A stretch of 64,000 nt of DNA from Erysipelothrix urinaevulpis (GTDB lineage Bacteria; Bacillota_I; Bacilli_A; Erysipelotrichales; Erysipelotrichaceae). The stretch lies in the NCBI RefSeq assembly GCF_009828835.1, contig NZ_WTTB01000001.1, forward strand, positions 248,001-312,000, written 5' to 3'. Positions 1 to 64,000 of the stretch are shown piece after piece. Within the stretch, counting starts at the first letter, position 1, and every line of letters begins with the position of its first letter. The notes beneath the pieces were generated by a model. The model was not told the DNA's origin and searched no databases. It saw only the letters and a list, made by a program, of their open reading frames with translations. A program made the translations under genes and the position numbers.

Positions 1-314
1 AAGGTAAAACTATTTTTGTTCCCATTCAAGATATTTATTATGCTGAGAGTATCGATTCAGTGTGTCATATTTACATTAAAAATTCTCTTGTTGCAACACA
101 ATTTACGTTAGAAGAACTGAGTCGAAAGTTGGAGAGTTATAATTTTTATCGATCCCATAGATCGTATTTAGTGAATCTTTTGTATGTGACGGAGATTCAG
201 CAATGGACTAAAAACAGTTATGTTATTTCTTTGGATAGTTTGGAGGATTTAACGATACCGTTGAGTAAACGGCGATATCAAGACTTTCTTTCACAGCTCC
301 ACTCAGCGTCATAA
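1..314 (+). CDS. LytTR-family DNA-binding regulator, 3' end only
   Basis: The reading frame is open from the first base of the window (codons begin at base 3), so the gene starts outside it; only about 104 residues are visible. They form a LytTR DNA-binding domain: a first strand ending in PIQDIYYAES, the central FTLEELSRKLE helix, and the FYRSHRSYLVNL segment typical of the family. LytTR proteins bind direct repeats upstream of their targets. An ABC transporter pair and a CPBP protease follow, an arrangement in which small LytTR regulators often control the transporter. Whether a receiver or membrane domain lies upstream cannot be seen. Confidence 0.85.
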   Translation, partial: GKTIFVPIQDIYYAESIDSVCHIYIKNSLVATQFTLEELSRKLESYNFYRSHRSYLVNLLYVTEIQQWTKNSYVISLDSLEDLTIPLSKRRYQDFLSQLHSAS

Positions 315-339
315 GGGTGCCACTGAGATAAAAATAGAA

Positions 340-380
340 TAATTGGGCCTTGATCTGACGTCGTTGGGCCTTTTTTTATT
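340..380 (+). terminator. weak candidate terminator after the LytTR gene
   Basis: Two copies of TGGGCCT about 15 bases apart are followed by a run of seven T. Because GGCC is self-complementary the copies can pair into a short stem (four G-C pairs plus flanking G-U pairs). The stem is weak, so termination is only plausible. Confidence 0.35.
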
Positions 381-434
381 ACTTTTTATAATCTTTGGTG
401 TATAGTTTGATTGTTCGTGAAACAGGAGGAAAGT

Positions 435-1289
435 ATGAAAGAAATATTAAAATTAAAGAATGCTTCAGTTAAATTTAAAGAAACACTCGCTTTAAATGAC
501 TTATCATTTTCGGTCTACGATAATGAAATATTTGGCTTCTTAGGACCCAGTGGCGCTGGGAAAACAACTGCCATTAAAGTTTTAACGAAGCAATTAAAAT
601 TAAATAATGGGAGTGCTTATTTATTTAATCAATCACTGGAGTCATTAGGTAATTCAGTGTATGACACCTTAGGGATTATGACTGATTCAAACGACATTTA
701 CGAGGGTTTATCCGTTTTAGAAAATTTAAACTTATTTGCTGATTTGAGAAATGTTGACCGTAACCAAGTCGAATTGTTGTTGAGACAAGTTGGACTGTGG
801 GAAGATCGAAGTAAATTAGCCAAGAAGTTATCGAAGGGAATGCGTCAACGTCTCATTTTATCAACGGCGCTTATTCATAAACCCAAGATATTGTTCTTAG
901 ATGAGCCAACAGCGGCATTGGATCCCAAGACAACGTTGGAAATTCATACCATTCTACGAAATTTAAACCAAGAAGGGACGACTATTTTTCTTACCACTCA
1001 TTCAATGGATGAGGCAGAAAAATTATGCGATCGCATTGCCTTTTTAGACCAAGGTGAAATTATGGAAATTGGTAGTAAAGATGAATTAAAATTAAAATAT
1101 GCACAAAATAAAATTAATGTGGTTTATGCATCGGGAACAAGGAAATTGTACGAAAAAAGTAATGATGGATTGGCACAGATTTTAAATGATGGTAAAGACG
1201 ATGACATCTTAACAATTCATTCGGTTGAACCCTCGTTAGAGGATATTTTCTTAGATGTCACAGGGAGGTCTGATTATGAACTTGCGTAA
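435..1289 (+). CDS. ABC transporter ATP-binding protein (ABC-2 / DrrA type)
   Basis: ATPase of an ABC-2 type transporter, about 284 residues. Visible motifs are Walker A GPSGAGKTT, signature LSKGMRQR, Walker B ILFLDEPTAALDP and the H-loop TTHSMDEAE. A C-terminal extension of about 70 residues is typical of DrrA/CcmA-like ATPases. The start at 435 is chosen because AGGAGGA lies just upstream; an in-frame TTG at 411 has no such site. The gene overlaps the permease gene by 14 bases, so the two are translationally coupled. Together they would export or flip a peptide, lipid or drug; the substrate is not visible. The preceding LytTR regulator is the likely controller. Confidence 0.9.
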   Translation: MKEILKLKNASVKFKETLALNDLSFSVYDNEIFGFLGPSGAGKTTAIKVLTKQLKLNNGSAYLFNQSLESLGNSVYDTLGIMTDSNDIYEGLSVLENLNLFADLRNVDRNQVELLLRQVGLWEDRSKLAKKLSKGMRQRLILSTALIHKPKILFLDEPTAALDPKTTLEIHTILRNLNQEGTTIFLTTHSMDEAEKLCDRIAFLDQGEIMEIGSKDELKLKYAQNKINVVYASGTRKLYEKSNDGLAQILNDGKDDDILTIHSVEPSLEDIFLDVTGRSDYELA

Positions 1290-1998
1290 ATGGAAAGCAC
1301 TAATTAAGAAAGATTTTAAACTAACCCTAAATAATAAAAGTATATTTTTTGTTTTTATTATGCCGGTATTGTTTGCGGTTATCTACAAATACTTGTTGGT
1401 TGAAGGAAGTAACGATCCTCATGTAAAAGAGATGGTGTTATCACTCGTAACGATGCTAGGGTTTGGTGTTATTGGTGCTTCATCAATGGCTATTACGATT
1501 GCGGAAGAAAAAGAAAAGAAAACACTTCGATCGTTAATGCTTTCAGACGTATCAGGTTTAGAGTTTGTGATTAGTAAGCTGGTTGTCATGGTCATTTTAT
1601 TTATGATCTCGATGATTGCTTGTTATGTAATTTTAGGAGCCGCGATTTCTGGTTTACCACTTTATTTGTTGAATGTTTTAATGACAACTCTAGCCCTTTT
1701 GTTATTTAGTTCTGTGATTGGTATTTTGTCACCAACTCAACAAACAGCAGGCTTATTGGGGATGCCTGTGATGTTTCTATCAATGCTGCCAATTTTTGCA
1801 ATGATGTCTGGTGAGGAGTTTATGATAACAATCATGAAATTCATTCCAACGGGACCGATTATGTTTTTTATGAATCCTGGTCTTCTTGAGCAGTTTGATT
1901 ATTCATTGTTTATTGGTTATTTAACCATCACTTTATGGATTGTTATTGGCTTAGCTGTCTTTGGCTATTTCTATCATAAAAAAGGCTTTGATAATTAG
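1276..1998 (+). CDS. ABC-2 type transporter permease
   Basis: Integral membrane subunit of about 240 residues with about six hydrophobic segments. The first (IFFVFIMPVLFAVIYKYLLV) is followed by an extracellular stretch and further helices, as in ABC-2 permeases. Start 1276 is preferred over the upstream ATG at 1255 because AGGGAGG sits seven bases before it. The coding sequence overlaps the end of the ATPase gene, and the stop codon lies inside the stem of the following terminator. The motif EEKEKKTLRSLMLSDVSG resembles the cytoplasmic coupling region of bacteriocin/multidrug ABC-2 permeases. Substrate unknown. Confidence 0.85.
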   Translation: MNLRKWKALIKKDFKLTLNNKSIFFVFIMPVLFAVIYKYLLVEGSNDPHVKEMVLSLVTMLGFGVIGASSMAITIAEEKEKKTLRSLMLSDVSGLEFVISKLVVMVILFMISMIACYVILGAAISGLPLYLLNVLMTTLALLLFSSVIGILSPTQQTAGLLGMPVMFLSMLPIFAMMSGEEFMITIMKFIPTGPIMFFMNPGLLEQFDYSLFIGYLTITLWIVIGLAVFGYFYHKKGFDN

Positions 1999-2022
1999 TT
2001 GAGATTCATCTCAACTTTTTTT
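1997..2022 (+). terminator. intrinsic terminator after the ABC permease
   Basis: AGTTGAGAT and ATCTCAACT form an almost loop-free hairpin followed by seven T. It overlaps the permease stop codon. It also argues against starting the next gene at the in-frame TTG at 1999, which lies inside the stem. Confidence 0.85.
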
Positions 2023-2058
2023 ATGGTAAACTTGAAGAAGAATGAAAGGCAGGAACTG

Positions 2059-2778
2059 ATGAAAAAAAGAGACTTAATATTAATAATTATAATATCAGGC
2101 ATTTCAGGATTTATGTTAGTTTACCAACAAATAAACACGTTGCCACCCTCAATGTTAGACGTTGCGATTGCACAATTAGGATCTTTAGAAATGTTGCTGT
2201 TTGTCGGTGTAATTCAAATTATAGTGATGACGTTGATAGCTTATGGTGTTGGGAGTGTTCTCGCTCCAAAGACAAATTTAAAGGTTTCGTTCGTTTTTGA
2301 ACGGGATGTATTTATTAAAGTTATCATCATGAGTTGTGTCGTAGCACTTCTAAATACTGGATTAGAATGGTTTGTTTTTCAACCATACCTTGGTGAACTT
2401 CAACCCTATCAGTTCTCATGGACATTCTTTATTGCAAGTTTATTATACGGTGGTATCATCGAAGAAATACTACTGAGATTTGGTGTTTTAACACTCATTG
2501 TGTGGTTGACCCAAAAGATATTAAGAAGTGATCATGTTGGAACCTATATCTTTGCAGTTGTAATATCATCCTTGATTTTTGCATTAGGGCATCTTCCTGC
2601 AGCGTCCGTGATATTTGGCTTAAGTCTAATCATTGTGATCCGAATTCTACTCTTGAATTTTGTACCGGGACTCTTATTTGGTTGGCTTTATTGGAAATAT
2701 GGTCTGTGTTATTCAATGCTTAGTCATGTCTTGGTTCATGTTTTTACTCAAATTATATTCTTACCCATATTATTTTAA
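2059..2778 (+). CDS. CPBP-family intramembrane metalloprotease
   Basis: About 239 residues, multi-pass. The three CPBP (CAAX protease/Abi) signatures are present in order: EExxxR (EEILLR), FxxxH (FALGH) and a C-terminal SHxxxH (SHVLVH). In bacteria these proteases are linked to bacteriocin self-immunity or peptide processing. The start at 2059 is supported by AGGCAGGA upstream and because the alternative TTG lies inside a terminator. The gene stands between two terminators but follows the ABC-2 pair directly; a role in maturing or resisting the ABC substrate is inference. Confidence 0.88.
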   Translation: MKKRDLILIIIISGISGFMLVYQQINTLPPSMLDVAIAQLGSLEMLLFVGVIQIIVMTLIAYGVGSVLAPKTNLKVSFVFERDVFIKVIIMSCVVALLNTGLEWFVFQPYLGELQPYQFSWTFFIASLLYGGIIEEILLRFGVLTLIVWLTQKILRSDHVGTYIFAVVISSLIFALGHLPAASVIFGLSLIIVIRILLLNFVPGLLFGWLYWKYGLCYSMLSHVLVHVFTQIIFLPILF

Positions 2779-2780
2779 TA

Positions 2781-2810
2781 AAAGTACGTTTAATCAAAAA
2801 CGTACTTTTT
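2781..2810 (+). terminator. strong intrinsic terminator
   Basis: AAAGTACGTTT and AAACGTACTTT form an 11-bp stem with a short loop and a T tail, directly after the CPBP protease. Confidence 0.92.
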
Positions 2811-2974
2811 ATGTGGAATGAACTTTAATGGATGACCATCGTAGACCTTCTAATTGTCTTACGTTAAAATAAAAGATACAAATGTTAAAGAGTCTAGTCA
2901 GGTTCCTTAGTTGATGGTAAGCCTTCATACTGTAACCGGTTTAATCTTTGATATTATACAAGTGAGGTGAGTTT

Positions 2975-4849
2975 ATGGTTTCGCAAAGAATCCTAGAATT
3001 ACTAAAAATGAACATTGGTGAAGACCGTTACTTAACCAGTGTTGAATTAAGCAAAGAGCTGAATGTCAGCCCTAAAACAATTCTTAACAGAATTGCTCAA
3101 TTAAATTCAACTTTACCGCTAAACACTGCAGAGATTAAAGGAATTCCCGGTAAAGGATTTGAGTTATTGATTCAAAATCAGCATAAATTTGATTTGTTTA
3201 TGAATCAATTCAACAAAGAACATGAATTATTGAGTAATCGTGATGTAAGGCTTGATGAAATTGTTTCGTTAGTTTTGGATGAATCAGAGCTTATTAACAC
3301 GGATCGATTAGAACGTGAATTGTTTATTTCAAGGTCTCAAGTGTTCAGTGATTTAAAAATTCTACGAAAGCAACTTGAGTCTTATGACATTACCTTAGAG
3401 AATACTCGTCATGAAGGAATCAAGTTTGCAGGCCATGAAAATAATATTCGTAAGTTTATTGTTGATTACACTAACGATGGTTCGAATGGTTCAAAACTCA
3501 TCTTAGAAAAACAAGTCATCATGATTAATAGAATTGTTATCCGTTTTTTTCAACGGTTAAATATTGAAGTTGCGGATTTCATTTTGGATAATTTAATTAA
3601 CCATATTATTGTCATGGTACACCGTATAAATACAAATAATATTCTTGACTTAGAATCAATGAAGAGTGATGATGATTCTTTACTTTATCATTATGCTCAA
3701 GCTCTATACAAAGATTTAGAAAGTGTGATAGGGCCAAGGGTTTATGAAAGTGAAGTTCGTTATTTGATGATTCATTTGTCAGGGAAAATATTTATTCCAA
3801 GTCTTGAGAAAAATGCAGTGGCAATGCATGCTGAGAATCTTGTGGATGGAATGTTGGAACGAGTAAACGATGAGCGAAGTGTTGATTTGACTCGAAATCA
3901 AAATTTACGTGTATTGCTGGTTCATCATACAATTCCTTTGGTTCATCGTTTAGAGCATAACTTGTCAATGAGAAACGAGTTGTTAAGCGATATTAAATCG
4001 AAATTTATTGCTGCTTATGATTTAGCGAATGTCGCAAGTCAAGTGATCAATGAATACTATGAAATTGTCTTAGATGAAAATGAAATCGGTTACTATGCCT
4101 TGCATTTTCAAGTTGCTATTTCAAAAAAACTAAGTAAAAAAGATACGTTTGATATCTTGATTGTGTGTTCATCAGGTAAAGGGACTTCTCAGTTATTAAA
4201 ACATCAATTCCTATCAGAATTTGAAAACTTTATCAATACCGTTGAAACAACGAGTTTAAATGCAATGGATCAATTAGATTTGAAAAAATATGATTATATC
4301 TTTAGTACAATTCCAATTCGAAATCAAGGTGTCTTTGTCATCCCACATTTTCTGGATGAACGTTCCATAGGAACAATTAATGCGGTATTTAAAGACGAGA
4401 CATATGGACTCATTGATATTCTTGATTATTTCCCTGAGTCACTATTCTTATCACTTGTGAAGGCAAGCAGTAAGGAAGAAATCATGGAACGAATGGTTGG
4501 AAAAATCAAAGAAGTGAAGGATGTTCCGACTAACTTCATGGAAGAAGTGTTAAATCGTGAAGCTATCTCGAGTACAGACTTAATGGATGGTGTGGCATTT
4601 CCACATCCTAACACGCCACTTACAGATGATACGTTTGTGAGTGTATGTATTCTAGAAACACCTGTTCAATGGGGAAAACATAAAGTCGATGTTGTTTTTA
4701 TGGCTTCAATTGAAAAAGGTGACATGAAGGATTTACAACGGTTTTATCGGGTTATGTCTAAACTAATTACGAACAAAAAGTATTTAGAGAAACTTGTAAA
4801 AAATCCAAGTTATGAAAATTTTAAAGAGATTATTTTACAAATAGATTAG
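2975..4849 (+). CDS. PRD-containing transcriptional regulator with EIIB and EIIA modules (LicR/MtlR type)
   Basis: 624-residue multidomain PTS-controlled regulator. In order: an N-terminal winged HTH (about 1-60), a second Mga-like HTH (about 85-160), two PRD domains (about 185-390) with their conserved histidines, a GAT/Lac-type EIIB-like domain with the likely phosphorylated Cys near 398 (VCSSGKGTS), and a fructose/mannitol-type EIIA domain with the active His near 544 (AFPHPNT). Such proteins activate their PTS operon when phosphorylation by HPr and the cognate EIIB signals substrate. The ribosome binding site GAGGTGAG precedes the ATG. It heads the PTS operon and is separated from the EIIA gene by eight bases, so it is probably its local activator. 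Confidence 0.93.
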   Translation: MVSQRILELLKMNIGEDRYLTSVELSKELNVSPKTILNRIAQLNSTLPLNTAEIKGIPGKGFELLIQNQHKFDLFMNQFNKEHELLSNRDVRLDEIVSLVLDESELINTDRLERELFISRSQVFSDLKILRKQLESYDITLENTRHEGIKFAGHENNIRKFIVDYTNDGSNGSKLILEKQVIMINRIVIRFFQRLNIEVADFILDNLINHIIVMVHRINTNNILDLESMKSDDDSLLYHYAQALYKDLESVIGPRVYESEVRYLMIHLSGKIFIPSLEKNAVAMHAENLVDGMLERVNDERSVDLTRNQNLRVLLVHHTIPLVHRLEHNLSMRNELLSDIKSKFIAAYDLANVASQVINEYYEIVLDENEIGYYALHFQVAISKKLSKKDTFDILIVCSSGKGTSQLLKHQFLSEFENFINTVETTSLNAMDQLDLKKYDYIFSTIPIRNQGVFVIPHFLDERSIGTINAVFKDETYGLIDILDYFPESLFLSLVKASSKEEIMERMVGKIKEVKDVPTNFMEEVLNREAISSTDLMDGVAFPHPNTPLTDDTFVSVCILETPVQWGKHKVDVVFMASIEKGDMKDLQRFYRVMSKLITNKKYLEKLVKNPSYENFKEIILQID

Positions 4850-4857
4850 AGGTTATT

Positions 4858-5181
4858 ATGAATGATTATTCCGCAAGTTTTAAGATAATTCTTCACGCAG
4901 GAAATTCTAAGAGTAAAGCAAGAGAAGCAATTAAACTTGGGAGAACAAAAGAATTTGAAGAAGCTGATCGGCTTTTAAAACAAGCTCGTTTAGAATTGAA
5001 TCAAGCACATCAAATGCAAACTGAGATTATACAAAATGAAATAAAGGAATCACAGACGTCAATTAATATGTTGATGGTTCATGCACAAGATCATGTGTCG
5101 AGTGCAGAAGTCGTTTTGGATATGGCACTGGAAATGAATGAAATCCGAAAGGAATTATCATTAATTAAGGAGGCTTTATAA
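4858..5181 (+). CDS. PTS Lac-family (lactose/cellobiose) EIIA
   Basis: 107 residues, the normal length for a Lac-family EIIA. The three-helix pattern is visible: HAGNSKSKAREAIKLG, then EEADRLLKQARLELNQAHQMQTE, then MLMVHAQDHV, which contains the phosphorylated His (family motif VHAQDHLM). The protein passes phosphate from HPr to EIIB in the cytoplasm. The gene follows the regulator closely and its stop overlaps the next ATG by one base (TAATG), so it is coupled to the first EIIB gene. Confidence 0.93.
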   Translation: MNDYSASFKIILHAGNSKSKAREAIKLGRTKEFEEADRLLKQARLELNQAHQMQTEIIQNEIKESQTSINMLMVHAQDHVSSAEVVLDMALEMNEIRKELSLIKEAL

Positions 5182-5483
5182 TGAATATATTATTAGTATG
5201 CGCAGGTGGAATGTCGACAAGTATCTTAGCTATGCATATGCAAGAGTATGCAGACAAACAAGATTTAGGGTACAAAATATGGGCAACAGATTATTCAACA
5301 ATTAAAAGACATCGAAAGGATTTAGATGTTATTTTAGTGGGACCACAAGTTGCTAATTATATATCAGAAGTAAGGCGAATTGCCTTGGAAGGGACCAAAG
5401 TTGCAGTTATTAATGAAACTGCCTATGGCATGATGGATGGGGCTTTTATTGTTGAACAAATTCGAAGAGGTGAAATTGAATGA
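5181..5483 (+). CDS. PTS Lac-family EIIB (first copy)
   Basis: 100 residues; the N-terminal LLVCAGGMSTSILAM is the P-loop-like active-site motif of Lac-family EIIB, with the phosphocysteine at position 7. The C-terminal half carries the DVILVGPQVAN and YGMMDG motifs of the family. It overlaps the EIIA gene by one base and the phosphatase-like gene by four (ATGA). A second, divergent EIIB lies after the EIIC gene at 7784. Confidence 0.93.
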   Translation: MNILLVCAGGMSTSILAMHMQEYADKQDLGYKIWATDYSTIKRHRKDLDVILVGPQVANYISEVRRIALEGTKVAVINETAYGMMDGAFIVEQIRRGEIE

Positions 5484-6514
5484 TTACAATAACTGAGTTA
5501 GAATCAAGTGTTAAATTTAACATTGAAGAAGATGCGTTAATCAAAGTTTATGTTGGTTCTTTACCAACCGCTTCACTCGATGATAAACATTATTTAGGGA
5601 CAATAAGTAAGGATAATAATGAATTAGAGAAACTGCATGATACGACGAGAAATTACTATGTTTTAGTCTTTAAAGATGGTCAAAAACAGCTTGTTGCTAA
5701 TCGCTACATCAATTTAGATGGAACCCATAACCTACGTGATTATGGTGGTTATCCAACAAAAGATGGAAAGCATGTTAAGTGGGGCGTTCTTTTTAGAGGT
5801 GATCAATTGTCTGATTTAAGTGATGATGATATTGAACGTCTTGTTGACATGGAACTGCGAACCATTGTGGATTTTAGAAGTGACTTAGAAGCACGTAATT
5901 TTCCTAATAAATTAATTCCAAATACAAAAACGTACTCACTTGACCCCAATGCAACGACAGCACAGCTTGCTGCTGGATCTGTTGATGTTCAAGAAAAGAA
6001 AAACATGAGTACGATTGATTTATTGAAAGCAGGAACGTTTGATCCAAGTATTTATGGCAATCCAGAAGAGAATATGCTCCATGAATATAAAAAATTCTCT
6101 ACATCAAAAGAAGCAATAGAAGCATACCAAAGCTATATCAGCTTGTTTTTAAAGGACGATACTTTGCCACTGCTTCAACACTGTCGTGGTGGAAAAGACC
6201 GCACTGGATTTGGAGTAGCAATTCTTCAACTTATCTTGGGAGTCGATGAAGAAAATATAATTCATGATTATGAATTATCAACGTACTATAAATCAGAGCG
6301 AAACAAACGCCAAATGAATCGATATCGTCAATACACAGATGATGAAGAAATATTAGAACTATTACATACAATGCAACTTTCAAAAGGGATTTATATGGAA
6401 GCGGCATTGAAACAAATTAAAGAAATATACGGTTCTTATGATAATTATTTTAAGGAAGCTTTAGCACTGAGTGATGAAGACCTTAATGCAATACGTCAAA
6501 GATTAACTGAATAG
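5480..6514 (+). CDS. tyrosine-phosphatase-family protein (CX5R) in the PTS operon
   Basis: 344 residues. The C-terminal two thirds match the bacterial tyrosine/lipid phosphatase family (Y_phosphatase3 type): NLRDYGGYPTKDGKHVKWG, the LFRGDQLS segment, and the active-site P-loop HCRGGKDRTG with catalytic Cys about 235 and Arg about 241. The first 90 or so residues form a separate, mostly beta-looking module before the phosphatase domain. There is no signal peptide, so it should act in the cytoplasm. It overlaps EIIB by four bases and precedes EIIC, so it is made with the transporter. The target could be a protein phosphotyrosine, a phospholipid or the imported sugar phosphate; the sequence alone does not decide. 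Confidence 0.85.
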   Translation: MITITELESSVKFNIEEDALIKVYVGSLPTASLDDKHYLGTISKDNNELEKLHDTTRNYYVLVFKDGQKQLVANRYINLDGTHNLRDYGGYPTKDGKHVKWGVLFRGDQLSDLSDDDIERLVDMELRTIVDFRSDLEARNFPNKLIPNTKTYSLDPNATTAQLAAGSVDVQEKKNMSTIDLLKAGTFDPSIYGNPEENMLHEYKKFSTSKEAIEAYQSYISLFLKDDTLPLLQHCRGGKDRTGFGVAILQLILGVDEENIIHDYELSTYYKSERNKRQMNRYRQYTDDEEILELLHTMQLSKGIYMEAALKQIKEIYGSYDNYFKEALALSDEDLNAIRQRLTE

Positions 6515-6523
6515 GAGAAAGAA

Positions 6524-7780
6524 ATGAAATTTCAAGAAAAATTAGATAAACTGAACCAGACAATGTCAAAGGTTCAAACAAATAAATATTTACAAGCATT
6601 ATCAGGGGGAATGATGTCACTCTTGCCAATCATGGTTATTGGCTCAATCAGTGCGTTGCTTAGTCAACTAAACATAGCACCCTATCAAGCATTTATCATG
6701 TCAACAGGAATTCATGCAGCATTAACGAAAATATTTACAGTAACCATGAATTTTATGGCATTATATGTTGTGTTCTTAATTGGTCATAAACTTGCGGAAT
6801 CATTTGATGAAGATGGTTTACTAGCAGGTATGATTAGTATTATGGCTTTTATGATTATCACACCGCTAACAACATTTGATAAATCAACAGCATTAGAGAT
6901 TACTTATTTAGGATCACGTGGTTTATTTGTTGGTATGATGAGTGCATTGATTGCTACTCGTATTTATGTGTTTGTGATTCAAAAAAATATCACGATTAAA
7001 ATGCCAAACACCGTTCCACCTGTTGTAAGTAAGACATTTACAGCATTAATTCCCGCAATCTTTGTTGCAATAGTCTTTGGTATTATGAATGGATTATTCG
7101 CATTAACAAGTTATGGAAATGCTCATGCTGCACTTTTCGCAATCTTACAAGTGCCGTTACAATCAATGGGATCAAATATTTTCACAGTTGTTATTTTAGT
7201 CGCATTAATGGAAGTTCTATGGTTCTTTGGAATTCATGGAAGTAATGTTGTTAATCCGATTTTATTAACGGTCTTTTATTCAATGGATGTTGCTAACTTG
7301 GAAGCATTCCAAGCTGGAGCAACAGTCTTACCATATATCATCACAGTATCATTTATCCAAAATCAAAAAGGTCCACGTAACCTTGCATTGGCGATTATTT
7401 TATCTTTCAATACAAAGAGTCAACATTTAAAGAAAGTCGGTCGTTTAGGTTTAGTACCAGCATTCTTTGGAATTAGTGAACCATTGAAATTTGGTTTGCC
7501 AATGATTTTAAATCCAATTTTAGCGATTCCAATGATTCTAACACCAGTCGCAAGTGTCCTTCTTTCCTATGTCGCAATTGTTGTTGGTTTCTTACCTCAA
7601 CCCAATGGTGTTAGTGTTCCTTCTGGAACTCCAGAATTACTACGTCCATTATTTACTTCTGGTGTAAGAGGAGTTATCTTTGGTCTCTTCCTTCTTGTCG
7701 TTTGTATGGTGATTTATTGGCCATTTGTTCGTGCATTTGACAAACAAAAATTACGCGAAGAAGCAGCGTTAGAGGCTTAA
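6524..7780 (+). CDS. PTS Lac-family EIIC permease
   Basis: 418 residues with about ten membrane segments. It has the family signatures around FFGIHGSNVVNPI, the GISEPLKFGLP loop that contributes to the sugar site, and the MPNTVPPVVSKTFTALIPA stretch. It imports and, with EIIB, phosphorylates a sugar, most often a beta- or alpha-linked disaccharide. The ribosome binding site AGGAGAAAG precedes the ATG. It sits between the phosphatase-like gene and the second EIIB, four bases from the latter. Confidence 0.93.
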   Translation: MKFQEKLDKLNQTMSKVQTNKYLQALSGGMMSLLPIMVIGSISALLSQLNIAPYQAFIMSTGIHAALTKIFTVTMNFMALYVVFLIGHKLAESFDEDGLLAGMISIMAFMIITPLTTFDKSTALEITYLGSRGLFVGMMSALIATRIYVFVIQKNITIKMPNTVPPVVSKTFTALIPAIFVAIVFGIMNGLFALTSYGNAHAALFAILQVPLQSMGSNIFTVVILVALMEVLWFFGIHGSNVVNPILLTVFYSMDVANLEAFQAGATVLPYIITVSFIQNQKGPRNLALAIILSFNTKSQHLKKVGRLGLVPAFFGISEPLKFGLPMILNPILAIPMILTPVASVLLSYVAIVVGFLPQPNGVSVPSGTPELLRPLFTSGVRGVIFGLFLLVVCMVIYWPFVRAFDKQKLREEAALEA

Positions 7781-7783
7781 TCA

Positions 7784-8086
7784 ATGAAGATTACTTTAGT
7801 ATGTGCTGGTGGTATGTCAACAAGTATTCTTGTCCAAACCATGGTTTCATCAGCAAATAAACAAGCACTCAAATGTGAAATTCAAGCAGTCGCAATTAGT
7901 CGAGCAAAACAAGAAGCATCTGATTCAGATGTTATCTTGTGCGCTCCACAAGTTAAATTTCAAGAAGCGATGTTAAAAGAACAACTCCCTCATGTCACCA
8001 TTGCAACAATATCTATGATTGATTATGGCATGATGGATGGGGAAAGTGTTTTAAAACAGGCAGTCTCGTTGGTGGAAAATGCTTAG
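7784..8086 (+). CDS. PTS Lac-family EIIB (second copy)
   Basis: 100 residues, same length and active-site motif (LVCAGGMSTSILV, Cys 7) as the copy at 5181 but clearly divergent elsewhere. It keeps the YGMMDGE motif. It overlaps the following glycosidase gene by eight bases. Two EIIB genes for one EIIC in one operon could mean one dedicated to the transporter and the other to regulator control or to another EIIC. Confidence 0.93.
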   Translation: MKITLVCAGGMSTSILVQTMVSSANKQALKCEIQAVAISRAKQEASDSDVILCAPQVKFQEAMLKEQLPHVTIATISMIDYGMMDGESVLKQAVSLVENA

Positions 8087-9698
8087 AACAAAAGAAAATA
8101 CTGTAATCTATCAAATTTATCCGAAGTCTTTTCAAGATTCAAATGGTGATGGTATTGGTGATTTACGAGGAATTATTAATCGTTTAGATTATATTCAATC
8201 GTTAGGGGTTGATATGATCTGGATTACACCGTTTTTCACCTCACCGATGAATGATAATGGTTATGATGTTGCTGATTATCGAGCAATCAATCCATTGTTT
8301 GGGACTATGGATGATTTTGATGAGTTAGTGGACCAAGCCAAAAAAAGAAATTTAGACATCATGTTAGATATGGTATTTAACCATACATCAACTGAACATA
8401 AATGGTTTAAAAAAGCGTTAACAGGTGATCCTGAATACATGGATTACTACATTTTTAAAGATAAACCTACAAATTGGATTTCTAAATTTGGTGGGAATGC
8501 TTGGGAATATGTCGAACACTTAGATAAATATTATCTTCACTTATTTGATGTAACGCAAGCAGATTTAAATTGGGATAATCCTAAAGTAAGACAAGAATTA
8601 TATGATGTCCTTAATTTTTGGATTGCTAAAGGTGTTAAAGGCTTTAGAATGGATGTTATTAACTTAATCTCAAAGCCTGAGATTTATGAAGATGATTTGG
8701 TTGGAGATGGTCGTCGCTTTTATACGGATGGTCCTAATATACACCAGTACCTTCAAGAGATGAATGACCATACATTTGGTCGACATGATGATATTCTAAC
8801 AGTTGGAGAAATGTCATCAACAAATATTGAAGATTGTTCACTATACTCTGGTGAAAAGAGTAATGAATTATCAATGGTCTTTAGTTTCCACCACTTAAAA
8901 GTGGATTATCGTGATGGTCAAAAATGGGAACTAGCAGACTTTGAACCCAAAAAATTGTTTGATCTTTGGAGATTGTGGCAAACAGAGCTTTCAGAAAAGG
9001 GTGGTTGGAATGCGTTATTTTTAAATAATCACGATCAACCACGATCAGTGAGCCGTTTTGGTAACAAAGAATATCATCAAGAATCAGCAAGTCTTCTAGC
9101 AACCGCAACATTTTTAATGCAAGGAACTCCTTTTATTTATCAAGGTGAAGAACTAGGTATACCAAATACTGAATATGATAACTTGGATAGGTACAAAGAT
9201 GTGGAAGCCATTAATTATATCAAAGAACATCAATCAAACCTTGGGAATGATGAATGTTTAAAAGTATTGAATGAACGGTCAAGAGACAATGGAAGAACTC
9301 CGATGCCTTGGAACCTTGAAGATAACTATGGCTTTAGTTCGACAAAGCCTTGGCTAGACTTTAGTTTGGCAGAAGAATTAATTCCAGCAAGTGAGCAAAT
9401 GAATCGCCCTTCGATTTTAACCTATTATCAAGCATTAATTGCACTCAGAAAAGCTAACCGAGCTTTCCAAACAGGTACAATCCGATTTATTGATTCTGAT
9501 CATGAACATCTCTTTAATTATATTCGAGAAGATAATAATGAACACTACCTTGTTCTTAATAACTTTTCAAATAATAACTATACGTATCCTCTCACCACAG
9601 AAATTAAAAAAGTATTATTTAGCAATCAAGAGGTAGAGTATAATAAAGATGTTATCGAAATTAAACCTTATCAAGCAATTGTACTTCAACTTATATAA
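8079..9698 (+). CDS. treC: GH13 glycoside hydrolase, probable trehalose-6-phosphate hydrolase
   Basis: 539 residues, full length for the oligo-1,6-glucosidase/trehalose-6-phosphate hydrolase group of GH13. It opens with VIYQIYPKSFQDSNGDGIGD. The nucleophile Asp is about 192 (FRMDVINLISK), the acid/base Glu about 244 (TVGEMSS) and the third Asp about 319 (NNHDQPR). Segments KFGGNAWEY, YYLHLFDVTQADLNW, GDGRRFYTDGP and FSFHHLKVDY match Bacillus TreA as I recall it, which favours trehalose-6-phosphate over an unphosphorylated alpha-glucoside. It would split the PTS product into glucose and glucose-6-phosphate. It is the last gene of the operon, before a strong terminator. The gene symbol is tentative because the PTS here is Lac-type rather than the usual Glc-type. 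Confidence 0.8.
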   Translation: MLRTKENTVIYQIYPKSFQDSNGDGIGDLRGIINRLDYIQSLGVDMIWITPFFTSPMNDNGYDVADYRAINPLFGTMDDFDELVDQAKKRNLDIMLDMVFNHTSTEHKWFKKALTGDPEYMDYYIFKDKPTNWISKFGGNAWEYVEHLDKYYLHLFDVTQADLNWDNPKVRQELYDVLNFWIAKGVKGFRMDVINLISKPEIYEDDLVGDGRRFYTDGPNIHQYLQEMNDHTFGRHDDILTVGEMSSTNIEDCSLYSGEKSNELSMVFSFHHLKVDYRDGQKWELADFEPKKLFDLWRLWQTELSEKGGWNALFLNNHDQPRSVSRFGNKEYHQESASLLATATFLMQGTPFIYQGEELGIPNTEYDNLDRYKDVEAINYIKEHQSNLGNDECLKVLNERSRDNGRTPMPWNLEDNYGFSSTKPWLDFSLAEELIPASEQMNRPSILTYYQALIALRKANRAFQTGTIRFIDSDHEHLFNYIREDNNEHYLVLNNFSNNNYTYPLTTEIKKVLFSNQEVEYNKDVIEIKPYQAIVLQLI

Positions 9699-9739
9699 AA
9701 AAACCTTCAATCAAATCAATTTGATTGGAGGTTTTAATA
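9699..9739. terminator. bidirectional terminator between convergent genes
   Basis: AAAACCTTCAATCAAA and TTTGATTGGAGGTTTT form a 16-bp stem with one G-U pair and a TCAA loop. A runs on one side and T runs on the other serve both the GH13 gene and the minus-strand YdhR-like gene. Confidence 0.92.
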
Positions 9740-9742
9740 TTA

Positions 9743-10051
9743 CTAGACTTTGTAAGGTCCTGAGTTAATGTCGCTTAATGTTTCGTTGATTTCAAAAATA
9801 TGGGTTTCAAAGTTTTTGAATCCTAGTGACTTTAATCGGTTGAGATGCATATCTGCATAGTTTTGTGCGTTTTCTTTGGTATCGAATAGGTAGATTCCTC
9901 CAGCAAGTTTTTCGTCTGGATTTTCTGTCCAAAGTTTCCATATAAAACCAGGTTCATGGTTGATGCTTTCAGCTCTATCTTTACCTAAAGGTACATAATC
10001 TTCACCAAACGGACCTTCTTTATCAAAATGCATTTGTAATATAACGGGCAT
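9743..10051 (-). CDS. YdhR-family putative monooxygenase
   Basis: About 102 residues. The pattern VILQMHFDKEGPFGEDY, then AESINHEPGFIWKLWTE, then GGIYLFDTKENAQNY and LKSLGF strongly resembles E. coli YdhR, a small dimeric ABM-type ferredoxin-like protein annotated as a monooxygenase. No cofactor motif is expected in this family. The start at 10051 is chosen because GGAAGTG lies six bases upstream; an in-frame ATG at 10069 overlaps that site. It is a single gene, convergent with the PTS operon. Its physiological substrate is unknown. Confidence 0.85.
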   Translation of the reverse strand: MPVILQMHFDKEGPFGEDYVPLGKDRAESINHEPGFIWKLWTENPDEKLAGGIYLFDTKENAQNYADMHLNRLKSLGFKNFETHIFEINETLSDINSGPYKV

Positions 10052-10284
10052 TCTAACACTTCCTTTCATATAATTTTAGTATAACTGACAAAATGAAATT
10101 AATAAACTGTTTATTTTTAACAAGCAACATTGCCTATACAAAAAAATACCGTTGTGCACTTCGTACAATATTTCGATAATTTAGTACATTATGGTAGATT
10201 ACGGCATGATATGTGATACCATGGAATCATAGGAAGCGCTCCCATATAGTTAAATGTACATTAGAAAGAGGAGGAATTATTGTT
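10052..10284. promoter_or_regulatory. divergent intergenic region with a TTGTGCA site and a weak CRE-like site
   Basis: Contains TTGTGCAC followed by TACAATA near 10150-10170, sharing the TGTGCA half-site seen again at 15863-15877. A core AGCGCT near 10236 sits in a 14-base stretch that matches a catabolite-responsive element only at about 11 positions. These may be regulatory sites for the transporter gene; both are weak. Confidence 0.35.
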
Positions 10285-11649
10285 ATGAAGTATTTCAAAC
10301 GAATACTCTTTGTTAGTTTTCTATCAGTGATTTTACTGCAAGTCTCAACGCTTGGGGTTTCAGCACTGGATATGAATGAAATTACAGCGCCATCAGGGGC
10401 CTTAGATTCATTCTTATCACTTGTTCCATTGATTGTGGTATTGGTATTGCTGTTCTTAAAGGTTGATATGATTTTAGCTGGTTTCATTGCTGCAGTATTA
10501 GCAATGCTTATTGGTAATGTTGATCTTGCAACATTGAATGGTGATTTGATGACTGCGATTCCGCAAATGTTATCAAACACAGTACCAATCTTAAACTCTG
10601 CAATAGCGATGGCAGTGTTTAGTGCAGGAAGTTACTCTGCTTCACTTGAATTAGTAAAACGAGGCATCAAGGGGAAAGTTGAATATGTCTCTGCGTTTAT
10701 CGTAATTCTTGTTGCAGCAGCAACATATATGTCAGGTATTGGTGGTGGAAGTGCGATGGTTATTGCACCCTTAGCGTTCGCAGCTGTGGGAGCAACGCCT
10801 GAATTAATTGCGGCGATGTCGTTAGCGGTTGCTGTATCATTCACAACTTCACCAGCATCACTTGAAACAAGTATGGTGGCTCAACTTGGGAATATTGATC
10901 CAAGTGTTTATGTCACAACCATGCGTCCATTCTGGGCAGGATTTGTTATTCTAGCGGTCTTACTTGCATTCTTTGGTGCAAAGAAACGTAAGTTAACCTT
11001 TAAAGAAGATCCAGATAATCGATTTGCTTCGATGTCATCAAAAGAACTTGCGAAATTTACAGTTCCTGCTGTCTTCTTGTTATTCTCAGTTATTGCTGGT
11101 CCTGTCGTTAATAAGGCAATTGGATTTGGTTTATTTGTTCCAGTTGTAAATATGATTGGAACCCTTGCATTAATCATACTTTGTACAGATGTTACAGTTG
11201 ATAAGACCTTTAAGTCATTGGTTGATGGATCAACCTATATCTTAAAAGCATTGTTCCAAGTTGGTATTTTCTTAGGATTTATTTACGTAATTGCTCGAAC
11301 AGGGGCATTCTCGGTTATCGCTAACTTAGCACAAAGTGCTCCAACATTCTTGGTTGTTCCAACAGCTATTCTTGCTGGTTTCGCAATTGGTGTTCCAGCG
11401 GGTGCTTATGTTGGTTCCATTCTCGCACTTGTCCTACCGGTTGGAATCGCACTTGGGTTCTCCCCACTTGCAATTGGATTGGTAACGATGGCAACGGGAC
11501 TTGGAAGTCAGTTATGTGTTGTTAATATCACAATGCAAGCTTTATCATCAGGGTTCAAAGTTGATATCATTGATGTTGTGAAAGGTAACTTGAAGTGGAT
11601 TCTATCTGCTGTTGGTATCTTAATTTTATTATCATTTATCGTTCTTTAA
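10285..11649 (+). CDS. multi-spanning membrane transporter of the nitrogen-compound cluster
   Basis: About 454 residues with a hydrophobic signal-anchor-like start and 11-13 membrane segments. Gly/Ala-rich helices such as YMSGIGGGSAMVIAPLAFAAVG and the re-entrant-looking TTSPASLETSMVAQLG resemble carriers of the ion-transporter superfamily (CitMHS/GntP/NhaC style); I cannot place it in one family. The ATG at 10285 follows AGGAGG; an upstream in-frame ATG at 10213 has no such site. It is transcribed ahead of an amidohydrolase and a deaminase, so uptake of the N-heterocycle or ureide they degrade is the natural inference. Confidence 0.75.
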   Translation: MKYFKRILFVSFLSVILLQVSTLGVSALDMNEITAPSGALDSFLSLVPLIVVLVLLFLKVDMILAGFIAAVLAMLIGNVDLATLNGDLMTAIPQMLSNTVPILNSAIAMAVFSAGSYSASLELVKRGIKGKVEYVSAFIVILVAAATYMSGIGGGSAMVIAPLAFAAVGATPELIAAMSLAVAVSFTTSPASLETSMVAQLGNIDPSVYVTTMRPFWAGFVILAVLLAFFGAKKRKLTFKEDPDNRFASMSSKELAKFTVPAVFLLFSVIAGPVVNKAIGFGLFVPVVNMIGTLALIILCTDVTVDKTFKSLVDGSTYILKALFQVGIFLGFIYVIARTGAFSVIANLAQSAPTFLVVPTAILAGFAIGVPAGAYVGSILALVLPVGIALGFSPLAIGLVTMATGLGSQLCVVNITMQALSSGFKVDIIDVVKGNLKWILSAVGILILLSFIVL

Positions 11650-11683
11650 GAAATAAAAATAGAAAAGGAGATTTTAAAATATT

Positions 11684-12910
11684 ATGGATTTATTATTTAA
11701 AAATGTTCGACTATCAAAAGAAGACAATCTCGTTGATGTAGCTGTAGAAAATGGTGTTATTACAAAAATAGCGTCAGGAATTACAGGAGATGCTAAAGAA
11801 GTCATTGAAGGAGAAGGACGTGTACTAATCCCAGGATTGGTCGAAAGTCATATTCACCTTGATAAAGCGTTAATTGCTGATCGTAAGCCAAACAAATCAG
11901 GAACGTTACAAGAAGCTTTATCAGTGACTGCATCGTTAAAACCTACATTTACATCTGAAGATATTTATGATCGTGCAACTCGTGTATTAAAAGAAATGAT
12001 TATCCCAAATGGTGTAACTTACATGAGAACTCATGCTGAATTTGACCCAGAGCAAGGCTTCACAGGATTTGAAGAAATCATGAAAATCAAAGAAGAATTT
12101 AAAGACTTTATTGATATTCAAGTTGTTGCTTTCCCTCAAGAAGGAATCCATAAAGCGCCTGGTACTGATAAGATGATGTACGAAGCAATGGATAAGGGTG
12201 CTGATTTAGTAGGGGCAGTTCCATACAATGATTTAGATGCCAATGATCACATTGATTTTGTTTTTGAAGTTGCGAAAAAATATGATGTAGATATTGATTT
12301 ACATCAAGATTTCGCAGACAATGCTGATAAGATTTCAATTGAATATCTTGCAAAGAAAACAATTGAAGAAGGTTACCATGGTCGTGTATCTGTGGGACAC
12401 TTGACAGCTATAGCAGACTTAGAACCTGAAGAATTAGATCGTATTATCAAATTAATGGCAGAAGCTGACATTAGTGTCATGGCTCTTCCACAAACTGACC
12501 TTCACCTAGGAGGTCGAAAAGATACTTATAATGTTCGTCGTACATTAACACCAATCCGTAAGTTAAGAGATGGTGGTGTGAATGTCTGTATCGCGACAAA
12601 TAATATCCGAAATCCATTTACTCCTTATGGTAATGGGGATATTTTCCAAACAGCTATGCTTGCAATTCCAGTCGCACACTTAGGTGGAGCGGATGACTTG
12701 CATACAGTTTTACCAATGATTACCACAAATCCAGCTCGTGCAATTGGTTTAGAAGGTTACGGCATTGAAGAAGGAAATAAAGCAACAATGATTTTACTTG
12801 ATACAAAATCATATGAAAATGCCATCATCGACTTACCAACAAAATTAATGGTTGTGAAAGATGGTAACGTTACAGTCAGAAACTCCAGAACTACTGAAGT
12901 GAATTATTAA
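11684..12910 (+). CDS. cytosine-deaminase-like amidohydrolase (altered active-site Asp)
   Basis: 408 residues, the length of CodA/AtzC-type metal-dependent hydrolases. Visible: the HxH metal motif at His 56/His 58 (SHIHLDK), a later His in LHQDF, and VGHLTA. Where CodA and AtzC carry an Asp-containing segment (HDDVFDP or SDNIRD) this protein has TNNIRNPF, so the usual catalytic/metal Asp would be Asn (306 or 307). The rest (PYGNGDIF and a C-terminal beta-sandwich) is normal. No signal peptide. It lies 34 bases after the transporter and before a terminator. Likely substrate is a cyclic N-compound; cytosine itself is not proven. Confidence 0.82.
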   Translation: MDLLFKNVRLSKEDNLVDVAVENGVITKIASGITGDAKEVIEGEGRVLIPGLVESHIHLDKALIADRKPNKSGTLQEALSVTASLKPTFTSEDIYDRATRVLKEMIIPNGVTYMRTHAEFDPEQGFTGFEEIMKIKEEFKDFIDIQVVAFPQEGIHKAPGTDKMMYEAMDKGADLVGAVPYNDLDANDHIDFVFEVAKKYDVDIDLHQDFADNADKISIEYLAKKTIEEGYHGRVSVGHLTAIADLEPEELDRIIKLMAEADISVMALPQTDLHLGGRKDTYNVRRTLTPIRKLRDGGVNVCIATNNIRNPFTPYGNGDIFQTAMLAIPVAHLGGADDLHTVLPMITTNPARAIGLEGYGIEEGNKATMILLDTKSYENAIIDLPTKLMVVKDGNVTVRNSRTTEVNY

Positions 12911-12919
12911 GGTATAATA

Positions 12920-12953
12920 AAAGGTGTTGGCATAAGTCAACACCTTGTTTTTA
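12920..12953 (+). terminator. terminator or attenuator between amidohydrolase and deaminase genes
   Basis: AAGGTGTTG and CAACACCTT form a 9-bp stem with an 8-base loop, followed by GTTTTT. It lies wholly between the two genes and shows that the deaminase does not start at the in-frame TTG at 12945. Confidence 0.8.
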
Positions 12954-12971
12954 AAAAGAGGAGGGATTCTA

Positions 12972-13427
12972 TTGGAAAAATTTTTACATCGTGCCATTGA
13001 TTTGGCGATAGAAAATGTTGAAAATGGCGGCACACCGTATGGCGCAGTTCTTGTGAAAGATGGCATCATAATTGGTGAAGGTGTCAATACGTTACATCAA
13101 GCCTATGATGTATCTGGCCATGCCGAAATGATTGCAATCAGAGAAGGCCAACAAAAATTACAAACGAATGATTTATCAGGGTGTATAATCTATGCAAGTG
13201 GTCATCCTTGTCCAATGTGCTTAGGTGCTATTGGCATTACTCAAATTAAACATGTATACTTTGCCAATACTGTTGAAGAAGGTGCAGAGGTTGGGCTGAC
13301 GATTTCAGGCCAAATTTATGATTATCTTAAAGGACAAAAAGACAGATTAGATTTGAAAATTGAACATATCCCAATTCCAGTGGATGATGTGGATCCAATG
13401 AAATTATATGCAAAAAAAAGCCGTTAA
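12972..13427 (+). CDS. nucleoside/guanine-type deaminase (CDA fold)
   Basis: About 151 residues with the zinc motifs of the cytidine/deoxycytidylate deaminase superfamily: HAEM (His zinc ligand and catalytic Glu) and PCPMC (two Cys ligands). The overall pattern (NGGTPYGAVLVKDG, IYASGHPCPMCLGAI, then AAEAG-like AEVGL) is closest to guanine deaminase GuaD and TadA relatives. Translation most likely begins at TTG 12972, seven bases after AGGAGGG. It follows the amidohydrolase behind a hairpin and is convergent with a PucR regulator gene. The last codons run into a bidirectional terminator. The exact base deaminated is unknown. Confidence 0.85.
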   Translation: MEKFLHRAIDLAIENVENGGTPYGAVLVKDGIIIGEGVNTLHQAYDVSGHAEMIAIREGQQKLQTNDLSGCIIYASGHPCPMCLGAIGITQIKHVYFANTVEEGAEVGLTISGQIYDYLKGQKDRLDLKIEHIPIPVDDVDPMKLYAKKSR

Positions 13428-13444
13428 TGCGATAACGGCTTTTT
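13415..13444. terminator. bidirectional terminator
   Basis: AAAAAGCCGTTA and TAACGGCTTTTT form a 12-bp stem serving the deaminase on the plus strand and the PucR regulator on the minus strand. The deaminase stop codon lies in the loop region. Confidence 0.92.
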
Positions 13445-15055
13445 CTATGCAGATTCATACAGTTCCAAAGCAATGCGCAATGATAAGGTAGTTTCTGAAT
13501 CGTTTAAATCGACTCCCAGTATATCTTCTGCTTTTTTAATACGATAAATAATGGTGTTTCGATGCAGATACAATTCGTCGGCTGTAGAACTGATTTCACA
13601 TTGGTTGTCTAAATATGCTTTCAAGGTTCTTCTCAACTCGTTATTAAACTCATTGTTTTCAAACGCTAAGTCTTTAAGATGCATCTCAATAAAATATTGA
13701 ACAGATTTACGGTCAGTGTTATGCAAGAGGGTATAAATACCTTTTGGTTTGAAGTGGTTGATTGTATGGTCATTGGCATATTTTATAGCTTCTAATGCTT
13801 CAAAATAAGAGTTTTTAATATCGTATGAGTGAGCAACTTCTGTACCAATTCCAAAATGCACATCAATAGCGAAGTCTTGCTTTAATGATTGAATTGAATT
13901 GTATAGGATGTTCTCATAATTAGGAACATTGTACTGCATTAAGATGATTGTTTTATTATTTTCATCATCAAAGAACGCTAAACTGTGTTTTAGGTGAATT
14001 AATGTCGATTCCACAATCCATGAATAGAGTGCATAAGCATACTCACTTTTTTCATTTTGAGACAAAACATCAATTTTTGTATCACAAATAATGACACGAT
14101 AACTATTGGAATTAATTAAACCATAGTTTAAACCTTGTTCAATCAGACTGTGGACGATCGTGGCGCTTTGGTTTTGTTCACTAATAATTCGTTTAAAATA
14201 ATTGTATTGCATTTGAACCATGGTTTCTTCGACTTTTTGGTTTTTGTAAATGATGTAAGTTAAAACAGTGATACTTTGTTCAATGGCGAAATCAGAGAGT
14301 GGATAACTTAAATTGTTATCATGACTAACGATTAAATAGTAAGGAAATTTTTTACTGATCGAAACATTGAAAATATTGATAAACGTATGGTGACCTTGGT
14401 TATCACGGATTTCTAAGTTTTTGATCGTGGAGTCAGGTGCACTACGAGTGATAGCATTTCTAATTGAAGACATAGTATTGTCTGTCAATGTTAAGCGTTC
14501 AGAGAGGGTTGAAGATGCACCAGATAAGGTTAGGAAAGGATTCATTAAGAAAACTGGTGTTTCAATAATTTGGCTTAGTTCCTCTAAAATTTCATTGATG
14601 TTTGCATTGTTGATGACAAGGTTAGAATAAAATTTTTGAATGTCCAATGCGTATAAAATTTGTTGGTTATTCTTATCAAGAATAAAATCAAAAAGAGTAT
14701 GTGCTGTATAACCAAGTGTTGTTCCATCAGGTATTTCAACAAGTGCGAAATTATGTTCATCAGCGTACTCGATAACGCGTGGATCCAGTGTTTTTAAAAA
14801 ACGAGATGTTTTAATCCCTAACCCGGCGACATTAACGCTAATTAAAGAATCAATGAAAGGAATTAATTTCATTTGGTCATCTTTAAAAATCATAGCGGTT
14901 GTTAGCATAAAGGCATAAGGCGAAGTATATTTTGAAACATCGGGTGCCTCAGTCAGATCCACAGTATCCACTTTTCGTTGGAGTGTGGATGGTTTTGTGA
15001 GGGGTTTGAGGTATTGAAACATTTTCTGTTCTAAGATTGCTTGAATTGTGATCAT
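13445..15055 (-). CDS. PucR-family transcriptional regulator (first)
   Basis: 536 residues. The N-terminal half resembles the PucR (purine catabolism regulator) sensor domain (ITIQAILEQKMFQYLKPL and TSPYAFMLTTAMIF). The C-terminus is the PucR HTH (CEISSTADELYLHRNTIIYRIKKAEDILG). A GGDEF-like/central regulatory region lies between. Such proteins respond to purine or ureide metabolites. The gene overlaps the upstream alpha/beta hydrolase gene by four bases and is divergent from the carbamoyltransferase operon, so both neighbours are plausible targets. A second PucR protein is encoded at 20741. Confidence 0.88.
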   Translation of the reverse strand: MITIQAILEQKMFQYLKPLTKPSTLQRKVDTVDLTEAPDVSKYTSPYAFMLTTAMIFKDDQMKLIPFIDSLISVNVAGLGIKTSRFLKTLDPRVIEYADEHNFALVEIPDGTTLGYTAHTLFDFILDKNNQQILYALDIQKFYSNLVINNANINEILEELSQIIETPVFLMNPFLTLSGASSTLSERLTLTDNTMSSIRNAITRSAPDSTIKNLEIRDNQGHHTFINIFNVSISKKFPYYLIVSHDNNLSYPLSDFAIEQSITVLTYIIYKNQKVEETMVQMQYNYFKRIISEQNQSATIVHSLIEQGLNYGLINSNSYRVIICDTKIDVLSQNEKSEYAYALYSWIVESTLIHLKHSLAFFDDENNKTIILMQYNVPNYENILYNSIQSLKQDFAIDVHFGIGTEVAHSYDIKNSYFEALEAIKYANDHTINHFKPKGIYTLLHNTDRKSVQYFIEMHLKDLAFENNEFNNELRRTLKAYLDNQCEISSTADELYLHRNTIIYRIKKAEDILGVDLNDSETTLSLRIALELYESA

Positions 15056-15816
15056 TGGTTTTCCTCCTTGAGTGTTGTTAAGAAGTCATTGAGCTTTACA
15101 ACTATTTCATCTATTATATCAAGATTGTGATCGATAGCATGTTGTTTTTGGGTAAATGTTAGAAACTCAGAGTTTATAAAGTAATCTTTGAGCTCTAAAG
15201 CGCAACGGTATGGGACATCAGGATCAAACATGCTGTGAATGATGAAACTAGGCATATTACGATCCCAAAGAATATCATGGGTTTTTATTTGAATGGTATC
15301 AGGCCAAATACCCATCTTTCTAAGAGAATAGTAATAACTATAAAAATCATCGATTGATCGTGAGTATTGGATTTGTTTACTGGTATTTGTGGTCTCTACA
15401 AGTGTTTTGTTGATGGGATAATCAAGGTTTCGAATTGCTTGATGCATCCAACTAAGATCTAAGGACGCATAGGTGTAAAAAAGCAAGAGTGATTGTGGCT
15501 CTAAGAGTAAGTTTTGTGGATTAATACTTAGCATTGCGTTTCCACCAGAAGAACGACCAAGAAGAGAATAAGAATCGACAGAATAAGACTGAAGAGCTTG
15601 GTTAATCATTGATTCTATTTCTTCAAGAATGATGTCGACGTGGACTTGGGGGGCTAAGGGGTAATTTAAACCTAGGATTTTGTAGTCGTTTTCAATAAAT
15701 AATGCTTGAAGTTCTTGGGGAAGGTCATTTGCACTCCCCATCACATATCCTCCGCCGTGAATGTACAGAATTGTTTTTTCTGCCTTAGGATTACCAATAA
15801 GTATGATGTTTTCCAT
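15052..15816 (-). CDS. alpha/beta hydrolase (HSL/carboxylesterase-like)
   Basis: 254 residues. It has the oxyanion-hole motif HGGGYVMGS, the nucleophile elbow GRSSGGN (Ser), a likely Asp in SMFDPDVPY and His in KQHAIDH. No signal peptide, so it is cytoplasmic. The gene is the first of a two-gene minus-strand unit with the PucR regulator (four-base overlap), and starts about 180 bases from the divergent FdrA-like gene. Esterase or amidase activity on a pathway intermediate is possible; the sequence does not define the substrate. Confidence 0.85.
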   Translation of the reverse strand: MENIILIGNPKAEKTILYIHGGGYVMGSANDLPQELQALFIENDYKILGLNYPLAPQVHVDIILEEIESMINQALQSYSVDSYSLLGRSSGGNAMLSINPQNLLLEPQSLLLFYTYASLDLSWMHQAIRNLDYPINKTLVETTNTSKQIQYSRSIDDFYSYYYSLRKMGIWPDTIQIKTHDILWDRNMPSFIIHSMFDPDVPYRCALELKDYFINSEFLTFTQKQHAIDHNLDIIDEIVVKLNDFLTTLKEENQ

Positions 15817-15998
15817 TGAATACCCTCTTTTCTTATGTATAGTTTACCATTTTGAGAATATATGTGCAACATGCACAACAATGACAATAAATTGTACTCT
15901 ATGACCGATGACTTGCTCAGGTTAATGCGTTAAAATATAGATGTAAGATGGTATTGATATAAGTTATAAATACACATAAACAAAGAAAAGGAGATCGT
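15817..15998. promoter_or_regulatory. divergent promoter region with two inverted repeats
   Basis: TGTGCA-ACA-TGCACA (15863-15877) and ACAAT-AA-ATTGT (15884-15895) are perfect inverted repeats placed between the hydrolase/PucR unit and the carbamoyltransferase operon. They are the best candidates here for PucR operators. Confidence 0.55.
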
Positions 15999-17723
15999 AT
16001 GTATAGAACAATAATTATGAAAAACAGTTATAAGGATTCAATCGTCCTCATGCTGTTAACAAACGAAATTTCTGCACTAGAGGGTGTTAAAAAGATTTCT
16101 GTAATGATGGCAACGGATGCCAATAAGAGTATTTTTGAAGGAAGCGGTATGCTGACGCCAGAGGTTGAACAGGCCAGTGCCAATGATATCGCAATTGTTG
16201 CGGACGTTGAAAGTGATGAAATTGAAGAACTGATGATGGAAAAAATTGAAGAGTTTTTAAACCAATCTGACAGTTCATCAGATTCTGGAAGTCAAACAAC
16301 CGTTGAAACTTGGAATCAAGCAATGAAAGCCAAGCCTGATGCAAATTTGGCAGTGATTTCAGTTCCGGGAATTTATGCAGCACATGAAGCGCATAAAGCA
16401 TTGGATAATGATTTAAATGTCTTTATGTTCAGTGACAATGTGTCACTTGAAGATGAAGCTATCTTAAAGCACAAAGCATTGAATAAGAATCTTATGGTGA
16501 TGGGTCCAGATAGTGGAACAGGAATTATCAAAGGACTTCCAGTTGCGTTCACAAATAAAGTTGCGAATGGTTCAATTGGACTTGTGGGGGCATCCGGGAC
16601 AGGGATTCAAGAAATTACGACATTGGTTCACAAAATGGGGAAAGGGATTTCCAGTGCATTAGGAACGGGTGGTCGTGATTTACATGATGAAATTGGTGGG
16701 GTGACAATGCTTCAATCCATCAAAGCATTAAAAGATGATGAAAATACAAATGTTATTGTTGTCTTATCAAAACCTAGTTCAAAGAAAGTACAAGATAAAA
16801 TTAATGATTATATCAATACATTAGATAAACCGGTGGTTACGCTATTTTTAGGTGAAAAACCTGTCGAGCATAGTCCAAACATTTATCGTGCTTATACATT
16901 AGCAGAAGCAGCTCGAGCAGCTGTGATGTTTGACAACAACCAAAATCCAATTAAAGATTTAAAACAGGGTGTTGCGAAAGATGTTGATGCAAAACAAACA
17001 AACAAAGTTATCAAAGCTTATTACTCGGGTGGAACGTTAGCGTCTGAGGCGTCGATGTTAATTAGTAAAGCGGTGGGTATTCCTGAAACTGCGAAAGATA
17101 TTGAAGGTGTCAATGGTTTTGATGTAATTGACTTGGGTGATGATCAATATACTCAAGGTAAACCACATCCAATGATTGATCCTGGTATACGAATTGATTA
17201 TCTCAAAAATGCTGCAAAGTCAGAGGACTTGGGTGTTGTTTTATTTGATGTTGTCATTGGTTATGGTTCTCACGATGATATGGCTACAGCCTTAGCGCCA
17301 GCTATTGTTGATGTCATGAATCAAAAGCCTGATGTATCCTTTGTTGCAAGTGTTTGTGGTACGAATTTAGACAAACAAGGCTATGATAATCAGGTTCAAA
17401 TACTTGAAGATTTAGGCGTTATTGTTTGCGAGTCAAATCAAGAAGCAGTCTTAACAGCATTAGAAATTATTGGTAAACCATTAACGTTAGAATCATTACC
17501 ACTGAATGAAAAAGAAACAACCTCATCTTTTGATGATGAAATCTATCAATCAAACATTCTAGATAATGAACCTAAAGTTATTAATGTTGGTTTAGAAGGG
17601 TTTTACCAAAATATTCTTGATGCTCAAGGTGATGCAATACAATATACATGGAAACCAGTTGCTGGTGGAAATTTAGAACTTATCCAAGCATTACAATTCT
17701 TAGATAATGTAAAGGAGATATAA
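15999..17723 (+). CDS. allF: FdrA/AllF-like subunit of an oxamate-type carbamoyltransferase
   Basis: 574 residues, close to E. coli FdrA in length and architecture: a succinyl-CoA-synthetase-like Rossmann fold with MGPDSGTGIIKGLPVAFTN, SIGLVGASGTGIQEITTLVHKMG and GGRDLHDEIGG, and a second ligase-like half with HPMIDPGIR. The E. coli genes fdrA-ylbE-ylbF have been assigned to oxamate carbamoyltransferase and renamed allFGH. The same three-gene order is here, followed by carbamate kinase. The ribosome binding site AAGGAGAT precedes the ATG. The C-terminal 60 or so residues are less typical. Assigning the substrate as oxamate is by homology only. Confidence 0.82.
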   Translation: MYRTIIMKNSYKDSIVLMLLTNEISALEGVKKISVMMATDANKSIFEGSGMLTPEVEQASANDIAIVADVESDEIEELMMEKIEEFLNQSDSSSDSGSQTTVETWNQAMKAKPDANLAVISVPGIYAAHEAHKALDNDLNVFMFSDNVSLEDEAILKHKALNKNLMVMGPDSGTGIIKGLPVAFTNKVANGSIGLVGASGTGIQEITTLVHKMGKGISSALGTGGRDLHDEIGGVTMLQSIKALKDDENTNVIVVLSKPSSKKVQDKINDYINTLDKPVVTLFLGEKPVEHSPNIYRAYTLAEAARAAVMFDNNQNPIKDLKQGVAKDVDAKQTNKVIKAYYSGGTLASEASMLISKAVGIPETAKDIEGVNGFDVIDLGDDQYTQGKPHPMIDPGIRIDYLKNAAKSEDLGVVLFDVVIGYGSHDDMATALAPAIVDVMNQKPDVSFVASVCGTNLDKQGYDNQVQILEDLGVIVCESNQEAVLTALEIIGKPLTLESLPLNEKETTSSFDDEIYQSNILDNEPKVINVGLEGFYQNILDAQGDAIQYTWKPVAGGNLELIQALQFLDNVKEI

Positions 17724-17724
17724 G

Positions 17725-18981
17725 ATGAAATTTGAAACTATAGATTCAGCAAACATTGCTGTTGTTGATCGTATTAAAAAAACAATGCCAATATTGAAAG
17801 ATGTCCGTTACGCAAAAGATTTGATTCCAGAAATGAAAGATCATGTCTTATTGCATGCGGGTCCACCAATTAAATACGAAAATATGAGTGCACCAATGCA
17901 AGGTTCTTGTGTAGGGGCGATCTTATTTGAAGGTTGGGCTGATGATGAAGCGGCCGCATTTAAAATGTTAGAAGACGGAGAAATTACATTTATTCCTTGT
18001 CATGATGTGAATGCTGTAGGACCAATGGGAGGAATTACCTCACCGAATATGCCAATGTTAGTTGTAGAAGAAACAACGTTTGGTACTGTCGCATATTGTC
18101 AAATGAATGAAGGAATTGGTGCGGTGTTACGATTTGGTGCTTATTCGCAAGAAGTTGTTGACCGCTTGACATGGATGTCTGAAAAATTAGGACCAACCTT
18201 GAGTTTGGCTTTACAAGAAATCGAAGGCGGTCTTTCAATTAATCCAATGATGGCTAAATCAATCGCAATGGGTGATGAATTTCATCAACGAAATATTGCG
18301 GCTTCACTTGTATTCTTAAAAGAAGTTGCCCCCATTATCACAAGTCTTGATATTGATGCAAATGATAAAAATGATGTCATGCAATTTTTAGCTGACACGG
18401 ATCAATTTTTCCTAAACATTGCAATGGCGGCGTCAAAAGCTGTCATGGATAGTGCTCGTCAAATTGAATCTGGAACGATTGTTACTGCTATGGCAAGAAA
18501 TGGTGAAAATTTCGGAATAAAAATTGCGGGTATGGGCGATGAATGGTTTACAGCACCTGTTAATACGCCACAAGGTCTATACTTCACAGGTTACTCTGGT
18601 GATGATGCCAACCCAGATATGGGGGATAGTGCGATTACTGAAACCTACGGTGTAGGTGGAATGTCAATGATTGCTGCACCAGCTGTTACACGCTTTGTTG
18701 GGACAGGCGGCTTTGATGATGCCCTAAGAATTTCCAACACAATGCAAGAAATATGTATCGATAATAATCCTAATTTCATAATACCGACATGGGATTTTAA
18801 AGGTACACCGCTTGGGATTGATGCAAGACGTGTTGTAGAGACAGGAATTGTACCAATTATAAATACAGGGATTGCTCACAAAATTGCTGGAATGGGACAA
18901 ATTGGAGCCGGAACAGTTGAAGCACCCTTAGCGTGCTTTGAAAAAGCAATTCTTGCATACGCAAAAAAATTAGGTCATTAA
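17725..18981 (+). CDS. allG: DUF1116 protein, AllG/YlbE-like carbamoyltransferase subunit
   Basis: 418 residues, full length for DUF1116. Recognisable segments include HAGPPIKYENMSAPMQGSC, NAVGPMGGITSPNMP, MARNGENFGIK and the C-terminal GIAHKIAGMGQIGAGTV. In E. coli the homologue YlbE/AllG is one of three subunits of oxamate carbamoyltransferase. It starts one base after the FdrA-like stop with AAGGAGAT in the preceding gene end, so both are in one transcript. No membrane segment is seen. Catalytic residues are not established. Confidence 0.85.
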   Translation: MKFETIDSANIAVVDRIKKTMPILKDVRYAKDLIPEMKDHVLLHAGPPIKYENMSAPMQGSCVGAILFEGWADDEAAAFKMLEDGEITFIPCHDVNAVGPMGGITSPNMPMLVVEETTFGTVAYCQMNEGIGAVLRFGAYSQEVVDRLTWMSEKLGPTLSLALQEIEGGLSINPMMAKSIAMGDEFHQRNIAASLVFLKEVAPIITSLDIDANDKNDVMQFLADTDQFFLNIAMAASKAVMDSARQIESGTIVTAMARNGENFGIKIAGMGDEWFTAPVNTPQGLYFTGYSGDDANPDMGDSAITETYGVGGMSMIAAPAVTRFVGTGGFDDALRISNTMQEICIDNNPNFIIPTWDFKGTPLGIDARRVVETGIVPIINTGIAHKIAGMGQIGAGTVEAPLACFEKAILAYAKKLGH

Positions 18982-18984
18982 GTT

Positions 18985-19776
18985 ATGTTAGTAAGGGTCG
19001 ATATTATTCCAAAAAATATTATCCCTTATCTTTCCGGTGATGTCCCCATTAAATTTCATAGTGAATTCAAACATGGGTTTAATTTAAAAGTCGAAGACCA
19101 AATTATATATATCGGTGGAAGGCGGGGATCAACATCAATTTATGTCGATCCTCATCTTCTAAAACGAGTTATATTAAAAAACACAATCCCTAATGTAATC
19201 ATTGCAGATAAAGTTATTCATCTTAAAGAATGGGGTCTGATGATTGATTTTAAGCATGCTCAAATTGAGGACTATCAGGTCAAGCCATTGGGTCTAAGCT
19301 CTCAAAAACAAACCGTGATTAAAGATATCATCGTTGAAAAAAATTATCCAACAGGATTTGATGTGTCAACCAATGTTTTAGTGGAACAACTCAGTCAACA
19401 CTATTCAACATCTTCTGATCATTTTCTTAACTTTGTGATTGGAAGAGGCAAAGGTTTAACACCTTCAGGTGATGATGTCATCATAGGAATGCTATTTTTG
19501 CATGCAATGACCCCTTACTTGGATATAGAATTCTTCAAGGTTCTCAATGAATTGTTAGCGCAAAATAAAACAAACGAAATTAGTCAGTCGTTTATTAGAG
19601 AAGCGATTGAAGGAAGATTTTACCAAGTCCTTCTTGATATTTATAAAGCCAATGATGATCGAGAAATAATCGAAAAAAGAATTACGAAAATGTTAGCGTT
19701 TGGATCCTCGTCTGGTAAAGATACCTTAGCAGGAATTTTATTAGGATTGATGATTTTAGAGAAGGAGAATGTATGA
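18985..19776 (+). CDS. allH: DUF2877 protein, AllH/YlbF-like carbamoyltransferase subunit
   Basis: 263 residues, matching DUF2877. The family hallmark GRGKGLTPSGDDVIIGML is present, and SSSGKDTLAGILLGL near the C-terminus. It is the third gene of the conserved allFGH-type trio, starts four bases after the DUF1116 gene with only a weak ribosome binding site (AGGT), and overlaps carbamate kinase by four bases (ATGA). Together with the other two it should form the carbamoyltransferase. Confidence 0.84.
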   Translation: MLVRVDIIPKNIIPYLSGDVPIKFHSEFKHGFNLKVEDQIIYIGGRRGSTSIYVDPHLLKRVILKNTIPNVIIADKVIHLKEWGLMIDFKHAQIEDYQVKPLGLSSQKQTVIKDIIVEKNYPTGFDVSTNVLVEQLSQHYSTSSDHFLNFVIGRGKGLTPSGDDVIIGMLFLHAMTPYLDIEFFKVLNELLAQNKTNEISQSFIREAIEGRFYQVLLDIYKANDDREIIEKRITKMLAFGSSSGKDTLAGILLGLMILEKENV

Positions 19777-20699
19777 AAAAAAGAATTGTAATCGCACTTG
19801 GTGGAAACGCCTTAGGTGAAACGAATACAGAACAAATAGAAGCGATTAACCATGCTTCACAACACATAATGAATCTTGTGAAATTAGGCAATGAGGTCAT
19901 TGTTGTGCATGGAAATGGTCCACAAGTTGGAAAAATTCAACTTGCATTTGAACAAGGACAAACAATTGATGATCATTTAGAAGTTATGCCTTTACCTGAA
20001 AGTATCGCGATGTCACAAGGGTATATTGGTTACCACTTGCAAAATAGTTTGAATCGATTAGCACGTCACGAAGGACTTGACAAAGATGTTATCACAGTCT
20101 TGACCCAAGTTGAAGTGGATGAACATGATCCAAGTTTCGCTAACCCAAGCAAACCAATTGGTGCTTTCTATACAGAAAATGATATCAAAGCAAAAGGATA
20201 CCAACATTATGTTGAAGATTCAGGTCGTGGCTTTCGTCAAGTTGTTGCTTCGCCATTACCAAAGAAAATCGTTGAAGTGAATGCAATTAAACAAAATGTT
20301 GAGTACGGAAATATTGTTATATGTGCAGGTGGTGGTGGAATTCCTGTTGTCGATAAAGATAACATGTATATCGCAATGGATGCGGTCATTGATAAAGATG
20401 CCGCGGCATCCTTACTTGCACTTCAAACAGATGCTGACATGTTGATTATTCTTACTGCAGTGGATAAGGTGGCATTAAATTATAATACACCAGATGAACT
20501 GTGGTTAAGTGAAATAAATTTAAATGACGTTAACCAGTATGTGAAAGAAGGTCATTTTGCACCTGGCTCAATGCTTCCAAAAGTTGAAGCAGCACAGCGC
20601 TTTGTAAAACTGTCAAATAACGGTGAAGCCATTATCACCTCCTTAGATAAAGCCGCTGAAGCGATTGAAGGAAAAACAGGAACCAGAATTGTGAAATAG
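19773..20699 (+). CDS. arcC: carbamate kinase
   Basis: 308 residues, normal length. Motifs: IALGGNALG at the N-terminus, VVHGNGPQVG, GQTIDDHLEVMPLPESIAMSQGYIGY, and AGGGGIPVV with VIDKDAAASLLA. It converts carbamoyl phosphate and ADP to ATP and carbamate (CO2 plus ammonia), the energy-yielding last step after the carbamoyltransferase encoded just upstream (four-base overlap, ribosome binding site AAGGAGAA). The absence of arginine deiminase or ornithine carbamoyltransferase genes nearby argues for a ureide-type rather than ADI pathway role. The symbol arcC is the generic one. Confidence 0.95.
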   Translation: MKKRIVIALGGNALGETNTEQIEAINHASQHIMNLVKLGNEVIVVHGNGPQVGKIQLAFEQGQTIDDHLEVMPLPESIAMSQGYIGYHLQNSLNRLARHEGLDKDVITVLTQVEVDEHDPSFANPSKPIGAFYTENDIKAKGYQHYVEDSGRGFRQVVASPLPKKIVEVNAIKQNVEYGNIVICAGGGGIPVVDKDNMYIAMDAVIDKDAAASLLALQTDADMLIILTAVDKVALNYNTPDELWLSEINLNDVNQYVKEGHFAPGSMLPKVEAAQRFVKLSNNGEAIITSLDKAAEAIEGKTGTRIVK

Positions 20700-20705
20700 A
20701 TCTTA

Positions 20706-20737
20706 AAAAAACTGAACAAATTGTTCAGTTTTTTTAA
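20706..20737. terminator. bidirectional terminator
   Basis: AACTGAACAA and TTGTTCAGTT form a 10-bp stem with flanking A and T runs, between the convergent carbamate kinase and second PucR genes. Confidence 0.92.
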
Positions 20738-20740
20738 TTG

Positions 20741-22321
20741 TTATAGAATGATATTGCTTTTCTCTAAGTCATACGCTCTAAATCCCATCTGTAAATTCAT
20801 CACAACCTCGGGTAACTCTAAATTAAGATTAAAGTCTTCAACAAGCTTTTTTATGCGATATCTAACTGTTTTAGGATGAATGTAAAGGGTTCGAGCTGTC
20901 AGGCTATAATTCTGATTTTGTTCCAAAAAGACAATTAAAGTCTCCAAGTATTCTTTGTTAAAGGCTTCAATATCAAAGATTACCTGAGGAATAATTTCCA
21001 GTAAATTATAATTTCCTTGCAATTTTATAAAAAGTTTGTAGATACCTAGATTATCAAAAAATATAATGGATTCATTTGATTTTAAGAGTTGTGAAATTTT
21101 GATAACTTGTAAGGATTGGATTGATTTGAGGTGTATATTACGAATATCGGCTTTGTCACTCACCCCAACCTTCAATAAAATAGATTGTTGATCAAGTATT
21201 TTAATGACATCTTCAATCTGAGGTTTTAGAAGTTCTTTGAATTGTCGATCAGAGTCAGAAGCGTCATCAACCAGCAGTGTAATTCGATTAGAATATTGTC
21301 GAAAGAAAAACTGTGGCCAAATGGACTCGAGTTTTTGTATGGTTAAGTCTAAAGCTGACTTGAAACGAACTGGATCAGAAATCAACCAAGAATTTTGTGC
21401 ATCTAAAAAACCAATGGTAATGATTCGATATCGAAGTGTTTCCTTTAGGCCTAAGAGATGGGCGTTGTTGACTAAATCTTCATAGCTAGAATGCTTTCCG
21501 TTCAAGAGGTTATCAAAGACTTCATTCATCCGTTTGACTGCAGAACTTTCTAAGGCGATACGTTTCAATGCCTCAAAACGGATAGCATTAGCAATCTTTT
21601 CTAAGATTAAAGTGTCAGCGTATCGGAGTATTTTATTGTCGAGGACAATTAATTGATAATAATCTTGTTCAACAACTGGTATTCGCATCCAGATGCCATC
21701 GATTGCCGTTAAGTCGTCAAATTTCAAGGACGCATTAAACAATGTAATCGTATTTTTAACACTAATTAACTGTTGTTTCAGCGTTAGCTCGCTGACGTTG
21801 TGATAGGGAGAAGTCGTAGCTAGAACTTCATTGTTACCGCTAAGAAGTACGCTATCGAATCCGCAATCATTTTTTAATAATGTCAATATTTCTAAAAAGT
21901 CTAAGTGTGTCCGACTGTAATTTTGTAAAAAAGATTCGGCTTTAGAAACACGAGTGTAAACAGCTTGTTTATATTCATTCAGTTCATTTAAAATATCTGA
22001 AAAAATATCTTTTTTTGTTGATTCAACAACGATGAGTGAAATGCCATCATCATAAAAATCGCTAATCCACTCATGTTCAACGGAATCCACAATCAAAACC
22101 AAAGCTGTAATTCCTCTATTTTTTATGTTCAAGCGGACATGATTGATACGCGAACTCATAGCGGAAGCCATTAAAACAGGAAGTTGTTTCTCGTGAATAG
22201 TATCGTATTTTAATGAAAAAGGAACCAACTCATTGTACACTTTATGATGAATTGATTCATGCAAAAAGAACTGCGCATTCTTGAATGAATTAAACAACGA
22301 TATATCGGTTATTATGAACAT
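20741..22321 (-). CDS. PucR-family transcriptional regulator (second)
   Basis: 526 residues with a PucR-like N-terminal sensor region (about 1-125), a long middle region, and the C-terminal PucR HTH (NYSLTARTLYIHPKTVRYRIKKLVEDF). It is clearly a different protein from the PucR at 13445 though of the same layout. The ATG at 22321 has AGAAGTGG upstream. It is divergent from the acetamidase/formamidase-like gene and convergent with carbamate kinase, so it may control either side of the cluster. Confidence 0.86.
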   Translation of the reverse strand: MFIITDISLFNSFKNAQFFLHESIHHKVYNELVPFSLKYDTIHEKQLPVLMASAMSSRINHVRLNIKNRGITALVLIVDSVEHEWISDFYDDGISLIVVESTKKDIFSDILNELNEYKQAVYTRVSKAESFLQNYSRTHLDFLEILTLLKNDCGFDSVLLSGNNEVLATTSPYHNVSELTLKQQLISVKNTITLFNASLKFDDLTAIDGIWMRIPVVEQDYYQLIVLDNKILRYADTLILEKIANAIRFEALKRIALESSAVKRMNEVFDNLLNGKHSSYEDLVNNAHLLGLKETLRYRIITIGFLDAQNSWLISDPVRFKSALDLTIQKLESIWPQFFFRQYSNRITLLVDDASDSDRQFKELLKPQIEDVIKILDQQSILLKVGVSDKADIRNIHLKSIQSLQVIKISQLLKSNESIIFFDNLGIYKLFIKLQGNYNLLEIIPQVIFDIEAFNKEYLETLIVFLEQNQNYSLTARTLYIHPKTVRYRIKKLVEDFNLNLELPEVVMNLQMGFRAYDLEKSNIIL

Positions 22322-22468
22322 TGCACTACCACTTCTTTCTTATACCTAAATTATACCAATTATTGCCGTTTTCAGCAATATTAATCAACATGTTTATCCG
22401 AAGTGGATAATGTTAGTCGCTTAATGCTAGGTTATAATAGAATTAGATAGCGATAGTGGGAGGTTATT
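22322..22468. promoter_or_regulatory. divergent promoter region with TTATCC inverted repeat
   Basis: TTATCC-GAAGT-GGATAA (22394-22410) is a perfect 6-bp inverted repeat upstream of a TATAAT box (22433-22438) for the plus-strand gene. It is a candidate operator for the neighbouring PucR protein. Confidence 0.5.
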
Positions 22469-23512
22469 ATGGAAAAAGTACATACACTAAAAGCAGCAAT
22501 TGATACTGTTAAGTGGGGCTTCTATGATAACTCATGGGATCCTGTATTACATATTAATTCAGGCGATTATGTTGACATAGAAGCGCTTAATCACCAATCG
22601 GGGGATGCAACCGATTATCTTTTCGATGATGTGATTAAAGAAATTTACGATTATAACGAAGGTAGAAATATGGGTGATCATTTAGTCACAGGCCCGATTT
22701 ATGTTGAAAATGCAGAGCCAGGCGATGTGATTGAAATGAAAGTTATTGATATGCAACCACGGATGAATTATGGATCCAATGTTTTAGCGAACTGGGGTAA
22801 TTTATCAAATTACTTTGGTCATAAAGAAACTGTCTTCATTTATGAAGTCGATCCAGAAACACAAACAACGTATCCGATTTTTAAATATTTATATCCAAGA
22901 CCCATTAATGCACCTGGACTTATTGTTGATGAAAATGAAATAACAAGAATTCCAATCAAGGAAAAACTAGCAATTCCATTAAATCTGCATTTTGGTGTAG
23001 CTGGAGTTCTATCAAAAGATTCTGGAAAAATTCATTCATTACACCCCAAAAACTTTGGTGGGAATGTTGATAATAAGAATTTTGTGAAAGGAACATCCAT
23101 GTTTTTTAAAGTGCAGGTTCCAGGAGCTGGTGTTTATGTTGGAGATTCACACTTTGCTCAAGGAGATGGTGAATTAAGTGGAACAGCCATTGAGGGCAGT
23201 ATTAATGGACGAATTCAACTTATTTTGCATAAAGATAAAAAGATATTTAAGAACCAAATCTTAGATTCAGGTACTCATTGGGAAACTCATGGATATGGCT
23301 ACCGACTTGATGGAGCAATCCAAGAAGCAGCCATCGAAGCGGTTAATTTTTTAGCACATCGTTATAATATTTCAAAAGAGTTAGCCTATTCAACGTTGAG
23401 TGTTAAAGGAGATTTTCATGTAACACAAGTAGCAAATGGAGTAAATGGTGTTCATTGTCGAATCTTGAAAGAGTCATTTAAACATTTAGAAGCATCAAGC
23501 GAATCAATTTAA
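22469..23512 (+). CDS. acetamidase/formamidase-family protein
   Basis: 347 residues of the FmdA/AmdA fold. Diagnostic segments are GPIYVENAEPGDVIEMKV, HPKNFGGNVDNK, PGAGVYVGDSHFAQGDGELSGTAIEG and the final region ending in HCRILK. These enzymes release ammonia from short amides. Ribosome binding site GGGAGG is seven bases upstream of the ATG. It is transcribed alone, ends at a terminator, and is divergent from the second PucR regulator, so it probably belongs to the same nitrogen pathway. The amide it cleaves is not identifiable. Confidence 0.88.
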   Translation: MEKVHTLKAAIDTVKWGFYDNSWDPVLHINSGDYVDIEALNHQSGDATDYLFDDVIKEIYDYNEGRNMGDHLVTGPIYVENAEPGDVIEMKVIDMQPRMNYGSNVLANWGNLSNYFGHKETVFIYEVDPETQTTYPIFKYLYPRPINAPGLIVDENEITRIPIKEKLAIPLNLHFGVAGVLSKDSGKIHSLHPKNFGGNVDNKNFVKGTSMFFKVQVPGAGVYVGDSHFAQGDGELSGTAIEGSINGRIQLILHKDKKIFKNQILDSGTHWETHGYGYRLDGAIQEAAIEAVNFLAHRYNISKELAYSTLSVKGDFHVTQVANGVNGVHCRILKESFKHLEASSESI

Positions 23513-23529
23513 TTATTAAAGACGGTATT

Positions 23530-23562
23530 TAAAGTGAACTTCAAAAGGTTCACTTTTTTAAA
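23530..23562 (+). terminator. intrinsic terminator
   Basis: AAAGTGAAC and GTTCACTTT pair around an 8-base loop and are followed by a T run, directly after the acetamidase-like gene. Confidence 0.88.
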
Positions 23563-23763
23563 GTGTACATTAACAAGAAATCGTAAGATACTGATGTACA
23601 AAAAAAGAAGTCAAAGACACTCTTTTAAAGGAGTGACGTGTTGAGAGACTTGAATATGGATCGTCAGACAACTCAAAATCAAACAAAAAGGATTAACTTT
23701 TGTGCAATACAGAAATCAATCCTTACTAAATACATCTTAAATAAACTCTTCAACTATATGGAA
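23563..23763. other. intergenic stretch with a doubtful 45-codon plus-strand frame
   Basis: A plus-strand frame 23638-23775 starts at GTG five bases after AAAGGAG, but its product resembles nothing known and its end overlaps the minus-strand membrane ORF. An AAGGATT/AATCCTT inverted repeat (about 23689-23724) lies inside it. I do not call a gene. Confidence 0.3.
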
Positions 23764-23967
23764 TCACTTCTTTAATCCTTTTTTAATATATCTGATTATG
23801 ACAGTTGTCATGAAAAGGATAAAGGAATAAACAATTGCTATTAAAATTTCATCATATTTTTTAGATTCAAGCCACCTAATTATTTCATTCATAGAGAGGG
23901 TGCTAACTAAAACAACATATGCCCCAAGCAACCAAAGTTTTATTGTACTCCTATGCTTACTCTGCAT
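23764..23967 (-). CDS. small two-helix membrane protein, unknown function
   Basis: 67 residues with two hydrophobic segments (LWLLGAYVVLVSTL and ILIAIVYSFILFMTTVIIRYI) and a lysine-rich end. The ATG follows AGGAGAGG at good spacing, and that site lies within the end of the even smaller upstream ORF (23957-24040), so the two look translationally coupled. It is not recognisable. Small two-helix proteins of this sort can be toxins, immunity proteins or signalling-peptide partners; nothing here decides. Confidence 0.6.
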   Translation of the reverse strand: MQSKHRSTIKLWLLGAYVVLVSTLSMNEIIRWLESKKYDEILIAIVYSFILFMTTVIIRYIKKGLKK

Positions 23968-24040
23968 ACTTTTCGACCTCTCCTAGTGCTAACAAAATCG
24001 TTAAACAAAATGCACTAATGACTTTAATTTTTTTTCTCAT
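23957..24040 (-). CDS. 27-residue hydrophobic peptide ORF
   Basis: Reads MRKKIKVISAFCLTILLALG then EVEKYAE: a basic start, one hydrophobic stretch and a short charged tail. It has a strong GAGGGGGG-type ribosome binding site seven bases before the ATG at 24040, better than that of many real genes here. The stop overlaps the start of the following 67-residue membrane ORF by 11 bases. It could be a pre-signalling peptide, a leader peptide for coupled translation, or a small membrane protein. Not recognised. Confidence 0.5.
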   Translation of the reverse strand: MRKKIKVISAFCLTILLALGEVEKYAE

Positions 24041-24325
24041 TTTTATTCCCCCCTCGGCTTTAGAAGCATAGTCTACGTAACATACAACAAAAAACAAGTC
24101 AAAGATTGTTCGATGAGCTTTCATTATCTGTTGCTAAGGATTAAATTCAAAAGCAAGTGTAGGACCGAGAATGATCGTTACTTTAAGACAAAAGTTAGTG
24201 CAAAGATAAAATCATTTTTCTTTTATCTTAACTACTTTGCATTCTAAAATCCTAATCATTTGCTCTGACACATTAAGATCTTCTTTTTTCTATGAATAAT
24301 GTATAATAAGTAAAAGGAGACTACT
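24041..24325. other. intergenic region with an unexplained inverted repeat and the pepF promoter
   Basis: AAGATAAAA and TTTTATCTT pair around a T-rich loop, with outer GCAAAG and CTTTGC (about 24199-24240); no T run follows, so it is not a standard terminator. TATAAT at 24302-24307 is a likely -10 box for the downstream peptidase gene. Confidence 0.45.
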
Positions 24326-26140
24326 ATGACACAGAAAATTAACGATAGAAATGAAGTCAATCTAAAAGATACATGGGATTTAGGAAGTTTATTTGAAAAT
24401 GATGCGGATTTTAAAAAAACATTAATTGAACTGGAAGAGAATGCTAATACGTTTGCGAAACAGTATAAAGGCGAACTTAAAAATTCGCAAATTATTAATG
24501 AAGCATTGGCTGATTATAAAATTATTTTGCAAAAAATGACAGCTGTTGGTACATATCAATCCTTACATTTGAATACAAACCAACAAGATGACGTGAATCT
24601 AAACCGTTCTGGAGAATATCAAATTGCTGCCAGTAATCTAAATAATATTTTAGGTTTTTTTGAAACAGAATTAATGACGGTGGAAGATATTGTTTTAACA
24701 AAAGCTGCCAGTGAAAATAAAGAGAATCAAAAGTATATTGAAAAAAAGATTAAAGAAAAAAAACATGCGTTAAGTCCAGAGGTTAATCAAGCCATTACAG
24801 CATTGGGATCTGTTTTGGGAGCACCTTACTCAATGTATAATCGTAGTAAACTAGCAGACATTGATTTTCCTAATTTTGAGGTGAATGGAGAGTCTTATCC
24901 AATGTCGTTTGTATCTTATGAAAACGAATTCGAGTATGAGGATAATGACGAGATTCGTCGAGAGGCATTTAATCACTTTCATAAGGAACTGGGTAAGTAT
25001 CAAAATACATTTGCAGCCATTTATCAAAATCAAGTAACGAAAGAGAAAGTAATGGCAGACTTAAAAGGATTTGATTCTGTCTTTGACTATTTATTATTCG
25101 ATCAAGAAGTGAGTGTCGAATTGTATGATCGTCAGATTGATCTGATAATGGAACACTTAGCACCCCATATGAGAAAGTATGCAAAATTGTTACAACGAAT
25201 TCATGGCATAGAAACAATGACCTATGCTGATTTGAAGCTGAGTGTTGATCCCGACTTTGAACCGACCATCTCAATTGAAGCATCAAAGCAATATTTACTA
25301 GATGGTTTAAGCGTTCTTGGTGATGATTATCTAGAAATGGTTAATCAAGCATTTGATGATCGATGGATTGACTTCCCTCAAAACATTGGTAAATCTACGG
25401 GAGCATTTTGCAGTAGTCCATATGGAAACCATCCGTATATTCTCATTAATTGGACTAAGAGAATGAGAGAGGTTTTTGTCTTAGCTCATGAAGTTGGTCA
25501 TGCGGGTCATTTCTATTTGGCAGGGAAACATCAAAATATCTTGAATGTGAGACCATCTTTATACTTTATTGAAGCGCCATCCACAATGAATGAGCTCTTA
25601 ATGGCGAACCATTTAAAGAGTACAAGTCATGATGATCGTTTTAAACGATGGGTCTTATCTAGCATAATTAGTCGTACTTATTACCATAATTTTGTCACTC
25701 ATCTACTTGAAGCAGCTTTCCAAAGAGAAGTGTATCGTTTAGTGGATCAAGGTCAAGCGATTTCCACAACAGTATTAAATACACTTAAGAAGGATGTTAT
25801 TCAAGAGTTTTGGGGTGATGAGATTGTAATTAACGATGAAGCTAAACTAACATGGATGCGTCAACCTCATTATTATATGGGATTATATCCTTATACTTAT
25901 AGTGCAGGTTTAACGATTGCGACCCAAGCGAGTCAAAAGGTTATCAATCATGAAATAGAGATTGAGCAATGGATCGATGTTTTAAAAGCAGGCGGAACTA
26001 AAACACCTCTCGATTTAGCGAAGATGGTTGATGTTGATTTGGAAACAGAACAACCCCTCTTAGAAACGATTAATTTTATTGGTCAAATGATTGATGAGAT
26101 TATTGAATTAACAGATAAGATCGAAGGCACCTCAAATTAA
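24326..26140 (+). CDS. pepF: oligoendopeptidase F family M3 metallopeptidase
   Basis: 604 residues, the normal length for PepF. The zinc motif HEVGH (AHEVGHAGHFY, first His about 388) with a downstream Glu in EAPSTMNE gives the HExxH+E set of M3 peptidases. The start (NEVNLKDTWDLGSLF) and the C-terminal YPYTYSAGL segment are characteristic. It is cytoplasmic and cuts oligopeptides for amino-acid supply or signal-peptide turnover. AAGGAG precedes the ATG. It is monocistronic and ends at a terminator overlapping the stop. Confidence 0.95.
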   Translation: MTQKINDRNEVNLKDTWDLGSLFENDADFKKTLIELEENANTFAKQYKGELKNSQIINEALADYKIILQKMTAVGTYQSLHLNTNQQDDVNLNRSGEYQIAASNLNNILGFFETELMTVEDIVLTKAASENKENQKYIEKKIKEKKHALSPEVNQAITALGSVLGAPYSMYNRSKLADIDFPNFEVNGESYPMSFVSYENEFEYEDNDEIRREAFNHFHKELGKYQNTFAAIYQNQVTKEKVMADLKGFDSVFDYLLFDQEVSVELYDRQIDLIMEHLAPHMRKYAKLLQRIHGIETMTYADLKLSVDPDFEPTISIEASKQYLLDGLSVLGDDYLEMVNQAFDDRWIDFPQNIGKSTGAFCSSPYGNHPYILINWTKRMREVFVLAHEVGHAGHFYLAGKHQNILNVRPSLYFIEAPSTMNELLMANHLKSTSHDDRFKRWVLSSIISRTYYHNFVTHLLEAAFQREVYRLVDQGQAISTTVLNTLKKDVIQEFWGDEIVINDEAKLTWMRQPHYYMGLYPYTYSAGLTIATQASQKVINHEIEIEQWIDVLKAGGTKTPLDLAKMVDVDLETEQPLLETINFIGQMIDEIIELTDKIEGTSN

Positions 26141-26153
26141 GGTGTCTTTTTTT
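26124..26153 (+). terminator. intrinsic terminator after pepF
   Basis: AAGGCACCT and AGGTGTCTT pair with one G-U, followed by seven T; the pepF stop codon is in the loop. Confidence 0.85.
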
Positions 26154-26208
26154 ATTATATTTGACAATCCTTATGATAAATTGTGATGTTTGTAAAAGGA
26201 GATTGAAA

Positions 26209-26253
26209 ATGTTTATCGACGTGCTACTATTTAATCAGGAGGACAAACTATGA
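26209..26253 (+). CDS. 14-residue leader peptide coupled to galE
   Basis: A short frame MFIDVLLFNQEDKL has AAAAGGAGA just upstream of its ATG. Its TGA stop overlaps the galE ATG (ATGA). The galE ribosome binding site AGGAGG is inside it. This suggests translation of the leader feeds translation of galE. No obvious codon bias for attenuation is visible. Confidence 0.5.
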   Translation: MFIDVLLFNQEDKL

Positions 26254-27257
26254 AATTATTATTAACAGGTGGGGCTGGTTATATTGGGACCCATACAATT
26301 ATTGAATTATTAGAACAAGGTCATGATGTTGTGGTTGTGGATAACTTATCCAATGCATCAAGTGTTGCTTTGGAAAGGGTTGAAGAAATTGTTGGATGTT
26401 CAATTCCTTTTTACCAAGTTGATATTACTGATAAGGTAAAACTAAGTGAAGTTTTTTCTAAAGAAAAGGTGGATGGTGTGATTCATTTTGCAGGATTAAA
26501 AGCTGTGGGTGAATCAGTTGAAAAACCAATTGAGTACTATAAAAATAACGTTGCAGGAACCATCACATTACTCGAAGTGATGAAAGAGCATGAAGTGAAA
26601 AACATTGTGTTTAGTTCATCAGCTACAGTTTATGGTGCACCAGAAGTCGTGCCAATCCCTGAAGATGCTAAACTTAGTACCACAAATCCCTATGGAGCAT
26701 CTAAATTAATTGTTGAAGGAATCCTAAAAGATGTACACTTATCAGATCCAACATGGAGTGTTGTGATTTTAAGATATTTTAATCCAATTGGAGCTCATAA
26801 GTCAGGGCGAATTGGTGAGGATCCAAATGGTATTCCAAATAATCTAATTCCTTACATTACTCAAGTTGCAGTAGGAAAACTCAAAGAACTCGCAGTCTTT
26901 GGAAATGACTACGATACAGAAGATGGAACAGGAGTTCGTGATTATATCCATGTTGTTGATTTGGCTAAGGGTCATGTTGCCTCATTAAAACAATTCAACA
27001 CAGGTCAAGAATATATTTATAACTTAGGAACAGGGCAAGGTTACTCAGTTCTTGATATCGTTGATGCTTTTTCTAAAGTGGTTGAATTTGATATACCCTA
27101 CAAAATTCAAGAACGTCGTCCTGGAGACATTTCAACATGTTTTGCAGACGCAAGCAAAGCCTTCAATGAGTTAGGCTGGAAAGCAGAGTATAGCCTAAAA
27201 GATATGAGTGAAGATTCATGGCGTTGGCAGAAAGGTAATCCTCATGGATACCAATAA
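26250..27257 (+). CDS. galE: UDP-glucose/UDP-N-acetylhexosamine 4-epimerase
   Basis: 335 residues. The NAD-binding motif GGAGYIGTH, the catalytic Ser/Tyr-Lys triad (SSSATVYG, then NPYGASKLIVE) and RYFNPIGAHKSGRIGED are canonical GalE. It interconverts UDP-glucose/UDP-galactose and, in some members, the N-acetyl forms. Its place before the sulfated-sugar region, which carries a kinase/nucleotidyltransferase pair for making UDP-sugars, fits a UDP-HexNAc role (inference). It overlaps the downstream CBM9-like gene by 14 bases and is coupled to a 14-residue leader upstream. Confidence 0.94.
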   Translation: MKLLLTGGAGYIGTHTIIELLEQGHDVVVVDNLSNASSVALERVEEIVGCSIPFYQVDITDKVKLSEVFSKEKVDGVIHFAGLKAVGESVEKPIEYYKNNVAGTITLLEVMKEHEVKNIVFSSSATVYGAPEVVPIPEDAKLSTTNPYGASKLIVEGILKDVHLSDPTWSVVILRYFNPIGAHKSGRIGEDPNGIPNNLIPYITQVAVGKLKELAVFGNDYDTEDGTGVRDYIHVVDLAKGHVASLKQFNTGQEYIYNLGTGQGYSVLDIVDAFSKVVEFDIPYKIQERRPGDISTCFADASKAFNELGWKAEYSLKDMSEDSWRWQKGNPHGYQ

Positions 27258-27828
27258 GATAAGCCGCATCCGTTCATACAATGAACTCGAAGATGTGAAA
27301 CCATTAAAATTAAATCATGTCCTATGGAATAGCATTAAATCAGTCGATACAACATTAAAACTTGCGTTTGATGACAATTACCTCTATCTTGAAATGCGTG
27401 CACATGAACAAGAACCTCTAACACGTTATTATAAGGATCAAGACCCGGTCTATAAAGACAGTGCAATGGAGTTTTTCTTAAGTTTTGATCAGAAATCTTA
27501 CTTTAACTTTGAGTTTAATCGTACTGGGGCTCTTTTGGCTCAATATGGAACAACAGAAGAACGAATTAAAATTAGTTCAACAAACCTAAAAAGAATCCGT
27601 CGTTCGATTGTATTAGATAAAACTTTTTGGAGTGTCCGATTGGATATTCCTTGGCTTGTTCTTGCCAATCATGAAACGATCGATATCACAAAACCATTGT
27701 GGTTTAATGCTTATAAAATTTCAGAAACAGAAGAGAATTTACATTTCCAAAGTCTTTTCATGATTGAGAGTGAAAAACCCAATTTTCATAGACCAGACTG
27801 TTTTGAGTCTAGAATGCTTGACCGCTAA
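27244..27828 (+). CDS. CBM9-like / DOMON-type carbohydrate-binding protein without signal peptide
   Basis: About 194 residues with the layout of family-9-like carbohydrate-binding domains: LKLAFDDNYLYLEMRAHE, KDSAMEFFLSFD, YFNFEFNRTGALL, WSVRLDIPW and a closing WFNAYKISE. Such domains are usually secreted parts of larger enzymes; here it is a lone protein with no signal peptide or lipobox. The ATG at 27244 overlaps the end of galE; an alternative ATG at 27208 would add 12 residues. It is co-transcribed with galE. It may bind a glycoside or sugar nucleotide in the cytoplasm, but binding is not shown. Confidence 0.7.
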   Translation: MDTNKISRIRSYNELEDVKPLKLNHVLWNSIKSVDTTLKLAFDDNYLYLEMRAHEQEPLTRYYKDQDPVYKDSAMEFFLSFDQKSYFNFEFNRTGALLAQYGTTEERIKISSTNLKRIRRSIVLDKTFWSVRLDIPWLVLANHETIDITKPLWFNAYKISETEENLHFQSLFMIESEKPNFHRPDCFESRMLDR

Positions 27829-27980
27829 TAAACAATAAAAAAAGTCAAAATATTGCAAAAAACCTCAAAAACACAAAAAAACAGACAAAATATTGATAGT
27901 TTAAGAGCAAATGTATCAATATAACATCATAATTATCATAAAATTGAAATAAATCAAATAAAATATAAAGATACAATGAT

Positions 27981-28000
27981 GGTGTGAAAGGGGTTACACC
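27981..28000 (+). promoter_or_regulatory. inverted repeat before the first substrate-binding-protein gene
   Basis: GGTGT and ACACC arms enclose GAAAGGGGTT, ending about 6 bases before AGGAGG. A related repeat occurs at the same place before the second copy (33970-33985), suggesting a shared operator or an RNA hairpin. Confidence 0.5.
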
Positions 28001-28016
28001 CGCATAGGAGGAAGCA

Positions 28017-29057
28017 ATGAGAAAATATAAGACATTCGGAATAGCACTTCTAGTACTCGTGCTATTAACAGCATGTGGCACCAAAAAGAAAGATAATGGT
28101 GGCGATGCAAATAATGATGGCAAAGATTTACCAGTACTACGTGTAGCGATGATGCCATTCATCAATAGTTTGCCAACTGAATACATTATAGAAAATGGCC
28201 TTGATGTTAAGAACGGTTTCAAAATTGAAAGTACAATGTTCTCAACAGGAGCACCCATGAATGAAGCTGTAGCAGCAGATCTCTGGGATGTTGGTTCAAT
28301 GGGAGCAGCAGCAGTTACAGGTGTTGCGAACTATGACATGATGATTATTGGTGAAGTTTTAGAATCACTTGATGGTCAAGGGATTTTTGCTAAACCAGAT
28401 CATCCAGCAGCAAAAGTAAAAGGAATGAATCCATCATTCCCTAATGTATACGGAGACAAAGATTCTGTAAAAGGGTCAACGATTCTCTTACCAATCGGAA
28501 CAGCACAACACTTTACAGTTCTAAAATGGTTAGAAAAAATCGGATTGAAACAAGAAGATGTCAACATCGTTAACATGGAAACTGTCCAAGCATATCAAGC
28601 GTTGAAAGCAGATCAAGCAGACATGGCATCATTAAACGTACCAACATTCTTTGATGCAGTGAATGATGAGATGGTTCAACTTGGAAACTTAGCTGATTTA
28701 GGAACACGTTATGTTGATATGATTGTCGCTAACCCTAAAGCAGTCGAAGGTAAAGAAGAAATTATTCAAAAGTATATTAATTTAGTCATGGAAGCGAATG
28801 CTGAAATTAATAAAGATAAAGAAAAAGCAGCAGACTTAATGATGGAGTTCTTAAAGAAAAATGGTGTAGAACAAAGTCGTGAGAGTGTTGTTGGTGACTT
28901 AGAACGTGTTAATTTCTTTGAAAAAGATGATTGGAAAGATCGAGAACTTGGCTTATTTGCTAAAGAACTTGGAGAATTCTATATCGGACAAGGACAAATT
29001 GATGCGAGCTTAATGGAAAAATTTGAAACAGCAATTGATCCTAAGTTTACAAAATAA
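28017..29057 (+). CDS. ABC substrate-binding lipoprotein, NitT/TauT type (copy 1)
   Basis: 346 residues with a lipoprotein signal peptide (lipobox LLTAC, Cys 20) and a linker rich in N, D, G and K, then a periplasmic-type fold of the NMT1/SsuA-like family (LPVLRVAMMPFINSLPTEYI, FSTGAPMNEAVAADLWDVG). It is anchored outside the membrane and delivers a small ligand to the permeases at 35054 and 35849. It is about 90 percent identical by eye to the protein at 34004. It is followed by a strong hairpin and then the sulfatase gene, with no permease of its own. The ligand may be a sulfated compound (inference from the neighbours). Confidence 0.9.
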   Translation: MRKYKTFGIALLVLVLLTACGTKKKDNGGDANNDGKDLPVLRVAMMPFINSLPTEYIIENGLDVKNGFKIESTMFSTGAPMNEAVAADLWDVGSMGAAAVTGVANYDMMIIGEVLESLDGQGIFAKPDHPAAKVKGMNPSFPNVYGDKDSVKGSTILLPIGTAQHFTVLKWLEKIGLKQEDVNIVNMETVQAYQALKADQADMASLNVPTFFDAVNDEMVQLGNLADLGTRYVDMIVANPKAVEGKEEIIQKYINLVMEANAEINKDKEKAADLMMEFLKKNGVEQSRESVVGDLERVNFFEKDDWKDRELGLFAKELGEFYIGQGQIDASLMEKFETAIDPKFTK

Positions 29058-29068
29058 AAGTTAATGTA

Positions 29069-29103
29069 AGAACAAAAAACAGCAAAGACTGTTTTTTGTT
29101 CTA
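29069..29103 (+). terminator. 14-bp hairpin between the binding-protein and sulfatase genes
   Basis: AGAACAAAAAACAG and CTGTTTTTTGTTCT form a perfect stem with a 6-base loop. The T-rich 3' arm is not followed by a separate U tract, so it may act as a partial terminator or as a 3'-end stabiliser giving more binding protein than sulfatase. Confidence 0.7.
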
Positions 29104-29124
29104 TACGTGAAAGGAAATAAGAAA

Positions 29125-30543
29125 ATGAAACAACCTAATATTATTTTTATCCTAGCGGATGACCTTGGACCTTGGGCTTTGGGAACAAGTGGCAATGAGG
29201 ATATCATAACGCCAAATATTGATCAACTTGCAGAAGAAGGAATCAAGTTTGATGATTTTTTCTGTGCTTCGCCTGTTTGTTCACCGGCAAGAGCTTCATT
29301 GATGACTGGTAAAATACCAAGTCAGCATGGTGTTCATGATTGGGTTCAAGATGGTGAAGGACTTGAAGAAATTGAATACCTTGAAGGACAAGTTGCTTAT
29401 ACTGATATTTTAACTCAACATGGATATCGTTGTGGATTATCGGGAAAATGGCATTTAGGGAAAAGTTCAAAAGTTCAAAAAAGCTTTGATCACTTCTTTG
29501 CTCACAAATCAGGTTCAGGTCCCTATTACAATGCACCATTCTACCGAAATGGTAAATTTGAAATAGCTGAAGGTTATGTGACGGATGTGATTACAGATGA
29601 TGCGATTCACTTTATCAACGAAACACATACCATGGATAAGCCATTCTATCTTTCAGTTGCTTATACTGCACCTCATTCACCTTGGATCAACAACCATCCC
29701 CAAGAATACCTAGATTTATACAAAGACTGTGCATTTAAGAGTATTCCTGATGATCAACGTCATCCCGATGCTATTTATTTAACGGACATGGTAGAGGAAG
29801 ATTTACATGGAAACTTGAGTGGCTACTTTGCTGCAACAACAGCCATGGACACCAATATTGGTAAAATTATCGATACCTTGAATGATTTAGGGATTAAAAA
29901 AGACACTTTAATTATCTTTTCAAGTGATAATGGTTTTAGTTGTGGACAACATGGGTATTGGGGAAAAGGAAATGGAACCTATCCCATCAATATGTACGAT
30001 GAATCTGTAAAAGTTCCATTCATTGTAAGTCATGAAGGGTATACTCCGAAAGGACTTGTTTCAAAAGAACTTTTATCTGCGTATGATTTTTTTCCAACAA
30101 TTTTAGACTATGTTGGGATTGATTATGAGCTTGATAACAGTTATCCTGGTAAAAGTTTTGCCTCCAGTTTAAGAACTGGTTCATCAACAAAACGGGATTA
30201 TGTCTTTGATGAGTATGGTCCTAACCGCATGATTCGAAGTGAAGACTATAAATATATTAAACGATATCCTGTTGGGCCTGATGAATTATATAATTTAAAC
30301 GAGGATCCAAAGGAGTATAATAATTTAATAAAAGAGTATAAAGATATGTATCATGAGGTTGCGAATGTGCTAAGATTTGATTTAGAACGTTGGTTCTTTA
30401 AATATGTGAACCCTGAAATTGATGGTGCCAAAGAAGCAGTCTATGGTTCAGGACAAGTCAACAAAGCTGGCCTTTGGTCAAAAGGAAAAGTAAGCCATGC
30501 AGATGCGGACTTCGTCATAAGAGAAGAACACAAAAGCCAATAG
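29125..30543 (+). CDS. Cys-type sulfatase, predicted cytoplasmic
   Basis: About 472 residues of the alkaline-phosphatase/sulfatase superfamily. Metal-binding PNIIFILADDLGPW, the activation motif C-S-P-A-R at Cys 52 (the Cys converted to formylglycine), KWHLGKS, and FSSDNGFSCGQHG are all present. There is no signal peptide (it begins MKQPNIIFILAD), unlike most polysaccharide sulfatases, so desulfation should occur in the cytoplasm. A radical-SAM maturation enzyme is encoded at 41015. The start at 29125 follows AAAGGAAATAAG; a GTG at 29107 is less likely. Substrate likely a small sulfated sugar (inference); choline sulfate is another possibility. Confidence 0.92.
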   Translation: MKQPNIIFILADDLGPWALGTSGNEDIITPNIDQLAEEGIKFDDFFCASPVCSPARASLMTGKIPSQHGVHDWVQDGEGLEEIEYLEGQVAYTDILTQHGYRCGLSGKWHLGKSSKVQKSFDHFFAHKSGSGPYYNAPFYRNGKFEIAEGYVTDVITDDAIHFINETHTMDKPFYLSVAYTAPHSPWINNHPQEYLDLYKDCAFKSIPDDQRHPDAIYLTDMVEEDLHGNLSGYFAATTAMDTNIGKIIDTLNDLGIKKDTLIIFSSDNGFSCGQHGYWGKGNGTYPINMYDESVKVPFIVSHEGYTPKGLVSKELLSAYDFFPTILDYVGIDYELDNSYPGKSFASSLRTGSSTKRDYVFDEYGPNRMIRSEDYKYIKRYPVGPDELYNLNEDPKEYNNLIKEYKDMYHEVANVLRFDLERWFFKYVNPEIDGAKEAVYGSGQVNKAGLWSKGKVSHADADFVIREEHKSQ

Positions 30544-30559
30544 GCGAAAGGATAATCAT

Positions 30560-32344
30560 ATGAAGGATAAACGTAAAAAAAAGCAATTTAATTCAATGAG
30601 AAATCATCTGTTTTTTGCATACTTTTTTACGTTTTTACTTTTTATCGCTGTTGTGTTTTTATCGTTGATAAATGTTACGAAACAATCGTTATTTAAAGAA
30701 ATATCAGCGTCAAGAAAAGACGTTCTAAAGCAAGTCAGTGAACGTGCCAATGTTGTTAAAAACTCCAGTATTACTGCTTTAAACCTAATGAGCTATGATG
30801 GTTATATTGTTGAGCAGTTTAAACAAGAGAGTGTGGATAATGATGAAGCATTAAGAGATTACATCAACAATCAACAAAAGACATACAACCATGTTTTTAA
30901 TGATGTAAATATTAAGTACAATGTTATCATTATGTCTAACAATGGTTTTAATTATAATTTTGAAGAACGTGACTATGACTATGTAAATTTAAAAAATCAA
31001 TTATGGTTTAAGAATATTTATGATAAGAATGGCGACATTACTTTCATTAGTAGTTTCAATGATAAATTTGGAAGTGGTGAAGACAAATATGTCTTTAGTG
31101 CTTCAAGACAATTGAAGGATGAAAATGGAGAAGATTTAGCAACAATCATGATCACAGTGAGTGAAACTTACCTTCGGCGATTGTATGAACCCTTGCTTGA
31201 TGAAAACAGTATCATCTACATTGTTGATCGAAACGGGAATATTATCTCTCACCAAGATCAATCTTTTTTAGGGTTAAACTATTTTAGTCACGATAACTTT
31301 GCGAATTTATATCCTGAGTCAGATTATTTAATTATTAATAAAAGTCATGGTGATTATCTATTTTCGATGGTCCATGATGAAGCAACGGGTTGGACAATTA
31401 TAGAAGAAACATCAACTCGTTATGTTTTTAATGAAGCATATCAAACGATTAATTACATTATCTTTGCCATGGTTATCTGTGTACTTGTTGCCTTATTTAT
31501 TTCGTATTATGTGAGTCGACATATCTCACAACCATTGTACGATTTAGCAAAATCAATGAAAAAATTGGAAGCGGGTAATTTTGATATCCGCAGTGATATT
31601 AAATCATACAATGAGGTGAACGACCTCAGTACTACATTTAATGAAATGGTAATGCAAATAGACGAACTCTTAAAAACAATTGTGACCCATGAGTCTTATC
31701 GTAAAGATTTAGAAATGAACTTCCTTAGAGCGCAAATCAATCCTCATTTCTTATACAACACTCTTTTCTCAATTCGTTGTATGGCAGAAATGGATCGAAA
31801 AGATAAACTTTTGGATATGATTGATGCTTTCACCGGTCTATTGAATTCAACCTTCTCCTCTGACACCAGTTTAGTTACGGTCGAAAAGGAATTAGAATCA
31901 ACAGAAAAGTATTTACGTTTACAACAAATACGATATGAAGACCGTTTTATTTTTGAGATAGAAGTAGAAGAAGATTTACTAAAAGAAGAAGTTCCTGTCC
32001 TGATTCTACAACCAATTGTGGAAAACTCAATCTTTCATGGTATTGAGCCTAAACATGATTATGGTGGGATAACGATTCATGTTTATTCGTTAAATGAATC
32101 ATTTTTCTCAATTGATATTATTGATAATGGAATCGGTATTAGCGACACTACAATAGAAAAAATAAAAGGAAGTCTTGCGGACTTTTCCCTTCAACCCAGT
32201 GAATCGATTGGTTTAGTGAATGTGGCCAATAGAATTCACTTAACATACAATGGCGAAGGTAAGTTTGATATTATCAGCGAAAAACACGTAGGCACAATTA
32301 TTCGACTTATTATTCCCAAGACAAACAAAAAGGAGAGCATATGA
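30560..32344 (+). CDS. YesM-type sensor histidine kinase
   Basis: 594 residues. Order: a first membrane helix (about 20-42), a large extracellular Cache-like sensor region to about 295, a second helix (about 298-320), HAMP, then the His_kinase domain with QINPHFLYNT (phospho-His about 396) and an ATPase domain (ENSIFHGIEP, DIIDNGIG). Kinases of this type sense carbohydrates or act with binding proteins. It overlaps the response-regulator gene by four bases. It probably controls this uptake cluster. Confidence 0.92.
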   Translation: MKDKRKKKQFNSMRNHLFFAYFFTFLLFIAVVFLSLINVTKQSLFKEISASRKDVLKQVSERANVVKNSSITALNLMSYDGYIVEQFKQESVDNDEALRDYINNQQKTYNHVFNDVNIKYNVIIMSNNGFNYNFEERDYDYVNLKNQLWFKNIYDKNGDITFISSFNDKFGSGEDKYVFSASRQLKDENGEDLATIMITVSETYLRRLYEPLLDENSIIYIVDRNGNIISHQDQSFLGLNYFSHDNFANLYPESDYLIINKSHGDYLFSMVHDEATGWTIIEETSTRYVFNEAYQTINYIIFAMVICVLVALFISYYVSRHISQPLYDLAKSMKKLEAGNFDIRSDIKSYNEVNDLSTTFNEMVMQIDELLKTIVTHESYRKDLEMNFLRAQINPHFLYNTLFSIRCMAEMDRKDKLLDMIDAFTGLLNSTFSSDTSLVTVEKELESTEKYLRLQQIRYEDRFIFEIEVEEDLLKEEVPVLILQPIVENSIFHGIEPKHDYGGITIHVYSLNESFFSIDIIDNGIGISDTTIEKIKGSLADFSLQPSESIGLVNVANRIHLTYNGEGKFDIISEKHVGTIIRLIIPKTNKKESI

Positions 32345-33852
32345 AAATACTAATTGCAGATGATGAACGCTTAATCACAGAATGGCTCGAGTTTTGCTTT
32401 GTTGATTTAGAAGGGATCGAAATTGTTGGTATCGCTAAAAATGGTCAAGAAGCGCTTGAACTATTCAACGCACATCATCCCGATGTTGTTTTAAGTGATA
32501 TTAAGATGCCAGTGATGAATGGTTTAGAACTACTGACTCAAATTAAATCCATTGAACCCAATACGTATGTCGTTATGTTGACAGCTTATTCTGAATTTGA
32601 ATTTGCTCGTGAAGCGATTCGCAACCATGCCGATGATTATTTTTTGAAAACAGAGATGAATAAAGAAAAAATTCAAGAATATTTTAAAAATCTTGAACTT
32701 AAAGATTATTCAGATGTTCAACAAGGGCCGAATAATCATCCAATTATTAAACAAATATTATTAAAGAAAGAAGCCTTATCAGAAGACGATATTCTTAGTT
32801 TAAAAGAACAAATGGTTAATACTAAAATGAATAATTTTGTGGCGTTGTCATTTTGGAATAAGGATATTGTGGAAAACAGGATCTATTTAACTGAACTATT
32901 TAAGGAAAAGTATCAGATTCTACATCAATTTGAAAGCAATAAATATGTGTATACGATCATTATTTCACTGACAAACTATATTAGTGAAATGGATCGACTT
33001 CAAGAAATTAACTCATTAGAACAGATTATAAAGTCAACAGATTGCTTAGTTTCAGGGGTGAGTGCGCTTCATGATACGATAAAAACTGTGAATCTATCAA
33101 TCTATGAATCGATTCATTCTTTAATGTTAACATTTTATGACCAACGTAAAGTAATCCAACTTTTCAATCGTAAAAATAGTATTGTTGAAATACAACGCCA
33201 AGAGAATGCTAAAGACTTTGAGTTAACTCAATTTTATCAAAAAATTATTACATCAAGAATCTCTGAGCGAAGTAACAGTATTGATGAACTATTGGAATTT
33301 GTTGAAGTAAACCAGAATAGTAATGTGATCTTATTTAAAAAGATATGTTTAGATATTGCTTCAATTTTATACGGTAACTTAGCAAATCAAAACATTGATT
33401 ATTCTTTGCAAGAACTAAATCATGTCAAACAAACGATCCATGAAGGCAAGAATTTTATGATCGTTAAAGATGCATTATTAGCATATAATGAAAGTTTTTC
33501 AATCGGGGAAACGGTTGATCGAAGTCGTTTATCGATGCCGATTGCAAGAGCCTTGAAGTTTATTGAACAGCATTACCATGAACCGATTAGTTTAGACATT
33601 GTTGCTGATGCTGTCAATCTCAATCCTGAATATTTATCACGAAGTTTTAAAAAAGAAATGAATAAAACCTATTCGGCGTTCCTCTCTGAATTACGATTGG
33701 AAAAAGCGAGAGTTCTTTTATTAGATACAACGTATCAAGTTCAGGAAGTTGCGAATGCGGTAGGATACTATAACGTTAGCTATTTTTCAACATTGTTTAA
33801 GAAGGAATTTGGGATTAACCCTTATGAATATCGTAAACAAAACCATCGATAG
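32341..33852 (+). CDS. YesN/AraC-type response regulator
   Basis: 503 residues: receiver domain with phospho-Asp 53 (VVLSDIKMPVMNG) and Lys in FLKTEMN; a long middle region to about 400; and a C-terminal AraC-type double HTH (EPISLDIVADAVNLNPEYLSRSFKKEM and VQEVANAVGYYNVSYFSTLFKKEFG). Partner of the YesM-type kinase (four-base overlap). It likely activates the binding-protein/transport genes. A terminator follows before the second binding-protein gene. Confidence 0.93.
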   Translation: MKILIADDERLITEWLEFCFVDLEGIEIVGIAKNGQEALELFNAHHPDVVLSDIKMPVMNGLELLTQIKSIEPNTYVVMLTAYSEFEFAREAIRNHADDYFLKTEMNKEKIQEYFKNLELKDYSDVQQGPNNHPIIKQILLKKEALSEDDILSLKEQMVNTKMNNFVALSFWNKDIVENRIYLTELFKEKYQILHQFESNKYVYTIIISLTNYISEMDRLQEINSLEQIIKSTDCLVSGVSALHDTIKTVNLSIYESIHSLMLTFYDQRKVIQLFNRKNSIVEIQRQENAKDFELTQFYQKIITSRISERSNSIDELLEFVEVNQNSNVILFKKICLDIASILYGNLANQNIDYSLQELNHVKQTIHEGKNFMIVKDALLAYNESFSIGETVDRSRLSMPIARALKFIEQHYHEPISLDIVADAVNLNPEYLSRSFKKEMNKTYSAFLSELRLEKARVLLLDTTYQVQEVANAVGYYNVSYFSTLFKKEFGINPYEYRKQNHR

Positions 33853-33918
33853 TCAAAATATTTAAAGTATAATCAAATAAATTGACGTCAAAGATTTCAA
33901 ATATAAAAATAATGAAAT

Positions 33919-33947
33919 TAACCTCAAAAGAATGAGGTTTTTTTTTA
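33919..33947 (+). terminator. intrinsic terminator after the two-component genes
   Basis: AACCTCA and TGAGGTT with a 6-base loop and a long T run. Confidence 0.85.
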
Positions 33948-33969
33948 TGTCAATCTTCTTATAATAACA

Positions 33970-33985
33970 ATGTAAAGGGTTACAT
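33970..33985 (+). promoter_or_regulatory. CRE-like inverted repeat before the second binding-protein gene
   Basis: ATGTAA-AGGG-TTACAT is a perfect inverted repeat. Its core matches the catabolite-responsive consensus TGWNANCGNTNWCA at all but one position (G for the central C). It lies just before AGGAGG. Confidence 0.5.
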
Positions 33986-34003
33986 GCCCTGTAGGAGGAA
34001 AGA

Positions 34004-35044
34004 ATGAAACATATAAAAAAAATAACAATAACATTATTGGTCGTCTTGTTATTGACAGCATGTGGTACAAAAAATGCTGATAATAAAGGAGAAGCAAACA
34101 ATGATGGTAAAGATTTACCAGTCCTGAGAGTTGCGATGATGCCTTTTATAACAAGTTTACCAACTGAGTACATTATTGAGAATGGTCTTGATGTTAAAAA
34201 TGGTTTCAAGATTGAAAGTACAATGTTCTCAACAGGAGCACCGATGAATGAAGCAGTAGCGGCAGATCTATGGGATGTTGGTGCTATGGGTGCGGCAGCA
34301 GTAACGGGTGTTGCTAATTATGACATGATGATTATTGGTGAAGTTCTAGAGTCACTTGATGGTTTAGGTATTTTCACAAAACCAGCTCATCCTGCAGCTA
34401 AAGTGAAAGGATTGAATCCATCCTTCCCAAATGTATACGGTGATAAAGAATCTGTTAAAGGTTCAACAATTCTCTTGCCTATTGGTACAGCACAGCACTT
34501 CACAACGTTAAAATGGTTGGAAAAAATTGGTTTAAAACAAGAAGATGTCAATATTGTGAATATGGAAACTGTTCAAGCTTATCAAGCTCTAAAGGCTGAC
34601 CAAGCTGATATGGCTGCATTGAATGTTCCAACATTCTTTGATGCTGTGAATGATGACATGGTTCAACTTGGAAATTTAGCTGACTTAGGAACACGTTATG
34701 TTGACATGATTGTTGCCAACCCCAAAGCAGTTGAAGGAAAGCAAGAATTAATTCAAAAATATGTAAACTTAGTGATGGAAGCAAATGCTGAAATAAATAA
34801 AGACAAAGAAAAAGCTGCTGACCTCATGATGGAATTCTTAAAGAAAAATGGTGTTGAACAAAGTCGTGAAAGCGTTGTCGGAGATTTAGAACGTGCAAAC
34901 TTTATTGAAAAAGATGCATGGAAAGATCGTGACCTTGGTTTATTCGCTAAAGAACTTGGAGAATTCTACATTGCCCAAGGACAAATTGATGCAAGTTTAA
35001 CAGAAAAATTTGAGACATCAATTGATTCACAATTCGTTAAGTAG
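34004..35044 (+). CDS. ABC substrate-binding lipoprotein, NitT/TauT type (copy 2)
   Basis: 346 residues, the same length as copy 1 at 28017, with lipobox LLTAC and nearly the same mature sequence. Differences cluster in the signal peptide, the linker (KNADNKGEAN against KKKDNGGDAN) and scattered surface-type positions; many synonymous changes separate the genes. It is directly followed by the two permeases and two ATPases, so it is the transporter-linked copy. Ribosome binding site AGGAGGAAAG. Confidence 0.92.
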   Translation: MKHIKKITITLLVVLLLTACGTKNADNKGEANNDGKDLPVLRVAMMPFITSLPTEYIIENGLDVKNGFKIESTMFSTGAPMNEAVAADLWDVGAMGAAAVTGVANYDMMIIGEVLESLDGLGIFTKPAHPAAKVKGLNPSFPNVYGDKESVKGSTILLPIGTAQHFTTLKWLEKIGLKQEDVNIVNMETVQAYQALKADQADMAALNVPTFFDAVNDDMVQLGNLADLGTRYVDMIVANPKAVEGKQELIQKYVNLVMEANAEINKDKEKAADLMMEFLKKNGVEQSRESVVGDLERANFIEKDAWKDRDLGLFAKELGEFYIAQGQIDASLTEKFETSIDSQFVK

Positions 35045-35053
35045 GTGAAAAAT

Positions 35054-35845
35054 ATGAAAAAAAATAAAGACGGATTAAAATACACATTAATATCAGTCGC
35101 TTCAGTTTCTACTGTCCTGTTTGTTTGGTGGTTAGTTACAGATGGTTTACATCTTGTATCGCATTTAATCTTACCGAGTCCAGGAAAAGTGGTTGATACA
35201 TTTATCTATAAATTAATGGGCGGTAAAAACCCTGATGGTGCATCATTGTTTGAGCATATCTGGGCAAGTTTACAAATTGCTTTAGGTGGTTATTTCCTGG
35301 GAGTCGTGATTGGTGTGCCACTTGGAATTGGCATGGCATGGAGTCGTAAATTTGAACGATTTGCGAAACCACTCTTTGATATCATTCGTCCAATTCCAGC
35401 CCTTGCTTGGATTCCATTAATGATTTTATGGTTAGGGATTGGTTATTGGTCAAAAGTTGGAATTATTTTCTTTGCAGCCTTTATCAGTGCAACCATAAAC
35501 TCTTATGCAGGGATTAAACAGACAAGAACAGTTCACTTGTGGGTTGCTCGTACATTTGGAGCAACTAATCGACAAATGTTATTTAAAGTAGCAATCCCAA
35601 CAGCTTTACCAATGATCTTTACAGGATTACGTTTAGCACTAGGGTCATCCTGGGTTGCCTTGGTTGCCGCTGAATTACTAGCAGCTACAAAAGGTGTTGG
35701 ATATATGATTCAAGTGGGTCGAATGTTAGGAAGACCCGATATTATCATTGTTGGAATGATTACGATTGGTGTTGTTGGCTATTTAATGTCTTCAGCCTTG
35801 GAGTATTTACAGAAAAAAGTCATTCGTAGAAAAGAGGTGGCATAA
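35054..35845 (+). CDS. ABC transporter permease, NitT/TauT type (first)
   Basis: About 263 residues with roughly six membrane helices. The EAA-type coupling loop is ARTFGATNRQMLFKVAIPTALPMIFTGLR, and PIPALAWIPLMILWLGIG is the family signature. It has a long loop near 45-65. The ATG at 35054 has GTAGGTG before it; GTG at 35045 is less likely. It pairs with the second permease at 35849 as a heterodimer. Confidence 0.9.
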   Translation: MKKNKDGLKYTLISVASVSTVLFVWWLVTDGLHLVSHLILPSPGKVVDTFIYKLMGGKNPDGASLFEHIWASLQIALGGYFLGVVIGVPLGIGMAWSRKFERFAKPLFDIIRPIPALAWIPLMILWLGIGYWSKVGIIFFAAFISATINSYAGIKQTRTVHLWVARTFGATNRQMLFKVAIPTALPMIFTGLRLALGSSWVALVAAELLAATKGVGYMIQVGRMLGRPDIIIVGMITIGVVGYLMSSALEYLQKKVIRRKEVA

Positions 35846-35848
35846 TTT

Positions 35849-36631
35849 ATGAATTTTGAAAATTTTAGTGAAAAGAAAAAAACAGCCATCATGACGCTTG
35901 TTGCATTTGGTCTTTTCCTTACCGTATGGGAATTATTGGCTCAGTTTACAAGTGCAGGCATGTTCTTGCCACCAGCCAGTAAAATTATCAGTGAATTTTT
36001 AAAAAGTTTTGTGGTTCCAATTGGTCGTCATACAATGCCAACCCATATTGGAATTAGTTTATATCGTGTAGGAATTGCCTTTGCTCTTGCAACGGTTGTT
36101 GGAATTATGTTAGGTGTTTCTATGGGTTACTCAAAAACAGCAGAAGCAATTATTAAGCCAATTGTTGAGTTTATCCGTCCAATTCCACCTTTAGCATGGG
36201 TCCCTTTATCAATACTATGGTTTGGTTTAGGTAATGAAAGTAAATTCTTTATTATTTTCTTAGGATGTTTCAACTTTATTTTAGTCAATACATACGATGG
36301 AACAAAAAGTGTTGATCAAGAATTATTAGGAGCAGCACGTATGTTAGGGGCCAATGAACGTCAAGTATTCTTCAAAGTTGTCTTACCTGCATCTGTTCCT
36401 TATATATTTGCTGGATTGCAAATTGCGATTACAGCTGGCTGGTCAGCCGTTGTTGGAGCTGAAATGATTCGCTCAGACGAAGGGGTTGGTTGGTTAATTG
36501 TTATGGGAATGTCAACAGGGAATACAGTACAGATTATGGTGGGTATGCTAGCAATTGGAATTGTTGGATATTTACTTGCAAGCGGAATGGCTTTACTAGA
36601 AGGGAAATTACTCAAATGGAATCAAAGATAA
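35849..36631 (+). CDS. ABC transporter permease, NitT/TauT type (second)
   Basis: 260 residues, same family as the preceding permease, with PIPPLAWVPLSILWFGLGNES and the coupling loop ARMLGANERQVFFKVVLPASVPYIFAGLQ. GAGGTGG precedes the ATG, and the end overlaps the first ATPase gene by 16 bases. Having two different permeases and two different ATPases in one NitT/TauT system is uncommon, since homodimers are usual. Confidence 0.9.
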   Translation: MNFENFSEKKKTAIMTLVAFGLFLTVWELLAQFTSAGMFLPPASKIISEFLKSFVVPIGRHTMPTHIGISLYRVGIAFALATVVGIMLGVSMGYSKTAEAIIKPIVEFIRPIPPLAWVPLSILWFGLGNESKFFIIFLGCFNFILVNTYDGTKSVDQELLGAARMLGANERQVFFKVVLPASVPYIFAGLQIAITAGWSAVVGAEMIRSDEGVGWLIVMGMSTGNTVQIMVGMLAIGIVGYLLASGMALLEGKLLKWNQR

Positions 36632-37386
36632 AAGATATACTAGTTTGCCAAAATGTTTCTAAAACATTTCCTGGCTATAATGGAAAAACTGAGAATCATG
36701 TCATTGATGACATTAGCTTTTCAGTAAAGGAGAATGAGTTCTTAGTTATATTTGGACCAGGTCAAAGTGGAAAGTCAACGTTGCTTAACATATTAGCAGG
36801 CCTTGAAAAACCAAGCAGTGGAAAAGTGTTTGATAATGGAGAATTGGTGACAAAACCTAACCCTAAACGAGGAGTTGTTTATCAACGAATGGCATTATTT
36901 CCATGGCTTACAGTAAAAGGGAATGTCGAATTTGGACCTAAAGTTAGAAAAATAGATAAGATAAAACGTGATGAAATCACCAAGCATTATATCGATCTTG
37001 TAGGGTTAGATGGCTTTGAAAAGAGTTATCCTAATCAACTATCAGGTGGGATGCAACAACGTGTAGGGATTGCAAGAGCCTATGCAAACAACCCGGATAT
37101 CTTATTATTAGATGAACCATTTGGTCACTTAGATGCTCAAACCCGTTACTTAATGCAAGAAGAACTGCAAAGAATTTGGGAAACTGAAAAAAGAACGGTC
37201 ATCTTTATTACGAATAATATTGAAGAGGCGGTATACTTAGCAGACAGAATTATTCTTGTCACAAATACACCTGCAAAAATCAAAAAAGAATATAAAATTG
37301 ATTTGCCATTCCCGCGTAGTTATGTTGATCCAGAATTTCTACGTTTACGACAAGAAATCACTGACAACATGGATAAGTCATTGTAG
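36616..37386 (+). CDS. ABC transporter ATPase A: normal signature, switch His replaced by Asn
   Basis: About 256 residues. Walker A is GPGQSGKST, Q-loop YQRMALFPW, signature LSGGMQQRVGIARAY, Walker B ILLLDEPFGHLD. The H-loop reads FITNNIEEA, so the usual switch histidine is Asn. Start at 36616 inside the end of the permease gene, with AGAAGGGA upstream. It fits NitT/TauT (SsuB-like) ATPases. Paired with ATPase B (37399), it would supply a good signature but a defective H-loop. Confidence 0.9.
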   Translation: MESKIKDILVCQNVSKTFPGYNGKTENHVIDDISFSVKENEFLVIFGPGQSGKSTLLNILAGLEKPSSGKVFDNGELVTKPNPKRGVVYQRMALFPWLTVKGNVEFGPKVRKIDKIKRDEITKHYIDLVGLDGFEKSYPNQLSGGMQQRVGIARAYANNPDILLLDEPFGHLDAQTRYLMQEELQRIWETEKRTVIFITNNIEEAVYLADRIILVTNTPAKIKKEYKIDLPFPRSYVDPEFLRLRQEITDNMDKSL

Positions 37387-37398
37387 GAGGTAGAAAAA

Positions 37399-38142
37399 AT
37401 GAGCGAAAATGTAAAAGTAAAAGTCAATAATTTAACAAAGAAATTCGGTGATTTACTAGTCTTAGATGATATATCATTTGACGTTAAAAAAGGTGAGTTT
37501 CTCTGTATCGTTGGGCCAACAGGCTGTGGTAAAACAACTTTTTTAAATAGTATTACAAAGCTTTATGAACCAACATCAGGTGAGATTCTCGTTGATGGTG
37601 AAGTCGTCGATCTTGATAAGCACAACGTCGCCTATATCTTCCAAGAATATTCTACAATGCCATGGTTAACGGTTGAAGAGAATGTACGCTTTGGACTTGA
37701 TATTAAAGGAATTAAGGGCGAAAAAGCTCAAAGTCTTGTTGATGAGTATATTGATATTGTCGGATTGAATGAATACCGTGATTATTATCCTGATCAATTA
37801 TCAACCAGTATGTTACAACGAGTGGTTATTGCAAGAGCTTTTGCAACAGAACCAGAGTTGCTTTTAATGGACGAACCGTATGGACAACTTGATATCGAAT
37901 TACGTTTTAGATTAGAAGATGAATTAATTAAGCTTTGGGAACGTACAGGAACAACTGTTATCTTCATCACACATAATATAGAAGAAGCAGTTTATCTTGG
38001 CGAAAGAATCCTAGTGCTGACCAATAAACCGACTAAAATCAAAGAGGAAATCATTAATGACTTGCCACGACCACGTGATATCCTCTCAAAAGATTTTGTT
38101 GATTTACGAAATAAAGTAACTGACCTTATCAAATGGTGGTAA
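37399..38142 (+). CDS. ABC transporter ATPase B: degenerate signature motif
   Basis: 247 residues. Walker A GPTGCGKTT, Walker B LLLMDEPYGQLD and the H-loop FITHNIEEA are intact, but the signature is LSTSMLQRVVIARAF instead of LSGGQ-type. GTAGGAGGTAG precedes the ATG. Together with ATPase A one composite ATP site would be complete (Walker/His of B with signature of A) and the other doubly degenerate. Confidence 0.9.
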   Translation: MSENVKVKVNNLTKKFGDLLVLDDISFDVKKGEFLCIVGPTGCGKTTFLNSITKLYEPTSGEILVDGEVVDLDKHNVAYIFQEYSTMPWLTVEENVRFGLDIKGIKGEKAQSLVDEYIDIVGLNEYRDYYPDQLSTSMLQRVVIARAFATEPELLLMDEPYGQLDIELRFRLEDELIKLWERTGTTVIFITHNIEEAVYLGERILVLTNKPTKIKEEIINDLPRPRDILSKDFVDLRNKVTDLIKWW

Positions 38143-38143
38143 G

Positions 38144-39034
38144 GTGAACAATCTCTTTGTAGGCGTAGATCTTGGCGGTACAAATATTGAAATAGCAATC
38201 ATGAATGGTGAATCTATATCCAGACTATCCTTTCCTACCGATACGACACATAACGGAAGAAACATCATTCCTGATATTGCTAAACACATCCAAGAATACG
38301 CAGATAATAACACCGGGGTCATAAGAGCAGTTGGTCTTGCGATACCTGGTGTTATTGATGATAGTGGCTATACAGAAATATGTGTCAATTTAAATTGGCA
38401 TAAAAAAAATGTAATTAAAGAATTTAAAGATTATTTGGATACAAATGTTTACGTAATGAATGATGCCAATGCATCTGCTTTGGGTGAATACTACTATGGT
38501 TTAGCTAAAGGGTTTCCAAACTCTATGACAATTACACTTGGAACCGGAGTTGGGTCAGGATTAATCCTCAATCATCAGATTCATCAAGGATCTCATGCAC
38601 TTGCAGGAGAATTTGGCCATATTCACATTGAAACAGATCAGAAAACAACATGTCCATGTGGTGGACAAAATTGTTTAGAAACCTATGTTTCAAAAAGCGG
38701 GCTTGAGCGTCAAGTGAGTGAACCAATCACAGTTAAAGAAATGTTTGATTTAGCCAAGGGTGGCGATGAACAATATCGATCGTTATTAGAGAAAAACTTT
38801 AAACATTTATCACATGCTATTTTAAATCTTTACGTCGTTTTGGACTTAGATCTCGTTGTGATTAGTGGTGGAATTTCTAATGCAGGCGATTTCTTATTGG
38901 AATTAATTACCCAGGAAATGGTGAAGTATAAACCTGATTATCTTCCAACACCAATCGTTAAACAGTCAAGGTTAATCGAAGATGCTGGTGTGATGGGTAT
39001 GTTGGGGTATGTAAAAGAAAAGGAGAGTCTATGA
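38144..39034 (+). CDS. ROK-family sugar kinase
   Basis: 296 residues. The phosphate-binding VGVDLGGTNIEIA, the catalytic region NDANASALGEYYYG with LGTGVGSGLI, and the ROK zinc motif CPCGGQNCLETY are complete, and no HTH is present, so it is a kinase rather than a repressor. ROK kinases act on glucose, N-acetylglucosamine, N-acetylmannosamine and related sugars. Start GTG at 38144, one base after the ATPase B stop, with only a GGTGGTAAG-type upstream region. It overlaps the next gene by four bases. Confidence 0.9.
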   Translation: MNNLFVGVDLGGTNIEIAIMNGESISRLSFPTDTTHNGRNIIPDIAKHIQEYADNNTGVIRAVGLAIPGVIDDSGYTEICVNLNWHKKNVIKEFKDYLDTNVYVMNDANASALGEYYYGLAKGFPNSMTITLGTGVGSGLILNHQIHQGSHALAGEFGHIHIETDQKTTCPCGGQNCLETYVSKSGLERQVSEPITVKEMFDLAKGGDEQYRSLLEKNFKHLSHAILNLYVVLDLDLVVISGGISNAGDFLLELITQEMVKYKPDYLPTPIVKQSRLIEDAGVMGMLGYVKEKESL

Positions 39035-39927
39035 AAACTAGTTTGGTAGTACTTGCTGCTGGTATGGGTTCTAGATATGGTGGCTTAAAACAGTTGGACA
39101 GTATGGATCAACAGGGTCATACTCTGCTTGATTTCTCAGTCTATGATGCTTATAAAGTAGGATTTGATGAAGTTGTTTTCATCATTCGTGAATCCATTAA
39201 AGATGAATTTCATGAAAAGATTGGTAAACCAATGAGTTCAATGCTTTCGGTGAAATATGTTATGCAAGATAGTAATACAAATCCACTTAACATGAAGATT
39301 GAACGCGAAAAGCCCTTAGGAACAGGCCATGCTTTATATTGTGCAAAAGATGTTGTGAAATCAAATTTCGCAATTATTAACGCTGATGATTTTTATGGAA
39401 GAGAAACCTTAGAAACAATTCATCGATTTTTAATTGACAATAAAATTGAGAATGAGCATATTTTAGCGCCTTTTGAATTGCAAAAAACTATTAGTGAAAA
39501 AGGAAGCGTTTCTCGTGGCGTTTGTAGTGTGGAACAAGGGAAGTTACAAGCAATTGTTGAAGAAACAGATATTATAACTAAGGATGGAAAAATATTCGTA
39601 CGTAAAGATAATTCATTAGAAGAAATGGATCCTAAAACTTTAGTTTCTATGAATTGTTGGGGATTTAAACCAAGCATTTTTGATATTATCTCTGAAGATT
39701 TAACACGATTCTTAAAAAATGACTACTTAGAAAATATTGAAAAATCGGAGTATTTTTTACCAACTGTTGTCGATAGAAATCTAAATAAAACCATGAGTGT
39801 AGACGTTAAACCAAGCATGAGTCAATGGTTTGGGGTCACATATCAAGAAGATAAAATTATCGTTATGAATGAAATAAAAAAATTAAAAGAGGAAGGAGTT
39901 TATCCAGAAAAATTATGGGAACAATAA
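39031..39927 (+). CDS. sugar-phosphate nucleotidyltransferase-like protein
   Basis: 298 residues. N-terminal VVLAAGMGSRYGGLKQL is the nucleotide-binding loop of NTP_transferase proteins; INADDFYG is the metal-binding Asp region. It resembles the nucleotidyltransferases found next to N-acetylhexosamine 1-kinase-like genes, which make UDP-sugars from sugar-1-phosphates. It overlaps the ROK gene by four bases and the kinase gene by 13. Ribosome binding site AAAGGAGAG. Confidence 0.85.
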   Translation: MKTSLVVLAAGMGSRYGGLKQLDSMDQQGHTLLDFSVYDAYKVGFDEVVFIIRESIKDEFHEKIGKPMSSMLSVKYVMQDSNTNPLNMKIEREKPLGTGHALYCAKDVVKSNFAIINADDFYGRETLETIHRFLIDNKIENEHILAPFELQKTISEKGSVSRGVCSVEQGKLQAIVEETDIITKDGKIFVRKDNSLEEMDPKTLVSMNCWGFKPSIFDIISEDLTRFLKNDYLENIEKSEYFLPTVVDRNLNKTMSVDVKPSMSQWFGVTYQEDKIIVMNEIKKLKEEGVYPEKLWEQ

Positions 39928-41018
39928 AAGAAGAAACTAGAGTTCAAAATGCCATTGATGCATTTAACTTTCAAGGTGAACAACTCGCTTGGATACCTTA
40001 TGGAAATGGTCACATTAACGACACTTATAAAGTGGATTTTAGTGAGAAAAATTATATTCTACAAAGAATCAATCATCATACATTTAAAGATCCAGAATCG
40101 TTAGTTAAAAATATAGAATACGTTACGAAACATATTAAAGAAAAAATGCCTGAAGGCAGTAACTTTGATCGAGAAGTTCTACAATTAATTTCGTTGAAAA
40201 ATGACAATTCATATTTATTTAATGACGAGTATGGAAATTATTGGCGTGCTTATTTATTTGTTGAAGACAGTGTTAGTTTTGATCAAGTTGAGAACAAGGA
40301 GCAATTTTACGAAAGTGCCTATGCTTTTGGGTTGTTTCAATATTACTTATCAGATTTTGATGCAACGGTATTAAGTGAAACAATTAAGGATTTCCACAAT
40401 ACACCCGTTCGCTTACAAAATCTCAAAGATGCCATAGAAAAAGACCCTCTTGATCGTTTGAAAAATGTTGAAGAAGAGGTTAATTTTGCACTAGAACGTA
40501 GTGAGTTCACTCATTTGTTCACTCAATTATTCCAAGAAGGAACATTAAAGAAACGTGTTACACATAATGACACAAAGCTCAATAACGTACTTCTTGATAA
40601 GGATAACCATAAAGCACTGTGTGTTATTGATTTAGATACTGTGATGCCAGGATTTGTTTTGGATGATTTTGGAGACTCAATTCGTTTCGGTGCAAGTACT
40701 GGATTAGAAGATGAGAAAGACTTAAGTAAAATAACCATTGATTTAGATTTATATGAAGCATACATACAAGGTTTCCTTAAAGGTGCACAAAACAAGATTG
40801 AAAATACTGAAATCGAACTGTTCCCTGAAGCTTCAAAAATGATGACGTTAGAATGTGGAATGAGATTCTTAACAGATTATCTCCTTGGTGATACATATTT
40901 CAAAACACATTATGATGATCATAACTTAGTAAGAACTCGTACACAATTTAAACTTGTTGCTGAGATGGAAAATCAATGGGAACAAATGAAAACAATTACT
41001 CATAAATATTTACAATGA
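39915..41018 (+). CDS. phosphotransferase resembling N-acetylhexosamine 1-kinase (NahK)
   Basis: 367 residues of the aminoglycoside/choline-kinase fold. YGNGHINDTYKV, YILQRINHHTFKDPESLVKNI, the catalytic VTHNDTKLNNVLLD and metal-binding CVIDLDTVMPGFVLDDFGDSIRFGAST match NahK-like kinases closely. They phosphorylate GlcNAc or GalNAc at C1. The ATG is inside the preceding gene, with GGAAGGAG rather far upstream. It is followed with a four-base overlap by the sulfatase-maturating enzyme. Confidence 0.86.
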   Translation: MGTIKEETRVQNAIDAFNFQGEQLAWIPYGNGHINDTYKVDFSEKNYILQRINHHTFKDPESLVKNIEYVTKHIKEKMPEGSNFDREVLQLISLKNDNSYLFNDEYGNYWRAYLFVEDSVSFDQVENKEQFYESAYAFGLFQYYLSDFDATVLSETIKDFHNTPVRLQNLKDAIEKDPLDRLKNVEEEVNFALERSEFTHLFTQLFQEGTLKKRVTHNDTKLNNVLLDKDNHKALCVIDLDTVMPGFVLDDFGDSIRFGASTGLEDEKDLSKITIDLDLYEAYIQGFLKGAQNKIENTEIELFPEASKMMTLECGMRFLTDYLLGDTYFKTHYDDHNLVRTRTQFKLVAEMENQWEQMKTITHKYLQ

Positions 41019-42139
41019 ACAAGCTCAAAGACGTTACTGTCTTAATCAAGCCCAGTTCATCAAGTTGTGATAATGTTTGCTCTTATTGTTTCTATGATGA
41101 TGTGAGTCAGTGTAGAAAAGTGAAGTCATATGGATTAATGGATGATGAGACTCGAAAGAATATCATCAAAAATACCCTTAAAGATAAAACACTAGAACAT
41201 GTTAATTTCGCATTTCAAGGTGGAGAACCAACATTAATAGGCATTGATTATTATTATAGTTTTATTGAAGAAGTAAATAAAGAAAATCATAATGCAGAGA
41301 TTACTTACGCCATTCAGACGAATGGCGTAAGTTTAAATGAGGAATGGCTTAATTTTTTTAAGAAACATAATTTTTTGGTTGGAATATCAATTGATGGTTA
41401 TAAAGAGAACCACGATAAACACCGTTTTTTTCATCGTAAAGGTTCCTTTGACCATGTCTATGCATCATTAAAACTAATTCAAAAATATGAATTGGATTAT
41501 AACGTGTTGACAGTGTTAACGAAGAATCTAGCCAACAATCCAGATAAACTTTTTGATTTTTATTTGGAAAACAATCTATCCAATATTCAAATTATTGAAT
41601 GCCTTCCCGATTTTAATCAGACAGTTTATGAGAGTCCATTTGCTTGCACACCAGAATTATACGACAGTTTTTATAAACAATTCTATAAACGATGGTACGA
41701 ACAATTAGAGTTGGGAAATTATATGAGCATTAGTTTGTTTGATGATTGCATTCGTTTGATGAATCAAAGAATGCCCATTACTTGTGGTCGATATGGAGGC
41801 TGTAAACCACAAGCAGTCATTGAAGCAGATGGCAAATGTTACCCTTGTGATTTTTATGTGATGGATGGCTTTGAAACGGGAAAACTTCATGAAGAAGAAC
41901 TCAGTGAAATTCTCCAACCAAGTCGATATTATTCATTTATAAAGCGTCCACAAACGACAATGAGTCAGTGTAAACAATGTCCCTACTTCAACTGGCTATG
42001 TCATGGAGGTTGTCCACGTATGAAAGAAACATTTATCAATGAGAAACAATGTTCCTACCAACGGCTTCTCCAACTTTTTATTGACAATAAAAAAGCAATT
42101 AATCAACAGATGACATTGATTTATAACAAAGGAAGGTGA
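41015..42139 (+). CDS. anaerobic sulfatase-maturating enzyme (radical SAM)
   Basis: 374 residues. The radical-SAM cluster C18-x3-C22-x2-C25 (CDNVCSYC) and the C-terminal SPASM cysteines (CGRYGGCKPQ, CYPCDFY, CKQCPYFNWLCHGGC) match AtsB/anSME enzymes, which oxidise the active-site Cys or Ser of sulfatases to formylglycine without oxygen. The partner should be the CSPAR sulfatase encoded 12 kb upstream at 29125; no other sulfatase is in the window. It overlaps the kinase gene by four bases. Confidence 0.93.
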   Translation: MNKLKDVTVLIKPSSSSCDNVCSYCFYDDVSQCRKVKSYGLMDDETRKNIIKNTLKDKTLEHVNFAFQGGEPTLIGIDYYYSFIEEVNKENHNAEITYAIQTNGVSLNEEWLNFFKKHNFLVGISIDGYKENHDKHRFFHRKGSFDHVYASLKLIQKYELDYNVLTVLTKNLANNPDKLFDFYLENNLSNIQIIECLPDFNQTVYESPFACTPELYDSFYKQFYKRWYEQLELGNYMSISLFDDCIRLMNQRMPITCGRYGGCKPQAVIEADGKCYPCDFYVMDGFETGKLHEEELSEILQPSRYYSFIKRPQTTMSQCKQCPYFNWLCHGGCPRMKETFINEKQCSYQRLLQLFIDNKKAINQQMTLIYNKGR

Positions 42140-42145
42140 GTTAAA

Positions 42146-42925
42146 ATGGTCGCATTAATTTATGTGTTAATCATCATCGCTGCGAATGTTATTGGTTCAA
42201 TTTCAGGACTTGGTGGAGGCTCTATCATTAAACCAATCCTTGATTTATTTAGGTTTCATTCCGTTGCGGAGATTTCACTTTATTCAAGTGTTGCCGTGTT
42301 TTTGATGTCAATATCATCAACAATGCGTCAAATGAAAAATAAAGTTGACATTGATTGGAATTTTGCATTGCTTAATTCGTTTGGTTCATTTATTGGTGGA
42401 CTCCTAGGTCAAGGTATCTTTGACTTGTTAATGGTGAGTATAAGTAATGAAGCCTATGTGAGTTTAGTTCAAATTACGCTCACAATCATTACCTTGATTA
42501 TTTCATATTACTTGACCCAAAACGAATCGATCAATTTTGGCTTTACGTCTTCTATATCAAAAATATTCGTTGGATTATGTTTAGGATTACTCGCGAGTTT
42601 ACTAGGCATTGGTGGTGGACCGTTAAATGTCGCAATCTTAATGGCATGCTTTGGTGTCGGAATAAGAGAAGCAACAGTTTACTCTATCATTACGATATTC
42701 TTTTCGCAATTATCGAAATTGGGAATGATTGTGATAAGCCAATCATATATAGGTATGGATTTAAAGATGATCTTGTTTATCATTCCTGCAGCGTTATTTG
42801 GTGGCATTTTGGGTGCTAAAATAAGTGGTAAATTAAGCAACGAAAGTATCAAGAAGATCTTTAATCTAGTTCTAATTATTGTCTTCTTTATAAACTGTTA
42901 TAATGCAATTAAAATATTTATATAA
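42146..42925 (+). CDS. TauE/SafE-family sulfite/sulfoacetate-type exporter
   Basis: 259 residues with about eight membrane helices and the duplicated Gly-rich motifs of TauE/SafE: ISGLGGGSIIKPIL in the first half and LLGIGGGPLNVA in the second. The family exports sulfite and organosulfur anions. As the last gene of the cluster, it likely removes the sulfur oxyanion released by the sulfatase (inference). Ribosome binding site GGAAGGTGAG. It ends at a strong terminator. Confidence 0.9.
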   Translation: MVALIYVLIIIAANVIGSISGLGGGSIIKPILDLFRFHSVAEISLYSSVAVFLMSISSTMRQMKNKVDIDWNFALLNSFGSFIGGLLGQGIFDLLMVSISNEAYVSLVQITLTIITLIISYYLTQNESINFGFTSSISKIFVGLCLGLLASLLGIGGGPLNVAILMACFGVGIREATVYSIITIFFSQLSKLGMIVISQSYIGMDLKMILFIIPAALFGGILGAKISGKLSNESIKKIFNLVLIIVFFINCYNAIKIFI

Positions 42926-42952
42926 AAAGCTAGATAAAATCTAGCTTTTTTT
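42924..42952. terminator. bidirectional terminator
   Basis: AAAAAGCTAGAT and ATCTAGCTTTTT form a 12-bp stem with an AAA loop, between the exporter and the minus-strand CueP-like gene. Confidence 0.93.
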
Positions 42953-43508
42953 AAATTAAGTTTAAAGTTGTGAGGCAGGTTGGATCATCATTATATGTTG
43001 AAATCGTCTGCTTACTTGATAAGCCAGATGCCATGACTTCGATTGATGCTTCAATATTTCGTGGTAACCAAAGGCCAGCAAACCCGTTATCTGCCGTTGT
43101 CACAAGATCATTGTAAATTAATTCATTTGTTTTTAAATTGCGAATTGTAACAAAGAATTGTTGGTTTGGCATTTCGCCCTGACATCCTGTGGGGACATGG
43201 AAAGTACAGGGATGGGTTTCATTGATAAATGGAGCAAATGATAAGTAGAATTGAGAATCTTTAAGAGAAGTTTCTACTTCGGTTTTTTGATCACTTAATA
43301 TAAGCTTATCTGGGTATATTTGTGCTTGTAAAGAATCATCTGTCTTGTTATCATATTCCAAATATTTTATTAAAGCTTCATTAGAGCTGTACTGAATGTT
43401 TAAGTTTTCTAAAAAAGCAGCAATGTTATCTTGTTTGTTTGTTTTATTCACAGCAAATAAGGTAAGTATTAATCCGGCAAGTAAGGCCACGACTAGATAT
43501 TTTTTCAT
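42951..43508 (-). CDS. CueP-like metal-binding protein with an N-terminal membrane anchor
   Basis: 185 residues. The segment HPCTFHVPTGCQGEMPNQQF, then DNGFAGLWLPRN and a final DDPTCLTTLNL matches CueP, the periplasmic copper-binding protein of Salmonella and its Gram-positive relatives, including the conserved Cys residues. The N-terminus has a hydrophobic anchor or signal (YLVVALLAGLILTLFAV). The start at 43508 follows AAGGAAAG; 43526 lacks a site. It is downstream of a His-rich secreted protein gene on the same strand, divergent from a two-component system. A copper- or envelope-stress role is inferred. Confidence 0.85.
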   Translation of the reverse strand: MKKYLVVALLAGLILTLFAVNKTNKQDNIAAFLENLNIQYSSNEALIKYLEYDNKTDDSLQAQIYPDKLILSDQKTEVETSLKDSQFYLSFAPFINETHPCTFHVPTGCQGEMPNQQFFVTIRNLKTNELIYNDLVTTADNGFAGLWLPRNIEASIEVMASGLSSKQTISTYNDDPTCLTTLNLI

Positions 43509-43516
43509 AACTTTCC

Positions 43517-43774
43517 TTAATGACAATGTCTTCTATTTGTTGAGGTTCGATGGCTATTTCTCATGTTTTTATGATGATCTTGCCAATCTTTATCGCTATA
43601 ATTGTCTTTGTTTTTCATATGGTTTTCCCAATACTCATCATTATCATAATCAAATCGACGATCACTTTTTGTTTCAATGACACTATTTTTTGTTGATGCA
43701 AAGACCTTATTTGATTGTGAAAATAAAAGAACAGTCAAAAGGGAAGCAATCCCTAAAATTTTAATTTTTTTCAT
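43517..43774 (-). CDS. small secreted His-rich protein
   Basis: 85 residues: a clear signal peptide (KILGIASLLTVLLF then NKVFAS) followed by a polar mature part ending in HHKNMRNSHRTSTNRRHCH, rich in His with one Cys. AGGAGG precedes the ATG. It is the first gene of a unit with the CueP-like gene, and the two are eight bases apart. Metal (copper) binding outside the cell is a reasonable inference; no named family is recognised. Confidence 0.72.
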   Translation of the reverse strand: MKKIKILGIASLLTVLLFSQSNKVFASTKNSVIETKSDRRFDYDNDEYWENHMKNKDNYSDKDWQDHHKNMRNSHRTSTNRRHCH

Positions 43775-43892
43775 ATTGTTTTCCTCCTATTGAAACTATA
43801 ACAAGCAATTATGACGAAATGATGACATTTTGTTATAAGTTAACCAAACAGAAAGATTGTATGGTAGTATAGCGGTAGAAAAGGTGATATCA

Positions 43893-44582
43893 ATGACAAA
43901 CGTTTTACTCGTAGATGATAATGATAAAATAAGAGATATGTTAGCTCATTATTTAATCGAAAATAGTTTTAAGGTTGATGAAGCAAATAATGGTACAACC
44001 GCTTTAGACTTAGCTAAAAAACATACCTATGACATCATTTTACTTGATGTGATGATGCCAGGAATTGATGGATTTGAAGTCTGTAAAACAATTAGAACCT
44101 GGTCAAATGTTCCGATTATCATGATCACGGCCAAAGGCGAAGACCATGATAAAATCCTAGGCCTGGATATAGGTGCTGATGACTATATTGTAAAGCCTTT
44201 TGTACTGCAAGAAGTCGTTGCTCGAATAAAAGCAATTTTAAGACGGATCGATAAAGAACAAGCAACAGACAGTCTACAATTCGATAACCTCAATATTAAA
44301 TTAGCGAATTATGAAGTTAGCATAAACAATCAAAGTATTCCTTTGACTAAAATTGAATTTGAAATCTTATGGACACTCGCCAAGTCAAAAAATCAAGTGT
44401 TTACCCGAGATCAATTATTGGATCAGGTTTGGGGATTTGATTATTATGGAGACTCTCGGACGGTTGATGCTCATATCAAACGATTACGAGCAAAATTACC
44501 CAACACAGATAATAGCAGATGGGCTATTACAACAGTCTGGGGTGTTGGCTATAAATTTGAGGAACTCAACCATGAACAGTAA
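43893..44582 (+). CDS. OmpR/PhoB-family response regulator
   Basis: About 229 residues: receiver domain with phospho-Asp 52 (IILLDVMMPGIDGFEV), Lys in YIVKPF, and a winged-helix DNA-binding domain (EFEILWTLAKSKNQVFTRDQLLDQVWG, ending GVGYKFE). The start at 43893 has AAGGTGATA before it. It overlaps the kinase gene by 11 bases and is divergent from the CueP-like unit, which is a likely target. Confidence 0.93.
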   Translation: MTNVLLVDDNDKIRDMLAHYLIENSFKVDEANNGTTALDLAKKHTYDIILLDVMMPGIDGFEVCKTIRTWSNVPIIMITAKGEDHDKILGLDIGADDYIVKPFVLQEVVARIKAILRRIDKEQATDSLQFDNLNIKLANYEVSINNQSIPLTKIEFEILWTLAKSKNQVFTRDQLLDQVWGFDYYGDSRTVDAHIKRLRAKLPNTDNSRWAITTVWGVGYKFEELNHEQ

Positions 44583-45996
44583 AATATCGCGAAAGCTAAT
44601 TACTTATTTTGCAATCACGTTGTTAGTCTTTGCACTTGTGATTGGGTTTACATTTTCAGCGATGTTTAAACAGTCAACGTTAGATCAAGCAATCATTGAT
44701 TTAGAACAAAGAGCTCAAACCATTGCACAATCAGTGAGTGCTTATGGTGTGGATGAATCAAAAACCAACAGCCACCGCCAAGGTCATATGATGCGAAATA
44801 AAAATTTATCGACTTATCTCGAATCATTGGAAGCAACAACAATTGGTGAAGTTTGGATTGTGGATAAAAACATGAAATCAATTGGTCGAAGTCACAGAAA
44901 TTCAAGCATGGATTTTGAAGCATTACCATTCGATGCTAAAGAAATGATCGATTTAGCATTAACAGGAAAAAATGTTCAAAGTGAAGGGTTTAGTAAGGTA
45001 TTGAATGCAGATTCAGTATCTGTAGGTGTACCAATTTTTGAAGGACAACGAATTATTGGAGCGGTACTTTTGCATGCTCCCTTGGCAGGAATTGATGCAG
45101 TGGTGCAACATGGTTACCATGTTTTAATTATTTATATTGTAATGGCTCTTTGTTTATCAATTCTTCTAGCGTATCTATTATCAAAACGTTTTGTTAAACC
45201 TTTATATAAAATGAAAGAGACATCAAAAGCCATCGCAGAGGGTGATTACACAGTCAAAACCAATGTTTATCAAAATGATGAAATTGGTGACTTAGCACTT
45301 TCGATTGATGAATTATCTCGACAGTTAGATCAAGCACAACAAGAACGAGCAAGATTTGATCATTTAAGAAATGAATTCTTTGCAGATATCTCTCATGAAT
45401 TAAGAACGCCTGTCACAATTATGAAAGGGACTTTAGAAACCCTCATGTTACAAGGCCAAGAAGAATCTAAAGAAACAATGATGAACGAAATGATACATCT
45501 ACAAAATCTAATGAATGACCTCTTAGATTTTTCTAAGTTGAATAGCACCGATTTCGCTTTGAATAAAGAGAAAATAAACTTAAATCAACTTGTTGAAGAT
45601 GTCATCCGCTCAACACGACCCCTTCATTCTGAAAAAGGCATCAGTGTGAATGCTCATTTTGATCAAGATATTACACCATTTGTTGGTGATTACTCCCGGT
45701 TAAGGCAGATGATATTAATTGTTTTAGACAATGCAATCAAGTTTTCTCCAAAACAAGGCGTGATTGATATTTATTTAAAGCAAAACTGTCTTCTAATTAA
45801 AGACTATGGTCCAGGAATCAGTGAAGACGAACTTCCGAATATTTTTAGCCGATTTTATAAAAAAGAGAGCGAGTCCAATCGCTATGGAAATGGGATAGGC
45901 TTAGCGATCGCTAAACAAATTGCATTGAGACATGATATTGACCTAACAGCTACAAGTCAAGTTGGGTTAGAGACCTGTTTTAAATTTGAGTTTTAA
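44572..45996 (+). CDS. HAMP/HisKA sensor histidine kinase
   Basis: About 474 residues: membrane helix near 10-32, an extracytoplasmic region (about 35-190) containing a His-rich stretch (SHRQGHMMRN), second helix near 185-208, HAMP, HisKA with phospho-His about 275 (DISHELRTPVT), and HATPase (LDNAIKFSPKQG, DYGPGISEDELPNIFSRFYKKE, GNGIGLAI). Partner of the preceding regulator. The His-rich sensor region and neighbouring CueP-like gene make copper sensing attractive but unproven. Confidence 0.93.
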   Translation: MNSKISRKLITYFAITLLVFALVIGFTFSAMFKQSTLDQAIIDLEQRAQTIAQSVSAYGVDESKTNSHRQGHMMRNKNLSTYLESLEATTIGEVWIVDKNMKSIGRSHRNSSMDFEALPFDAKEMIDLALTGKNVQSEGFSKVLNADSVSVGVPIFEGQRIIGAVLLHAPLAGIDAVVQHGYHVLIIYIVMALCLSILLAYLLSKRFVKPLYKMKETSKAIAEGDYTVKTNVYQNDEIGDLALSIDELSRQLDQAQQERARFDHLRNEFFADISHELRTPVTIMKGTLETLMLQGQEESKETMMNEMIHLQNLMNDLLDFSKLNSTDFALNKEKINLNQLVEDVIRSTRPLHSEKGISVNAHFDQDITPFVGDYSRLRQMILIVLDNAIKFSPKQGVIDIYLKQNCLLIKDYGPGISEDELPNIFSRFYKKESESNRYGNGIGLAIAKQIALRHDIDLTATSQVGLETCFKFEF

Positions 45997-46039
45997 CGGG
46001 TTTACCGTAGGGCACAAGTCCATCACTATATAATCCAAA

Positions 46040-46073
46040 GACTATCACAATCAAGTTGGTGATAGTTTTTTAT
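46040..46073 (+). terminator. intrinsic terminator after the sensor kinase
   Basis: ACTATCAC and GTGATAGT form an 8-bp stem with a 10-base loop and a T run. Confidence 0.85.
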
Positions 46074-46614
46074 TGATTCTTTTGATTCTATAAACATTCT
46101 AAGTTCATATAAATACTAACGAAGGGTTTAAAAAAAAGTGGAAGGTGAGTTCAGACTTCTTATCAATTTATAAAAATAAAAACAATTGAAGGTGGAATGA
46201 GGTAATACAATAAAATGTCCGTAATTAAGAAAATCAGTCAATTAATTAAACAACAACACCATTAGACATGATGATTAATGAAAAATTGACTAATGTTAAA
46301 TACAATGATAACATCTAATTAAATATTAACAAAAACATAAATAGAGTAAAGAATGTCTTTTTAGAACACCCAATTAATATAATCGCTTTTTCATTTAAAT
46401 CTGGATGCATAAAGTAAAAATCAACATTTTCTAGAAAATGAGCATCAAATAATGAAAAAAGATTAGATCAATAATTCCTTTAAATAGTTTCTAGAATTAT
46501 TGGGTCATAAAGATATGATGAAAAACTGATAAAATATTATAACTTAACATGGACATATAAAATAATAAATTTGATTCAATACTGATAACTCAGAGTTTAA
46601 GAGGGGGATAAACC
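46074..46614. other. AT-rich intergenic region with two CTAG palindromes and a possible recombinase scrap
   Basis: All forward frames are full of stops and no bacteriocin precursor can be read here. A 16-bp perfect palindrome CATTTTCTAGAAAATG lies at 46425-46440, and a second TTCTAGAA at 46489-46496. A 13-codon scrap at 46488-46529 reads FLELLGHKDMMKN, resembling the LLGH motif of tyrosine recombinases, but it is too short to call. Confidence 0.4.
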
Positions 46615-48798
46615 ATGAAAAAATATAGTGTTGTTTTTGCTATATTGGTTGCGATGATTTCGTTTAATAGTTTATTGGATTATTTTAACGTTCATTACAA
46701 TATTTTTAGTAGTGATGTTGCTTATGGTCGGATTATAGAGAAAGAAATTAATGGGCTCAATTTTTCAGGCTCAACTCATTATCTTGACAATCCACAAGAA
46801 TTTTTTGATAATTTGGTATCTGTTGCTGAAAAGTACGGAGATGAAATTGCTATCCATTCTACACGATTCGATAAATATGGTGAGCCAGTTGGTCGATCAT
46901 TTACGAATATAAGTGATAATAGTGGTTATAATTCGGTCTTTTTTGATAAAGATATCAATGATATTCAATTTAACAATAAGAATGAAACAAAGTACGTAAC
47001 TGAAAACGTAAACTCGAACGATGCGAATGCGACTAGAATGCTAAGGTTGCCTAGAAGTTTTACTTATAATTCAAGGAACAAATTAGAGGAAGATAGTCGA
47101 ACATATCCAATTCATTATCTACATGGTGATGAAATTAATACAATCAAGACTCAGTTTAACGTGAGTTATTTTAGTCAATCATCCCTTGAGACAATCGAAA
47201 CTATTATTTTTACAGAAATATTAAATCCCTATGAATTCTGCGGTGGGGTCAAGTGTGAAGATGTTTATGAATTTAGTAATTTGCTTGATACCTATCAAAA
47301 TGAGACATTGAATATATTTGGTAGTTATAATAGTCTAGGTTCGATGCCCAAGAAAATGTTCATAGTTTCAACAATGTTATTAGTGATTATTATTCTGTAT
47401 ACAAGTTTTGAAAAATCAAAAGAAATTATGGTTCGACAATTAAATGGAAATAACTTTTTTAAGATTTATTTTTCAACGACTCTTACTGATTATCTTCTAA
47501 TTGTCGGTTCTTTTATTTTAACTTCCATTGTTCTTTGGGTAATACTAATGGGAGGGTTTGATCCCTTAAAAATGGAGTTTTTTAAATTAATTGTTCAAGC
47601 GAACATCATTTTTAGTTTGTGGATATTTGTAGTCTATTTTGGTATTTTTATTATATTTAATGTGTTCAAATCTGTTAAATATTTAAAGACTAAAGCAACA
47701 ACGAATTTTTTTGTTTTTTTAGCAATGATCATTAAGATGAGTATGATTCTCATTTTAATGGTTCCAATCACGACAAAATTTGAAGAAATGCAAGATTTTA
47801 ACCAACATAGAATTGCACGATCCCTTGATCCTCAAACAATGAACAGAACATTGTTGAATGAGATCGTTCAACCAGTCTTTCCTTTTAACCATCCCAAAGA
47901 TGCTTCATGGGACTTGAATGTAAACTCAATCTACATGTCGATTATTGAGCAGTATAATCTGGCTATCATGAGTGATGTGATTGAATATCCTGATGATGAG
48001 TATAGAAATGATGTTGTCTATGTTAATAAGGAATTTATTAAACCTTATCAATTAAGAGATACGAATGGAAACTTGCTTGATACGAATGATTTTCACGAAG
48101 ATGTTTTACTGGTACCCGAAAATTTCGTCAAAAAGGAAAATCTAGAATACATAACGACTCAAAAAATTGGTATTGAAAATGCACCACAATTGAGATCCGA
48201 AAAAGCAAGTCTATTAGTTGATTCTTCCTATCCCAAGATGATACATGTCTTAAATGATCCAAAGATTAATTTTGACTATAGAGAGTTTGATGTTTACTAT
48301 AACCAAACTTCAAATGAAAATTTATATGAGATTATTAAGAAAATATCAAGTGAAATAGGATTGGTGATGGTCAGTAATAATGATGCGAAAAATCAGTTTT
48401 TTCAGACGCATTATATCAATGATCAAATACTAATCATGTCATTGTTTGCTGTAGTTATTATTTTAAATGTCGTAATTAGTAAATTAATCAACCGCATGAT
48501 GATTAACAATCTAAAGAAAAAATTGACTGTTCAATATATCATGGGGGAATCTCGAATCAAGCGTTATTATCCTTTGATATTTTCAATCCTTGTCCCAAGT
48601 TTAGTTTCAGTTGGCATTGGTGTTTCGCAATTATATAATCGTTACCGTGTAGACTATAATATCGAGATGGACTTTACTCAACTTTATTGGTTACTAATAG
48701 CACTGGTGTCCTTAGATTTGTTTTTGATAATTTATGATATGAAGAAATTTGAAAAAAAATCAGTATCGGAAATAATAAAAGGAGGAGATTACCAATGA
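46615..48798 (+). CDS. bacteriocin-associated integral membrane protein (lactococcin-972 type, putative immunity/export)
   Basis: 727 residues: an N-terminal membrane helix, a long extracellular region, a group of helices (about 250-400), a second extracellular region with CGGVK-type Cys in the first half, and C-terminal helices (about 600-710). This is the layout of the DUF1430/bact_immun_7tm proteins that sit between lactococcin-972-like bacteriocin genes and their ABC ATPase. GAGGGGGATA precedes the ATG, and it overlaps the ATPase gene by four bases. I find no lactococcin-972-like precursor upstream or downstream. Confidence 0.8.
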   Translation: MKKYSVVFAILVAMISFNSLLDYFNVHYNIFSSDVAYGRIIEKEINGLNFSGSTHYLDNPQEFFDNLVSVAEKYGDEIAIHSTRFDKYGEPVGRSFTNISDNSGYNSVFFDKDINDIQFNNKNETKYVTENVNSNDANATRMLRLPRSFTYNSRNKLEEDSRTYPIHYLHGDEINTIKTQFNVSYFSQSSLETIETIIFTEILNPYEFCGGVKCEDVYEFSNLLDTYQNETLNIFGSYNSLGSMPKKMFIVSTMLLVIIILYTSFEKSKEIMVRQLNGNNFFKIYFSTTLTDYLLIVGSFILTSIVLWVILMGGFDPLKMEFFKLIVQANIIFSLWIFVVYFGIFIIFNVFKSVKYLKTKATTNFFVFLAMIIKMSMILILMVPITTKFEEMQDFNQHRIARSLDPQTMNRTLLNEIVQPVFPFNHPKDASWDLNVNSIYMSIIEQYNLAIMSDVIEYPDDEYRNDVVYVNKEFIKPYQLRDTNGNLLDTNDFHEDVLLVPENFVKKENLEYITTQKIGIENAPQLRSEKASLLVDSSYPKMIHVLNDPKINFDYREFDVYYNQTSNENLYEIIKKISSEIGLVMVSNNDAKNQFFQTHYINDQILIMSLFAVVIILNVVISKLINRMMINNLKKKLTVQYIMGESRIKRYYPLIFSILVPSLVSVGIGVSQLYNRYRVDYNIEMDFTQLYWLLIALVSLDLFLIIYDMKKFEKKSVSEIIKGGDYQ

Positions 48799-49421
48799 GT
48801 CTGATTTATTTAGAAAATCTTTCAAAGAGTTTTGGTGTTAAAAAAGTTTTAGAAGATATTAATTTAGTAATTGATGAAGGAGAATTAATTTGCATTAGTG
48901 GTGCTTCAGGATCAGGGAAAAGTACTTTATTAAATATTTTAGGTTTGTTAGATAGCTACGATACGGGTGCTTATTACTTGAATGGAATTGAAAGTCCGAA
49001 GCCATACAGTCGAAACGCGACTAAAGTATTAAAGAATGATGTTGGTTACTTATTCCAAAACTTTGCGCTTATTGATCATAAAAGTGTTGAATATAATTTG
49101 AAGTTGGCTAGGACAAAAGAAAGTCACTATACAATTGAATCCGCCCTTGCTAGAGTGGGATTGAGTGGTTTTGAAAAAAAGAAAATATACCACTGTTCAG
49201 GGGGAGAACAACAACGGATTGCAATCGCTCGTTTATTGGTTAAAAATTCTAATATAATTTTATGCGATGAGCCAACAGGAAGCCTTGATGACATAAACAA
49301 AGAGAATGTTATGAATCTATTAATTGAACTTAATAAAGAAGGTAAAACAGTTGTGATTGTATCGCACGATGACTATGTTATGCAAAAGGTTCATCGAGTG
49401 ATAGAAATAGAAACATTGTAG
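48795..49421 (+). CDS. ABC ATPase, lactococcin-972/MacB-like group
   Basis: 208 residues: Walker A GASGSGKST, Q-loop FQNFALIDH, signature CSGGEQQRIAIARLL, Walker B ILCDEPTGSLD and H-loop VSHDD. The short length and CSGGEQQR signature fit the putative bacteriocin-export ATPase subfamily paired with bact_immun_7tm proteins. It overlaps the membrane protein gene (ATGA) and uses the GGAGGAG site in its end. Role: powering peptide export or removal from the membrane. Confidence 0.88.
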   Translation: MSLIYLENLSKSFGVKKVLEDINLVIDEGELICISGASGSGKSTLLNILGLLDSYDTGAYYLNGIESPKPYSRNATKVLKNDVGYLFQNFALIDHKSVEYNLKLARTKESHYTIESALARVGLSGFEKKKIYHCSGGEQQRIAIARLLVKNSNIILCDEPTGSLDDINKENVMNLLIELNKEGKTVVIVSHDDYVMQKVHRVIEIETL

Positions 49422-49537
49422 ATTACTTGTCAGGGAAAAGTATCTAAAAAGTAAGCCATAACGGCAAAGAATATATTTAAGCAGCTTTAAATTATAGAAT
49501 TATATACAATCAAGAGGGTTTTTATACTCAAAAATAA

Positions 49538-49571
49538 AAGGTGTTGATGAATATTTTTCATCAACACCTTA
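49538..49571. terminator. bidirectional terminator
   Basis: AAGGTGTTGATGA and TCATCAACACCTT form a 13-bp stem between convergent ABC ATPase and copY-like genes. Confidence 0.92.
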
Positions 49572-49581
49572 AAGTCTTATT

Positions 49582-50013
49582 TCAATTGTGAGAACATGTT
49601 TCACAATCATGAGCAACACAATCACATGATACTGTTTCAACAAAGTCTTTTACTTCAAGAGCTTGTAAAATCAAATCACGATCAGCAAACGATAAATCCT
49701 TAGATTTGATGATTTCAACTAATGTCGTTCCGACCGCTTTACTACAAATCGATGAAAATAGATCATCGGCTCGTTTATTTGCTCCAGCTTGCTCTGAAAC
49801 AGTTGCTGAATAAATGAAACGATTGCCATCTTTCTCTGTTTGTAAGTATCCTTTTTTTACAAGTCGTCCTAACAGTGTCTTTGTTGTCGCATTTTTCCAG
49901 CCTTGAGACTCAAGTAATATATCAGAAATTTCTTTACTGCTGGCTTGTTTAAGGCTCCAAACAACTCTTAAAGCTTCCCATTCTGCAGGAGACGCTTGAA
50001 TTATCTCATCCAT
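49582..50013 (-). CDS. copY: CopY/BlaI-type copper-responsive repressor
   Basis: 143 residues: BlaI/CopY winged helix (SPAEWEALRVVWSLKQASSKEISDIL, TTKTLLGRLVKKGYLQTEKDGNRFIYSA) and a C-terminal metal site CDCVAHDCETC, a CxCx4CxxC variant of the CopY CxCx4CxC motif. It represses in zinc form and releases with copper(I). Its promoter and that of copB are divergent, each with a cop-box-like palindrome. ATG at 50013 is preceded by AGGTGG. Confidence 0.92.
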   Translation of the reverse strand: MDEIIQASPAEWEALRVVWSLKQASSKEISDILLESQGWKNATTKTLLGRLVKKGYLQTEKDGNRFIYSATVSEQAGANKRADDLFSSICSKAVGTTLVEIIKSKDLSFADRDLILQALEVKDFVETVSCDCVAHDCETCSHN

Positions 50014-50035
50014 TTCTAACCACCTCTTATCTATA

Positions 50036-50051
50036 GTTTACGTCCGTAAAC
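50036..50051. promoter_or_regulatory. cop-box-like operator, copY side
   Basis: GTTTAC-GTCC-GTAAAC, a perfect inverted repeat. It lies in the spacer/-10 region of a minus-strand promoter: TTGACA (bases 50058-50063 read on the minus strand), 17 bases, then TAAACT. Confidence 0.82.
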
Positions 50052-50072
50052 AGCTTGTGTCAAGGCATAAAC

Positions 50073-50101
50073 TTGACATAGGTCGTTTACAAGTGTAAAC
50101 T
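50073..50101 (+). promoter_or_regulatory. copB promoter with a cop-box operator
   Basis: TTGACA (50073-50078), 17 bases, TAAACT (50096-50101). The palindrome GTTTACA-AG-TGTAAAC (50085-50100) contains the classic TACAnnTGTA cop box and covers the spacer and -10 box. Confidence 0.88.
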
Positions 50102-50122
50102 ATAAATAAAGGAGTGATACGA

Positions 50123-52177
50123 ATGGAAAACAAACACCACGAACACCACGAACACCACGAACACCACGAACACCACGAACACAACAATCATGAAGGACAT
50201 GAAACACATGGAGGTCATGATCACAGTCATCACGGTGACTTTAAAACGATATTTTTTAGATCACTTGTTTTAGGAATTCCGATACTCTTTCTAGCACCAA
50301 TGATGGGGATAAAACTACCCTTCCAGTTTGAATTTAATGGGAGTACCTGGGTTGTGATGATCTTATCAACAATTCTTTTTTTCTACGGTGGTGCACCTTT
50401 TTTAAACGGTGCAAAAGATGAATTGAGCGATCGAAGTCCAGCGATGATGACATTAATTTCGTTAGGAATTTCTGTATCTTATATCTATAGTATGTATGCC
50501 TTTGGCATGAATACATTTATTTACAAAAATCATCAGGTTATGGATTTCTTTTGGGAACTTGCGAGCTTAATCTTAATTATGTTATTGGGTCACTGGATTG
50601 AAATGGATGCTGTTTCAAGTGCGGGGAATGCATTAGAAAAAATGGCCGCTCTTTTACCAAGTGATGCAACACTCATCAAAGAAGATGGAAGCACTCAAGT
50701 TATACCCTTATCTAAAATTAAAAAAGACGATATTGTTTTAGTGAAAGCTGGGGAGAATATGCCAGTGGATGGTTTGATTATCCATGGAGAAACAAATGTT
50801 AATGAAGCCATGATTACTGGAGAATCTTTAGCAGTCAAGAAAAAAGTTAATGATTCAGTCATTGGTGGTTCGGTTAATGGATTTGGAACCATCCAAGTGA
50901 AGGTTACAGGATCTGGGTCTTCAGGTTATTTAGCACAAGTTATGCATCTTGTTGAAACAGCTTCAAATGACAAATCAAAGGCAGAATCAATGGCAGATCG
51001 TGTAGCGAAATGGTTATTTTATGTTGCAGTTGTTGTGAGCCTTATCGCCCTATTAATTTGGGGAATCACTCAAAATATTAATGTTGGTATTGAACGAATG
51101 GTGACCGTATTGGTTATTGCGTGTCCTCATGCCTTAGGTTTGGCAATTCCACTTGTTACGGCTCGCTCTACATCGCTTGCTGCACAAAACGGACTCTTAA
51201 TTAAGAAAAGAGAAGCCATTGAACTTGCGGATCATGTAGATATGGTCATGATGGATAAAACAGGAACCTTAACTGAAGGAAATTTTAAAGTCATGCATTA
51301 TCAATCAAATCATGAAGAAGTCTCAGATCATGAGATGTTAGAACTCTTTGCTTCCTTGGAACAACATTCATCGCATCCCTTAGCAAAAGGCATCATGGAA
51401 AAAGCGGAACAAGAGTCTGTAGACTTAAAAGTAGTTAGTGATGTTCAAACCATTGCTGGTGTTGGATTACAAGGACTCTACAATGACAAACAAGTTAAAA
51501 TAACCAGTGCTGCTTATCTTGATAAAAATAATATATCGTATGATCAATCGTTATTTAATGAGTTAACATCAAAAGGTTATTCGGTTAGCTATCTATTATA
51601 TGATGAAATGGATATAGGAGTTATTGCTCAAGGTGATGAAATTAAAAAAACATCCCAAGCAATGGTCCAAACACTTCAAAGTCTAGGAATTACACCGGTG
51701 ATGTTGACGGGGGATAATGAAAATGCCGCAAAAGCAGTCGCCCGACAATTAAAGATTGACCATGTTCATGCCCAACTATTACCAGAAGACAAAGAGAGAA
51801 TTGTTCTTGATTATCAAAATAAAGGGAATACGGTCATGATGGTAGGTGATGGTGTGAATGATGCACCAAGTCTAGTAAGAGCAGACATTGGGATTGCTAT
51901 TGGAGCAGGAACAGATGTAGCCATTGATGCTGCTGATGTAATTTTAGTTAAAAGTGATCCGAATGATATTTTAAATTTCTTAAAGTTGTCAAAAAACACA
52001 AATCGAAAAATGAAAGAAAATTTAATTTGGGGAGCAGGATATAATTTCTTAGCAATTCCATTAGCAGCCGGAATATTGGCTGGTGTAGGATTTATTTTAA
52101 GTCCAGCCATCGGTGCAATCCTCATGTCACTTAGTACAGTTATTGTTGCCATTAACGCAATGTTTCTAAAACTTTAG
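50123..52177 (+). CDS. copB: copper-translocating P-type ATPase, CopB (CPH) type
   Basis: About 684 residues. A His-rich cytoplasmic N-terminus (HHE repeats, then HDHSHHGD) replaces a CxxC domain. Eight membrane helices, ion-path motif CPH (VIACPHALG, Cys about 334), phosphorylated Asp about 378 in [18 protein letters not shown] hinge. CPH pumps of this P1B group export copper. The ATG at 50123 follows AAAGGAGTG; a GTG at 50114 overlaps that site. It is divergent from copY under a cop-box promoter. The HHE repeat is a perfect DNA tandem repeat. Confidence 0.95.
50135..50179 (+). repeat. five perfect copies of a 9-bp repeat inside copB
   Basis: CACCACGAA repeated five times in frame, encoding His-His-Glu units. 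A 9-bp unit can gain or lose copies by slippage without changing frame, so the length of the metal-binding tail may vary among strains. Confidence 0.97.
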
Positions 52178-52187
52178 CAAAAGAAAG

Positions 52188-52221
52188 AGATATAAGTTAA
52201 ATTAAACTTATATCTTTTTTG
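52188..52221 (+). terminator. intrinsic terminator after copB
   Basis: AGATATAAGTT and AACTTATATCT form an 11-bp stem followed by six T. Confidence 0.92.
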
Positions 52222-52285
52222 TACCGACTCAACGTGAATAAATGTATAATATAAATATACGAAGTTCACAAGAGGAGGATTTAGC

Positions 52286-53464
52286 ATGACAAATGGAAAA
52301 GGAAGCAAATTTAAGCTAGTGAATAATTTGTTTAATTTATTTTGGTTACTGGGTTTGGTCAGTTCTGTCATTTTTGTTGTTTATATTTCAAACATTAGCC
52401 CTAAGATATTTAATCGTTATATTAGCACAATGTTTAGTACAATTCCCTATATTGGAAACATACTCTTGGCCTATTTGAAAAGCTTGAATATTTTAAATAT
52501 TTCTGTTTTTATCCACAATGTATTTAAGCCAGTCATCACCTTTGATGCAGCCTATTTTGCTTTGGTTTTCATTGTTTTCCAAACTGCGATATTTTTCTTG
52601 AAAAGATACACGATTAAGCATGATACATCACTACTAACGGTATTTATTACAATGATAATTATTATTTCGTTGTGGTTAAGAGCCCATAATTTTCTGTATA
52701 TAACGCAAAATGTATCAGCGAGTATTCCAAACAGTTTTTCAAACGGATTGCGATGGTACTTATTGATTGAATTAGTATTGTTTTCACTCATTATTTATAG
52801 TTTATATCGTGACGGAAAATTTGTCATTACAAAAGAAACATTGAAAGATCAGGCCGATAATTTCATCAAAACAGGTGTGAAAGTCAGTGCAGTGCTTGTT
52901 ATTGTATTAAGTCTCTTTTTCTTTACTGGCCAAAAAATTATTGACAGTCTAAAGGAAGACCTTCATATTTCATATACGATTGATTTCACACCCAACCAAG
53001 ACGGCTATATTGTGTTAAAAGTGCCTGAAAAAATTTCTAAACCACTATCCTATCTAGGTGTAAGTGTTCCAGAAGCGATTGATGAAAATACGATAATATC
53101 GCAATTAGGCATGAAAGAATTAGATGTGGGACAAATGGTTAATTCAACGATTGATCAAAGTATCGATAGCTTGTCCTATGATATTATTGAACGCAGATTT
53201 TCTCAGACATTATTGGGGATTTTAATCGTTCTTGTGTTATATGGGATGAAGTATGTTGAAAAACAAACCCACTCTATAATTGTTGTGCATTTGATTGAAT
53301 GGCTGTTGTTGTTAGTTTTTATTTTCAAAGTTGCACAACCGCTTGGTTTAGTCTTAACTATTTTCTCAAGTCTTGCATTTTTAGGGTCAAGTATTCATCT
53401 TGGAGCTTTGCTTAATGATAATCAAGAGTTGTTGAAACATATGGTTCGACTTGTTAAAAGATAA
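52286..53464 (+). CDS. multi-pass membrane protein of unknown function
   Basis: 392 residues. About eight hydrophobic segments in two groups (20-55, 90-190, then 200-220, 310-390) flank a soluble-looking part with two similar helical stretches around residues 225-300 (VPEKISKPLSYLGVSVPEAIDE). AGGAGG precedes the ATG, and TATAAT at 52245-52250 is a likely -10 box. It stands alone between terminator regions. No family was recognised. Confidence 0.7.
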   Translation: MTNGKGSKFKLVNNLFNLFWLLGLVSSVIFVVYISNISPKIFNRYISTMFSTIPYIGNILLAYLKSLNILNISVFIHNVFKPVITFDAAYFALVFIVFQTAIFFLKRYTIKHDTSLLTVFITMIIIISLWLRAHNFLYITQNVSASIPNSFSNGLRWYLLIELVLFSLIIYSLYRDGKFVITKETLKDQADNFIKTGVKVSAVLVIVLSLFFFTGQKIIDSLKEDLHISYTIDFTPNQDGYIVLKVPEKISKPLSYLGVSVPEAIDENTIISQLGMKELDVGQMVNSTIDQSIDSLSYDIIERRFSQTLLGILIVLVLYGMKYVEKQTHSIIVVHLIEWLLLLVFIFKVAQPLGLVLTIFSSLAFLGSSIHLGALLNDNQELLKHMVRLVKR

Positions 53465-53481
53465 TCAAGAAAAAACGTCTT

Positions 53482-53593
53482 AAATTGAGCAAAAGGCTAT
53501 ACCTAAACGTAAAGTAAGCGTAAAATATACTTGTATATATGGTGAAAAAAGAAGATTTGTATATGCAGGAAGAAACACTTGTTTGCTCAATTT
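53482..53593. repeat. 12-bp inverted repeat flanking a 88-bp spacer
   Basis: AAATTGAGCAAA (53482-53493) and TTTGCTCAATTT (53582-53593) are exact inverted copies in an intergenic region. They might delimit a folded RNA or be ends of a degenerate small element. Confidence 0.5.
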
Positions 53594-53649
53594 GAAATCA
53601 TAAAAAAATAGTGAGTTAGAAGATGCTAAAAAAATAATGAGCAAATAAG

Positions 53650-53690
53650 AAAGACACGAACTTATCAATAAGGTTCGTGTCTTTTTAACG
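53650..53690 (-). terminator. terminator of the FMN reductase gene
   Basis: GACACGAAC and GTTCGTGTC with an 11-base loop. A and T runs flank both sides, so it is placed to end the minus-strand transcript. Confidence 0.88.
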
Positions 53691-54233
53691 CTAAAAATCA
53701 TAACGTTCTTCGTATTCTTTTTTAATTTGAGTCACTCTATTCTCGACCTGTCTTGCTAGATTTCGTAATCTAAAATGAACGTCGTCTTCAATAATTGCTT
53801 CTTTTAAGAAATCTCGTGAATCAATAAATACATATTTATCTAACAAAGCAACTTTCATATATGCAAGAATAGGCTTTAGATGATATTCTGGTACAAGATA
53901 ATGTCTTGCTGATCCCGCTGTAGCAACAATACCAACAACCTTATCTTTAATTGAATCAATCGGTAATAAATCAAAAACATTTTTTAAAGCGCCAGGAATT
54001 GATGCTTGGAACACGGGGGTACCAATAATGAGCGCATCAGCATCCAATATCTTTTCAACTAAGGTTTTTGTATCCCCTTCATAATCACGATAATCTCGAC
54101 CATCAGCAAACATAATATCCAAAGTTGCCAGATCAATAATTTCATAGTCAACATCTTGACTAAACGTAATGTTTTCTAAAGCAATCCGTGTTTTTGATCC
54201 AAATACTGAACCAACGATTCCTAAAATTTTCAT
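53691..54233 (-). CDS. NADPH-dependent FMN reductase-family protein
   Basis: 180 residues of the flavodoxin-like FMN reductase family: MKILGIVGSVFGSKTR (phosphate loop), the region ADALIIGTPVFQASIPGALKNVFDLL, and VVGIVATAGSARHYL. It gives reduced flavin to the monooxygenase encoded just upstream. The start at 54233 follows GAGGAAGAG, which overlaps the upstream stop; longer in-frame starts are inside the upstream gene and lack sites. Two-gene unit with the monooxygenase. Confidence 0.9.
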   Translation of the reverse strand: MKILGIVGSVFGSKTRIALENITFSQDVDYEIIDLATLDIMFADGRDYRDYEGDTKTLVEKILDADALIIGTPVFQASIPGALKNVFDLLPIDSIKDKVVGIVATAGSARHYLVPEYHLKPILAYMKVALLDKYVFIDSRDFLKEAIIEDDVHFRLRNLARQVENRVTQIKKEYEERYDF

Positions 54234-54234
54234 G

Positions 54235-55290
54235 TTACTCTTCCTCTTTTCTTTCATCAATTTGCGCGATCCCTTGACGAACGGCAGGAGCAATGACTTC
54301 CGCAATCATTCTGATATTATAGTCAACTTGATCCCAAGGCATACCACCAAGATCGAGTTGAAGCATAACGCGATCATTGTTATAAATTTCATATTGATAT
54401 AAAATCTTATCAATGATCGTCTGTGGACTCCCAACAAGTATAACATTTCTAATATCAAGAGCATCAACATATGCTTCTCGATTAAAAGGGTGTCCATTTG
54501 AATTAATAAAGGTATTGTTGACATATTGGTAGAAGTTTTTGAATGCTTTTTCATCTGTTTCTGCTGTATGGAAAAGATTAGTAACTCCAACCCGCATTTC
54601 ATCTAAATTATGTCCAAACGCCTGATAGTTTTTTCGATATGCCTCTACTGAATGATTGAACAAACTTGCAGGCCCTGCCAGTGTAGCAAGCATCATTGGT
54701 ACACCTTGTTGTCCAGCCAAAACTGCACTTTGTGGTGGACCGCCAACAGCACGCCAAATCGGTAGAGACCCCCGCAATGGTTTTGGATATAAAACGGCAT
54801 CTTCTAAAGGTGCTCGAAAACGACCACGCCAAGTAATTTTATCTTCTTTATTTAATTTCAGTAAAAGTTCAAATTTTTCTTCAAATAAAGTTTCGTAATC
54901 ACGGACATTGTACCCAAGTAATTCAAAGAGACCAAGTCGAGAAGCACGTCCACCAACGATTTCTGCTCGTCCATTAGACATTAAATCAATGGTTGTAAAG
55001 TTTTCATAAATACGAACAGGGTCTGATGTTGAGACAATCGTTGCTGAACTGGAAAGCGTGATATTGTTTGTTTCTCTTGCGATTGCTCCAAGAATAACGG
55101 CATGAGCTTGAGAAATAAAATGTTCTTGATGAGATTCTCCGAGTGCAAAAATATCGAGTCCAAGTTCATCGGCTAGTTTCGCAGCGTTTATTATTTGTTC
55201 AATTCGTTCTTGTTCACTAATTCTTTTTCCTGTTGCTGGGTCATGAAGGTAATCACCCAACGAGTAAATTCCAATTTCAAATTTTTTCAT
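54235..55290 (-). CDS. luciferase-like (LLM) flavin-dependent monooxygenase
   Basis: 351 residues, TIM-barrel LLM class. It has FALGESHQEHFISQAHAVILGAIA, NITLSSSATIVSTSDPVRIYENFTTIDLMSNGRAEIVGGRASR and PIWRAVGGPPQSA, typical of bacterial LLM oxidoreductases. Together with the FMN reductase it forms a two-component oxygenase. AAGGCGG precedes the ATG. It is divergent from an HxlR regulator. Substrate unknown; pairs of this kind with HxlR often respond to quinones or electrophiles. Confidence 0.9.
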   Translation of the reverse strand: MKKFEIGIYSLGDYLHDPATGKRISEQERIEQIINAAKLADELGLDIFALGESHQEHFISQAHAVILGAIARETNNITLSSSATIVSTSDPVRIYENFTTIDLMSNGRAEIVGGRASRLGLFELLGYNVRDYETLFEEKFELLLKLNKEDKITWRGRFRAPLEDAVLYPKPLRGSLPIWRAVGGPPQSAVLAGQQGVPMMLATLAGPASLFNHSVEAYRKNYQAFGHNLDEMRVGVTNLFHTAETDEKAFKNFYQYVNNTFINSNGHPFNREAYVDALDIRNVILVGSPQTIIDKILYQYEIYNNDRVMLQLDLGGMPWDQVDYNIRMIAEVIAPAVRQGIAQIDERKEEE

Positions 55291-55324
55291 TCATTAATCC
55301 GCCTTTCCTATATTACAATTATGG

Positions 55325-55356
55325 TATAATTATTAGGAGAATGGAAGTACGTACTT
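55325..55356. promoter_or_regulatory. divergent region with TATAAT box and palindrome
   Basis: TATAAT (55325-55330) is followed by the perfect palindrome AAGTACGTACTT (55345-55356) upstream of the HxlR gene. It is a likely HxlR operator. Confidence 0.6.
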
Positions 55357-55406
55357 TAATGTTAGTTAGTATCTTAGAGGTTACTATTAGATAGAAAGAG
55401 GCTATA

Positions 55407-55745
55407 ATGACAGAGTTTGAACATGTTGTTTTTTGTAGAGTTGATGATGCTTTAGCGATTATAACAGGAAAATGGAAACCTACAATCTTATTAACACTTA
55501 TCTACGAAGGTCCGCTTAGGTATGGGCAACTCAAACGGAAAATAGTCGGAATCACCCCTAAAATGCTATCGAGTCAACTTAAAGAGTTAGAAGAAGAAGG
55601 ATTAATTCTTAGAGAAGAGTATCCAGAGATACCTCCAAAAGTTGTCTATTCAATGACGGAGTATGGTATGACGATTAAACCTATTTTATCAAGTCTACAT
55701 GATTGGGGCATTAATCATGTGAATCGTCAAAGTCGTAAGGAATGA
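55407..55745 (+). CDS. HxlR-family transcriptional regulator
   Basis: 112 residues, normal HxlR length. The winged helix includes CRVDDALAIITGKWKPTILLTLIYEGPLRYGQLKRKI, then ITPKMLSSQLKELEEEGLILREEYPEIPPKVVYSMTEYG. One N-terminal Cys (FCRVDD) is the position used for redox or quinone sensing in relatives. AGAAAGAGG precedes the ATG. Divergent from the LLM monooxygenase gene, its likely target. Confidence 0.92.
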   Translation: MTEFEHVVFCRVDDALAIITGKWKPTILLTLIYEGPLRYGQLKRKIVGITPKMLSSQLKELEEEGLILREEYPEIPPKVVYSMTEYGMTIKPILSSLHDWGINHVNRQSRKE

Positions 55746-55794
55746 TTATTTTTTAAAATAACTATGGAATATATTATAAAAGGAGTGGATTTAT

Positions 55795-56493
55795 TTGAAG
55801 GGATTATTATATCAAAATGTTGCGAATCAGATTAAAGCTGATATTCTAAGTGGGAATTATCCAGTGAATTCTTACCTTCCAACAGAAACGGAATTAGAAG
55901 AAATTTTTGGTGTGAGTAAAATTACGGTTCGTCAAGCAGTACAAATACTTGCTGATGAGGGATATGTAGTAAAACGAAGTGGCAAAGGAACGCGTGTCAT
56001 TAGTAATCGTTTGTTTAATAAATTATCGAAAGCAGTTTCTTATTCTACATTATTAGAAAAAAATCATGACTTAGAAAAGGAGTTATTAAATCTTGAAATC
56101 ATTCGGTTTGATAAGGAAGATGAAATGCATCAATACTTCAAAAAAGATTGTCTGAAATTAAGTAGAATTTATAAACTAGATGGTCAAGCTTTTATATATT
56201 TTAATCATTTTTTTCCTGTAGTTGATCAAAGTAACGAAGAGGCTTTAGAGGAAATAAAAGAATATTCAATTTACCATTGGTTATCGAATCATGGTCATGA
56301 TGTCTCGCATTTCCAAGATCAATTTTCTGTCGGAATTGCTGATGCAGTGATGATGGAAGTGCTGGAGTTAGAGGATGAACATCTTCTTCTAAGGAAACGC
56401 TTATCTTATAGTTTAGATAATGAAGTTATTGAAGTGTCACATGGTTATTACAACAGTGATATTATGCCTTATATGATTGAATATGAGATTTAA
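55795..56493 (+). CDS. GntR-family (HutC/UTRA) transcriptional regulator
   Basis: 232 residues: GntR HTH at the N-terminus (YQNVANQIKADILSGNYPVNSYLPTETELEEIFGVSKITVRQAVQILADEGYVVKRSGKGTRV) and a UTRA ligand-binding domain (about 80-232). Start is TTG 55795, six bases after AGGAGTGG. Family members bind phosphorylated sugars. Target not adjacent: the nearest sugar genes are the PTS operon beginning at 62488, which has a palindrome in its promoter. Confidence 0.9.
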   Translation: MKGLLYQNVANQIKADILSGNYPVNSYLPTETELEEIFGVSKITVRQAVQILADEGYVVKRSGKGTRVISNRLFNKLSKAVSYSTLLEKNHDLEKELLNLEIIRFDKEDEMHQYFKKDCLKLSRIYKLDGQAFIYFNHFFPVVDQSNEEALEEIKEYSIYHWLSNHGHDVSHFQDQFSVGIADAVMMEVLELEDEHLLLRKRLSYSLDNEVIEVSHGYYNSDIMPYMIEYEI

Positions 56494-56555
56494 AGCCTAG
56501 ATAAAGTGACCTCAATAATTTTAATAAAAAGCATTGAATGATTTAATTGAAGTAC

Positions 56556-56690
56556 TTAGTTTCTGTATTCCACAGGACTAAGTCTTTTTAATCTTGATTT
56601 AGTTAAATTATAATACGATATTTTTTGTTCTGCTTTTAATTGTCATCTAAAAAAATGACTTGATTGTGATCTCTTCATATCTATTAAATA
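56556..56690 (-). pseudogene. relic of an IS3-family (IS150-like) transposase C-terminus
   Basis: Reading the minus strand up to the TAA at 56556-56558 gives AEQKISYYNLTKSRLKRLSP then VEYRN, which matches the YYN..R.RLKGLSPVEYR ending of IS3/IS150-family OrfB. Upstream, after a one-base frameshift and a stop, ITIKSFF resembles the IESFF motif. The middle appears deleted. No terminal repeats were found. Confidence 0.72.
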
Positions 56691-56808
56691 ATACTTCAGA
56701 CCTCTCCTTCCATTTCAGCGGATATACAATCGAGATCATCAAGGTACGCACCAAAAATATTTTAACTAATTATTAAACTCCTGTATTTAGTGTAAATTGA
56801 AAGATAAT

Positions 56809-56907
56809 ATGTATATAATGGTTGTATTTAATGATTTGTATGAAAAATTGACTTTGGCTAAAGTGCTTGCTATAGTTGGATTAGGATTCAGAGATGCTGC
56901 GCAATAA
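56809..56907 (+). CDS. doubtful 32-residue amphipathic peptide ORF
   Basis: Possible peptide ending in EKLTLAKVLAIVGLGFRDAAQ, from ATG 56809 (or 56818, 29 residues). The ribosome binding site is poor. It lies in the accessory region near a peptide exporter and lacks a Gly-Gly cleavage site, so it is not a clear bacteriocin. Confidence 0.25.
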   Translation: MYIMVVFNDLYEKLTLAKVLAIVGLGFRDAAQ

Positions 56908-57010
56908 ATAATTATAATTGCTCATGTAAATCTAGGAAATTAGAAGATTTTATAAAAGTGCTATTTTTAATGTTTTTAATAAGATATTAATAATTAGACG
57001 GGGGATATAT

Positions 57011-57550
57011 ATGGAATCAAGACTTATGACTGGAATTATTTATTATTTTATTTTTTTTATATTATATTTAACTTACATGATATATAAAAAATACGATAAA
57101 AAAAGAATTATACTGAACACTTGTACTTTGGGTTATTTTTGTGCTGTTATTGATGTCACAATTTTTCCGATTCCAATAAGTAAAGCTGGTTTGCTATTTT
57201 ATGAAGAAATTGCAGGAATACGTCAGCTTTCAGATATTATATTGCTAAAACCTTTCCAAAACGTTTTCTCAAAACAGTTTCTTTTAAATATTATGATGAC
57301 TATTCCACTGGGGATTCTATGGTATTATCATGGATATAATTTTAAGAAATCAATGCTTTTTTCTTTTCTCTTTATTCTATCTATAGAATTTATTCAGCTG
57401 ATTCTAGCTTACTCAATCAATCTTGATAGATATTTTGATATAAATGACTTAATTGCTAATTCAATTGGATTTGTGTTGGGGTATACTTTAATTAGGAGTG
57501 TTTATAAATTATTGAAAAAAGAGACAATGTATGAAAAACAAAATTTATAG
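57011..57550 (+). CDS. VanZ-like membrane protein
   Basis: 179 residues with about five membrane helices. VanZ-type features are the IDVTIFPIPI segment, NIMMTIPLGILWYY, FSFLFILSIEFIQLILA and the DINDLIANSIGFVLGY motif. VanZ proteins are linked to glycopeptide or lipid effects on the envelope. ATG at 57011 follows GGGGGAT. The next, interrupted small-protein gene begins inside its end (20-base overlap). Confidence 0.85.
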   Translation: MESRLMTGIIYYFIFFILYLTYMIYKKYDKKRIILNTCTLGYFCAVIDVTIFPIPISKAGLLFYEEIAGIRQLSDIILLKPFQNVFSKQFLLNIMMTIPLGILWYYHGYNFKKSMLFSFLFILSIEFIQLILAYSINLDRYFDINDLIANSIGFVLGYTLIRSVYKLLKKETMYEKQNL

Positions 57551-57779
57551 CATTATAATCGGTATTTTTGCTTTAAGTTAGTGCAAAGTAGGGACTACTA
57601 AAACAATAGTTTCGAATATTAGCCTACCTGCTTACTCTAAATCAGGGGCATCAAAAAGTGGCAGAGTATCATGGACTGGGGTTTTCAAAAATGATAAATA
57701 TTACTTCATAACTAGAAATGAGTCTGGGACTGTTGCAGGCGTATACATCAATGGTTCAGGATCATATACTTATCCATAA
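57531..57779 (+). pseudogene. small secreted/lipoprotein-like gene interrupted by an in-frame TAG
   Basis: From ATG 57531 the frame reads a signal-like MKNKIYSIIIGIFALS, then TAG (57579-57581), then Cys and 64 further codons without stops, ending GSGSYTYP. If the TAG were one base different (TCG, Ser) the junction would be L-S-S-C, a good lipobox, so an ancestral lipoprotein is plausible. The mature part contains SKSGASKSGRVSWTGVFKND and YYFITRNESGTVAGVYINGSG. The single stop may be a true inactivating mutation or a sequencing error. No known family was recognised. Confidence 0.65.
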
Positions 57780-57833
57780 TCTTTAAGTAAGACTTTCAAT
57801 TCACAATTCCAAGATTGTCATGTTTTTCAATAC

Positions 57834-57901
57834 AAAACTATACGTATAATTAAGAGGAAATACTTGTATTTTAACTTCTTAATATATGTATAGTTTTTTT
57901 A
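57834..57901 (+). terminator. long imperfect hairpin with T run
   Basis: ACTATACGTATAATTAAGA pairs imperfectly with TCTTAATATATGTATAGT and is followed by seven T. It ends the VanZ/small-protein region. Confidence 0.75.
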
Positions 57902-58263
57902 TTTCCAAAATAAATTTGAAAAGCATAGATTCATGTTGAAACATATTTTGTCGAGACTAATCAGTCAATGAAAAGAAAGAACATACAATTAATTTCACTG
58001 ATTAATTTGGACAATCATTTAATGCTGAAGAGATTTTCAATAAGACATATATAACAACAATGCTTCTTGAGCTCATTTCATAAAAAAATGAACCCCTTTA
58101 TTATTGTCTGAAATTTCAGGTTTATATCAAAAAAATCTTCTAGGGTTTTTGAGTCTAAACATTTAATTAAAGAGTGTATGAAGAGTGGGCAGATCAATGA
58201 TTGAGAACAATTCTCTATCAAATCCATTACTTTAAATGAGTGTCTTTTAGGGGAGATGTCAGG
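57902..58263. other. AT-rich intergenic region before the exporter
   Basis: No gene with a plausible start was found in about 360 bases, and no double-glycine bacteriocin precursor on either strand. A possible ribosome binding site GGGGAG at its end serves the exporter gene. Confidence 0.5.
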
Positions 58264-60504
58264 ATGCTAAAAAGATTTAAGACTGTTTTTTTAAGAAAAT
58301 ATCATAATATTCATCAACACGATGCATCAGATTGTGCCGCAGCTACGATTGCGACTGTACTTTTGAGCTATAAGCAAGAGAGGTCTCTGATGAAAATTAG
58401 AGAAATTATCGGAACTGATGCCTATGGTACCAGTGTGAAAGGAATTGTTGAAGGGTTAGAAAAACTACACTTTAATGTTAAAGCGATTAAAACGACGACG
58501 GATGATCTAACATCTGATCTTACACTGCCAGCTATTGCTCATGTTAAAACTAAAGAAGGACTTAATCATTTTGTTGTTATACATCGAATTACTAAGAATC
58601 AGGATTTTATTATTGCTGACCCGGCGAAAGATGTGAGTAAGCAAAGTAAAGAAGAATTTAATGCGTGGTTTTCAGGCGTACTTATTGTGTTGACGCCAAC
58701 CAGTGAATTTGAAAAAGCTACTCTCAAAGATAAGTCGATGTTTGAAGTATTTAAACTATTGATTCTTCCACAAAAGAAACTGCTTATAACCACAATCATC
58801 ATGTCGTTAATTCTTAGTTTACTAGGGATATTATCAAGTTTATTTTCAAAGATACTCATGGATGAAATTATTCCATTTCAACTCAAGAAAAGTCTTTTAC
58901 TCTTTTTGGTGTTCTTTATTTTAGTATCCCTCATTCAAAATTTACTCTCTGCATTCCGACAACATGTCCTTTTATTCTTATCAAGGAAAATTGATATACC
59001 GCTTCTTTTAGGTTATTACAACCATGTGATTCATCTTCCATATTTCTTTTTTATTACACGAAGAGTTGGGGATGTATTAACACGATTTCAAGATGCAATG
59101 ACCATTAAGGAAATATTTACATCTTTATCGATATCGTTAGTGATGGATGTTTTACTATCCTTGATCTCGGGTGTTGCTTTGTGGCATTTAAATTCAAAAC
59201 TTTTCTTAATTTTAATCCTCATGGTTTGCATAAATGTTGTTTTAATTTATCTTTTTAAAAGACCTTATAAAAAATATAACTATGAGCAAATGGAATCTAG
59301 TTCGATGTTAAATTCTCAACTTATTGAGTCGATTGAAAATATAGAAACAGTAAAATCAATGGGTGATGAAAAAGAACAAATGAATAAATTAGAGCAACGG
59401 TATGTCACTTCCTTAAAACTGGATTACAAAGTCGGGGTCTTAAAGAATGTTCAAGGGTTCATAGTTAATTTTGTCGCAGCCTTAGGGCAGGTCGTTTTTA
59501 TGGGTGTTGGTGCACTCTATATCATTGACAACAAGATGAGTGTTGGTGATTTGCTCGTTTTTCAGACACTGAGTCAATATTTTACAGAACCGGTACAAAA
59601 CTTAGTATTATTACAAATTACATTTCAAGAAGCACAGATTTCCATGACGCGTTTAAGTGAACTCATGAGTTTGAAGACAGAAAACCATAAAAAAGAGTCT
59701 CGGACAAACATTGATCTTACCGGTGATATAGAGTTCAAAGATGTTCGCTTTGCTTATGGATCACGAGCGCCTGTTTTGAATAACATGAATTTAAAAATTC
59801 AACATGGAAATAAAATAGCGTTTGTTGGCGAGAGTGGTGCAGGTAAAAGTACGATTGCTCGTTTACTCATGAAATTTATTGAGTGTAATGATGGATTGAT
59901 AACCATCTCAAATTGTGATTTACGAGATATTGACCATACCTATTTACGAGAAAAAATCGCTTATATTCCTCAAAATATAGAATTGTTTACAGGGACAGTC
60001 CTTGATAATTTAAAAGTAGGTAATGCTTCAGTAAGTTATGAAGAAATTGTGATCGCTTGTCAAATGTCGGGGGCATCGAATTTTATCGAAAAAATGCCGA
60101 ATCGATATGGCTCGTTTATTGAAGAAGGCGGCAGTAATCTTTCAGGTGGTGAAAAGCAACGACTTGCAATCGCACGCGCTTTATTAAAAAATCCTGATAT
60201 TTTTCTTTTTGATGAAGCAACTTCAAATCTTGATTCATTTAGTGAACAAAAAATTCACCGTTTAATCTTTGAAACAATTCAAACCAAAACAACCATTGTC
60301 ATTGCACATCGTTTATCAACGATTGTTCAATGTGACAAGATCTTCTTTCTAGATAAAGGACAGATCATCGAACAAGGAAGTCATGATGAGTTGATGAAAC
60401 AAGATGGTCAATACGCATCTATGATTCGAATTCAAAGAGGTTTAACAAAGACAAATAGTTTTGAGAGAAATTCTAAAGAAGGAGATGAGGTATCATATGT
60501 CTAA
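58264..60504 (+). CDS. bacteriocin-type ABC exporter with C39 peptidase domain (PCAT)
   Basis: About 746 residues. Peptidase C39 domain at 1-130: catalytic Cys 24 (DASDCAAA), His 102 (LNHFVVIH) and Asp 119 (ADPAKD). Then six membrane helices (about 160-430) and an ABC ATPase: GESGAGKST, signature LSGGEKQRLAIARALL, FLFDEATSNLD. Such proteins cut double-glycine leaders and export the peptide. ATG at 58264 follows GGGGAG; the GTG at 58240 precedes that site. It is followed by a small unknown gene (8-base overlap) and an HlyD-like gene, giving a full export unit. No substrate peptide is found in the window. Confidence 0.93.
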   Translation: MLKRFKTVFLRKYHNIHQHDASDCAAATIATVLLSYKQERSLMKIREIIGTDAYGTSVKGIVEGLEKLHFNVKAIKTTTDDLTSDLTLPAIAHVKTKEGLNHFVVIHRITKNQDFIIADPAKDVSKQSKEEFNAWFSGVLIVLTPTSEFEKATLKDKSMFEVFKLLILPQKKLLITTIIMSLILSLLGILSSLFSKILMDEIIPFQLKKSLLLFLVFFILVSLIQNLLSAFRQHVLLFLSRKIDIPLLLGYYNHVIHLPYFFFITRRVGDVLTRFQDAMTIKEIFTSLSISLVMDVLLSLISGVALWHLNSKLFLILILMVCINVVLIYLFKRPYKKYNYEQMESSSMLNSQLIESIENIETVKSMGDEKEQMNKLEQRYVTSLKLDYKVGVLKNVQGFIVNFVAALGQVVFMGVGALYIIDNKMSVGDLLVFQTLSQYFTEPVQNLVLLQITFQEAQISMTRLSELMSLKTENHKKESRTNIDLTGDIEFKDVRFAYGSRAPVLNNMNLKIQHGNKIAFVGESGAGKSTIARLLMKFIECNDGLITISNCDLRDIDHTYLREKIAYIPQNIELFTGTVLDNLKVGNASVSYEEIVIACQMSGASNFIEKMPNRYGSFIEEGGSNLSGGEKQRLAIARALLKNPDIFLFDEATSNLDSFSEQKIHRLIFETIQTKTTIVIAHRLSTIVQCDKIFFLDKGQIIEQGSHDELMKQDGQYASMIRIQRGLTKTNSFERNSKEGDEVSYV

Positions 60505-60964
60505 ACTAACAGTTGTTGAAAACAAGAAACTTGTGCTTAAACATGTTGTTTGCCACGAGTTGAGAAATATATCATTGGATGTGCTTGATGACAAAATTAA
60601 TCAGTTTGTCGCACAATTACAAGTTTTAAATGTGCAAAGTTTTGGCCCATTAATTACCAAAGCATTTGGCAGTTCAATGGATGATAAAGGAAATATAACA
60701 GTGAACTATGATGTGATGGTTCAAGCCCATAACTATAAAAACTATAAAGACATGTACAAGACATATGAACGATTAACAGAAGAACATTGTGTTTATCTTC
60801 GATTCGAAGATCATCCTCAGTATATTAATTTTGCTCATAATAAGTTAGATTTATACTTTTATGAACACGATCTAATGGCTAAAGATATAACATATACGAT
60901 TATTGTTGAGGATGGTCAAGATCATTTGGTCATGGATTTATTTAGACCAGAAAGAAAATTATGA
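60497..60964 (+). CDS. 155-residue cytoplasmic protein of unknown function in the exporter operon
   Basis: 155 residues, no signal or membrane segment. It begins MSKLTVVENKKLVLKHVV and has a mixed alpha/beta pattern ending DLFRPERKL. It sits between the C39 exporter (8-base overlap) and the HlyD-like accessory gene (4-base overlap), so it is part of the operon. Ribosome binding site GGAGATGAGG. I do not recognise a family; immunity or effector binding are possible. Confidence 0.72.
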   Translation: MSKLTVVENKKLVLKHVVCHELRNISLDVLDDKINQFVAQLQVLNVQSFGPLITKAFGSSMDDKGNITVNYDVMVQAHNYKNYKDMYKTYERLTEEHCVYLRFEDHPQYINFAHNKLDLYFYEHDLMAKDITYTIIVEDGQDHLVMDLFRPERKL

Positions 60965-62391
60965 AATTATATTCAAAAGAACATCTTCACTCAAGTCGTA
61001 TTTTTTTTGATAAAAGACCACCGAAGTTTGGTTTGGCTTTCACAATTTTTATAACATTGCTAATGATAACTGCTCTTTTTACATCAACAATGATTCAAAA
61101 AACATACATCGTCAAGGCACAAGGCTGTCTTAAAAGTAGTGATTTAGAATATGTTTCTTCCAATGTAAATGGTGGTGTTATTGAAGTATTAAAAAAAGAA
61201 GGGGAAGATGTTAAAAAGGGCGATGTTATTATGCTTGTGAGTGATGGAAAAGAAACATTAGAAATTGAAGCGTACTTAACACAAGTCAAGCATCTAAAAG
61301 AAAAAATAAAAATCATGGATAAATATCAAAGTTCGTTGGAACAAGAGAAGAACTTAATGAAAAATAAGGGGCTAGAACAAGAATATTATGCATACCTGGA
61401 GTACTACTTAGGGGAGAAAAAAATAAGTAATGTTTCGAACCAAGATGTGAAAGAAGAGTTAAAGAAAAAAGAAACTGCCTTGAAAAAAGAAAAAGAAAAA
61501 TATGAAACGTTAAAAGAAAAGGTGAGTAAGATAACCATCACTGATCATCACGAAAAATTAGATAGACTTCAGCGTCAAATTACAGAGAATCAAGAAACAT
61601 TGAATGAACTTAAACAAAAGGAAAACCCCCAAGCAAGTTTTAGGGAGCGTATAAGTAAACTAACTAAGCAGCAAAAAAGTCTAAGCTTTAAATACGATGA
61701 AATTCAAAAAAGAATGAATTTAGAGGAAAATGATCGCGATGAATTGGAAAAGCTAAAAAGTGAAGTTGAGACTAAGCAAGATGAAGTAGCTCGGTTGGAA
61801 GAACAAGTCACATCCCCTGTTAATAAAAACAATTCAATGCATGCTCAGATGTTAATGGAACTTGGAAAAAATCGCACGCAAGTCGAAACACGGATCAATG
61901 AGCTTGAGTCAAGTATCAAGTTAGTGACTGATCAGACAGAATCGTATAAAATTAAGACAAATCAAAGTGGAAAACTTCATTATCTTAGGCCAATGCATGT
62001 TGGGCTCTCACTTCAACAAAACCAAGTTGTTGCTGAGGTTTCGACATCAAATCCAGACTTGCTAATAGCAGAAGCCTATATAAATGCACACGACATTTCA
62101 AGAGTTGACATAATGCAAGATGTTAAGGTTGCAATGAACGGTGTTAATTCAACAAAATACGGGACTCTACAAGGAACATTGGTTGAAATTGATTCAGGAA
62201 CAATTACTCAAGAAACACCAGAAGGCAACTTACTATTGTATAAAGCCAAAGTAGCACTCAATGAAACAGAATTAAAAAACAAAGATGAGGTGATAAAAGC
62301 CATTCCCTCGATGCCGATTGAAGCAAGAATTATTTACGAAAAAGAAAGTTATTTCGACTGGCTTTTGGAGAAACTAAACTTTCAAAATTGA
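60961..62391 (+). CDS. HlyD-like bacteriocin secretion accessory protein
   Basis: 476 residues: membrane helix near 20-45 (FGLAFTIFITLLMITALFTS), lipoyl-like half (GGVIEVLKKEGEDVKKGDVIMLV), a long coiled coil (about 95-340, rich in K, E and Q), a closing beta-barrel half (KLHYLRPMHVGLSLQQNQVVAEV). This is the adaptor of PCAT/ComA-type exporters. It overlaps the preceding gene by four bases. Confidence 0.88.
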   Translation: MKLYSKEHLHSSRIFFDKRPPKFGLAFTIFITLLMITALFTSTMIQKTYIVKAQGCLKSSDLEYVSSNVNGGVIEVLKKEGEDVKKGDVIMLVSDGKETLEIEAYLTQVKHLKEKIKIMDKYQSSLEQEKNLMKNKGLEQEYYAYLEYYLGEKKISNVSNQDVKEELKKKETALKKEKEKYETLKEKVSKITITDHHEKLDRLQRQITENQETLNELKQKENPQASFRERISKLTKQQKSLSFKYDEIQKRMNLEENDRDELEKLKSEVETKQDEVARLEEQVTSPVNKNNSMHAQMLMELGKNRTQVETRINELESSIKLVTDQTESYKIKTNQSGKLHYLRPMHVGLSLQQNQVVAEVSTSNPDLLIAEAYINAHDISRVDIMQDVKVAMNGVNSTKYGTLQGTLVEIDSGTITQETPEGNLLLYKAKVALNETELKNKDEVIKAIPSMPIEARIIYEKESYFDWLLEKLNFQN

Positions 62392-62438
62392 TATTGTAAA
62401 AAAAATGCATGACATAACAACTTTCACAAAAGAAACCC

Positions 62439-62468
62439 TTTACATTATAACATTATAATGTTATCTTT
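62439..62468 (+). promoter_or_regulatory. promoter overlapped by an 18-bp perfect palindrome
   Basis: TTTACA (62439-62444) and TATCTT about 17 bases later flank the palindrome ATAACATTATAATGTTAT (62447-62464). It fits an operator for a GntR- or similar repressor. Confidence 0.7.
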
Positions 62469-62487
62469 TAGGTAAGGAGGAGAAGAT

Positions 62488-63783
62488 ATGGAAGCTTTTA
62501 TGTCTTACTTAGAAATGAAGTTAATGCCTGCAGCGATGAAAATTAGTAGTCAAAGGCACATGCAAGCAATAAGATCGGGGATTATTGCAACCTTGCCTTT
62601 AACGATTGTGGGATCGTTTTTTACAGTTCTTTTAAATCTACCTGTTGATAGTTTGGCGGCGATGATTGAACCTTATCGTGCGGTTTTAGATATTCCGTTT
62701 AGGTATACGGTTGGATTAATGAGTTTGTATTGTACATTTACCATTGCGCAACATCTTGCGAATACTTATAAAATTGATTCAACGTCAGCTGGATTATTAG
62801 CTGTTCTTGCTTTTTTAATTAGTACAGTTGTTCCAACACGCGTTATCGATCCTGTGGAAGGTGTTATTGGTGCAGGTCGATTCATTAATCTAGGTGCACT
62901 TGGTTCATCGTCTCTTTTTGCAGCGATTGTTACCTCGATTGCTGCTGTTGAGATTTTGAAATTTATGAAAGAAAAGAATTGGACCATTAAAATGCCTGAA
63001 GGTGTTCCACCAGAAGTTGCGAACTCTTTTGCAGCATTGTTACCAACTGCAGTCGTGATCTTTATTTTTGTTGGTTTACGCTATGGTTTAAATTTTGATA
63101 TCAATGGATTCTTATCAATGTTACTCATGCCACTCAAAGGATTACTCACTGGAAATAGTTTACTTGGTGGATTATTGACGGTTTTCTTAATTGTTATGTT
63201 CTGGGTAATGGGGATTCATGGACCTGCGATTTTAGGACCCATTATTCGTCCATTTTGGGATATGTCAATTGCTGAAAATATGGAAGCATTTGCAGCAGGT
63301 GTTCCAGCCGATCAAATGCCTAATATCTTTACTGAACAATTTATTCAATGGTTTGCTTGGATTGGTGGTTCAGGAGGAACGCTTGCACTTGTTGTGATGT
63401 TTATGTTCTCAAAATCTAAGTTTTTAAAGAAACTTGGTCGATTATCGTTTGTTCCTGGTTTATTTAATATCAATGAACCGATTATATTTGGTGCTCCAAT
63501 TGTAATGAATCCTATCCTAGCAATTCCTTTCATCATTGCACCAATGGTGATGACAACCATTGCCTATATAGCATTGAAGTTAGGAATCATTCCTATGATG
63601 GTTGCTCGATTACCATTTACAGTACTCGCACCAATCGCCGCTTGGATGAGTACAGATTGGACAGTTATGGCAGGTGTAATTGTATTGGTTAACTTTGTTG
63701 TATCGTTCTTGATTTATTATCCATTCTTTAAAGTGTTTGAAAGACAACAGTTAGAAAAGGAAAAAGAAATTCAAGGGGCATAA
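62488..63783 (+). CDS. PTS Lac-family EIIC permease (second system)
   Basis: 431 residues, about ten helices, same family as the EIIC at 6524 (VMGIHGPAILGPI, FNINEPIIFGAPIVMNP, MPEGVPPEVANSFAALLPT). GGTAAGGAGGAG precedes the ATG. No EIIA or EIIB gene is seen next to it within the window; a PfkB kinase follows. The palindrome before it suggests tight sugar-dependent repression. Confidence 0.92.
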   Translation: MEAFMSYLEMKLMPAAMKISSQRHMQAIRSGIIATLPLTIVGSFFTVLLNLPVDSLAAMIEPYRAVLDIPFRYTVGLMSLYCTFTIAQHLANTYKIDSTSAGLLAVLAFLISTVVPTRVIDPVEGVIGAGRFINLGALGSSSLFAAIVTSIAAVEILKFMKEKNWTIKMPEGVPPEVANSFAALLPTAVVIFIFVGLRYGLNFDINGFLSMLLMPLKGLLTGNSLLGGLLTVFLIVMFWVMGIHGPAILGPIIRPFWDMSIAENMEAFAAGVPADQMPNIFTEQFIQWFAWIGGSGGTLALVVMFMFSKSKFLKKLGRLSFVPGLFNINEPIIFGAPIVMNPILAIPFIIAPMVMTTIAYIALKLGIIPMMVARLPFTVLAPIAAWMSTDWTVMAGVIVLVNFVVSFLIYYPFFKVFERQQLEKEKEIQGA

Positions 63784-63796
63784 CGCCCCTTTTTAG
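63772..63796 (+). terminator. short G+C-rich terminator
   Basis: AGGGGC and GCCCCT around ATAAC, then five T. It overlaps the EIIC stop codon. Its strength and position suggest partial termination before the kinase gene. Confidence 0.8.
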
Positions 63797-63814
63797 ACAT
63801 GAGGAGGTCAATGT

Positions 63815-64000
63815 ATGAAAGTATTAGCTTTTGGTGAAGTTATGCTCCGGTTGGAAGTGCTGGATCATGATTTACTCCAACAGTCCAATCAATTTAAATA
63901 TTCATTTGTTGGGACAGGTTTAAATGTTTTAAGTGGTTTATCCTCTTTTGGCATTGAGACAACACTCCTAACAGCATTACCTGACAATAATTTAGGAAAA
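63815..64000 (+). CDS. PfkB-family carbohydrate kinase, 5' end only
   Basis: The first 62 codons are visible; the gene runs off the window. LAFGEVMLRLE and GTGLNVLSGLSSFGIETTLLTALPDNNLGK match the N-terminus of PfkB (ribokinase/KDG kinase) proteins. AGGAGG is seven bases upstream. With the EIIC before it, it may phosphorylate a sugar acid or sugar-phosphate. Confidence 0.85.
   Translation, partial: MKVLAFGEVMLRLEVLDHDLLQQSNQFKYSFVGTGLNVLSGLSSFGIETTLLTALPDNNLGK

Follow-up and report, generated by a model that had tools for sequence, protein, structure and literature searches.

The window analysed here, a 64,000-nucleotide stretch of the Erysipelothrix urinaevulpis genome, carries on its plus strand (positions 28017–42925) a gene cluster that probably serves the use of a sulfated sugar. 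In the reading that we favour, a small sugar bearing a sulfate ester would be imported intact and desulfated in the cytoplasm, and the resulting N-acetylhexosamine (HexNAc) would then be phosphorylated and perhaps UDP-activated. Open reading frame and family-model checks located every gene that an earlier note on this DNA had listed. The genes from the second substrate-binding protein (SBP2) to the TauE protein are separated by –16 to +12 nt, with 1 nt between the second ATPase and the ROK kinase, and this operon-like packing makes a single transcript likely. The GC content (34.2% in the cluster, 34.0% in the rest of the window) gives no sign of a recent transfer.

The central part of the cluster is conserved. 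The sulfatase (29125–30543), a YesM-type sensor histidine kinase (30560–32344; PF06580, dCache_1, HAMP and HATPase_c), a YesN-type response regulator with an AraC output domain (32341–33852; PF00072 and PF12833), a binding protein, two permeases and two ATPases recur together in all six related loci found. The genomes concerned belong to Lachnoanaerobaculum, Hungatella and Vagococcus elongatus. In these loci, the sulfatase orthologs are 58–63% identical and all retain the CSPAR motif, and the YesM and YesN homologs reach 35–42% and 32–36%. The importer orthologs share 74–80% (permease 1, 35045–35845), 70–78% (permease 2, 35849–36631), 64–73% (ATPase 1, 36616–37386; PF00005) and 79–83% (ATPase 2, 37399–38142; PF00005) identity. 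A diverged copy in H. hathewayi, with a binding protein of 41% identity, is likewise accompanied by importer, sulfatase and YesM/YesN. The recurrence of this core indicates that importer and sulfatase form one module whose association with YesM/YesN is not due to chance.

The sulfatase belongs to the type I (S1) family, as judged by PF00884 (177 bits against a cut-off of 25, E 7e-52) and by its C-x-P-x-R motif. Its reading frame opens at a GTG at 29107, with the ATG at 29125 as the chosen start. Upstream, an in-frame stop at 29062 is followed by no ATG, GTG or TTG until 29107, so that a signal peptide would have no space, and a scan of the protein detected no hydrophobic segment. The claim of a CSPAR sulfatase without a signal peptide is therefore borne out. 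The accompanying generalisation, by which glycan sulfatases are mostly secreted, does not hold for this group, since nine of eleven sulfatases neighbouring an anSME (anaerobic sulfatase-maturase) gene in other Bacilli-side genomes have a clearly non-hydrophobic N-terminus. Four loci in such genomes (L133, L138, L139 and L140) combine a sulfatase of this kind with an anSME and a sugar importer, and differ from the window locus in having a PTS EIIC of the lactose/cellobiose or GalNAc type instead of an ABC importer. By contrast, the heparin/heparan sulfatases of the Bacteroides thetaiotaomicron pathway are described as periplasmic (PMC10154612).

A parallel arrangement exists in the same genome. 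A locus on contig C19 encodes another cytoplasmic sulfatase, 27% identical to that of the window, with its own anSME, TauE and NahK; a similar locus occurs in a different genus (L142). Both share with the window locus a cytoplasmic sulfatase, an anSME and a sugar importer, and differ from it in that the importer is a CUT1-type ABC system and is joined by a GH112 phosphorylase. Given these two differences, the cargo of C19-type loci is probably sulfated lacto-N-biose or galacto-N-biose. The C19 locus, the missing signal peptide and the pairing of importer and sulfatase in six of six related loci together support the proposal that the substrate is taken up intact and desulfated in the cytoplasm.

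The enzyme predicted to mature the sulfatase is encoded at 41015–42139. It carries the radical SAM motif CxxxCxxC (CDNVCSYC at residue 18) and matches PF04055 and the SPASM family PF13186. Against TIGR03942, the second-best of 52 models, it scores 299.5 bits (E 3e-89), below the cut-off of 349.45, and the best model, again an anSME model, gives 301 bits (cut-off 441). Fourteen of 22 anSME matches at E≤1e-60, including this one, fall below the TIGR03942 cut-off. From its family, the protein would convert the cysteine of CSPAR to formylglycine. That it is the only visible maturation enzyme holds within the window and fails for the genome, where C19 carries another anSME-like gene. An anSME-like gene is also present elsewhere in all six related genomes, in five of them above the curated cut-off.

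The last gene (42146–42925) encodes a protein with nine hydrophobic segments of the TauE/SafE family (PF01925, 111.9 bits against 32.6), which we take to be identical to DUF81. TauE accompanies anSME at both loci of the window genome; the pair is also adjacent in V. elongatus and, together with NagA, in H. hathewayi. We rejected a general rule that TauE goes with anSME, as among the 25 other anSME loci inspected the two genes adjoin in only four, several of these stretches ending at contig ends near anSME. Export of sulfate by this putative sulfur-oxyanion exporter is plausible.

Between importer and maturase lie a ROK-family sugar kinase (38144–39034; PF00480, E 4e-60; TIGR00744, 175 bits, below the 260-bit cut-off), a sugar-1-phosphate nucleotidyltransferase (NTase; 39031–39927; PF00483) and a NahK-like N-acetylhexosamine 1-kinase (39915–41018; PF01636). 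The last is similar over nearly its full length to the solved NahK structures 4wh1 and 4ocj (E 2e-91, residues 17–361 of 367), and its most likely reaction, judging from sequence, is phosphorylation of GlcNAc or GalNAc at C1. The NTase, which has matches in 72 of 79 genomes (its own included), perhaps forms a UDP-sugar from the HexNAc. Among 29 other loci retrieved, NTase and NahK are adjacent in seven, where a GH112 gene adjoins the separate neighbouring genes, and apparently fused in two. These observations favour the proposed route through HexNAc-1-phosphate to a UDP-sugar as far as the enzymes are concerned; its link to the importer is weakened by the relatives, in none of which does the block stand beside the importer. 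NTase, NahK, anSME and TauE are absent from all six related flanks examined and are joined to the module only in the window genome, while ROK is represented in those flanks by a single 25% relative, in V. elongatus.

The cluster could accordingly be read as two modules joined by position: an importer–sulfatase–YesM/YesN unit acting on some sulfate ester, followed by a HexNAc salvage and sulfatase-maturation block whose main role is to serve the GH112 locus for lacto-N-biose/galacto-N-biose on C19. The separation in the relatives and the GH112 neighbours of NTase–NahK speak for this, as does the C19 locus itself, where NahK is present and no NTase was found in the 19.9 kb read. However, the continuous packing across the ATPase–ROK junction points to one transcript, C19 already possesses its own anSME, TauE and NahK, and the genome holds a second NTase homolog at position 198040 of contig C11, among unrelated genes. 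We therefore regard two separate modules as unlikely, though the best placed of the alternatives.

The importer raises a different question, that of its cargo. The lipoprotein SBP1 (28017–29057; lipobox LLTAC by reading) exceeds the cut-offs of PF13379 (29.1 against 24.7 bits) and PF09084 (28 against 20.5 bits), placing it with NMT1/SsuA-like proteins of NitT/TauT-type importers. Its duplicate SBP2 (34004–35044) does so too; the proteins are 90% identical, and the DNA of SBP2 is 83% identical to the SBP1 segment over 1057 bp. SBP1 does not qualify as an alkanesulfonate or taurine binder by TIGR01728 (60 against 163.5 bits) or TIGR01729 (31.7 against 304.25 bits). Both permeases (PF00528) score best against the NCBIfam models TauC, SaoP, NtrB and SsuC, always below the equivalog cut-offs (permease 1: TauC 193 bits, cut-off 342; permease 2: SaoP 183, TauC 162 and NtrB 147 bits). 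By profile search, the solved structure closest to the binding proteins is TauA, at an E-value of only 7e-5. With these relationships, the transporter sequence itself does not point to a sugar. A comparison with the binding-site residues of TauA was abandoned, as residue numbers could not be matched with confidence, and the AlphaFold2 model of SBP2 (mean pLDDT 51) was too poor for a fold search. Near homologs of the binding protein occur in no other genome of the 79- and 392-genome sets, both of which include the window genome, other matches being 23–39% identical. A 391-genome search at E≤1e-30 matched H. hathewayi itself and, beyond it, just two genomes, both with diverged paralogs; in the two larger searches the candidates scored were limited to five per genome, so that some could be missed.

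These affinities to sulfonate, taurine and nitrate-type models invite a comparison with the Pseudomonas ats system, in which the sulfatase AtsA and the AtsRBC importer scavenge sulfur from aryl and alkyl sulfates. That system shares a NitT/TauT-like importer and a cytoplasmic sulfatase with the window locus but is not known to include sugar kinases, an anSME–TauE pair or YesM/YesN. Import and cleavage of esters for their sulfur rather than their sugar is nevertheless improbable here. None of the seven genomes has a match to ATP-sulfurylase (the window genome being 92.84% complete), and the window genome yields only a weak PF01507 match (24.4 bits; cut-off 22.5), with stronger ones in three Hungatella genomes. 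The released sulfate thus seems unusable and is probably waste, and the importer and sulfatase are found in the company of sugar kinases and a TauE protein. In P. aeruginosa, a probable sulfatase among PA2332–PA2336 lies a few genes away from the NitT/TauT genes PA2327–PA2329 (PMC8274868), in passages that draw no functional link between the two.

Which sugar is desulfated can be narrowed only in part. The closest solved sulfatases by profile search are the S1_11 GlcNAc-6-sulfatases 5g2v and 7p24, which we take to be BT4656 and BT3177 of B. thetaiotaomicron and in which the Asp and Arg of an FDKR stretch are presumably the recognition pair of the S1_11 triad. Members of this subfamily are described as recognising O3 and O4 by a His/Asp-Arg triad (PMC10154612). 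In a mapping by sequence only, GWFDKRFMYEE of 5g2v aligns to WGKGNGT and RHYGIR is replaced; with neither stretch conserved, GlcNAc-6-sulfate (GlcNAc-6S) is not confirmed as the substrate, and we assigned the enzyme to no S1 subfamily, S1_11 being the closest by profile. An AlphaFold2 model of the sulfatase (mean pLDDT 45) was too poor for a fold search. A non-sugar sulfate ester, for example choline sulfate or an aryl sulfate, is very improbable as the ligand, as the scores against the arylsulfatase model PRK13759 (195 bits) and the choline sulfatase model TIGR03417 (188.4 bits) lie far below their cut-offs of 481 and 433.45, sugar kinases and YesM/YesN are encoded in the same cluster, and NagA adjoins anSME–TauE in H. 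hathewayi.

Comparing the favoured scheme with known systems reveals a resemblance to Bifidobacterium breve UCC2003, which grows on GlcNAc-6-sulfate and has a locus encoding a transporter, a sulfatase, an anSME, a DUF81 protein and a ROK kinase (PMC6045583, PMC5144078). The statement that no such pathway had been described was therefore too strong. The B. breve genes Bbr_0846–0856 comprise nagA1, nagB2, a ROK kinase, a NagC/XylR-type regulator, an aldose epimerase, a transport protein, atsA2, atsB2 and a DUF81 protein (PMC5144078). Both loci bring together a sugar importer, a sulfatase accompanied by an adjacent anSME, a DUF81 membrane protein and a ROK kinase. In the available annotation, however, the B. 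breve importer is a glucose/fructose transport protein, whereas that of the window is a NitT/TauT-like ABC system; its NagC/XylR-type regulator contrasts with YesM/YesN, and NahK and NTase, both present in the window locus, are absent from the table rows for Bbr_0846–0856. What appears new relative to the B. breve principle is the importer class and the spread of the module. In a literature search that covered only some of the subscription papers, no paper came up that connects a carbohydrate sulfatase with an importer of the NitT/TauT type.

Taken together, intact import followed by cytoplasmic desulfation would proceed as follows. SBP1 and SBP2 would deliver a ligand, whose identity and sulfate position we infer, to the importer of two permeases and two ATPases, and YesM/YesN would sense this substrate or a related signal. 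The anSME would oxidise the CSPAR cysteine to formylglycine, and the sulfatase would then remove the sulfate in the cytoplasm. The freed sugar, most likely the N-acetylhexosamine GlcNAc or GalNAc, could be phosphorylated at C1 by NahK and turned into a UDP-sugar by the NTase; a possible partner upstream, the UDP-hexose 4-epimerase GalE (26250–27257, plus strand; TIGR01179, 459.9 bits, above the cut-off), would epimerise it in the case of GalNAc. Alternatively, the ROK kinase may phosphorylate the sugar for catabolism through NagA, the gene for which scores above the cut-off in all seven genomes. The sulfate may leave the cell through TauE.

Primary degraders of mucin and glycosaminoglycans release sulfated sugars, which must have users, and the importer–sulfatase module conserved in Lachnospiraceae and lactic-type Firmicutes provides named candidates, with a binding protein whose ligand is directly measurable. 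We know of no NitT/TauT family yet shown to carry a carbohydrate. One source of such sugars is the sulfoglycosidase of B. bifidum, which releases GlcNAc-6S (PMC9599254, PMC11186840). The Hungatella and Vagococcus clusters carry a second cytoplasmic sulfatase, suggesting a doubly sulfated cargo; solved relatives of the Hungatella enzyme are weak only (best 5g2v, E 1e-19). Thus, we tentatively hypothesise, at somewhat less than even confidence, a branch of NitT/TauT-like importers that, with a conserved cytoplasmic sulfatase and under YesM/YesN, is dedicated to sulfated amino sugars, including doubly sulfated ones in Hungatella and Vagococcus. If true, this would be the first carbohydrate-carrying NitT/TauT family to our knowledge, and it would give Gram-positive scavengers a route to import sulfated sugars released by other microbes.

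Open reading frames and family scans bore out the gene set claimed for 28017–42925. In order, it comprises a lipoprotein binding protein (SBP1), a sulfatase, YesM, YesN, a second binding protein (SBP2), two permeases, two ATPases, a ROK kinase, a sugar-1-phosphate nucleotidyltransferase (NTase), a NahK-like kinase, an anSME-like radical SAM/SPASM sulfatase maturase and TauE. The intergenic gaps from SBP2 to TauE measure −16 to +12 nt. Family scans place GalE directly upstream, at 26250, and a CBM9-like protein (PF16011, 27241–27828) without an evident signal peptide lies between galE and the cluster. The top models for the permeases were TauC (193 bits) and SaoP (183 bits); as every score fell below the cut-off, 'NitT/TauT-like' is a nearest-family label only. 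The binding-protein gene is duplicated (28017–29057 and 34004–35044; DNA 83% identical over 1057 bp), its copies flanking the sulfatase and YesMN genes. In each protein the N-terminus contains a hydrophobic segment, with a lipobox recognised by reading, and the two may differ in ligand. Elsewhere in the window, by reading, permease, amidohydrolase, deaminase, FdrA-like and carbamate kinase genes with PucR-type regulators (10213–20699) resemble an anaerobic purine or ureide degradation cluster, and a peptidase-containing ABC exporter with an HlyD-like accessory protein (58240–62391) resembles bacteriocin export.

The sulfatase (29125–30543) is predicted to be cytoplasmic. The first ATG, GTG or TTG (29107) comes 45 bases after a stop codon (29062), so that no signal peptide can be encoded from a usual start, and no hydrophobic segments were found in this protein or in three orthologs (from the DNA stretches L031, L033 and L036). 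The lack of a signal peptide asserted in the earlier note was thus upheld. By profile, the nearest solved sulfatases are 5g2v (N-acetylglucosamine-6-sulfatase) and 7p24 (mucin-desulfating sulfatase), both of which we take to be S1_11 enzymes. Recognition in S1_11 is described as relying on a triad of His and Asp/Arg (PMC10154612). In the window sulfatase family, WGKGNGT replaces the FDKR stretch and a GPNRMIR stretch replaces RHYGIR; for this reason we do not assign GlcNAc-6-sulfate (GlcNAc-6S) as the substrate. The amino sugar as cargo is argued from gene context, not from the active site.

The earlier note proposed that an intact sulfated amino sugar is imported, desulfated in the cytoplasm and converted to a UDP-sugar, in a pathway without a described equivalent. 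The outline stands, but the novelty was overstated, as Bifidobacterium breve UCC2003, which can grow on GlcNAc-6S (PMC6045583), provides a precedent. Its locus, Bbr_0846–0856, is reported to hold nagA1, nagB2, a ROK kinase, a NagC/XylR regulator, an aldose epimerase, a transport protein, atsA2, atsB2, a DUF81 membrane protein and two further genes (PMC5144078). AtsR2 is described as repressing a cluster for GlcNAc-6S use, and B. bifidum BbhII as releasing GlcNAc-6S (PMC9599254). We therefore regard the window cluster as a variant of the B. breve scheme.

Importing first and desulfating inside looks ordinary in this group, since sulfatases near anSME mostly lack a hydrophobic N-terminus and PTS genes lie nearby; the window cluster differs by its importer class. 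An anSME-like gene (E ≤ 1e-60) occurs in 19 of 392 genomes, own included. We examined 20 anSME loci outside the own genome, several of which end at contig ends, and found a sulfatase within seven ORFs in 11. The N-terminus is clearly non-hydrophobic in nine of these sulfatases, hydrophobic in one (L129) and borderline in one (L143), at odds with the earlier premise that most glycan sulfatases are secreted. PTS EIIC genes lie near anSME in L133, L138, L139 and L140 (over the cut-off only in L133 and L140), and TauE adjoins anSME in two of the 20 loci (L136 and L138).

A near match to the binding protein was found in the own genome only, both among 79 genomes searched (own included) and among 392, where other matches were 23–39% identical (at most five candidates scored per genome). 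Under the same scoring limit, a search of 391 genomes from the class of H. hathewayi gave matches at E ≤ 1e-30 in three, namely H. hathewayi itself plus two genomes that carry diverged paralogs. A single, non-exhaustive scan of genome contigs with two short peptide patterns returned six related loci, in Lachnoanaerobaculum gingivalis, Lachnospiraceae oral taxon 107, Hungatella hathewayi, Hungatella sp. UBA5385, H. effluvii and Vagococcus elongatus. All six unite sulfatase, YesM, YesN, binding protein, both permeases and both ATPases, and their sulfatases carry CSPAR and are 58–63% identical to that of the window. In four (the three Hungatella and Vagococcus) the cluster includes a further sulfatase-like gene, with the motif CMPAR or CIPAR, of a second cytoplasmic family beside the importer (L033, 8246–9757; L034, 8183–9673; L035, 5609–7186; L036, 11073–12560); homologs 33–51% identical occur in other anSME loci (L092, L138, L139 and L141). 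A diverged version of the entire unit, again with sulfatase and YesMN, occurs in H. hathewayi as well (binding protein 41%, ATPase 2 79%). NTase, NahK, anSME and TauE were found in the examined flanks of none of the six loci (the V. elongatus contig spans only 13.8 kb); the V. elongatus locus has a ROK protein 25% identical to that of the window. anSME-like genes lie elsewhere in all six genomes, five over the curated cut-off. TauE adjoins anSME in two of the five related genomes with anSME flanks examined (H. hathewayi, where nagA follows directly, and V. elongatus). Two distant importer relatives (binding proteins about 30% identical) have other neighbours, some named by reading: transketolase and LarA-like genes in L088, and aminotransferase, dehydrogenase and FGGY-type genes in L090. 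No sulfatase was seen near either, and these neighbours hint at a wider role of the NitT/TauT-like importer branch in carrying carbohydrates or related compounds, such as sugars or sugar acids.

The window kinase matches solved NahK nearly end to end (E 2e-91). An NTase match is present in 72 of 79 genomes, though weak in a few. Among 29 NTase neighbourhoods besides the own (about 3.9 kb each), NahK is a separate neighbour in seven, all with GH112, and apparently fused to NTase in two more (open frames of 675 and 672 aa); none was seen in the remaining 20. In kin genomes, NTase and NahK thus often occur as a pair for HexNAc salvage. Only in the window genome was this pair observed together with a NitT/TauT-like importer and a sulfatase.

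Sulfate would be a waste product. ATP-sulfurylase (PF01747) was found in none of seven genomes and in 5 of the 14 controls; nagA exceeds the cut-off in all seven. PF01507 matched weakly once in the window genome (24.4 bits vs a cut-off of 22.5) and more strongly in three Hungatella genomes. TauE, whose family we take to be DUF81, is a candidate sulfate exit. The window genome encodes a GH20; as its frame shows, by reading, no signal peptide, extracellular release of the sulfated sugar may depend on other organisms or on other enzymes.

The maturase, described earlier as the only one visible, is one of two anSME-like genes in the genome (1.91 Mb, 24 contigs, 92.84% complete), which has five sulfatase-family matches, four above the Pfam cut-off. 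A second sulfatase locus lies on contig C19 (L027, C19:180000–199900, at 5958–17209), with a CUT1-type binding protein and permeases, by reading, and a GH112 lacto-N-biose phosphorylase (PF09508, 670.7 bits). Protein identities between C19 and the window are 55% for NahK, 27% for the sulfatase, 42% for anSME and 51% for TauE. The C19 sulfatase, in which no hydrophobic segment was found, is cytoplasmic and close to PDB 9koq (E 9e-114) and 7oz8 (E 1e-77). L142, from another genus of the family, holds a counterpart that combines two GH112 genes with an importer, anSME and a sulfatase sharing 49% identity with the C19 enzyme. The C19 locus probably serves sulfated lacto-N-biose or galacto-N-biose. 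With this locus besides the window cluster, E. urinaevulpis appears to have two routes for the import and desulfation of HexNAc-type sugars.
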